Assembly: GCA_013043825.1 (NCBI GenBank)
Contig: JABDNM010000189.1
Coordinates: forward strand, 1-37,088
Source: Flavobacteriaceae bacterium
GTDB taxonomy: Bacteria; Bacteroidota; Bacteroidia; Flavobacteriales; Flavobacteriaceae
Direction of reading: 5' to 3'
Length of the DNA stretch: 37,088 nt
In this document: piece after piece, positions 1-37,088 of the stretch
How positions within the stretch are numbered: the stretch's first letter is position 1
How the letters are laid out: the number at the start of each line of letters is the position of its first letter
Notes under the pieces: model-generated
What the model was told of the DNA's origin: nothing
Seen by the model: the letters and a program-made list of their open reading frames with translations, nothing else
Database searches by the model: none
Position numbers and translations under genes: made by a program

Positions 1-1671
1 GACGATATCTGTATTGCGATGATCGATCTGAACATGCATTCCATCACCGCCCATGATGGATTCATAAGGATAATGCCCCGATTGGTGCCATCGAACTCCT
101 TCATTATAGGTATGAGCACCTACCCAAACACCGTTGTCCTGCAAACCTCCATATACGTTGTAAGGTTTTGCATTATCAACGTTCACCGAATAGAATTGAC
201 CCACTGACGGTGTATTGCATTTTATCCAATGCTCTCCATCGTCGTAGGATATATTTACACCGCCATCGTTGCCATCGATCAGGTGTCCTGGCATTCGTGG
301 GTTGATCCACAGCGCATGATGATCTGCATGCACATTGTCTGCGCTAATGGAGGTAAAACTCTTGCCTCCATCTTTGGATTTTATGATAGGCACTCCGTAA
401 ATATAGATGCCGTTCTCATTGTTTGGATCCACATGGATCTTTCCGAAGTAATACCCATACGAATAATAAAGTCCATCCAAATAATCCTTATGTGTCTTTG
501 CCCAGGTTTTTCCACCATTGGTACTCTTGTACACCTCGGCTCCAATAACCGGGGTATCGAACAGCAAGGTGTTTGCATCTTCCAGGTACCGCGCCAGATC
601 GACGGGTTCTGCGCTTCCGCTTCGCACCATTTGTTTTACATTATCTGCCTGGTACTTCTCCTGAAATCGATTATTTCGCAGGAATGCTTCCAGCTTTTTA
701 TTATCCAAAGCCAGGAACTGTTCCTTGCTCATTACTTTAAAGTCGTCCTTGACCAGCACATCACGGTCTAGTTTTTTGTCTCCTTCTTTCCTACGGAATT
801 GACTGTCGTGAATAGCATAAACGGTATTCTCGTCCACCACGGCCAGGCCAATGCGCCCTACTCCATCCCCGGTGGGAAATCCACTGCCCTCAACCGAAAC
901 TTTGGTCCAGGTATTCCCGGCGTCAGTACTTCGATATATACCACTACTTGTTCCATTTCCACGGAAGTTCCATGCCTTTCGATCCTTGTCCCAAGCCGAT
1001 GCATAAACCACGTTGAAGTTATTGGGATCTGCATCCATTTCAACGATGCCTGTCTGGTCATTTACGAATAGGGTGCGATTCCAGCTGGCCCCTCCGTCGA
1101 GTGTTTTGTATACCCCGCGCTCATTATTTGCAGAATAGAGATGTCCCAATGAACTAACAAGCAGCTCGTTGGGATTATTGGGATTGATGATGATCTTACT
1201 AATATGATGTGAATCTTTAAGACCCATATTCTTCCAGTTCTTTCCACCATCTTCAGATCGTAGCAGTCCGATCCCGGCATAGGAAGACCGTGATGAATTA
1301 ACCTCTCCGGTTCCTACCCAAATGGTTCCATTTTTCCAATCCACGGCGAGGCTTCCCACATTTTGAGTCGGGCTATTATCCAGTACGGGTTCGAAACTCG
1401 TTCCGTTGTTCTTGGTATACCAGACGCCTCCACTGGCATATCCCACGTAAAATTCCACGGGATTCGCTGGATTCACGGCAAAATCCACCACCCGTCCACT
1501 CATTACAGTGGGTCCAATGTTCTTAAAAGGTAAATTTTTTACCAGGGAATTTGCCGCTAAAATGGCTTTTTGTTCAAGGGCCTGTTCTACTTGGGATACT
1601 GGAGTTGATGCTGGCTGAGCAAGAGCTCCTAAGCTTACGACGCTGAGGAACAATACGAATATATTCTTCAT
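1..1671 (-). CDS. Secreted BNR/VPS10-sortilin-like beta-propeller protein, C-terminus cut off by window edge
   Basis: Reverse-strand reading from the ATG at 1671 gives MKNIFVLFLSVVSLGALAQPASTPVSQVEQALEQKAILAANSLVKNLPFKNIGPTVMSGRVVDFAVNPANPVEFYVGYASGGVWYTKNNGTSFEPV..., then SxDGGKxW/STDAGNTW repeats (LLRSEDGGKNWKNMG, YRSTDAGNTWTKV, YKSTNGGKTWAKT, IKSKDGGKSFTSI). Open to base 1. Missing from the ORF track because it has no stop in the window. Confidence 0.85.
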   Translation of the reverse strand, partial: MKNIFVLFLSVVSLGALAQPASTPVSQVEQALEQKAILAANSLVKNLPFKNIGPTVMSGRVVDFAVNPANPVEFYVGYASGGVWYTKNNGTSFEPVLDNSPTQNVGSLAVDWKNGTIWVGTGEVNSSRSSYAGIGLLRSEDGGKNWKNMGLKDSHHISKIIINPNNPNELLVSSLGHLYSANNERGVYKTLDGGASWNRTLFVNDQTGIVEMDADPNNFNVVYASAWDKDRKAWNFRGNGTSSGIYRSTDAGNTWTKVSVEGSGFPTGDGVGRIGLAVVDENTVYAIHDSQFRRKEGDKKLDRDVLVKDDFKVMSKEQFLALDNKKLEAFLRNNRFQEKYQADNVKQMVRSGSAEPVDLARYLEDANTLLFDTPVIGAEVYKSTNGGKTWAKTHKDYLDGLYYSYGYYFGKIHVDPNNENGIYIYGVPIIKSKDGGKSFTSISADNVHADHHALWINPRMPGHLIDGNDGGVNISYDDGEHWIKCNTPSVGQFYSVNVDNAKPYNVYGGLQDNGVWVGAHTYNEGVRWHQSGHYPYESIMGGDGMHVQIDHRNTDIV

Positions 1672-1718
1672 TGGATGGTTTTTAAGAAGCGGAAAATTAC
1701 CGAAAGCCCAATTTACGG

Positions 1719-1726
1719 CAAAATTA
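1719..1726 (-). promoter_or_regulatory. Bacteroidota -7-like element TAATTTTG upstream of the BNR/VPS10 gene
   Basis: Reverse complement of caaaatta is TAATTTTG, matching TAnnTTTG, ~48 nt upstream of the minus-strand ATG at 1671. No clear -33 TTTG. Confidence 0.35.
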
Positions 1727-1760
1727 TTTTGGGAAGTTTAACAGTAGCTTCAATTTTCAG

Positions 1761-1768
1761 TATTTTTG
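1761..1768 (+). promoter_or_regulatory. Bacteroidota -7-like element TATTTTTG upstream of the aminopeptidase P gene
   Basis: Matches TAnnTTTG; TTTA at 1737-1740 gives about 20 nt spacing to a -33-like box; 23 nt separates it from ATG 1792. Confidence 0.45.
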
Positions 1769-1791
1769 GGGAAATTCAGAAGCAGATCTCC

Positions 1792-3084
1792 ATGAAATAC
1801 CAACCCATAGACGCCCAATTATATGTGAAGAACCGCGCCAATTTTATGGCCCAAATGAAGTCAAAAAGTTTAGCGGTTTTCAATAGTAATGATATTTATC
1901 CCATTAGTGCAGACAGTACCATGCCTTTCGAACAGGCGCGCGACATTCTTTATTTGAGTGGGGTGGATCAAGAAGAAAGTATTTTGGTGCTCTTCCCCGA
2001 TGCTCCCGATCCCAAACACAAGGAGATCTTATTTGTTCGTGAAACCAATGAACATATTGCTGTCTGGGAAGGAGAGAAACTTACCAAAGAACGCGCAACC
2101 AAGGTCAGTGGTGTAAAGACCGTGCTTTGGCTCTCTGAATTCGACAAGGTGTTCTATGAGATCATGACCCAGGCAGATACTATTTATTTCAATACCAATG
2201 AACACTACAGGGCCAATGTCGATACCGAGACCCGGGAAGCCCGTTTTATCAAAACCACAAAAGAAAAATTCCCGGCACATAGTTGGGCCAAAAGCAATCC
2301 CATCCTGCAAAGATTGCGATCGGTAAAGAACCCTATTGAGATCGATTTGATGCAAACCGCTTGCACTATCACCGAAAAAGGATTTAGAAGGGTGCTGAGT
2401 TTCATTAAACCGGGGGTATGGGAATACGAGATCGAAGCAGAATTCCTTCATGAGTTCCTTCGGAATCGATCCAAGAAATTTGCCTATACTCCTATTATCG
2501 CAAGTGGTAATAACGCCAATGTCTTACACTATATTGAAAACAACCAGCAGGTGAAAGATGGTGACCTGATCCTGATGGACGTGGGCGCCGAGTATGCTAA
2601 TTACTCCAGCGATATGACACGTACCGTACCAGCCAATGGCCGTTTTACAGAGAGGCAACTTGCCGTTTACGAAGCGGTCAATCGAGTGAAAGACGAAGCC
2701 ACCAAACTTCTGGTTCCTGGTACGATGTGGAAGGAATACCACGTGGAAGTGGGCAAGATCATGACTTCCGAATTATTAGGTCTGGGGTTATTGGACAAGT
2801 CTGACGTACAAAATGAAGATCCGGAATGGCCCGCGTACAAGAAATATTTCATGCATGGCACTTCACATCATATTGGACTAGATACTCACGACTACGGCAT
2901 ACTTTGGGAACCCATGCAAGCAGGCAATGTCTTCACGGTTGAACCGGGAATTTATCTTCCTGATGAAAACTTTGGGATCCGACTGGAGGACGACGTGGTG
3001 ATACAGGAACGTGGTGAGCCTTTGAATCTTATGAAGAATATCCCCATTGAAGCCGATGAGATCGAGGATTTGATGAATTCCTAA
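1792..3084 (+). CDS. Aminopeptidase P family protein (Xaa-Pro aminopeptidase, M24)
   Basis: ORF 1675..3084. MKYQPIDAQLYVKNRANFM is the preferred start at 1792 because a promoter-like box lies at 1761-1768. Metal-site motifs: LMDVGAEYANYSSDMTRTVPANG, HGTSHHIGLDTHD, VEPGIY, RLEDDVVI. Confidence 0.92.
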   Translation: MKYQPIDAQLYVKNRANFMAQMKSKSLAVFNSNDIYPISADSTMPFEQARDILYLSGVDQEESILVLFPDAPDPKHKEILFVRETNEHIAVWEGEKLTKERATKVSGVKTVLWLSEFDKVFYEIMTQADTIYFNTNEHYRANVDTETREARFIKTTKEKFPAHSWAKSNPILQRLRSVKNPIEIDLMQTACTITEKGFRRVLSFIKPGVWEYEIEAEFLHEFLRNRSKKFAYTPIIASGNNANVLHYIENNQQVKDGDLILMDVGAEYANYSSDMTRTVPANGRFTERQLAVYEAVNRVKDEATKLLVPGTMWKEYHVEVGKIMTSELLGLGLLDKSDVQNEDPEWPAYKKYFMHGTSHHIGLDTHDYGILWEPMQAGNVFTVEPGIYLPDENFGIRLEDDVVIQERGEPLNLMKNIPIEADEIEDLMNS

Positions 3085-4355
3085 TCTTTTTTTCTGAACG
3101 ACAGCACCACATTGGTTATTACAAATGTGATCAAGGCTGGTAGTATCCAGCCCATATTGTCATTGGCAAATGGCAGCCATCCCCTTATCCCCTGAAGTTG
3201 TTCCTGCGCAATGAGAAAACCCAGGAAATCGGGAATGCTGAAAAGAAAAGTCACAATCACCACCGTTCGAAAAACCCACTGGGAAGCAAGTTTTTTAGGC
3301 GTTACGTTTAGCAGGATCAAAACGATGGTAATAGGGTAAATGAACATAAGTGCCGGAAGTGCGATGTCGATGATGTAGTGGACATCCCATTGACCAACAG
3401 CCACTCCTAAAATACAACCCAGTACGGCAGTAATGATGTAAGCTAACTGCGAATCCTTAAGCAAACCCTTCACGAAGTCGGCGGTACCGGTAACGATTCC
3501 CACCGCGGTGGTAAAGCAAGCCAGGGTAACCAATACTCCCAGAAAGGCGGTTCCAATACTTCCAAGGGATCCTGTGGAAAGTATTTGGAGTAATTCGGTG
3601 CGATTGCTACTTGTAACCGTTCCACTATGTGAGGCCCCCAGGGCGATCAATCCACCATAGATCACGAATAATCCTATTCCTGCAATCAGCCCTGCCCGTC
3701 CTATCATTTTACGCTTTTCGGGAGCATCGAACTTGCCTTGTAAATTAAATGATATGATGATCACCCCACCCACTACTACTCCACCAATGGCATCGAAGGT
3801 TTGATAACCTTCCAGTATTCCTGCTGTGAACGAGTTGGTAAATAAAGACTGTTTCATGGGTTCCAATTCAGAAAAAAGTCCAATCAGTACGACAGCTACC
3901 AACAGCAAAATGATCAATGGAGTAAGAAACTTACCAATGATGCTAATGATCTTAGTTCGATTCAGCACGAAGATCAACACTACGGCAAAGTATAGGGTAC
4001 TCAAAGTGAGCGATGACATTTCGAAATATGGTTGAATGGCCATCTCATAGGTAACCGACGCTGTCCTGGGTGAGGGGAGTGAAATAGAGATCGCGTAAAC
4101 ACAAATGGAATAGAAAATCGCAAACCCGGGTGTAACCTTATTGGCGAAGTCCAGCATGGTTCCCTGCAATCGCGCATGACCATAGATTGCAAGAATAGGA
4201 ATTAAAACAGCGGACACTGCAAATCCCAGGGTGACCCACAACCATGATTCGCCGGCATTGTATCCCAAAAAAGGAGGAAGGATCAAGTTTCCGGCACCAA
4301 AAAAAAGTGAAAACAGGGCGAATGCCGTAACTACGGTTTGCTTGCCTTGGGTCAT
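3081..4355 (-). CDS. brnQ: Branched-chain amino acid transport system II carrier protein (LIVCS family)
   Basis: MTQGKQTVVTAFALFSLFFGAGNLILPPFLGYNAGESW... is typical of the BrnQ N-terminus; multiple hydrophobic TM segments. Start placed at 4355 (track ORF extends to 4415). Confidence 0.88.
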   Translation of the reverse strand: MTQGKQTVVTAFALFSLFFGAGNLILPPFLGYNAGESWLWVTLGFAVSAVLIPILAIYGHARLQGTMLDFANKVTPGFAIFYSICVYAISISLPSPRTASVTYEMAIQPYFEMSSLTLSTLYFAVVLIFVLNRTKIISIIGKFLTPLIILLLVAVVLIGLFSELEPMKQSLFTNSFTAGILEGYQTFDAIGGVVVGGVIIISFNLQGKFDAPEKRKMIGRAGLIAGIGLFVIYGGLIALGASHSGTVTSSNRTELLQILSTGSLGSIGTAFLGVLVTLACFTTAVGIVTGTADFVKGLLKDSQLAYIITAVLGCILGVAVGQWDVHYIIDIALPALMFIYPITIVLILLNVTPKKLASQWVFRTVVIVTFLFSIPDFLGFLIAQEQLQGIRGWLPFANDNMGWILPALITFVITNVVLSFRKKD

Positions 4356-4387
4356 TAACAGATATTTGTATAGCCGAATATAGAAAA

Positions 4388-5158
4388 ATGATTCATCACT
4401 ACCACGGAGTTCCAATCTTTTACCGCTGCCTGGGTACAGGACCCACCCTTGTGCTACTGCACGGCTTCCTGGAATCGAATGCTATTTGGGATGCGTTGTT
4501 ACCGGAACTTGTTGTCGCACATCAAGTAGTGCTCATCGATCTCCCCGGTCATGGCAAAAGTGGAATTATTGATACGGTGCATAGTATGGAGCAAATGGCA
4601 ACGATAGTCAAGGAAGTACTGGATGCCGAAGAAATTCGCGGAGTCACGCTTGTGGGGCATTCGATGGGAGGTTATGTCGCACTTGCATTCCTCGAGCAAT
4701 ATCCCCATTACGTGAATTCGTTTGTATTGATGAACTCTACAACAAGAGCAGATTCGCCAGAACGGAAGATAAACAGGCAGCGGGCACTGGACTTGGTCGC
4801 ACAAAATAAGCAGTCGTTCGTTCAATTGACTATTCCGGCACTCTTCAGCAAAGAAAACTTAAATTATTTTCGGGATGATATCAAATCCCTTGTCTCGATC
4901 GCGGCTGCATTTTCTTCAGAAGGGATTCGGGCGGCTATATCTGGTATGGCGCAGCGCACAGACCGCACCAGGATTTTGAAAAACTACGAAGGACCAAAAT
5001 TTATCATCGCAGCCAAAGACGATCCTGTGGTGCCATGGGACGAGTCGCAGGCAATTGCTTCAGAGACTAATTCAAAATTATTCGAGCTCGATGGAGGACA
5101 TATGAGTTGGTTGGAACAAAAGGCTGAAGTTGTTAAAATATTGCACTTTATCGAATAA
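4388..5158 (+). CDS. Alpha/beta fold hydrolase
   Basis: LVLLHGFLESNAIWD, LIDLPGHGKSG, LVGHSMGGYVAL (GxSxG nucleophile elbow), late Asp (AKDDPVVPW) and His (LDGGHMSWLEQ). Confidence 0.92.
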   Translation: MIHHYHGVPIFYRCLGTGPTLVLLHGFLESNAIWDALLPELVVAHQVVLIDLPGHGKSGIIDTVHSMEQMATIVKEVLDAEEIRGVTLVGHSMGGYVALAFLEQYPHYVNSFVLMNSTTRADSPERKINRQRALDLVAQNKQSFVQLTIPALFSKENLNYFRDDIKSLVSIAAAFSSEGIRAAISGMAQRTDRTRILKNYEGPKFIIAAKDDPVVPWDESQAIASETNSKLFELDGGHMSWLEQKAEVVKILHFIE

Positions 5159-5221
5159 ATATACATTTAATCGATTTTATTTAAAAAAAATTCTATATTA
5201 GAGCACCAAATCATTTTAACC

Positions 5222-5476
5222 ATGAAAGCCACTACCCCAAATCAGTCGTTTTCCTTTTCAGGTATCGTTTGCAGTACGTTAGGCCATGACTATGTTATTA
5301 GCCGTAAGATCACCAATCACATCAATGAGTACAAATGTACCAATTGCGGTAAGGAGGTCACCGATAATTTCGCCGGTCATCTGGAGAATCTAACGTCAAA
5401 AACCAAACAAATCAACACCTCACTAGCGATGTTTTTCGAGAAAAAGATGAGGCGTAAATATGCTAAGGTAGTATGA
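5222..5476 (+). CDS. Small putative zinc-ribbon protein (C-GH-CxxC)
   Basis: 84 aa; CSTLGHDYVISRKITNHINEYKCTNCGKEVTDN. Stop overlaps the start of the next small ORF (ATGA). Confidence 0.7.
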   Translation: MKATTPNQSFSFSGIVCSTLGHDYVISRKITNHINEYKCTNCGKEVTDNFAGHLENLTSKTKQINTSLAMFFEKKMRRKYAKVV

Positions 5477-5676
5477 GAAAATTACTTTGTAAGATCAAAG
5501 GACATCAATTTGAATCTATTAAGAGGTATTCAACCCAGGTAAAAGAGTATCAATGCAGCTGTTGCAAACAGAAGTATACCGAAGACGGTTACGGACAAAT
5601 TGTACGATTAACAAAATACTGGGAAACCAACAACTTACTTTTCGAACAGCATTTCAGCAATCGAACAGCCATTTAG
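5473..5676 (+). CDS. Small putative zinc-ribbon protein, paralog of the preceding ORF
   Basis: 67 aa; MRKLLCKIKGHQFESIKRYSTQVKEYQCSCCKQKYTEDGYG, same CxxxGH...EYxCxxC layout as 5222..5476; translationally coupled ATGA overlap. Confidence 0.7.
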   Translation: MRKLLCKIKGHQFESIKRYSTQVKEYQCSCCKQKYTEDGYGQIVRLTKYWETNNLLFEQHFSNRTAI

Positions 5677-6729
5677 TTATTCAATCTTCAATGAATTCCA
5701 TCCACGTGCGATCAAGGGAATCTTTGTATTAGCTCGTGTTATAAGATGCATTCCTTCCTTTTCGAGGGTCATATGGCCTATAACCGTAAAATTAGGATTG
5801 GCCTTTATCTTAGGGAAATCTTCGTTCCCAATCGTAAAAAGTAATTCATAATCCTCTCCTCCGCTCAAGGCGATGGTGGTACTATCCAGTTGGAATTCTT
5901 CACAGGTAGCGATCACCTGGGGATCCAGCGGAATTTTCTCTTCATACAAATTACAGCCCACCTTAGACTGCTTACAAAGATGAATTATCTCTGAAGATAA
6001 TCCGTCACTAATATCGATCATGGAAGTAGGAATCACCTCCAGATCCTGTAGTAATTTTGGAATGTCTTTGCGGGCTTCTGGTTTTAATTGACGCTCTACC
6101 AAATAGGTATATTGGTCCAGCTCTGGCTGCGCATTTGGGTTTGCCTCAAATACTTGTTTCTCCCGTTCCAGCACTTGCAATCCAAGATATGCGGCCCCCA
6201 AATCGCCTGTTACCACTAACAAATCATTCGCCTTTGCACCGTTTCTGTATACCACTTTATCATTCTCTACTTCCCCAAGTGCCGTAATACTTATTACCAT
6301 TCCGGAAGTGGATGAGGTGGTGTCCCCACCAATTACATCCACCTGGTACAATGCAGCTGCTGTCTTTATTCCCGCATATAGTTCTTCTAACGCCTCCACC
6401 GGAAATCGATTGGAAACGGCCAGGGAGACTGTTATATGAGTGGCTTCCGCGTTCATCGCATACACATCACTTAGATTAACCATAACTGCCTTATAACCCA
6501 AATGTTTGAGCGGCATATAACTGAGGTCGAAATGCACCCCTTCAACCAACAGATCGGTGGTGATTACTTTCACTTTTTTCTCATCCTGCGCAAGCACAGC
6601 TGCATCATCTCCAATTCCTTTAAGCGTACTTTCATGTGTAAGCTTGATATCCCTGGTAAGATGGTCGATCAATCCAAACTCACCTAGTTCTGAAATACTT
6701 GTTTTTGAAGGGTTTTTGTCGTCAAACAT
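5677..6729 (-). CDS. thiL: Thiamine-phosphate kinase
   Basis: MFDDKNPSKTSISELGEFGLIDHLT..., IGDDAAVL, TTDLLVEGVHFD, YKAVMVNLSDVYAMNAEATHITVSLA, VIGGDTTSS, ALSGGEDYELLFT are ThiL signatures. Confidence 0.95.
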   Translation of the reverse strand: MFDDKNPSKTSISELGEFGLIDHLTRDIKLTHESTLKGIGDDAAVLAQDEKKVKVITTDLLVEGVHFDLSYMPLKHLGYKAVMVNLSDVYAMNAEATHITVSLAVSNRFPVEALEELYAGIKTAAALYQVDVIGGDTTSSTSGMVISITALGEVENDKVVYRNGAKANDLLVVTGDLGAAYLGLQVLEREKQVFEANPNAQPELDQYTYLVERQLKPEARKDIPKLLQDLEVIPTSMIDISDGLSSEIIHLCKQSKVGCNLYEEKIPLDPQVIATCEEFQLDSTTIALSGGEDYELLFTIGNEDFPKIKANPNFTVIGHMTLEKEGMHLITRANTKIPLIARGWNSLKIE

Positions 6730-6747
6730 GCGTAAAAGTTAGGAATG

Positions 6748-6755
6748 CAAAAATA
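6748..6755 (-). promoter_or_regulatory. Bacteroidota -7-like element TATTTTTG upstream of thiL
   Basis: Reverse complement of caaaaata is TATTTTTG, matching TAnnTTTG, 18 nt upstream of the thiL ATG. No clear -33 TTTG. Confidence 0.4.
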
Positions 6756-6895
6756 AGGTACTTAATCCTATTAATTTATGATTTTGTGATTTTCCTCATT
6801 GTCTATCAACCCCATATTTCATAAAATTCGAGGTCTAATTCTCATAATCTCCTAATAATATGACACTATTAACATATAAGCTCCTTGAATTTTGT

Positions 6896-6903
6896 TAGTT
6901 TTG
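6896..6903 (+). promoter_or_regulatory. Bacteroidota -7-like element TAGTTTTG upstream of the four-paralog cassette
   Basis: Matches TAnnTTTG, 23 nt before ATG 6927, the same spacing as at 1761 and 24691. -33 element weak. Confidence 0.4.
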
Positions 6904-6926
6904 ATGGCATTTTTAAGAAAATTTCA

Positions 6927-8363
6927 ATGAAAGTAAATTTACTTTTAACCACGCTCGTTTTTGCCTGTTCCGTGAGCTTTGCTCAGACCCCATGCGTCAA
7001 TGGTTTCGCCGACGGATATCCGTGCGAGGGTTTTGATCTTCAGTCGTTTATTCCATGGACCACATTCAGCACAGACAATGCGAATGATTCCTGGGGATGG
7101 ACCGATCCGCAAGACGGAAAAGAGTATGCTTTGGTTGGTCTTGAAAATGGAGTTGCATTCGTAGATATTTCCGATCCCGTAAACCCAGCTTATTTGGGAA
7201 AATTACCCACACATACCAATCCTAGTTTATGGAGGGATCTTAAAACATACAACAACTACGTATTTGTGGTTAGTGAGGCTTCTGGTCATGGCATGCAGGT
7301 GTTCGACCTAACACGCCTTCGTGATGTAACCAATCCTCCGGAAACCTTTACTGAAGACGCACATTATAATGGCTTCGGAAGTGCTCACAATATAGTGATC
7401 AATGAAAGCCAGGGGTATGCCTATGGTGTAGGGACGTCAACCTTCAACGGTGGACCTCATTTTGTGGATATCTCAGATCCCTTGAATCCAACAGCGGCCG
7501 GCGGCTATAATTCGGAAGGTTACAGCCATGATGGGCAAGTGGTTACTTACAGCGGACCTGATTCTGATTACACAGGAAGAGAAATTTACCTTGGTAGTAA
7601 TACCGATAAAGTCGTGATCGCCGATATTACCGACAAATCAAATCCTCAGACCATCTCAACCATTCAGTATTCCAACATAGCCTATACGCATCAGGGCTGG
7701 CTCACCGAAGACCAGGCGTTTTTTCTTCTTGGGGACGAGATCGATGAGTTGAATTTTGGGTTTAATACTCGCACCGTGGTTTTTGATGTAAGTGACCTGG
7801 ATAATCCAGCCTTCGACTTCGAATATTTTGGCCCTACTCCTGCCACAGATCATAATGGCTATGTTAAAGGAGATGAATTTTACCTGGCCAATTACAAAGC
7901 CGGACTTCGCGTAGTCGACATTTCCGATATTGGCAATGGTAATTTCACCGAAACGGGTTATTTCGACGTATTCCCAAACGGAGACACCGCTGGCTACGAT
8001 GGCGCTTGGAATGTGTATCCTTATTTTCCGAGTGGTAATATTTTGATCACCTCACTTACTTTCGGGGATCCCAATTATGTTGGTGGCATGTATATCGTAC
8101 GTTCATCATTATTGAATAATAATGATCTAGAAGCCGATAACGCCTTCAGAATTTATCCAAATCCTGCGACAGATCGTTTGAACATTGAGTCCGCGCAAGC
8201 TGCAGTAAACCATGTTATGATTGCAGATGTCACCGGGAAGGTCGTTTTCGAGAAATCGGATATTAATTCAAAAATCGAACAAATCAAGATTGAAAATTTT
8301 TCAGAAGGAATCTACTTCGTCAATATCAATAAATCGCTCACGAAAAAGATCATTAAAAGATAG
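6927..8363 (+). CDS. Choice-of-anchor B family (LVIVD-repeat) secreted protein with T9SS type A sorting domain, paralog 1
   Basis: Signal peptide MKVNLLLTTLVFACSVSFAQ; TPC..GYPCEGFDLQS; NDSWGWTDPQDGKEYALVGLENGVAFVDISDPVNPAYLGKLPTHT; tail FRIYPNPATDRLNIES...GIYFVNINKSLTKKIIKR. Track ORF starts upstream at 6885. Confidence 0.9.
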   Translation: MKVNLLLTTLVFACSVSFAQTPCVNGFADGYPCEGFDLQSFIPWTTFSTDNANDSWGWTDPQDGKEYALVGLENGVAFVDISDPVNPAYLGKLPTHTNPSLWRDLKTYNNYVFVVSEASGHGMQVFDLTRLRDVTNPPETFTEDAHYNGFGSAHNIVINESQGYAYGVGTSTFNGGPHFVDISDPLNPTAAGGYNSEGYSHDGQVVTYSGPDSDYTGREIYLGSNTDKVVIADITDKSNPQTISTIQYSNIAYTHQGWLTEDQAFFLLGDEIDELNFGFNTRTVVFDVSDLDNPAFDFEYFGPTPATDHNGYVKGDEFYLANYKAGLRVVDISDIGNGNFTETGYFDVFPNGDTAGYDGAWNVYPYFPSGNILITSLTFGDPNYVGGMYIVRSSLLNNNDLEADNAFRIYPNPATDRLNIESAQAAVNHVMIADVTGKVVFEKSDINSKIEQIKIENFSEGIYFVNINKSLTKKIIKR

Positions 8364-8396
8364 TAACCCAAATTCTACCAACTTAGAACCAACTTC

Positions 8397-10325
8397 ATGC
8401 AAAAACTAGTATTATTTTTATTGTCGGCCCTCGGGATAGTTCAACTTACCGCGGCCCAAACACCTTGTCTTGGTGGAACAGCCGCTGGCTATGCCTGTAA
8501 CGGTTATGACCTTCAGTCACACATTCCGTTGTCCACTTTCAACGCGGGAGGCGCGAACGATTCATGGGGATGGACCGATCCACAGGATGGAAAGGAATAC
8601 GCCCTGGTAGGCCTAGAAGGAGCAACCGCTTTTGTCGATATTTCCGACCCGGTAAACCCGGTATACCTTGGTAAATTGCCTACACATACCAATTTCTCGA
8701 CCTGGCGTGATCTAAAAGTGCACAACGACTATGTCTTTATTGTAAGTGAAGCCTCCGGACATGGGATGCAGATCTTCGATCTTACTCACCTTAGAAACGT
8801 TACAAACCCGCCGGTAACTTTTACAGAAGATGCCCATTATTCTGGCTTCAGCAGTGCTCACAATCTGGTGATAAACGAGGACACCGGATATGCCTATGCG
8901 GTAGGAACAAATACCTTTAGCGGAGGAACACATTTCGTAAATATACAGGATCCCTTGAACCCGGTCGCGGCTGGTGGATTTGGTGGAGACGGCTATGTCC
9001 ATGACGCCCAGGTAGTATCCTATGTAGGTCCGGATAGTGACTATGCGGGAAGTGAAATTTTGATCGCCAGTAGCGGATCTATGGAATGGGTTTCCATAGT
9101 GGACGTGACCAATAAGACAAGCCCTCAAAGTATCGCCACAATGAACTATACCAATTCCGGATACACCCATCAGGGATGGTTCACCGATGATCATAGGTAT
9201 TTTCTGCTGGGCGATGAATTCGACGAAGCCAACAACGGTTTCAATACCAGAACCATCGTATTCGATCTACTCGATCTTGACAATCCACAACATCATTTGG
9301 ATTTCTTCGGAACAACTCCGGCAACCGATCACAATGGGTATGTAGTGGGAAATAATTACTACCTCTCTAATTATTCGGCTGGACTTCGGGTAATCGACAT
9401 CACTGACATTGCCAGCGGCAATCTGGCTGAAACTGGTTTTTTCGACACCTATGGTTCGAACAACAATGCCAATTACGACGGTGTATGGAATGTTTATCCT
9501 TACTTCGGAAGTGGAAATATTATGATCAATGATCGCTCTGAAGGCTTTTTCATTGTGAAAGCATCTGCTCCTGATACTATTGACCCGGTAGCTGTTTGTC
9601 AGAACTTCACCGCCGAACTGGACGAGAACGGACAAGTGATCGTATCGGGTGATGACGTGGATGGAGGTTCTTCAGACAACAGTGGATTTTTTACAATTAC
9701 CTTGAGTCAGAATACCTTCGACTGCTCCCATCTTGGACCAAACACGGTAACCGTTACCGTAACTGATCCCGCTGGAAATACGGATACATGTACTTCTGTG
9801 ATCACAGTTGTAGATGTAACAGGCCCCGTGTTTGATTGCCCGGCAAATCAATCTGCTGAATACAACGAGGGCGATGAATTCTATACCTTGCCCGATTATG
9901 TTGCCTCAGGCGATGTGTCTGCAACAGATAATTGTACCGCTTCCCTGGTGATTTCTCAGGATCCAGTGGCAGGAACCCAACTCACCGAAGGAGTTTATCC
10001 CATTTCTTTTGAAGCCACCGATGATGAGGGAAATTCAGAAACCTGTACCTTCAATTTGAATGTGGTCGAAATACTGGGTGTGGATGACTTCACCCAAGCA
10101 CTAAATCTTGTTATCTTTCCAAACCCAAGTTATGGAACCATAACAATAACCTCCGACAGTCAAAACCTGAAATCCATATCGATCTCTGATATCTCCGGCA
10201 AACTAATTTTAGCCTTTTCCGAAGTAAACTCTAACAGTGAAACGCTTGATATTTCAGCTTTTTCCAAAGGAATTTACTTCGTCAATATCAACAATACGAT
10301 AACTAAAAAGATAATTAAACAATAA
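8397..10325 (+). CDS. Choice-of-anchor B family (LVIVD-repeat) secreted protein with HYR-like modules and T9SS type A sorting domain, paralog 2
   Basis: Signal peptide MQKLVLFLLSALGIVQLTAAQ; same propeller block as paralog 1; inserted DPVAVCQNFTAELDENG...GPVFDCPANQSAEYNEGDEFYTLPDY...ETCTFNLNVVE; tail VIFPNPSYGTITI...GIYFVNINNTITKKIIKQ. Confidence 0.9.
   Translation: MQKLVLFLLSALGIVQLTAAQTPCLGGTAAGYACNGYDLQSHIPLSTFNAGGANDSWGWTDPQDGKEYALVGLEGATAFVDISDPVNPVYLGKLPTHTNFSTWRDLKVHNDYVFIVSEASGHGMQIFDLTHLRNVTNPPVTFTEDAHYSGFSSAHNLVINEDTGYAYAVGTNTFSGGTHFVNIQDPLNPVAAGGFGGDGYVHDAQVVSYVGPDSDYAGSEILIASSGSMEWVSIVDVTNKTSPQSIATMNYTNSGYTHQGWFTDDHRYFLLGDEFDEANNGFNTRTIVFDLLDLDNPQHHLDFFGTTPATDHNGYVVGNNYYLSNYSAGLRVIDITDIASGNLAETGFFDTYGSNNNANYDGVWNVYPYFGSGNIMINDRSEGFFIVKASAPDTIDPVAVCQNFTAELDENGQVIVSGDDVDGGSSDNSGFFTITLSQNTFDCSHLGPNTVTVTVTDPAGNTDTCTSVITVVDVTGPVFDCPANQSAEYNEGDEFYTLPDYVASGDVSATDNCTASLVISQDPVAGTQLTEGVYPISFEATDDEGNSETCTFNLNVVEILGVDDFTQALNLVIFPNPSYGTITITSDSQNLKSISISDISGKLILAFSEVNSNSETLDISAFSKGIYFVNINNTITKKIIKQ
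8565..8593 (+). repeat. 29-nt exact repeat shared by paralogs 2, 3 and 4 (copy 1)
   Basis: TGGGGATGGACCGATCCACAGGATGGAAA, identical at 8565, 10507 and 12540; encodes the WGWTDPQDGK motif. Confidence 0.85.
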
Positions 10326-10344
10326 GCCCCAAATCAATTATATC

Positions 10345-12258
10345 ATGAAAAACTCAATCTTACTTTTTGCCCTAGCTGTGACCCCATTCGCCATAGCCCA
10401 AACGCCCTGTTCCGGTGGTATGGCCGGTTCGTTTCCTTGTGATGGTTATGACCTTCAATCAACAATTACGTTAGGACAAATGAGCGCTGGTGGTGGGAAT
10501 GACTCCTGGGGATGGACCGATCCACAGGATGGAAAGGAATATGCCCTTATTGGTTTGAATAACGGTACGGCATTTATCGACATATCAAATCCTACCAGCC
10601 CTGTCTATCTAGGTAAACTACCAACGCATACAACCAATAGTTCATGGCGGGATGTAAAGACTTATGCCAATCATGCGTTTATCGTGAGTGAGGCCGGTGG
10701 TCATGGAATGCAGGTATTCGATCTTACCCGATTGAGAAATGTGTCGAATCCACCAGTAACTTTTACAGAAGACGGTCATTTCAATGGTTTTGGAGATGCT
10801 CACAATATCGTGATCAACGAGGATAGCGGTTATGCTTTTGCTGTTGGAACCGATTTTTATAACGGTGGCCCCTTCTTTATTAACATTCAAGACCCAACCA
10901 ACCCCGTAGGTGAAGGGGGTTATAGCATCGCCGATTACAGCCACGATGCACAGGTTGTTACGTACAATGGTCCGGATAGTGACTATACTGGGAGAGAGAT
11001 CCTCATTGGATCCAATACCAACGAAGTAGTCATTGTCGACATCACCGATAAATTCAACCCTGTTGGAATATCGAGTATTTCTTATTCCAATGTTGGGTAC
11101 ACACACCAGGGATGGTTTACCGAAGATCAACGATACTTTATAATTGGAGACGAGGCCGACGAGCAAAATAATGGTTTTAATACGAGAACCATTGTCTTCG
11201 ATTTCCAGGACCTGGACAACCCGCAGAATCACTTTAGTCACTTCGGTGCCACGCCTGCTATCGACCACAATGGATATGTGAAGGGTGATAAATATTACCT
11301 CGCCAACTACAGAGCTGGATTACGCGTATTCGACCTGAGTAATATTGCCGGCGGAACGATTGTCGAAGAGGGTTATTTCGATACCTATCCAAGTAGTAAC
11401 TCGGCAAGTTTTAGCGGTGCGTGGAATGTATACCCGTTTTTCGCCAGTGGGAACATAGTGATAAGCGACATGAACAGAGGATTTGTATTGGTCAAGTCTT
11501 CTTTCGTAGACACAGAAGACCCGGTCGCCGTTTGTCAGAATATTACTGCCCAACTGGATGAAAATGGAATTGCCACCATAGAAGGTGCCGATGTAGACGG
11601 TGGTACAACTGATAACAGTGGTTTTGTTACCCTCACAGTCTCTCCAAATAGTTTCGATTGTTCAGACATTGGGGCGAACACCGTAACCTTAACAGCCACC
11701 GATCCTTCCGGGAATACAGATACTTGTACTGCAACTGTGACTATCGAAGATACGATGGGGCCGGTATTCGACTGTTACGAAAACGAAACCGTAGGCTACG
11801 ATGAAGGCCAGTCTTATTATACTTTACCGGATTACGTGAGTACAGGTTTGGTTGACGCCATCGATAACTGTTCGGCAAATCCCGCTATTTCACAGGATCC
11901 AATTGCTGGAACTCAACTAACGGAAGGAACCTATTCTATCACTTTCGAAAGTGTAGACGGTGAAGGTAATACGAGTGATTGCTCCTTTGAATTAACAGTG
12001 GTCGAAATATTGAGCATTCAGGATAATTTGAGCGCGGGACTTATTATTTATCCCAATCCCGTGGAGAATCGTCTCGAAGTGATCTCAAAACGTGTGGAGT
12101 TAACTTCCATTCAATTAGCAGATATCACGGGGAAAATTCTTTTGAATGAAAGTAATCTGTCAACCGAAAGACAAACTATAGATCTATCCTTCCTTGCAAA
12201 AGGAGTCTATTTTATTAATGTAAATGATCAGGTGACTCGAAAGGTCATAAAAAAATAG
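10345..12258 (+). CDS. Choice-of-anchor B family (LVIVD-repeat) secreted protein with HYR-like modules and T9SS type A sorting domain, paralog 3
   Basis: Signal peptide MKNSILLFALAVTPFAIAQ; same propeller block; DPVAVCQNITAQLDENG module as in paralog 2; tail LIIYPNPVENRLEVIS...GVYFINVNDQVTRKVIKK. Confidence 0.9.
   Translation: MKNSILLFALAVTPFAIAQTPCSGGMAGSFPCDGYDLQSTITLGQMSAGGGNDSWGWTDPQDGKEYALIGLNNGTAFIDISNPTSPVYLGKLPTHTTNSSWRDVKTYANHAFIVSEAGGHGMQVFDLTRLRNVSNPPVTFTEDGHFNGFGDAHNIVINEDSGYAFAVGTDFYNGGPFFINIQDPTNPVGEGGYSIADYSHDAQVVTYNGPDSDYTGREILIGSNTNEVVIVDITDKFNPVGISSISYSNVGYTHQGWFTEDQRYFIIGDEADEQNNGFNTRTIVFDFQDLDNPQNHFSHFGATPAIDHNGYVKGDKYYLANYRAGLRVFDLSNIAGGTIVEEGYFDTYPSSNSASFSGAWNVYPFFASGNIVISDMNRGFVLVKSSFVDTEDPVAVCQNITAQLDENGIATIEGADVDGGTTDNSGFVTLTVSPNSFDCSDIGANTVTLTATDPSGNTDTCTATVTIEDTMGPVFDCYENETVGYDEGQSYYTLPDYVSTGLVDAIDNCSANPAISQDPIAGTQLTEGTYSITFESVDGEGNTSDCSFELTVVEILSIQDNLSAGLIIYPNPVENRLEVISKRVELTSIQLADITGKILLNESNLSTERQTIDLSFLAKGVYFINVNDQVTRKVIKK
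10507..10535 (+). repeat. 29-nt exact repeat shared by paralogs 2, 3 and 4 (copy 2)
   Basis: TGGGGATGGACCGATCCACAGGATGGAAA. Confidence 0.85.
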
Positions 12259-12268
12259 ATCAAAAACG

Positions 12269-12295
12269 GAAAATGGCCAAGAATAGGTCATTTTC
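12269..12295 (+). terminator. Intercistronic hairpin between paralogs 3 and 4 (possible attenuator or mRNA-processing site)
   Basis: GAAAATGGCC-AAGAATA-GGTCATTTTC: 10-bp stem with one G.U pair, 7-nt loop; no long U tract after it, so termination is uncertain. Confidence 0.45.
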
Positions 12296-12377
12296 GGGAA
12301 ACTAAGCAGTGCTTTTTATCGTTATGTTTATTGACCAGCCGTTTTGTGATCCAACTAAGAACAATAAAACAATTTTC

Positions 12378-13784
12378 ATGAAAAAAATTACACTTATTAT
12401 CACATTGATGGCAAGCACTGTTGCATTTGCCCAGGTGCCATGTTCTGGCGGTAATGCCGCTGGATTTCCATGCGATGGATTCAATCTGCAATTCGATGTG
12501 CCACCCGGAGCTATGGGTGCCAGCGCAGCAAACGATTCCTGGGGATGGACCGATCCACAGGATGGAAAAGAATATGCCATCATTGGCTTGGATAATGGAA
12601 CTGCTTTTTTTGACATTTCCGATCCTGTGAACTCAGTATATCTTGGTAAACTGGACACGCATTCGTCAAGCACTATTTGGAGGGATGTAAAAGTATATGA
12701 TAATCATGCCTTCATCGTTAGTGAAGCCGGTGGTCATGGAATGCAAGTGTTCGACCTTACTCGCTTGAGAAACGTAAATAATCCGCCAGAAGTTTTTACC
12801 GAAGACGCCCATTATAATGCCTTTGGTGGGGCACATAATATTGCGATCAACGAGGACTCCGGGTTCGCCTACGTTATTGGGAGTAGTACCTTTAACGGAG
12901 GTCCGCACTTCATCGATATTTCTGATCCAACCAATCCGGTTGCTGCCGGAGGATATAGTTTGGATGGTTATTCACACGATGCACAGATCGTAACTTACAA
13001 CGGGCCCGATACCGATTATCAGGGGCGCGAAATTTTCTTCGGAAGTAATACAGATCGACTTGTGATCGTAGATGTTACCGATAAAAGTAATCCTCAACCT
13101 ATTTCGATTGCTACCTATCCTAATACAAGCTATACGCATCAGGGATGGCTTACGGAAGACCAGTCAATCTTTATTGCAGGCGATGAGATCGATGAATTGG
13201 ATATTGGCTTCAACACAAGGTCCATAATCTTTGATGTATCCGACCTGGATAATCCCGATTTCTCGTTTGAGTTCTTCGGAACCACTCCTGCTACCGATCA
13301 TAACGGTTACGTAAAAGGAGACTATTTTTACATGGCATCTTACAGTGGAGGTCTCCGGGTGCTGGATATTAGTGATATCGCGAATCAAAATGTTTCCGAA
13401 TTTGGTTATTTCGATACCATTCCGGGAAGCAATAGCCCTGGTTTTAACGGATCCTGGAATGTCTATCCATTTTTTGCCAGTGGGAACATAGTAATTAGTG
13501 GAGATGAAGGATTCTTCCTGGTTCAAAATCCAATACTTGGATTAGAGGACGTAGTTGCCGGCGATTTCGCCATCTATCCTAATCCAACAAAAAATATATT
13601 GACCGTTTCATCCAGTAAAGAAGCGATCAATGAAGTAGCTATTTATAATGTTTTGGGGCAGGTTGTTTTCAGTAAATCATTTGCCAACAATTTCTCCGAA
13701 ACTCTGAATATTTCGAATCTAAACTCCGGTATGTATCTGGTGAAAATTAACAATACTACCACTAAGAGGCTGATTGTTAATTAA
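12378..13784 (+). CDS. Choice-of-anchor B family (LVIVD-repeat) secreted protein with T9SS type A sorting domain, paralog 4
   Basis: Signal peptide MKKITLIITLMASTVAFAQ at 12378 (track ORF starts upstream at 12309); same propeller block; tail FAIYPNPTKNILTVSS...GMYLVKINNTTTKRLIVN; no HYR module. Confidence 0.9.
   Translation: MKKITLIITLMASTVAFAQVPCSGGNAAGFPCDGFNLQFDVPPGAMGASAANDSWGWTDPQDGKEYAIIGLDNGTAFFDISDPVNSVYLGKLDTHSSSTIWRDVKVYDNHAFIVSEAGGHGMQVFDLTRLRNVNNPPEVFTEDAHYNAFGGAHNIAINEDSGFAYVIGSSTFNGGPHFIDISDPTNPVAAGGYSLDGYSHDAQIVTYNGPDTDYQGREIFFGSNTDRLVIVDVTDKSNPQPISIATYPNTSYTHQGWLTEDQSIFIAGDEIDELDIGFNTRSIIFDVSDLDNPDFSFEFFGTTPATDHNGYVKGDYFYMASYSGGLRVLDISDIANQNVSEFGYFDTIPGSNSPGFNGSWNVYPFFASGNIVISGDEGFFLVQNPILGLEDVVAGDFAIYPNPTKNILTVSSSKEAINEVAIYNVLGQVVFSKSFANNFSETLNISNLNSGMYLVKINNTTTKRLIVN
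12540..12568 (+). repeat. 29-nt exact repeat shared by paralogs 2, 3 and 4 (copy 3)
   Basis: TGGGGATGGACCGATCCACAGGATGGAAA. Confidence 0.85.
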
Positions 13785-13790
13785 GTTTTT

Positions 13791-15197
13791 ATGCGTTTGA
13801 AAAAGAAAAGAATAATTCCAATTATTGTCATTGCATTCTCCTTAGGAGTGGCATTACTCTCATGCAGCAAGGACGACCCAGCAGTGAATCCAACCGATGA
13901 TGGTGGAGGCCCTATTGACGACGGTGGAGGTCCGGTAGGATTCGTAGGAGAGATCGACTGGCTAAAAGCTCTTGGTGGAAGTGGAATCGATGAAGGGGTC
14001 GATATCATTCGTACTTCAGACAACGCCTATATTGTAGTGGGAAACACAAGCAGCAATGATGGAGACATCATTGATAAAACTACTACCGATCAGGACTTTT
14101 GGGTCCTGAAGATCGCCGAAAACGGTGATATCATTTGGAACAAAACCTTTGGCGGATCGAATAATGACACGGCAAGGAGTATCACATCCACACCCGATGG
14201 TGGCTACCTGGTAGTTGGAGGCACACGTAGCAATGACGGAGATGTAACTTCAGGTAATGCCGGTTTCATCGACTTTTGGATTCTGAAACTGGATGCTAGT
14301 GGTAATAAAGTCTGGGATAAAACCTATGGATTTAGCGGGGAAGATCGTGCCAACGACGTGATCCAAACCAAAGATGGAGGTTTTCTCGTCACCGGATTCT
14401 TCGATGTTACCGCCAGCGGTGGCCAGGGGAATGATGGAAGAGAATATGGAAATCGCAATCATGCAGGGGGAGAATTTTGGGCGATCAAAATTAATCCAAA
14501 CGGTGAATATACCTGGAGGCGCTTCTTTGGCGGCTTCAACGACGACCGCAGTTACCAGGCACTTGAATTGAGTAGCGGTGGGTTCCTGCTTTTAGGAACT
14601 TCAGAAAGCCCCGATGGAGACGTAACCGATAATAAAGGCCAGTATGATTTCTGGGTAGTGCGCATAAATGATCTTGGGAACCTGCTATGGGCGAGGTCAT
14701 ACGGAGGAGCCGAGATCGATACAGGCTATTCCGGGCTTATTGCGCCAGATGGAAATGTGCTGTTTGTTGGAGATTCGCGAAGTGAGGATCAGGACGTTAC
14801 AGACCACATTGGCAACGCCGATCTATGGGTTGTGAAGTTCGCTCTAAATGGAAATCTTATTTGGAGCAAATCCTTGGGTGGCAGCCAGTTTGAATCTGCT
14901 CGCAGTATTCAATCTATGAACGACGGTAATTATTTACTCGCCGGTAGTACGAGAAGTTCAGATGGCGACGTTTCTTCAAACAAGGGACAAAACGATGCCT
15001 GGGTGGTGTTTATGGACGGAAGTGGAGAGCTCGTCTTCGAAAAGACCATTGGTGGTACAAGTTTCGACTTTGCCGAACATGCAATCACGGGTAATTTGCC
15101 CGATACCGTACTTATGGTTGGTAGCACCGAGAGTGGTGACATTGATATTCCGGGTAACAACGGCCTGAAAGATCTGCTGCTAGTTAAATTAAAATAA
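13791..15197 (+). CDS. Lipoprotein with seven ~55-aa repeats, predicted seven-bladed beta-propeller
   Basis: Lipobox LLSC followed by SKDDP. Repeat unit approx. W.K..GGS..D.A.SI..T.DGGYLVVG.T.S.DGDV....G..DFWVLK....G; I count seven units between WLKALGG and the C-terminus. Confidence 0.85.
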   Translation: MRLKKKRIIPIIVIAFSLGVALLSCSKDDPAVNPTDDGGGPIDDGGGPVGFVGEIDWLKALGGSGIDEGVDIIRTSDNAYIVVGNTSSNDGDIIDKTTTDQDFWVLKIAENGDIIWNKTFGGSNNDTARSITSTPDGGYLVVGGTRSNDGDVTSGNAGFIDFWILKLDASGNKVWDKTYGFSGEDRANDVIQTKDGGFLVTGFFDVTASGGQGNDGREYGNRNHAGGEFWAIKINPNGEYTWRRFFGGFNDDRSYQALELSSGGFLLLGTSESPDGDVTDNKGQYDFWVVRINDLGNLLWARSYGGAEIDTGYSGLIAPDGNVLFVGDSRSEDQDVTDHIGNADLWVVKFALNGNLIWSKSLGGSQFESARSIQSMNDGNYLLAGSTRSSDGDVSSNKGQNDAWVVFMDGSGELVFEKTIGGTSFDFAEHAITGNLPDTVLMVGSTESGDIDIPGNNGLKDLLLVKLK

Positions 15198-15213
15198 ATC
15201 TTAAAATAAAATA

Positions 15214-15993
15214 ATGAAGAAGATTGTTCTGCTTATTGCACTTACACTTGCAGTCACAGCATGTAAAAAAGATGATAACGGAGGAAATGTGATCAACGAA
15301 GTAACTGTGGATCTTATATTTAGCCACGATTGGGACGGTAGCGCGATCACCAATGCCGATTTCGACCAGATTCAGTATACCAATGCACATGGGGAGGAAC
15401 TAAGTATTTCTAAACTGGTTTATCTCATCTCCGATGTAACTTTTACCAATACCGCCGGTGATAAATTCGATGCAGGTGACTTTAACCTCATCAATGTTCG
15501 AAATAATTCAAACTTAACTTTTACCCCTGGAATCGAGATCCCGGAAGGAGATTATACCGTTACATTCACATTCGGTTTCGATGATGAAGATAATATCGAT
15601 CAGGCATATCCTGAATTGAACTCTGCAGACGGAGGTTGGAACGTACCGGCGCCCTTGGGTGGTGGCTACCACTACATGCGCCTGGAAGGGAAGTACATCG
15701 ATTCAAATTCAGATGAAGTTGGATATCAATACCATACCATACGTGCTAATGATATGTCTACGAATCCCGTTACCCTTCAGGATACCTCTTTTGAAGTGAA
15801 CCTGGGACAGGTTACTATAGGAAGCAATACTACTATTGAAGTTAAAATGAATGTAGCCGAATGGTTCAAGAACCCCAACCTTTGGGATTTGAATGTACTA
15901 TTTTCTACATTAATGCCTAATTTCGATGCGCAGATTATGATGAGTGAAAATGGTATGACGGTATTCAGTCGTGGAGCCGTGACCCAACAATAA
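15214..15993 (+). CDS. MbnP-family-like lipoprotein (putative copper-binding)
   Basis: Lipobox VTAC followed by KKDDN; VDLIFSHDWDGSAI...YTNAHGEELSISKLVYLISDVTF and GGWNVPAPLGGGYHYMRLEGKY resemble the MbnP-like domain; directly upstream of a diheme peroxidase-like gene, as in MbnP/MbnH pairs. Confidence 0.75.
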   Translation: MKKIVLLIALTLAVTACKKDDNGGNVINEVTVDLIFSHDWDGSAITNADFDQIQYTNAHGEELSISKLVYLISDVTFTNTAGDKFDAGDFNLINVRNNSNLTFTPGIEIPEGDYTVTFTFGFDDEDNIDQAYPELNSADGGWNVPAPLGGGYHYMRLEGKYIDSNSDEVGYQYHTIRANDMSTNPVTLQDTSFEVNLGQVTIGSNTTIEVKMNVAEWFKNPNLWDLNVLFSTLMPNFDAQIMMSENGMTVFSRGAVTQQ

Positions 15994-15997
15994 ATAA

Positions 15998-17068
15998 ATG
16001 AAAAGTATAAAAACATATTTGATTCTTGTTTTTGTTGCCGGTCTATGTTATTCCTGCGTGACCGATAATGACGACAATGGATATGTTGCCACTCCTTTCA
16101 CCCTGGAAGTACCCCAGGTATTCGCCGAACGAATTCTCCCTCCTGTTATTCCGGAAGACAACCCTTTAACAGTAGAAGGAATCGCCCTTGGAAAGAAGTT
16201 GTTCTTCGATCCAAGTTTATCTGCAGATGGCACCCAGGCTTGTGCAGATTGCCACCGACCTGAAAATGCGTTCTCAGATGCCCGTCAATTCAGCATTGGC
16301 ATTGACGGTTCTGTTGGAACACGAAATTCGATGCCGCTCTTTAACATGGCCTGGAATTATAATGAAGAATTTTTTTGGGACGGCAGAGCGCAGTCCTTGG
16401 AAGAACAGATCTTTGAGCCGGTAACCAATCCTATCGAAATGAAAAACACCTGGCCCAATGTAGAAAATACCTTGCGCGCCAGCGATACCTATCCTGCACT
16501 ATTCGAACAAGCATTCGGGACCACCACCATCGATTCAGTGCGAGTTTCCAGGGCGATCGCTCAATTCCTGCGTACCCTGGTCTCTGCCAATTCGAAATTC
16601 GATCGATTCCTACTTGGGCAGGAAGAATTAACTCCTTCCGAAGAAAACGGATTGGCCGTATTTCTCGATGAAAGCAGGGGAGATTGTTTCCATTGTCATG
16701 GCTTACCGGCCAATCCGCTTTGGACAGATAATATTTTTCATAACAACGGACTGGACGAGACCTTTTCCGATCGTGGCAGAGGTGGGTTTACCGGAGATCC
16801 AAGGGAATTTGGTTGGTTCAAGTCAGGATCACTCCGGAATCTGGCCTATACGGCACCCTACATGCATGATGGAAGATTTACAACGCTGGATGAAGTGATC
16901 GATCATTACAGTGAAGGATTGGTTTTTTCAGAAACCATCGATCCATTGATGAAAAAAGTAGCTGAAGGCGGAGTACAGCTCTCAGATCAGGATAAAGCCG
17001 ATCTCAAAGCCTTTTTGCTTTCACTTTCAGATCCAAGCTTTATTAACAACCCTAATTTTCAGCAGTAA
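15998..17068 (+). CDS. Diheme cytochrome c peroxidase/MauG superfamily protein (MbnH-like)
   Basis: Two CxxCH heme sites: CADCH (16241-16255) and CFHCH (16685-16699); GKKLFFDPSLSADGTQACADCHRPENAFSD; TAPYMHDGRFTTLDEVIDHYSEG. Starts 4 nt after the MbnP-like stop. Confidence 0.9.
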   Translation: MKSIKTYLILVFVAGLCYSCVTDNDDNGYVATPFTLEVPQVFAERILPPVIPEDNPLTVEGIALGKKLFFDPSLSADGTQACADCHRPENAFSDARQFSIGIDGSVGTRNSMPLFNMAWNYNEEFFWDGRAQSLEEQIFEPVTNPIEMKNTWPNVENTLRASDTYPALFEQAFGTTTIDSVRVSRAIAQFLRTLVSANSKFDRFLLGQEELTPSEENGLAVFLDESRGDCFHCHGLPANPLWTDNIFHNNGLDETFSDRGRGGFTGDPREFGWFKSGSLRNLAYTAPYMHDGRFTTLDEVIDHYSEGLVFSETIDPLMKKVAEGGVQLSDQDKADLKAFLLSLSDPSFINNPNFQQ

Positions 17069-17070
17069 TA

Positions 17071-17084
17071 CACCTTTCGAGGTG
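17071..17084 (+). terminator. Hairpin after the MbnP/MbnH-like genes
   Basis: CACCT-TTCG-AGGTG (5-bp stem with UUCG tetraloop) followed by ATTTT, 2 nt after the stop codon. Confidence 0.5.
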
Positions 17085-17181
17085 ATTTTGCTGCAATTTC
17101 CTACCTGTTAATTATTAGCTAAATCTATCGCTCGATAAGCTTTATATCTCTTTCAAATATGGTTTAAATCCCTATTTACAC

Positions 17182-17189
17182 TATATTTG
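17182..17189 (+). promoter_or_regulatory. Bacteroidota -7-like element TATATTTG upstream of the suf operon
   Basis: Matches TAnnTTTG, 28 nt before ATG 17218, after the preceding hairpin. Confidence 0.5.
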
Positions 17190-17217
17190 CAGTCCTATTT
17201 AGAATAAATCTATATAA

Positions 17218-17547
17218 ATGATCAAGGTAAGTGACACTGCGAAAGTGAAGATCTCTCAACTCATGTCTGAGGAAGGCTTTGATGTTGTGAAAGATTATGT
17301 GCGCGTTGGTGTGAAAAGTGGCGGATGCTCCGGACTGTCTTATGATTTGAAGTTCGACGACGACCTGCATGAAACTGATAAGATGTTTGAGGATAATCAC
17401 GTGAAGATCATCATAGACAAAAAGAGCTTTTTATACCTGGTGGGGACCACGCTGGAATACAGCGGGGGATTGAATGGAAAGGGGTTTGTTTTCAACAACC
17501 CGAATGCAAACAGGACTTGCGGTTGCGGGGAAAGTTTTTCACTCTAA
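17218..17547 (+). CDS. HesB/IscA/SufA-type iron-sulfur carrier
   Basis: VRVGVKSGGCSGLSYDLKFDDD and C-terminal NPNANRTCGCGESFSL give the three conserved Cys of A-type carriers; next to sufB. Confidence 0.93.
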   Translation: MIKVSDTAKVKISQLMSEEGFDVVKDYVRVGVKSGGCSGLSYDLKFDDDLHETDKMFEDNHVKIIIDKKSFLYLVGTTLEYSGGLNGKGFVFNNPNANRTCGCGESFSL

Positions 17548-17568
17548 ATAATTGCTGAAAAGAGAACC

Positions 17569-19017
17569 ATGGGAAAATTCACTGAAGACGATTTAAAGAA
17601 AGAACTTGAATCCAAGGAATACGAGTATGGCTTCTATACCGATATAGAATCTGATACCTTTCCGGTTGGCCTCAATGAGGACATTGTTCGCGCTATTTCC
17701 ATGAAGAAGGAAGAGCCTCAATGGATGACCGACTGGCGCTTGGAGTCTTTCCGAGCCTGGCAAGAAATGGAAGAGCCTAATTGGGCCAATGTGACCTATA
17801 AGAAGCCCGATTTCCAGAATATCTCGTATTATTCGGCGCCATCCAAAAAAGCAAAATATGACAGTATTGACGAAGTAGATCCCGAATTACTGGAAACCTT
17901 CAACAAATTAGGAATCTCTTTGGAAGAGCAAAAAAAATTAGCCGGGGTTGCCGTGGATATTGTGATGGACTCTGTTTCGGTGGCAACTACTTTCAAGGAT
18001 ACTTTGGCGGAAAAGGGGATTATTTTTTGTTCCATTTCTGAAGCGATACGTGAGCACCCGGAACTGGTGAAAAAGTACATAGGTACCGTGGTGCCACAAA
18101 AAGACAATTTCTATGCGGCTCTGAATAGTGCGGTATTCAGTGACGGTTCGTTCTGTTATATTCCTAAAGGAGTTCGTTGTCCCATGGAACTATCCACCTA
18201 TTTCCGAATTAACCAGGCAGGTACTGGACAGTTTGAGCGCACCCTGGTGATCGCCGATGAAGGAAGTTATGTAAGTTACCTCGAAGGGTGCACGGCTCCT
18301 TCTCGTGACGAGAATCAATTGCATGCCGCAGTTGTTGAGTTAATTGCTTTGGACAATGCCGAGATCAAATATTCGACGGTTCAAAATTGGTACCCCGGTG
18401 ATAAGGAAGGCAAAGGCGGCGTTTTTAATTTTGTGACCAAAAGAGGAATTTGCGAAAAGAACGCCAAGATCTCCTGGACCCAGGTAGAAACCGGTTCGGC
18501 TGTGACCTGGAAGTATCCAAGTTGTATTCTGAAAGGCGACAATTCGATTGGTGAATTCTATTCGATCGCTGTGACCAACAACTACCAACAGGCAGATACA
18601 GGAACCAAGATGATCCACCTGGGCAAGAATACCCGAAGCACTATCATTTCCAAGGGAATCTCGGCTGGAAAGTCTCAAAATAGTTATCGAGGGCTGGTTA
18701 AGATAAGTCCGAGAGCCGACAATGCCCGGAATTTCTCGCAGTGTGATTCATTGCTCATGGGAAATAAATGTGGCGCACATACTTTCCCTTATATAGAAGC
18801 AAAAAACAAAAGTGCACAAATAGAGCACGAGGCCACGACCAGCAAGATTGGAGAAGACCAGATCTTTTATTGTAATCAGCGCGGTATAGATACCGAAAAA
18901 GCGATTGCCTTGATCGTCAATGGTTTTAGTAAGGAGGTATTGAACAAATTACCCATGGAATTTGCCGTGGAAGCTCAAAAATTATTAGAAATAAGCCTGG
19001 AAGGCTCGGTAGGATAA
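17569..19017 (+). CDS. sufB: Fe-S cluster assembly scaffold protein SufB
   Basis: KFPVPLxx-type SufB content: [55 protein letters not shown]-like [49 protein letters not shown]. Confidence 0.97.
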
Positions 19018-19036
19018 AAAATAAACAAGATTGACT

Positions 19037-19465
19037 ATGAAAAAAACACTTTTCCTTTTTGTATTGGCATTTGCAGTCACGATGGTTTCATGTAAGAATT
19101 CCGAAGAAAAATCGGAAGCAAGTGAAAACGATCCTGCTCTAACCGAACAAGCCGATCCCGGCAGTTTTCCTATGTACCAGGGTGAATTCATTTTCCTGGA
19201 AGAGGGAGCCGTATTAAAAGGGAGTAATTTTATCTATGGTGTTGTGATAGACGCCAAAGCCCGCCAGCTGGCTGCCCAGGTAGAACCTGTGAAAAAGGAC
19301 GCATTCGATATGGTCGCGGTGGTGGTGCGAGGAGAGGTTAGTAAAAACCCCGATGTAAAGAACCCGGGAGAAGGCTGGGAAGAGTTGATCACCATCAAGG
19401 AGATACTTGCGGTTAGCGATAAACCCGCGGAGGCCGATATAAAAATTGAAGAAACAGCAAACTAA
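19037..19465 (+). CDS. Hypothetical lipoprotein encoded inside the suf operon
   Basis: MKKTLFLFVLAFAVTMVSCKNSEEKSEAS: lipobox MVSC; between sufB and sufC on the same strand with 1 nt to the sufC start. Confidence 0.8.
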   Translation: MKKTLFLFVLAFAVTMVSCKNSEEKSEASENDPALTEQADPGSFPMYQGEFIFLEEGAVLKGSNFIYGVVIDAKARQLAAQVEPVKKDAFDMVAVVVRGEVSKNPDVKNPGEGWEELITIKEILAVSDKPAEADIKIEETAN

Positions 19466-19466
19466 T

Positions 19467-20216
19467 ATGTTAGAGATAAAGAACTTACGCGCCGGCGTTG
19501 ACGATAAGGACATACTGAAGGGAATTAACCTGGAAGTAAAAGCCGGTGAAGTGCATGCCATCATGGGACCGAACGGATCGGGAAAGAGTACACTAGCAGC
19601 AGTGGTTGCAGGTAAGGAAGAATTTGAAGTAACTCAGGGGGAAGTGAGCCTGAATGGTGAGGACATTTCCGAACTCGATCCCGAGGAGAGAGCCCACAAA
19701 GGGGTTTTTATGTCATTTCAATATCCTGTGGAAATTCCCGGAGTGACAGTGACCAACTTCATCAAGACTGCCATTAACGAGACGCGTAAAGCCAAAGGGC
19801 AGGAAGATATGCCCGCAAGTGAAATGCTGAAGAAGATCAAGGAAAAAGCAGAGCTTCTTGAGATTGATCGGAAATTTTTGTCCCGTTCGCTGAACGAAGG
19901 TTTTTCGGGAGGGGAAAAGAAAAGAAACGAGATCTTTCAGTTGGCTATGATGGAACCCAAGTTGGCAATACTGGATGAGACCGATTCCGGATTGGATATC
20001 GACGCCCTTAAGGTAGTCGCTCATGGAGTGAATACATTGAAGAACAAAGACAATGCCATCATAGTTATCACCCATTATCAACGCCTCCTGGATTATATCG
20101 TTCCAGATTATGTGCACGTTCTTATGGATGGTAAGATCGTTAAATCGGGAAGTAAAGAACTCGCATATCAACTGGAGGAAAAAGGATACGACTGGATCAA
20201 AGAAGAACTGGTATAA
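19467..20216 (+). CDS. sufC: Fe-S cluster assembly ATPase SufC
   Basis: MLEIKNLRAGVDDKDILKGINLEVKAGEVHAIMGPNGSGKSTLA (Walker A), SGGEKKRNEIFQ signature, LAILDETDSGLDIDAL (Walker B). Track ORF starts upstream at 19446. Confidence 0.97.
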   Translation: MLEIKNLRAGVDDKDILKGINLEVKAGEVHAIMGPNGSGKSTLAAVVAGKEEFEVTQGEVSLNGEDISELDPEERAHKGVFMSFQYPVEIPGVTVTNFIKTAINETRKAKGQEDMPASEMLKKIKEKAELLEIDRKFLSRSLNEGFSGGEKKRNEIFQLAMMEPKLAILDETDSGLDIDALKVVAHGVNTLKNKDNAIIVITHYQRLLDYIVPDYVHVLMDGKIVKSGSKELAYQLEEKGYDWIKEELV

Positions 20217-20226
20217 CTGAATTGCA

Positions 20227-21540
20227 ATGAGCTTAAAAGATAAATTACTTTCCTCTTTTATCGCCTTCGAAGATTATCTCGAAGACGATTCCCCTATTCA
20301 TGATATACGGAATAAGGCCATCAAATCCTTCGAGGATAAAGGTTTTCCTACACGCAAAGAAGAAGCCTGGAAATATACCTCGTTGAATTCCCTGTTAAAG
20401 GAAGACTACAACCTGTACTCAAAGCAGGAGCATACGTTGGAATTCAAGGATGTTAGGAAGTATTTTTTACATGAAGTAGACACTTATAAAGTGGTTTTTG
20501 TAGATGGGGTCTATAGTTCCTTCCTATCTGAAACCACCCATGATAAATTGGATGTCTGCCTGCTTTCTGCCGCGCTTGGCAAAGAGAAATACAAGCCGGT
20601 TATCGAGGCGTATTTCAATAAAATTGCCAAGGAAGAAAGCCTTACATCCCTGAATACAGCATTCGCTAAAGAAGGTGCCTATATTTTTGTTCCCAATCAT
20701 GTGGAAGCCGACAAGCCCATTGAAGTGATCAATTTTTCTACCGGGAGCGAGGCAGCATCCTTTTTGCAACCCAGGAATCTCATCATTGTTGGAGAAAACG
20801 CGCATGTCCAGATCATTGAAAGGCATCAAAGTCTATCAAATAATGCCGTGCTTACCAATTCGGTGACCGAAATCTTTGCCGAAAAGCGAGCACATGTGGA
20901 TTATTATAAGATCCAAAACGATCAAATCAAAGCATCCTTGATTGACACGACCTATCTAAAGCAGGAACAAGATAGTGTTTGCAAAGTGCATACCTTCTCT
21001 TTTGGAGGCAAACTTATTAGAAACAATCTCAACTTTTACCAGGCTGGTCAACATTGTGATAGTGTGTTGAAAGGAGTAACCATATTAGAAGGGAAACAGC
21101 ATGTCGACCATAATACACTGGTCCATCATATTTCCCCTAATTGTGAAAGTCATCAGGATTATAAGGGCATCTTCGATGATAGCTCTACAGGTGTTTTCAA
21201 CGGAAAGGTTCTGGTGGAAAAAGAAGCTCAGAAAATTGACGCATTTCAGCAAAACAACAACATTTTAATAAGCGATAAGTCTACTATCAATGCGAAGCCT
21301 CAGTTGGAGATCTTCGCAGATGATGTAAAGTGCTCTCACGGTTGTACCATTGGGCAACTGGACGAAGAAGCTATGTTTTATTTGCGCTCACGCGGAATAG
21401 GAGTAAAAGAAGCCAGGGCTCTATTAATGTACGCCTTCGCAAACAATGTGTTGGAAAGTGTAAAGATCCCGGAACTCAAGAAACGAATCAATAAGCTCAT
21501 AGCACAAAAAATTGGGGTGCGCTTAGGATTCGATCTCTAA
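20227..21540 (+). CDS. sufD: Fe-S cluster assembly protein SufD
   Basis: RKEEAWKYTSLNSLL, HVDHNTLVHHISPNCESHQDYKGIFDDSSTGVFNGKVLVEKEAQKIDAFQQNNNILIS, KPQLEIFADDVKCSHGCTIGQLDEEAMFYLRSRGI. Confidence 0.97.
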   Translation: MSLKDKLLSSFIAFEDYLEDDSPIHDIRNKAIKSFEDKGFPTRKEEAWKYTSLNSLLKEDYNLYSKQEHTLEFKDVRKYFLHEVDTYKVVFVDGVYSSFLSETTHDKLDVCLLSAALGKEKYKPVIEAYFNKIAKEESLTSLNTAFAKEGAYIFVPNHVEADKPIEVINFSTGSEAASFLQPRNLIIVGENAHVQIIERHQSLSNNAVLTNSVTEIFAEKRAHVDYYKIQNDQIKASLIDTTYLKQEQDSVCKVHTFSFGGKLIRNNLNFYQAGQHCDSVLKGVTILEGKQHVDHNTLVHHISPNCESHQDYKGIFDDSSTGVFNGKVLVEKEAQKIDAFQQNNNILISDKSTINAKPQLEIFADDVKCSHGCTIGQLDEEAMFYLRSRGIGVKEARALLMYAFANNVLESVKIPELKKRINKLIAQKIGVRLGFDL

Positions 21541-21563
21541 TTGGTCAAAGGATGCGAAAGACT

Positions 21564-22781
21564 ATGACGTTGGATGTTCAAACAATTCGGAAGGACTTCC
21601 CCATCTTATCGCGGGAAGTGAACGGGCATCGGCTTGTTTATCTCGACAATGCAGCCACCTCCCAAAAGCCACAGGCAGTTATTGATTGTATCGTAGACTA
21701 CTATAGTAGATATAACGCCAATATCCACAGAGGAGTTCACAGTCTTTCCCAGGAAGCAACCGATGCTTATGAGAGTGCCCGAAAGAAGATTCGAGATCAC
21801 TTCAACATTAAACATTCGGAAGAGGTAATTTTAACTTCTGGCACCACCCATGGTATCAACCTGGTAGCTCATGGCTTCGGAACTTTGTTAAGCCAAGGCG
21901 ATGAGGTATTAGTATCGGCTATGGAGCACCATTCCAATATTGTTCCCTGGCAAATGCTGTGTGAACGTACAGGGGCACAACTTAAAGTGATCCCCATGAA
22001 TGAAGAAGGGGTGTTGATCCTTTCGGAATATGATAAATTACTTTCAGAAAGAACAAAGCTGGTTTTCGTCAATCATATTTCCAATGCCTTAGGAACCATA
22101 AATCCAATTGCCACCATTATCGAAAAAGCGCATGACAGAGGTGCCGCTGTCCTGGTCGATGGAGCTCAGGCTTGTTCCCATATTAGACCCGATCTACAAG
22201 CGCTGGATGTAGATTTTTATGTCACTTCCGCACATAAAATGTGTGGCCCTACAGGAGTAGGAATGCTGTACGGCAAGCGGAGTTGGTTAGAACAATTGCC
22301 ACCCTACCAAGGAGGAGGTGAGATGATCAAGGAGGTATCTTTTGAAAAGACAACCTATGCGGATCTACCTCATAAATTCGAAGCCGGTACTCCAAATATC
22401 TGTGGTGGAATTGCCTTTGGGGCGGCCATAGATTATCTTCAGGAAATAGGATTCGAGGCCATTGAGGCTTATGAGCAGGAATTACTGGAGTATGCCACCG
22501 AGCAACTGCTGCAGATAGAAGGACTAAAAATCTACGGGACAGGTAAAGATAAAACCTCTGTAGTATCTTTCAATATTGAGGGAATCCATCCCTACGACAT
22601 TGGCACGATAGTGGATAAGTTAGGAATAGCAGTACGTACAGGACATCATTGTGCTCAGCCAATTATGGACTTTTATAAAATTCCCGGAACGGTTAGAGCG
22701 TCCTTTGCATTTTACAACACAAAGGAAGAAGTGGACCAATTGGTAGCTGCCGTTAAGAAGGCAAAAATGATGCTTGCCTAA
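21564..22781 (+). CDS. sufS: Cysteine desulfurase SufS
   Basis: RLVYLDNAATSQKPQAVID, HRGVHSLSQEATDAYE, TSAHKMCGPTGVGMLYGK (PLP lysine), RTGHHCAQPIMDFY (active-site Cys). Start MTLDVQTIRKDFPIL at 21564; 21552 possible. Confidence 0.97.
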   Translation: MTLDVQTIRKDFPILSREVNGHRLVYLDNAATSQKPQAVIDCIVDYYSRYNANIHRGVHSLSQEATDAYESARKKIRDHFNIKHSEEVILTSGTTHGINLVAHGFGTLLSQGDEVLVSAMEHHSNIVPWQMLCERTGAQLKVIPMNEEGVLILSEYDKLLSERTKLVFVNHISNALGTINPIATIIEKAHDRGAAVLVDGAQACSHIRPDLQALDVDFYVTSAHKMCGPTGVGMLYGKRSWLEQLPPYQGGGEMIKEVSFEKTTYADLPHKFEAGTPNICGGIAFGAAIDYLQEIGFEAIEAYEQELLEYATEQLLQIEGLKIYGTGKDKTSVVSFNIEGIHPYDIGTIVDKLGIAVRTGHHCAQPIMDFYKIPGTVRASFAFYNTKEEVDQLVAAVKKAKMMLA

Positions 22782-22849
22782 CGAAATCCTGAATATGCGT
22801 ACCAGAGAAATATAGTATCTTGACATTAATAACCATAAACCTCAACGAA

Positions 22850-23284
22850 ATGAAAAAAGTTATCACGATCCTTACCGCAGTGCTGTTCTTAACTGCCTGT
22901 GACGAAACAAAAAAAGTAATCGATGTAGCAGGAAATGTGCAGCTTTCGGGTGCTTATAAAGTTTCAAGTATCAATAATTCGGCGATCTCTGAAAATAACC
23001 CAACCATCAATTTTGTGGCGCTGGATAAAACGGTTCGCGGTAATACGGGCTGTAATAGTTTCTTCGGAAAATACAGTCTTGACCTCTATGCCCTCTCATT
23101 CAGTGAAATTGGTTCAACCGAAATGGCCTGTGACCAGCCCATCATGGATGTGGAGAATGCGTTTATGAATGCAATGAGAAATACCGGTTCCTACGACCTT
23201 GAAAACAGTGTACTTACTTTTTACTCGAAGGCAGATAGATCGGTACTTATGGTTGCGATAAAAGATCGTGCTTCAGAAAATTAA
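22850..23284 (+). CDS. META-domain (HslJ-like) lipoprotein encoded inside the suf operon
   Basis: MKKVITILTAVLFLTACDETKK lipobox; LSGAYKVSSINN, GNTGCNSFFGKYSLD, STEMACDQPIMDVENAFMNAM fit the META domain. Confidence 0.8.
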   Translation: MKKVITILTAVLFLTACDETKKVIDVAGNVQLSGAYKVSSINNSAISENNPTINFVALDKTVRGNTGCNSFFGKYSLDLYALSFSEIGSTEMACDQPIMDVENAFMNAMRNTGSYDLENSVLTFYSKADRSVLMVAIKDRASEN

Positions 23285-23285
23285 A

Positions 23286-23711
23286 ATGACCATAGCAAAA
23301 AAGCAACAAGAGATCATTGAAGAATTCGCCCTCTTCGAGGACTGGATGGATAAATACCAGCACCTTATTGAAATGGGAAAGAGTTTACCATTGATCGAAC
23401 CCAACCTGAAAACCGATGATAGGCTCATCAAAGGTTGTCAGAGTAAGGTATGGCTTCATGCAGATCTTGAAGAAAACAAGGTGATCTTCACTGCAGATAG
23501 TGATGCCATAATTACAAAGGGGATCGTTGCAGTGCTAATTCGAGTCTTTTCAAACCAAACACCGGAAGAGATCGTGCAAGCAAAAATGGATTTTATCGAC
23601 CAAATAGGATTGAAAGAGCACTTATCACCCACTCGAGCCAATGGTCTTGTATCCATGATCAAGCAAATGAAGTTATATGCAGTTGCCTTCCAGGCACAAC
23701 TAAAAAGTTAA
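23286..23711 (+). CDS. sufE: Cysteine desulfuration protein SufE
   Basis: QQEIIEEFALFEDWMDKYQHLIEMGKSLP, LIKGCQSKVWLHADLE, SDAIITKGIVAVLIRVFSNQTPEEI, LSPTRANGLVSMIKQMK. Confidence 0.95.
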   Translation: MTIAKKQQEIIEEFALFEDWMDKYQHLIEMGKSLPLIEPNLKTDDRLIKGCQSKVWLHADLEENKVIFTADSDAIITKGIVAVLIRVFSNQTPEEIVQAKMDFIDQIGLKEHLSPTRANGLVSMIKQMKLYAVAFQAQLKS

Positions 23712-24040
23712 TGATGAGCACAACCGAAATTAACACCACCGAACTGGGGGAAAAAATAGTCAAGGTCCTGAAGACCATTTACGACCCGGAGATCCCGGTC
23801 GATATATATGAATTAGGGCTCATTTACGACGTTTTCGTCAATGAAGATTTTGAGGTGAAGATCCTTATGACCCTCACTACCCCAAATTGTCCTGTGGCGG
23901 AAACACTTCCGGTAGAAGTGGAAGATAAGGTGAAGAGTATTAAATTGGTGAAGGACGCAGAGGTGGAGATCACTTTCGATCCCCCCTGGACCCAGGAATT
24001 GATGAGTGAAGAAGCGAAATTGGAACTAGGAATGCTGTAA
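23711..24040 (+). CDS. SUF-associated DUF59/MIP18-family protein
   Basis: VLKTIYDPEIPVDIYELGLIYDVFV, LMTLTTPNCPVAETLPVEV, EVEITFDPPWTQELMSEEAKLELGML; start overlaps the sufE stop (TAATG). Confidence 0.93.
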   Translation: MMSTTEINTTELGEKIVKVLKTIYDPEIPVDIYELGLIYDVFVNEDFEVKILMTLTTPNCPVAETLPVEVEDKVKSIKLVKDAEVEITFDPPWTQELMSEEAKLELGML

Positions 24041-24100
24041 TTTTATAGAGCGTGAAGAAGCCGTATTGGACAAAAGCATGCTTGAGTAGTAACACAAACC

Positions 24101-24610
24101 ATGAAAGAAGAAATAGTAAATAGAGTCGCCAATAGTGCGCTGGTAACCTTCGACCTCGAGTCGTTCTATCCCGAAGGTCCTCGAATGGTTCTCGATATTT
24201 CTCAATGGCTGGAAGATGGTGTTGTCCTTCGGGAGAAACAATTCCGACAAGAACTGAAAAATTTTGACTGGACTCCTTACAATGACGCCTATGTGGCTAT
24301 TCAGTGTTCAACCAATGCCATAATTCCCGGTTGGGCCTATTTGCTGGTTTCCATTTATTTGAATGAGGTTGCAAAGTTTAATGTGCAGGGGTCCATGGAG
24401 AATCTGGAATCCATGTTGTTTTGCGAGATGCTCAACCAAATGGATATTTCAGAATTCGAAAATAAACCTGTCGTTATCAAAGGATGTGCCCACAAACCCA
24501 TTCCCGAAAACGCTTACCTGCTTGCGGCAAACAAGTTACAACCCGTAGCTAAAAGTCTCATGTATGGAGAAGCATGCTCCTCGGTACCTTTATATAAAAA
24601 GCCAAAGTAA
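24101..24610 (+). CDS. DUF2480 family protein
   Basis: MKEEIVNRVANSALVTFDLESFYPEGPRMVLDISQWLEDGVVLREKQFRQELKNFDWTPYNDAYVAIQCSTNAIIPGWAYLLV; recognised Bacteroidota family usually near suf genes. Confidence 0.8.
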   Translation: MKEEIVNRVANSALVTFDLESFYPEGPRMVLDISQWLEDGVVLREKQFRQELKNFDWTPYNDAYVAIQCSTNAIIPGWAYLLVSIYLNEVAKFNVQGSMENLESMLFCEMLNQMDISEFENKPVVIKGCAHKPIPENAYLLAANKLQPVAKSLMYGEACSSVPLYKKPK

Positions 24611-24640
24611 TTAAGCGAATATTCTTCGTAATTTATCGAA

Positions 24641-24670
24641 AGAACAACCATTTTGGAGGTTCTTTTTTTT
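24641..24670 (+). terminator. Rho-independent-like terminator downstream of the suf/DUF2480 genes
   Basis: AGAACaaCC-atttt-GGagGTTCT followed by TTTTTTTT; stem has an internal mismatch loop. Confidence 0.55.
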
Positions 24671-24690
24671 ATTCTGAAAACCAGAACGCT

Positions 24691-24698
24691 TATTTTTG
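24691..24698 (+). promoter_or_regulatory. Bacteroidota -7-like element TATTTTTG upstream of the DUF3078 gene
   Basis: Matches TAnnTTTG, 23 nt before ATG 24722. Confidence 0.45.
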
Positions 24699-24721
24699 CC
24701 ACCATCAAAAACCTATTTACT

Positions 24722-25606
24722 ATGAGAAATCTATTATTGATGGCAGCGATGGTTGCCTTTACATTTTCAGGTGTCGCCCAAGATACCGAAGAAGAAACCC
24801 CAAAACAAGGTTGGACCAAAGCTGGTAATATTTCTTTGCTCTTTAGCCAAGCCGCCTTTAACGATGAATGGACCGGTGGAGGAACCAGTAATTATGCGGC
24901 CAACTTGGTACTTGCCTATGACGCCAACCTGCGTCGAGGTAAAATTACCTGGGACAATCGTGTTATGGCCGACTATGGGATCACGAAAACCCGAGATCAG
25001 GAATTTACACGTAAAACGAGTGACCGTCTGGAACTGAATTCCATTGTTGGAAAGCAGATAAGTGAGAGTAATTGGTTCTATTCGTTCTTTATGAATTTTA
25101 AAACACAAATGACCTCTGGTTATGCCTTTGGTAAGGATGCCATGGGCGAAGAAATTCGAACGGAAACCACCAAGTTGTTTTCACCGGCCTATTTGCAGGC
25201 AGGACCCGGTGCATTCTGGAAAAAAAGTGATAATCTGAAAGTGAATATATCACCCGCTACGGCGCGCTTGATCTTCGTAAGTGGCGATTTTACCAACAAT
25301 GCTACAGACGACTATTTTGGTGTGGAGCCGAACAAGACCACAAGATTTGAATTTGGTGCCTCCGTGAATGGCTACGCTAAGATAGATCTAATCGAGAATG
25401 TGACTATGGAAAACATTCTCGCGCTTTACAGCAACTACCTGGAAGATCCTCAAAATGTGGATATCGATTATACCATGAACCTCATAATGAAAGTCAATAA
25501 ATGGATCACCGCCAATGCCAGCTTCCAAGCCATTTACGACGACAATGCTGTACAAGGATTTCAAATTCGAGAAACATTGGGAATAGGCGTCACTGCTGGT
25601 TTCTAA
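24722..25606 (+). CDS. DUF3078 domain-containing outer-membrane-type protein
   Basis: Signal peptide MRNLLLMAAMVAFTFSGVAQ; GWTKAGNISLLFSQAAFNDEWTGGGTSNYAANLVLAYDANLRRGKITWDNRVMADYG is the DUF3078 pattern; alternating beta-strand content to the C-terminus. Track ORF starts at 24653. Confidence 0.85.
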   Translation: MRNLLLMAAMVAFTFSGVAQDTEEETPKQGWTKAGNISLLFSQAAFNDEWTGGGTSNYAANLVLAYDANLRRGKITWDNRVMADYGITKTRDQEFTRKTSDRLELNSIVGKQISESNWFYSFFMNFKTQMTSGYAFGKDAMGEEIRTETTKLFSPAYLQAGPGAFWKKSDNLKVNISPATARLIFVSGDFTNNATDDYFGVEPNKTTRFEFGASVNGYAKIDLIENVTMENILALYSNYLEDPQNVDIDYTMNLIMKVNKWITANASFQAIYDDNAVQGFQIRETLGIGVTAGF

Positions 25607-25630
25607 TAACGTTCAGCAACAACTCTTTTA

Positions 25631-25659
25631 AACCCTCTGGAGCTTGATTTCAGGGGGTT
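25631..25659. terminator. Bidirectional terminator between convergent DUF3078 and hflX genes
   Basis: AACCCTCTG-GAGCTTGATTT-CAGGGGGTT, 9-bp stem with one G.U pair; overlaps the hflX stop codon. Confidence 0.65.
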
Positions 25660-26863
25660 ATTCTATATGCTCGGGATAAAGAAAGTTATTGTAGGGGAAG
25701 CGGGTAATATGAATCTGCCGAACCTTTTTGTATAGTACTTTTTTGAACTCATCAATGTTTTTCTTTTTCAATGCTGAAATGAATATCGCATCTCCATTTA
25801 CCTTATGCATCCAGGTCTGCTTCCAATCCTGAATGCTGTAATGGGCCTTGGTCCTTTGGGTTACCAGATCGTCTTCCTCGATCACTTCAGGCTTATAAGC
25901 ATCGATCTTGTTGAAAACCATGAATATGGGCTTATCTGCACCATCAATCTCATCGAGTACACTACTAACAGATGCAATATGATCTTCGAAAGAGGGATGC
26001 GAAATGTCCACAACATGTAAGAGGAGGTCGGCCTCTCGTACCTCATCCAAAGTACTTTTAAAGGATTCTACCAGCTGCGTAGGGAGCTTACGGATAAATC
26101 CAACTGTATCGCTCAACAAAAATGGTAAATTCCCGATAACCACCTTACGAACCGTAGTATCCAAGGTCGCAAATAATTTGTTCTCCGCGAAGACATCACT
26201 CTTGCTTATCACGTTCATCAATGTGGATTTGCCTACATTGGTGTAGCCAACCAGGGCAACCCGAACCAGTGACCCCCTGTTTCCCCGTTGCACCGACATT
26301 TGTTTGTCGATGGAGGTAAGTTTCTTCTTGAGAAGTGATATGCGGTCACGTACGATCCTCCGGTCGGTTTCGATCTCTGTTTCACCAGGTCCTCTCATAC
26401 CTATTCCCCCTCTTTGCCGTTCCAGGTGAGTCCACATTCCGGCCAGGCGAGGCAGGAGATATTCGTATTGGGCCAACTCTACCTGAGTTCGTGCATAGCT
26501 GGTTTGAGCCCGTTGGGCAAAAATATCCAGGATCAAATTGGTGCGATCGATGATCTTACATTCAAGCAGTCGTTCAATATTACGTTGTTGCCCGGGAGTT
26601 AATTCATCGTCGAATATAGCGGTCCCAATATCGTGCTCATCTACAAAGGCCTTTACCTCCTCCATTTTTCCGGAACCGATGAAGGTCTTGGGATTAGGCA
26701 TGTCGATCTTCTGGGTGAAGCGTTTTACCACTTCACCTCCGGCCGTATAAGCAAGGAATTCGAGTTCGTCCATATATTCTTTGGATTTTTCTTCATCCTG
26801 CAATTTGGTAATTACTCCAATGAGAACGGTTTTTTCGTATTCCTGATCCTTTTTTTCTAACAT
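25658..26863 (-). CDS. hflX: GTPase HflX
   Basis: AEFLAYTAGGEV-like region, FDDELTPGQQRNIE, DRTNLILDIFAQRAQTSYARTQVELAQYEYLLPRLAGMWTHLERQRGGIGMRGPGETEIETDRR, VALVGYTNVGKSTLMN, SDTVGFIRKLPTQLVESFKSTL. Start MLEKKDQEYEK at 26863; track ORF begins at 26881. Confidence 0.96.
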   Translation of the reverse strand: MLEKKDQEYEKTVLIGVITKLQDEEKSKEYMDELEFLAYTAGGEVVKRFTQKIDMPNPKTFIGSGKMEEVKAFVDEHDIGTAIFDDELTPGQQRNIERLLECKIIDRTNLILDIFAQRAQTSYARTQVELAQYEYLLPRLAGMWTHLERQRGGIGMRGPGETEIETDRRIVRDRISLLKKKLTSIDKQMSVQRGNRGSLVRVALVGYTNVGKSTLMNVISKSDVFAENKLFATLDTTVRKVVIGNLPFLLSDTVGFIRKLPTQLVESFKSTLDEVREADLLLHVVDISHPSFEDHIASVSSVLDEIDGADKPIFMVFNKIDAYKPEVIEEDDLVTQRTKAHYSIQDWKQTWMHKVNGDAIFISALKKKNIDEFKKVLYKKVRQIHITRFPYNNFLYPEHIE

Positions 26864-26880
26864 AGTACCGCGATTGGGCA

Positions 26881-26888
26881 CAAAGGTA
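26881..26888 (-). promoter_or_regulatory. Bacteroidota -7-like element TACCTTTG upstream of hflX
   Basis: Reverse complement of caaaggta is TACCTTTG, 17 nt upstream of ATG 26863; no clear -33 element. Confidence 0.35.
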
Positions 26889-26937
26889 CAAAAGTGTTTG
26901 CAGCCGATTTTCGTACATTGGTTTCAAATTCAAATGC

Positions 26938-27897
26938 ATGCCCGATTCATTAAATTCGTCAACAGAATATTATAGCGTTGGCTTTTACAATCTTGAGAAT
27001 TTATTCGATACCGTCGACGACCCTCATACGCTTGACGATGATTTCACACAGCATTCCGCGAAAAAATGGAACCAAAAGCGATTCCGGAAAAAAGTAAAAA
27101 AATTGGCCCGTGTAATTACAAACATAGGGTACCAGGATATCAAACATCCACCGGTTTTATTAGGCGTAGCTGAAGTTGAAAATGCCGCCGTCCTGGACTC
27201 CTTGATCGATTCTAAATTTCTGCGGAATAAGGGCTACGATTATGTACATTTCGACTCTCCGGACGAACGTGGTATTGATACTGCCTTGTTATATCGAAGC
27301 GAGTACTTTTCGGTACTAAAGAATGAAATCTTTGAACTGCAATTGGTCAATGAACTTGGTGACAGGGATTATACGCGGGATATTCTATATGTCCATGGCG
27401 AACTACAAGAACAACCTATTCATATTTTAGTGAATCATTGGCCATCACGCAGAAAGGGAACCGAAGAAACCGCACATAAACGTGAGGCAGCTGCACACAG
27501 AAACCTGGAAGTGATCGAGCAAATACTACAAGATGATCCCGAGGGGAAAATAATTGTCATGGGGGATTTCAATGATGATCCGCATAGTAACAGTGTGAAA
27601 TCGATGGCCAAGGATCGTTTCTACAATCCCATGGAACTTCTACTCACAAACACCGAGGGTACCTTAAGCCATAAAAACAACTGGCACCTCTTCGACCAGA
27701 TACTTATCACGCATAATTTTTTGCAAGGGCCTCCCAACCGGTTACGATTTGAAGCTGCAAGGATCTTCAGCCCAGAAAATATTAAGGAGTATAAAGGCAA
27801 ATTTAAAGGTATGCCGTTCCGAACTTTCGTGGGTAAACGCTATCTGGGTGGGTTTAGTGATCATTTCCCGGTTTATGTCATTTTTTCACTGAAATGA
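26938..27897 (+). CDS. Endonuclease/exonuclease/phosphatase family protein
   Basis: YYSVGFYNLENLFDTVDDP, LLGVAEVENAAVLDSLI, LVNHWPSRRKG, IIVMGDFNDDPHSNSV, GGFSDHFPVYVIF. Confidence 0.92.
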   Translation: MPDSLNSSTEYYSVGFYNLENLFDTVDDPHTLDDDFTQHSAKKWNQKRFRKKVKKLARVITNIGYQDIKHPPVLLGVAEVENAAVLDSLIDSKFLRNKGYDYVHFDSPDERGIDTALLYRSEYFSVLKNEIFELQLVNELGDRDYTRDILYVHGELQEQPIHILVNHWPSRRKGTEETAHKREAAAHRNLEVIEQILQDDPEGKIIVMGDFNDDPHSNSVKSMAKDRFYNPMELLLTNTEGTLSHKNNWHLFDQILITHNFLQGPPNRLRFEAARIFSPENIKEYKGKFKGMPFRTFVGKRYLGGFSDHFPVYVIFSLK

Positions 27898-28023
27898 TCG
27901 AATGTTAAACAACTCCAAACGTTAATCGTAGTTTTCCTACATTTTGTCTAAAAGTTGGCGCATTTAATTGAGAATATCCAAATTTGCATAAATTAGCCGA
28001 ACTTAATAACCTTATCCAAAAAA

Positions 28024-30066
28024 ATGATTCCATTTCCTTCTTTCTGTCGCCCGCACAGATCCCGAAATACGTCCGTTCTATTTTCTCTTTTTTCTTTTTT
28101 TATAGCGATGTTTTTCAGTATCAATGCGCAGGCCCAGGGACCCGGTTCACTGTTTGTGGATGCAGGTCCCGATCTAGAATTTGATTGCGGTTCGGCCCCT
28201 GAATGTTTCGATATCACAGCCACATTCTTGGAAACTTTTGAAACCAATAGTTCGAATTATTCGGTAAACTCCATAGCTTATAATCCGCCTTTCCCATTTG
28301 ATGGCCTGGCGAATAGTTTGAACCCCGACATTGACGATGCCTGGTCCATCGTTGAGACCTTGCCCTTCGATTTCTGTTTCTTTCAGAATATTGAAACGGA
28401 ATTTCAGGTGGGCTCGAATGGAGTGATTCGATTTGATGTAGATCCAGGAGATACCTCCAATGGTTGGAGTTTTTCAGAAGATCTCCCAAATAACTCGAAC
28501 CCTACCCTGGGTGAAGCCAACGTATTTACACCAGGACATGATATAGATCCTTCCCAATCTGTTTCGGAAGAAATAGGTTATGAAGTATTGGGTGAGTTCC
28601 CAAATAGGGTGTTAGTAGTATCCTATTTTGAAGTACCAATGTTCTCGGGTGCATGTAACCCGTTGCTGGCAACTCAAATGGTGGTATTCTACGAATTCTC
28701 CAATGTGATCGAGATCTATATGCAGGACAAACCTTCCTGTCCAAGCTGGAACAGCGGTAATGCCACCCTGGGTATTCAGAACAATGATGGGGACATCGCT
28801 TTCGTTCCTCCGGGAAGAAACACCTCCGATTCTCCCTGGACAGCCAACGACGAAGCCTGGCAGATCGCTCCGGCAGGAAATCCAACGTACGATTTTGCAT
28901 GGCTGGATGCCGGTGGAAATGTAATTGGTACTACCGCTACTTTGGAAGTTTGCCCGGTAGATGATATTACGACTTACACGGCCCGAGTAACCTATACCAA
29001 CTGTAATGGCGACGAAGTGGTTTTGACCGATGACCTGGTGGTCACCCTCACCAATACCTATACTGTGGATATAGGCGAGAGTCGCGAACTATGCGACGAA
29101 AAGAATTTAGAGCTTACGGCCCAGTTGAACGGTGCCGATCCGGCCGATGCTACCTTTCTCTGGAACACAGGTGAAACTACTCAAACCATTATAGTGTCTA
29201 CTACAGGCGATTATAGTGTGACCGTGGATGTCGACGGCTGTATTGAAATGGCTTCGGCTACATTGGTCTTCAATGAAAGCCCGGATTTCGATCTTGGCCC
29301 GGACATCGCCACTTGCTTTGACGAAATCATCATGCTGGATGCAACTCCTTCAAATTACGATCCAGCCGAAGTTACTTATGTCTGGTCACTCGATGGAGAT
29401 GTATTGCCTTCAGAAACAACAAATACCCTGGTTGTCACAGAAATTGGAACCTATAGCGTAACGGTTACCTTCGAGAACTGTTCCGCCACCGATTCGGTAA
29501 ACGTAGATCCAAGAGATGATCTCGAAGTAAGCCTGGGAGACGATTTTAAGTCATGCGTTCAGGAGCCAAAGGTACTCGTAGCCGAAACTTCAGAAACCGG
29601 AGTTACTTATCAATGGTTCCTCAATGGAGATCTCATTGAAGGAGAAGATCAGGCAACTCTTAATTTCAGTATAGATGCAGATGCAACGGGTATTCAAATC
29701 TATAGTGTGGTGATCACAAAAGGCGATTGTACGGGAGAAGATTCGGTGGATGTGGAATTGTATGATGTTGGAAATTGCGTGGTTTCCCAGGGGCTATCTC
29801 CTAATGGAGACGGATTTAACGATTCTATGGACCTGGAGTTCCTTTCCGATCGAGCTGGGGGTATTTCGCAATTCCGAATTTATAATCGACATGGGATCGA
29901 AGTATTCACTGCCGTCAATTATGTGAATGAGTGGTTCGGCCAGGACGAGAACGGCAATGAGCTACCTACAGGTACCTATTTCTATGTGATCGATCTCATG
30001 GAAGCAGATCCTGTTTATGGAATGCAGGCGACAGGTTGGGTATATCTTAACAAGGACGCTAATTAA
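28024..30066 (+). CDS. Large secreted protein with gliding-motility-associated C-terminal domain (T9SS type B)
   Basis: N-terminal hydrophobic signal; Ig/PKD-like repeats (YTWSLDGDVL.., GTYSVTVTFENCSATDSV); C-terminus GLSPNGDGFNDSMDLEFL...FRIYNRHGIEVF...WFGQDENGNELPTGTYFYVIDL...GWVYLNKD. Confidence 0.9.
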   Translation: MIPFPSFCRPHRSRNTSVLFSLFSFFIAMFFSINAQAQGPGSLFVDAGPDLEFDCGSAPECFDITATFLETFETNSSNYSVNSIAYNPPFPFDGLANSLNPDIDDAWSIVETLPFDFCFFQNIETEFQVGSNGVIRFDVDPGDTSNGWSFSEDLPNNSNPTLGEANVFTPGHDIDPSQSVSEEIGYEVLGEFPNRVLVVSYFEVPMFSGACNPLLATQMVVFYEFSNVIEIYMQDKPSCPSWNSGNATLGIQNNDGDIAFVPPGRNTSDSPWTANDEAWQIAPAGNPTYDFAWLDAGGNVIGTTATLEVCPVDDITTYTARVTYTNCNGDEVVLTDDLVVTLTNTYTVDIGESRELCDEKNLELTAQLNGADPADATFLWNTGETTQTIIVSTTGDYSVTVDVDGCIEMASATLVFNESPDFDLGPDIATCFDEIIMLDATPSNYDPAEVTYVWSLDGDVLPSETTNTLVVTEIGTYSVTVTFENCSATDSVNVDPRDDLEVSLGDDFKSCVQEPKVLVAETSETGVTYQWFLNGDLIEGEDQATLNFSIDADATGIQIYSVVITKGDCTGEDSVDVELYDVGNCVVSQGLSPNGDGFNDSMDLEFLSDRAGGISQFRIYNRHGIEVFTAVNYVNEWFGQDENGNELPTGTYFYVIDLMEADPVYGMQATGWVYLNKDAN

Positions 30067-30180
30067 TATCGGAAATAAGTGAAACTTAGTTGTGCTTTAC
30101 TTCCGGGTTAGCTCTAGTCGTGCAACAAAAGATTCGGGCTTCAATAATAAAACTGAACATTAAATTAACAACCAACGATA

Positions 30181-31098
30181 ATGAAAAAACTATCGCTATT
30201 AGTACTCTCCTTGATCTGCCTGCTTTGCACCAATTTTGCAGAGGCACAGCAAGACCCGCAGTACACTCAATATATGTATAACATGAATGTGGTAAACCCG
30301 GCCTATGCAGGATTGAAGGAAACTCTCTCGCTTACCGGACTCTACAGAAAGCAATGGTCCGGACTCGACGGTGCTCCCGAGACCATCACATTCTCAGGTC
30401 ACAGCCCGATAGCAGATAAAATAGGACTTGGACTTTCTGCCATCAAGGACGAATTGGGCCCGGTGAAGGAAACCAATGTTTTTGTTGACTTTTCTTATAC
30501 ATTACAGCTGTCGGATGAATTGAGACTAGCGCTGGGATTGAAAGCGGGTGCAACTTTTCATGATGTTGGTTTGGTGGACCTTGAACTACAGGATCCTAAC
30601 GACCCCTTCTTTTCACAGGATATCAGTAATACTTATCCGAATGTGGGTGCCGGTGCTTTCTTTTACGGTGATAACTTTTATGTTGGCCTTTCAGTTCCAA
30701 ATCTGTTGAATTCTGTTCACCTGGATGCTAACGGACTAAAAATTGGAAGCGAGACCAACCATTATTTTGCAACCGCCGGATATGTCTTTCAGGTTTCCGA
30801 AAACGTAAAGTTGAAACCTTCAGTCATGGCCAAGTCGGCCTTCGATGCACCTTTGTCGGTTGATGGGAATTTAAATGCTCTTTTCTACGAAAAATTCGAG
30901 ATTGGTGCTTCCTATCGATTGGATGATTCATTCAGTGGGCTTGTTGGATTTCAGGCTACGCCCAATATACGCATAGGATATGCCTATGATCATGTGATAA
31001 GCGATCTGGACGCTGTAGCCAATGCGTCGCACGAAGTTATTCTCACCTTCGATCTGGTATTCAAGAAAAAATCTCTTCGTTCGCCTCGTTACTTCTAA
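30181..31098 (+). CDS. PorP/SprF family type IX secretion system membrane protein
   Basis: QQDPQYTQYMYNMNVVNPAYAGLKETLSLTGLYRKQWSGLDGAPETITFSGHSPI is the PorP/SprF N-terminal signature. Confidence 0.95.
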   Translation: MKKLSLLVLSLICLLCTNFAEAQQDPQYTQYMYNMNVVNPAYAGLKETLSLTGLYRKQWSGLDGAPETITFSGHSPIADKIGLGLSAIKDELGPVKETNVFVDFSYTLQLSDELRLALGLKAGATFHDVGLVDLELQDPNDPFFSQDISNTYPNVGAGAFFYGDNFYVGLSVPNLLNSVHLDANGLKIGSETNHYFATAGYVFQVSENVKLKPSVMAKSAFDAPLSVDGNLNALFYEKFEIGASYRLDDSFSGLVGFQATPNIRIGYAYDHVISDLDAVANASHEVILTFDLVFKKKSLRSPRYF

Positions 31099-31119
31099 TC
31101 GATAAATATGTTCATTCCC

Positions 31120-33006
31120 ATGAAAAATATAACAACACTTCTTCTCATATTCTCTGTCGCATTCGCTACGGCTCAAAATAAGGATACCAAAAAGGCCGAT
31201 CAACTATATGATCGTTTGGCCTATACCGATGCTGCTCAAGCCTATCAAAAATTACTGAAACAAGGCAAAGGTAGTCGCTACGTCTTTGAACGTTTGGCGA
31301 ATAGCTATTACTTCATCAACGATACCAAGAAGGCCGAAACATATTACAAAAGAGTGGTGAAGGGTAGAAAAGTAAAACCTGAAACCGTGTACAGCTATGC
31401 TCAATCATTAAAGGCCAATGGAAAATTCAGTGATTATAATACCTGGATGAAGACATTCGCCAGTATGAATCCAGACGATTCACGAGCGAAAGACTTTATG
31501 AAAAACCCCAATTATGTTCCGCAGATCATGGAAGATTTTGCACGCTATGAGGCTCTGAATTTGGAAGAACTCAATTCGGAATATTCCGAATTTGGCGGGA
31601 TCATTAATGGCAAGGATTTCTATTTTTCTTCCGCCAGAAATACGGCCCGAAAAAAATATCACTGGGACGAACAACCTTTCCTGGATGTATATAAGGCAAG
31701 CCTGGTAGGTGATGCCATCAAAAATGCACAATTGTTGGAGGGAGATGTGAACACTAAATTTCACGAAGGGAATGTGGCCATTACCCCAGATGGAAAACGA
31801 ATGTACTTCGATCGTAATGATTATTTAAACGGAAAGTTCGAAAAGAGTGAAGAAGGCATCAACCAAATCAATATTTATTATACCGAATGGGTCGATGGTA
31901 AATGGAAAGGTGTTTTCTCTCTTCCATTCAATAGCAGCGAATACTCCTCGGGCCATCCGGCTCTGAGCACCAATGGCAATACACTCTACTTCGTGAGTGA
32001 TATGCCCGGAGGTAAAGGTAAGTCGGACATATATAAAGTGTCCATCAATGCTAATGGAGGCTTTGGGACACCTCAGCGACTTGGAGACAACATCAACACC
32101 GAAGGAAAAGAAGTGTTCCCATACATCGATGGTTCCGGAAATCTATATTTTTCCAGCGACGGTCATCAGGGATTGGGAGGTCTTGATGGTTTCTATGCAG
32201 AAGCCAAAGGTGATGGATTCGGAGATCCTGTAAACATGGGTAAGGGAGCCAATAGCGAAAATGACGATTTTGCCTTTATCTACGATCCTAGCACCCGACA
32301 AGGATTCATGTCTTCCAATCGCAATGGAGGAAAAGGCAAAGATGATATTTACCGCTTGAGAGGAGTGGATCCTCCTTGTGAGGTGGATATGGATATCAAT
32401 GTGGTAAATGAATATACCGGAGAACCTATTTTTGGTGCGCGATTAGATCTCTATGACGCTATGGAAAATCGCTTAAGTACTAAGTCTACAGGAGAAGATG
32501 GTTCAGGAAACTTGCTGGCTGAATGCGAAAAGGAACATGTTGTTCAAGCCTTTATGCGTGGCTTCGAAAGCAATGCTATAACAGTGGAGGCAAGCCCCAA
32601 TGGAAAGCTTTCCAAGACCATTGAACTACGACCAATTGAAGCCATCATTGTGGACGATAAGGTGGTTTTGAATCCTATATTATTTGATTACAATAAACAC
32701 AATATAAAGCCTCAGGCGGCTTTCGAATTGGACAAGCTGATAGAGATCATGAAGAAGTATCCAAATATGAAGATCAATGTGGAAAGCCATACCGATACGC
32801 AAGGGCAGGCAGATTACAACCGTAAACTTTCTGAACGACGTGCACAATCGACCGTTCAGTATGTAATATCTAAAGGGATAGAATCTTCCAGAATTAGCGG
32901 TAAAGGTTTTGGAGAAGACCGTCCAGCCGTTCAATGTGGCAGGAATTGCAGTAAGGCAGAACATCAAAAGAACCGTCGTTCCGAATTTATTATTGTTGAG
33001 CGCTAA
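31120..33006 (+). CDS. OmpA family protein with TPR and PD40 (WD40-like) repeats
   Basis: Signal MKNITTLLLIFSVAFATAQ; TPR-like N-terminus; LYFVSDMPGGKGKSDIY and GFMSSNRNGGKGKDDIYRL PD40 repeats; OmpA C-terminus NVESHTDTQGQADYNRKLSERRAQSTVQYVISKGI...GKGFGEDRP. Confidence 0.93.
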   Translation: MKNITTLLLIFSVAFATAQNKDTKKADQLYDRLAYTDAAQAYQKLLKQGKGSRYVFERLANSYYFINDTKKAETYYKRVVKGRKVKPETVYSYAQSLKANGKFSDYNTWMKTFASMNPDDSRAKDFMKNPNYVPQIMEDFARYEALNLEELNSEYSEFGGIINGKDFYFSSARNTARKKYHWDEQPFLDVYKASLVGDAIKNAQLLEGDVNTKFHEGNVAITPDGKRMYFDRNDYLNGKFEKSEEGINQINIYYTEWVDGKWKGVFSLPFNSSEYSSGHPALSTNGNTLYFVSDMPGGKGKSDIYKVSINANGGFGTPQRLGDNINTEGKEVFPYIDGSGNLYFSSDGHQGLGGLDGFYAEAKGDGFGDPVNMGKGANSENDDFAFIYDPSTRQGFMSSNRNGGKGKDDIYRLRGVDPPCEVDMDINVVNEYTGEPIFGARLDLYDAMENRLSTKSTGEDGSGNLLAECEKEHVVQAFMRGFESNAITVEASPNGKLSKTIELRPIEAIIVDDKVVLNPILFDYNKHNIKPQAAFELDKLIEIMKKYPNMKINVESHTDTQGQADYNRKLSERRAQSTVQYVISKGIESSRISGKGFGEDRPAVQCGRNCSKAEHQKNRRSEFIIVER

Positions 33007-33044
33007 AATATATCCCCAGTACTAACCAGTTGTTTTCAACCAGT

Positions 33045-33071
33045 AAACCCCTTCGAATTTCGAGGGGGTTT
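33045..33071. terminator. Bidirectional terminator between OmpA-family gene and DUF5689 gene
   Basis: AAACCCCTTCG-AATTT-CGAGGGGGTTT then TT; 11-bp stem with one G.U pair, A tract upstream and T tract downstream. Confidence 0.8.
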
Positions 33072-33090
33072 TTATTTGTGTCGATATGAA

Positions 33091-34521
33091 TTATTTGGAA
33101 CGAAGCTCTATCTCATCCAGTTCGTAGGTTCCGTCAAAATCTGCATCTCCACTTCCAACATACTTCCAGGCAATATATCCTGTCCCATCAATACATGATA
33201 GATCAACCGTTCCGGAATTGAACCAGTCTACGAAGTTATCATCGTCCAGAACAATATAAGCTGCAGACAGTATTTCCCATGTAGCAGTGGCTATAGAAGC
33301 TGGATCACCATCCCAATCTGCAGAGAACAAAACTTCAAGTGTACTGCCGTCTGAGAAACTGTTGGATGTTTTGAATTTTAGGGTTTCTCCCTCCTGTGCA
33401 TTGAAATCTACTTGAGGGGTGATCAGCCAGCCAATGGAATTATCATCACCACTCATAAAAGATCCCATACGGGCAGATATCCCCAGAGAAACACTTCCTG
33501 TATCACTGAAGAACGCCTCCCAGGTTTCGGAACCTGCCTCGATATAATTTGTCCAGCCATTCCCCGTGATGGGCTGCCCTTCTGTTTGTGACTCGAAGAA
33601 ATCACTGAAGATGACATTTGGTCCACTGGTGTCTGCTATTCCGCAATCAACCTCGGTTGGGTCACATCGATCTGTACTTTCAAACACAATTGTCGAGGGA
33701 TCGTTCACCACTACATTGAACTCTTCGCCAAAGAAGTTATAGGTTAGGAGCCCATTAAGCATCCCACGGCCCTCTGGCAACAAAACGGCCTTGAAATCGG
33801 CGAAGGTACTGGTGCTAAAGACAGTTGAAATACCTTCGGAACAACTTTCCAGTATTCGTTCTCCATCGAACTCATCATCGGGCTCGGCAGCAAAGGTTTT
33901 ACGATCCTCTCCCAAAGCTTCTTCCCGGTTAAACTGTACGTCATTCATCTGAATGTATAAATTGGTTTTCTCTGAACTGAATTCTGAAATTTGCATCGGC
34001 AAAGGAACGATCTCGGCCACCTCAATATCGCGTACCACAAATTTTGTCAATTGCGATTCTGCTATTTTTTCTACATCATTATTGCTTCCAATCCCTAAGC
34101 TCAAAACCCCACTGTCAAACCCTACGGTAAGGCCAGCTAGCTTAACATAGATTTTACGTCCAAATTCATAGGAAATAAACAAGGGACTAACGTCAATTAG
34201 CACTTTGACCCCGGATGTTGGGTTTGAGGGGCTGTCCTGGAGGATTAACTCCTCGAAAAAATTGCCCGCCCTGTCATCAGAGATCACATAACCTGCGAGG
34301 TATTGATCGGTCTCTGAAAAGGACAAAACCGGATTCTCATTTACCGTTTGTTCCTGGATGAGCAGGTCTCTAAGGCCGCCGATGGTAATCTCGGTTCCTG
34401 TCGGGTTTACGGTTTCTTCAGTGCGATCAGGTGTACTGAAATCGTCCATCCTGATGCAAGATCCCATCACCAGGATCGCATACAACAGCAATACAAGTTT
34501 ATAGTTAATTGAGTTTTTCAT
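33091..34521 (-). CDS. DUF5689 domain-containing lipoprotein
   Basis: MKNSINYKLVLLLYAILVMGSCIRMDDFSTPDRTEETVNPTGTEITIGGLRDLLIQ...VISDDRAGNFFEELILQDSPSNPTSGVKVLIDVSPLFISYEFGRKIYVKLAGLTVG; C-terminal choice-of-anchor-J-like GNGWTNYIEAGSETWEAFFSDTG. The track's 560-aa ORF carries an out-of-family N-terminal extension; start placed at the signal peptide. Confidence 0.88.
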   Translation of the reverse strand: MKNSINYKLVLLLYAILVMGSCIRMDDFSTPDRTEETVNPTGTEITIGGLRDLLIQEQTVNENPVLSFSETDQYLAGYVISDDRAGNFFEELILQDSPSNPTSGVKVLIDVSPLFISYEFGRKIYVKLAGLTVGFDSGVLSLGIGSNNDVEKIAESQLTKFVVRDIEVAEIVPLPMQISEFSSEKTNLYIQMNDVQFNREEALGEDRKTFAAEPDDEFDGERILESCSEGISTVFSTSTFADFKAVLLPEGRGMLNGLLTYNFFGEEFNVVVNDPSTIVFESTDRCDPTEVDCGIADTSGPNVIFSDFFESQTEGQPITGNGWTNYIEAGSETWEAFFSDTGSVSLGISARMGSFMSGDDNSIGWLITPQVDFNAQEGETLKFKTSNSFSDGSTLEVLFSADWDGDPASIATATWEILSAAYIVLDDDNFVDWFNSGTVDLSCIDGTGYIAWKYVGSGDADFDGTYELDEIELRSK

Positions 34522-34549
34522 TTCACTTTGTTTGTTTTTTCTGAAGTTC

Positions 34550-37088
34550 TTAAAAGCGTACGTACGCATTAACATAATAGGTGGTTCCATTTCCAAAGAA
34601 ATAGCGATTCCCGAATACCGGTCCATGCCCACGTTCCCTGTCATCACGAATGGTTCGGAAGTTTGTATTCCTGCCCTGCTCGAAACCACCGGTGCGATAT
34701 CCTTCATCAAAGGCATTGTTGATAGTTGCAAAAAACCCAACATAATAGTTGTTGATTCGCCATGACTTTCCACCTACGATATTTACGAGTACATAATTGT
34801 CAAATTCTTCCTGGCGCAAGAGTTCTCTAGCATATTCTTCGTCGTAATCATTAAATGTCTGCCCGTCGAAATCACTTGTAAAGTTTGAGGTTCTGGCGAG
34901 GTTATTTACATCGATATAAGCATTAGAAAAGTAGTTGGCGCTTATCCCAACCCACCAAAACTCAGGATCGCGGTACTCCAAACCAAGTTGATAAGCGCGT
35001 TCGGGACCACCAGGAACATGATAATTCTTCAATTTCGACCTGCCATCTCCAAAAGTGAGCGCTCCTTCAAAGTCGTCACTTCGTAAATACAACTTGGGAT
35101 CGCTTGTATATGTGTATACGCCATAGGCCCCGGCTCCTTTCAGTTTTACCGTGGGTGTCACCTGCGCTTCAATTCCAAGTTCAGCTCCAACCCGACGTGT
35201 AGCGATTTCTGTCATCACCTCCTGAACAAAAGCGTCTTTATCGAACCCAAGTCCCGAAATGTTCTCTGTGAAATAAAATCCTAGATCGGTTTGGTCCGAG
35301 ATGGTGTTGTAATAACCCGTCAATCGAGCTTTTACAATAGGAGAACGATAGATGTAACTGAGGTCTGCATGCTGCACTTTTTCTTCCTTCAACCCTATAA
35401 TCACTTCATTATTCTGACGGGCATTGGTAAACGAATTTCGCAGGCTCGGAGCCTTGGTGAAGTATGCTGCGTTCAAATCGATCAAATGTCGACCGGTAAC
35501 TTTATATACCGCTCCACCTTTTGCACCATAGACCGTAAAGCTCAGTTTCTCACTAGCTCCCAGCGATTCCGCTCCTGGAAAGTTTCCATTTTCGAATAGA
35601 CCTATTCGCTGATATTTGGTTTGTCCGGCAGTAGCAGCCAGGTAAAAATCCACTTGATTGTATTTGAACTGGGCCTGTAGGAAGCCAGTAATACTGGTAG
35701 CATTCAGATTATAATTGTACTTGTAGCGCTCTCCAAGCAAGGCAACCCTATTGGGATTCTGTAAATCGCTTTGTGCAATATCGGTGACCAATTCCGAAGA
35801 AGAATCCTCTGAAGCGGCTTCCGTGAAAGAGTCTATATCAAGATAGCCTGAAGACCCCAGCAGATCTTTAACTTCCGCATAATTCTCACTCTCGATGTTT
35901 CGAAATGCCAGGGATCCATTCAGTCTAACATATTCGTTCAATCGGGAAGTGAAGATTGTATTTGCAGAGAACTGTGTGTCCTCGATAACGTCATTCTGCA
36001 CTATGTAAGTAGCACTCAACGGGTTTCCCTCACTGTCTGTATTGGCCAGGTACAGGTTATCCCAATTCAACTGACCGTCATCTACAAAATCCCTTTGAGC
36101 CTGATAAGCCAATTGGTAATCGTATGCCCTTGGGTCCTTAAACCGAAGGAAGTAACTGGGCAATCGTTGGTAGTAATTGGCAAGCGGATTTCTCGCTCCT
36201 CCTGCGAAGAAGTACTGTCCATCCATAGTGGCCACCAGACGAGTTCCATTATTATCGATCCGGCTGTTCTTAATCGTTCCGAATTGATACCCGAGGTTGG
36301 TATTCAATCGTGTATTTTCCGAAAGAACCCAGTAATGGTTCAGCATGACCACAGGTTCTTTGATCTCACGAATTCTGCTGTTTCTAATCGCCCCTTCCTG
36401 GTATCCCCAGTTTGGGTTGTACCGAATACCCTTCAGGTCTCTTACCTCTTTGGTGATCGCCGTAGATCTTCCCCGGGTGTTCGGTGTGTAAAATGCTGTT
36501 AGGTTCAGACTATGATTCTCATTAAGTTTTTTTTCCACGGAAGCAAAGAAGGAGTTGGAATTGTAGGCAGTTCCGTCGACGAATCCCTCCTCACCATACC
36601 TTCTGGCAGCCGAAATAGAATACGCCCAGCCGGCAAGAGAAATACCACTGGAATAGGTAGCCATGACCCGCCCACGGTAAGTCCGGTTTGAAGTAGCGTA
36701 AGACACGCGACCTCCTTGTCTGTAGTGAGAAGCACGCATATTAATATTGGTGGTCCCCGCCACTCCCCCAAACGCATAGTCGTTGGCTTTAAGTCCCATT
36801 GAAAACTCACGGTTGCGTTGAACGTCGTTCAATCCTCCCCAGTTCCCCCATTGAGGGCGCCCGTTGAATTGTTTATTCATCTCAATCCCGTTAATGAGTA
36901 CTTTTCCGTGCGCATTATCCAGCCCACGTGGTCGAAAAAAAGTCGAACTGAAGTCATATGCGGCAGCTGTGAGAAACACATCCCTGGAAGCGTGTAAAAG
37001 GCCCGAGATATTGAAAGCAGTCCCTTCGTCCCGATTCAGTTCATGGTCTGACAGGCTGATCAATCCAATATCTCGTTCCAACAGGGAC
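34550..37088 (-). CDS. TonB-dependent outer-membrane receptor, N-terminus cut off by window edge
   Basis: Plug-like KVLINGIEMNKQF...; long alternating beta-barrel; C-terminus GPVFGNRYFFGNGTTYYVNAYVRF ends in aromatic residue; reading frame stays open through 37088. Confidence 0.88.
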   Translation of the reverse strand, partial: SLLERDIGLISLSDHELNRDEGTAFNISGLLHASRDVFLTAAAYDFSSTFFRPRGLDNAHGKVLINGIEMNKQFNGRPQWGNWGGLNDVQRNREFSMGLKANDYAFGGVAGTTNINMRASHYRQGGRVSYATSNRTYRGRVMATYSSGISLAGWAYSISAARRYGEEGFVDGTAYNSNSFFASVEKKLNENHSLNLTAFYTPNTRGRSTAITKEVRDLKGIRYNPNWGYQEGAIRNSRIREIKEPVVMLNHYWVLSENTRLNTNLGYQFGTIKNSRIDNNGTRLVATMDGQYFFAGGARNPLANYYQRLPSYFLRFKDPRAYDYQLAYQAQRDFVDDGQLNWDNLYLANTDSEGNPLSATYIVQNDVIEDTQFSANTIFTSRLNEYVRLNGSLAFRNIESENYAEVKDLLGSSGYLDIDSFTEAASEDSSSELVTDIAQSDLQNPNRVALLGERYKYNYNLNATSITGFLQAQFKYNQVDFYLAATAGQTKYQRIGLFENGNFPGAESLGASEKLSFTVYGAKGGAVYKVTGRHLIDLNAAYFTKAPSLRNSFTNARQNNEVIIGLKEEKVQHADLSYIYRSPIVKARLTGYYNTISDQTDLGFYFTENISGLGFDKDAFVQEVMTEIATRRVGAELGIEAQVTPTVKLKGAGAYGVYTYTSDPKLYLRSDDFEGALTFGDGRSKLKNYHVPGGPERAYQLGLEYRDPEFWWVGISANYFSNAYIDVNNLARTSNFTSDFDGQTFNDYDEEYARELLRQEEFDNYVLVNIVGGKSWRINNYYVGFFATINNAFDEGYRTGGFEQGRNTNFRTIRDDRERGHGPVFGNRYFFGNGTTYYVNAYVRF

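Follow-up and report, generated by a model that had tools for sequence, protein, structure and literature searches.

This locus raises the question of what a run of secreted propeller proteins does beside a lipoprotein and a diheme enzyme of the MbnP and MbnH types. It lies in a 37,088-nucleotide stretch of DNA (hereafter the window) from a Flavobacteriaceae bacterium (GCA_013043825.1, contig JABDNM010000189.1). Seven closely spaced genes occupied positions 6927 to 17068 of the + strand: four encode TIGR04312 "choice-of-anchor B" (LVIVD) proteins, shortened here to ChB, followed by an SBBP lipoprotein, an MbnP and an MbnH/MauG-like protein. ChB copy 1 (6927..8363, +; TIGR04312 545 bits, PF18962 E 1.7e-15) is a secreted propeller with a T9SS type A tail; copy 2 (8397..10325, +; TIGR04312 518 bits, PF02494, PF18962) carries an HYR domain besides propeller and T9SS tail; copy 3 (10345..12258, +; TIGR04312 556 bits, PF02494, PF18962) carries two; and copy 4 (about 12378..13784, +; TIGR04312 528 bits) consists of propeller and T9SS tail. 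The SBBP-type propeller lipoprotein (13791..15197, +), the MbnP lipoprotein of a divergent cassette clade (15214..15993, +; PF20243 E 2.7e-28) and the MbnH/MauG-like diheme c-type enzyme (15998..17068, +; PF03150 (CCP_MauG) E 5.8e-57, lipobox-like Cys20) complete the set. The intergenic gaps were, in gene order, 33, 19, about 119, 6, 16 and 4 nt; the gap of about 119 nt before copy 4 shrinks if the GTG at 12309 is the start codon. The gene set is flanked by thiL (- strand) on one side and by sufA/sufB (+ strand) on the other.

The preliminary description of this DNA had named seven same-strand genes, comprising four paralogous secreted LVIVD proteins, a propeller lipoprotein, an MbnP-like lipoprotein and an MbnH-like diheme protein, and this gene content was borne out. 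The four ChBs scored 518-556 bits against TIGR04312 (curated cut-off 100), each had a signal-like segment at the N-terminus, all four matched PF18962 and TIGR04183 (T9SS type A sorting domain) above cut-off, and their pairwise identity was 60-68%. The fifth gene product had no Pfam match; it matched the CylK propeller (E 1e-24), with the NF047494/LipL53 family model below cut-off, and its lipobox ended in a conserved Cys25. The ChB and SBBP propellers belong to two different families. Elsewhere in the window, a DUF2480 protein (24101-24610) adjoins the suf genes. An OmpA/PorE-like gene (31108-33006) is found downstream of a CHU_C-tailed PKD protein (28024-30066), a 305-aa gene separating the two, and the interval 28024-33006 looks like a T9SS-associated adhesin cluster. 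A lipoprotein at 33091-34773 (-) matched both the choice-of-anchor J and the M949_1556-type models, the latter below cut-off.

The conserved residues of ChB point to a metal site. Five His were invariant in all 126 close ChB domains, drawn from tandem and single loci, and no His was lost in any copy. Among 26 divergent ChBs (identity down to about 30%), H153, H200, H254 and H308 (copy 4 numbering) and Glu270 were invariant (26/26), and position 103, within W-R-[D/E], was Asp or Glu in every one. Several Trp were also invariant in ChB. The AlphaFold2 model of the copy 4 propeller (pLDDT 91.6) has seven blades. According to its strand assignment, the inner strands of blades 2-6 begin with, or directly next to, D103, H153, H200, H254 and H308, so that these residues should face the channel mouth. 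Many ChBs in other genomes had no T9SS tail and several had a lipobox instead, indicating that the propeller reaches the envelope via different anchors. A fifth full ChB gene of the same genome (L015:6054-7469), situated off the cassette amid housekeeping genes, had the same conserved His set.

Sb-PTE, the phosphotriesterase (haloalkylphosphorus hydrolase) of Sphingobium sp. TCM1, is a propeller enzyme whose metal centre is binuclear. It was the top PDB match of the copy 4 model in Foldseek (5hrm, E 4.7e-13, TM 0.69 by query length), followed by ordinary propellers at E 2e-11 and weaker. Only Sb-PTE (5hrm, 5ioj) was matched when a profile of the 26 divergent ChBs was searched against the PDB (E 6e-7), and profile-profile comparison with the single Sb-PTE sequence gave a match that was local only (prob 87, E 3.7e-6). 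The metal ligands of Sb-PTE, which we take to be E201, H258, H317, H389, E407 and H475 (PDB 5hrm, 5ioj), were of these residue types at exactly those positions in the deposited sequence. The series acid-H-H-H-E-H occurred with the same types and in the same order in ChB and Sb-PTE, and the third His and the Glu were spaced by 16 residues in ChB versus 18 in Sb-PTE. Residue by residue in copy 4 (all codons on the + strand), His153 (12834..12836) aligned with His258 in hmmsearch and in all three MAFFT modes; Glu270 (13185..13187) met Glu407 exactly in two of the three alignments; and His200 (12975..12977) and His254 (13137..13139) fell within one residue of their counterparts His317 and His389, again in two of three. 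His308 (13299..13301) was assigned to His475 by order and blade, the alignment being off by eight residues there, and Asp103 (12684..12686) was assigned to Glu201 by blade position and not by alignment.

Taken from sequence and model comparison, the homology of ChB to Sb-PTE is well supported, the conserved ChB residues likely form a metal site, and this site is probably binuclear. Hydrolase activity is plausible. The His-rich propeller centre could otherwise hold one metal only, in a structural or redox-active role. Rather than passive scaffolds, the ChB proteins are probably metalloenzymes of the cell surface. The propellers had earlier been proposed as scaffolds, substrates or metal-binding parts of one pathway; with their invariant His and Glu they do look metal-binding, while the scaffold and substrate roles found no backing.

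A search of gene neighbourhoods in other genomes, which the preliminary description had proposed as a check, was run and recovered a recurring association. Across 301 same-family genomes, MbnP occurred in 141, ChB in 166 and both in 102 (odds ratio 3.9). Among the best matches listed, 100 MbnPs scored below 130 bits and 64 of them came from genomes with a listed ChB match; in 63 of these 64, a ChB lay no more than 15 kb away; it was always located upstream, in the same orientation, at a median distance of 1.5 kb, or about one SBBP gene. The high-scoring MbnP type, among the matches listed, adjoined MbnH and rarely ChB. Seven MbnP loci from the group not near ChB were inspected; two held the complete cassette and five had MbnP-MbnH without ChB. 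In a phylum sample of 249 genomes, ChB-MbnP adjacency was seen only inside the same family.

We further compared 80 loci in named genomes, found by search with the diheme protein and including Ulvibacter, Algibacter, Hyunsoonleella, Aequorivita, Tenacibaculum and Winogradskyella. On contigs of sufficient length, the order was thiL, one to five ChB genes, SBBP, MbnP, MbnH, sufA and sufB; the exceptions were one locus with MbnP undetected and two with suf more than 2 kb away. In marine flavobacteria the set almost always has these two housekeeping loci as its neighbours. Of the 64 loci where thiL was visible, 43 had one ChB copy, 9 had two, 9 had three and 3 had four. Median gaps across loci were 55, 11, 7.5 and 6 nt (56-79 gene pairs), an operon-like spacing that would suit co-transcription. 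Median end branches were 0.27 for ChB, 0.25 for SBBP and 0.025 for SufB, showing that the propellers diverged about ten times faster while the order was still kept. The motif TAnnTTTG was present in 38 of 62 upstream regions versus 10.9 in shuffles, which suggests that the cassette has its own promoter, and some of these occurrences may be due to chance in AT-rich DNA; upstream of the window cassette no clear match to the motif was found. A terminator between MbnH and sufA was also considered, and the hairpins (8/64 versus 3 in shuffles) were unconvincing.

Two further contigs of the same assembly (C52 and C210) carried ChB-SBBP-MbnP and MbnP-MbnH fragments, again followed by sufA-sufB. A second cassette in the same genome was considered and rejected, because the repeated sufA-sufB downstream makes these fragments look like a co-binned relative and not a duplicate. 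This suggests that a related species was co-binned in the assembly. The locus on these contigs (L013, L014) was clearly divergent from the window copy, and contamination of the assembly is listed as 4.27%.

Loci without MbnP separated the parts of the cassette. When 23 ChB loci were inspected in MbnP-less genomes, 21 kept ChB and SBBP side by side without MbnP-MbnH, and both thiL and sufA were in view as flanks at 19 of the 21. On the SufB tree, five changes of state were needed to explain where MbnP-MbnH is present or absent, and well-supported branches forced at least three. The retention of ChB-SBBP without the pair and the repeated changes on this tree indicate a core of ChB-SBBP to which MbnP-MbnH is added. 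The SBBPs of all 21 loci without the pair had a His triad (H160, H184 and H186, window numbering; carriers L113, L115 and most of L117-L136), and the H184/H186 pair was present in none of the 73 SBBPs from loci with MbnP-MbnH. The triad may be a substitute metal site, an attractive reading, but the triad SBBPs form one clade, so it may reflect a single event.

MbnH oxidises a Trp in MbnP, enabling copper binding. The cassette MbnP scored 99.6 bits against PF20243 (gathering score 27); none of the NCBIfam models matched it, and PDB sequence searches with the single sequence or a profile gave no meaningful match. Its AlphaFold2 model (pLDDT 92.1) nevertheless had a genuine MbnP fold, and its six best Foldseek matches were all six chains of 7l6g, the M. 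trichosporium MbnP (E 6.8e-7). Judged by motifs drawn from our own Bacteroidota MbnP sample and not from a curated family definition, the first Trp of W-x-W (Trp142) was usually kept and the second was replaced by Val, and the C-terminal DHxHN present in the other Bacteroidota MbnPs sampled was absent. His174 was common to other MbnPs; an invariant extra His153 and conserved Trp217 and Trp224 were specific to the cassette clade. The diheme protein had the haem motifs CADCH and CFHCH. Its nearest solved structure was MbnH 6e1c (171 bits; next best 133), and it scored 242 bits against TIGR04039 (MbnH), below the cut-off of 363. Bacterial diheme peroxidases have an axial Met where MauG-type enzymes have Tyr; Tyr304 of the cassette enzyme aligned with a Tyr in MbnH 6e1c and with a Met in the peroxidase 3o5c. 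The cassette MbnP lacks the canonical motifs. CorA and MopE use two His and an oxidised Trp for their copper (PMC3912023), and by this analogy a copper site in the cassette MbnP is possible.

The preliminary description had placed the propellers in one pathway with the copper-linked, Trp-oxidising MbnP-MbnH pair. In a copper-handling pathway of this kind, MbnH would turn an MbnP Trp into kynurenine, MbnP would bind copper, and the propellers would bind, store or pass it. The MbnP and MbnH folds with their haem ligands fit such a pathway, as do His174, His153, Trp217 and Trp224 of the cassette MbnP. It also has precedents: CorA of methanotrophs is a surface copper protein with kynurenine in its copper site, co-transcribed with the diheme peroxidase-like CorB (PMC3912023), and a kynurenine copper site with a co-transcribed diheme protein is likewise known for MopE (PMC3423442). 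Neither MopE nor CorA has marked sequence similarity to MbnP (PMC3621798). However, one pathway is hard to square with the 21 of 23 inspected loci that keep ChB-SBBP without the pair, and the cassette MbnP has neither the second Trp nor the DHxHN motif. The propellers themselves argue against copper handling, their conserved site resembling a His/Glu hydrolase centre of the binuclear phosphotriesterase type and not a Cys/Met copper site. We therefore consider the copper pathway unlikely. An alternative in which MbnH matures the propellers, oxidising Trp or Tyr to a cofactor so that ChB or SBBP would act as a redox enzyme at the surface, is less probable still. For SBP56 methanethiol oxidase such a cofactor has been proposed; this copper enzyme, whose metal is held by His, shows operon-like linkage to a MauG homologue in the mtoX-SCO1/senC-mauG cluster (PMC5739008). 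ChB for its part has several invariant Trp. But the conserved ChB Trp were equally kept in genomes without MbnP-MbnH, and the SBBP-adjacent ChBs had neither a Trp nor a Tyr confined to MbnH-containing loci, which also goes against the earlier suggestion that the propellers are MbnH substrates. The one SBBP site tied to loci with MbnH, Tyr80, was Tyr or Phe elsewhere.

The propellers might also be generic surface or adhesion proteins beside an unrelated MbnP-MbnH pair, with a gene order that is merely inherited synteny between thiL and suf. The housekeeping flanks were equally conserved, so that synteny with thiL and sufAB could reflect vertical inheritance and not function, and surface proteins often have HYR domains and T9SS tails. 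This reading is improbable in our judgement, as the order was kept although ChB and SBBP diverged so much faster than SufB, the spacing was operon-like, and metal-type residues were conserved in every tandem copy, unlike in simple adhesins.

The reading we prefer, with moderate confidence, is a conserved flavobacterial surface operon of ChB binuclear metallo-propellers with an SBBP partner and an optional MbnP-MbnH module. Its core would be at least one ChB propeller and the SBBP propeller lipoprotein at the cell surface, the ChBs presumably anchored through T9SS here and as lipidated proteins in other genomes. At the mouth of the central channel, an acid, four His and a Glu from consecutive blades would form a binuclear centre homologous to that of Sb-PTE. 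Its most likely chemistry would be hydrolysis of an extracellular ester, of phosphoester or lactone type, by metal-activated water. The SBBP lipoprotein would probably serve as an outer-membrane partner or docking platform. Where present, the diheme enzyme would oxidise an MbnP Trp to give a metal site, and the pair may supply or guard metal for the propellers. Only tentatively do we extend this to the wider claim that the ChB/LVIVD family are surface Sb-PTE-related binuclear metallohydrolases, with a previously undescribed dedicated flavobacterial operon in which MbnP-MbnH builds or supplies a metal site.

ChB was present in 166 of the 301 sampled genomes of the same family, over half, and in 94 of 249 genomes across the phylum; no function assigned to these proteins was found. 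The likely metal centre, conserved across the family, and a structural relative that can be named make ChB testable as an enzyme family; if ChBs cleave extracellular phosphoesters, they would matter for how abundant marine bacteria recycle phosphorus. For MbnP-MbnH, the locus is a new setting outside methanotrophs, and the natural presence or absence of the pair at one syntenic site is a ready experiment on its role. The preliminary description had recognised no described function for this combination. Among the open-access full texts searched, none contained 'choice-of-anchor B' and none joined LVIVD with MbnP. All parts are known families; no earlier description is apparent for the operon, for its optional MbnP-MbnH module or for a connection between ChB and Sb-PTE.

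Among known systems, the cassette pair is like MbnP-MbnH (TIGR04052/TIGR04039; 7l6g, 6e1c) in fold, in the order of MbnP then MbnH and in the MauG-type Tyr; unlike the known pair, it is embedded with ChB and SBBP. Likewise, no propeller partners are reported for CorA/CorB or MopE/SACCP, unlike the window cassette. The MtoX/SBP56 cluster is similar and gives the preferred reading a precedent, in that a metalloenzyme with His coordination, there SBP56 and here presumably ChB, is encoded with a MauG homologue (PMC5739008). However, SBP56 is a copper enzyme of another family with a different His pattern, the cluster has the SCO1 chaperone instead of MbnP, and no evidence of homology between ChB and MtoX/SBP56 was found in this analysis. 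Sb-PTE shares with ChB the seven-blade propeller and itself has LVIVD-like repeats (sub-threshold PF08309). It differs in its longer loops, with an identity of 16% in the fold match, whereas ChB is predicted to sit on the cell surface, held through T9SS or a lipid, and to have partners in an operon.
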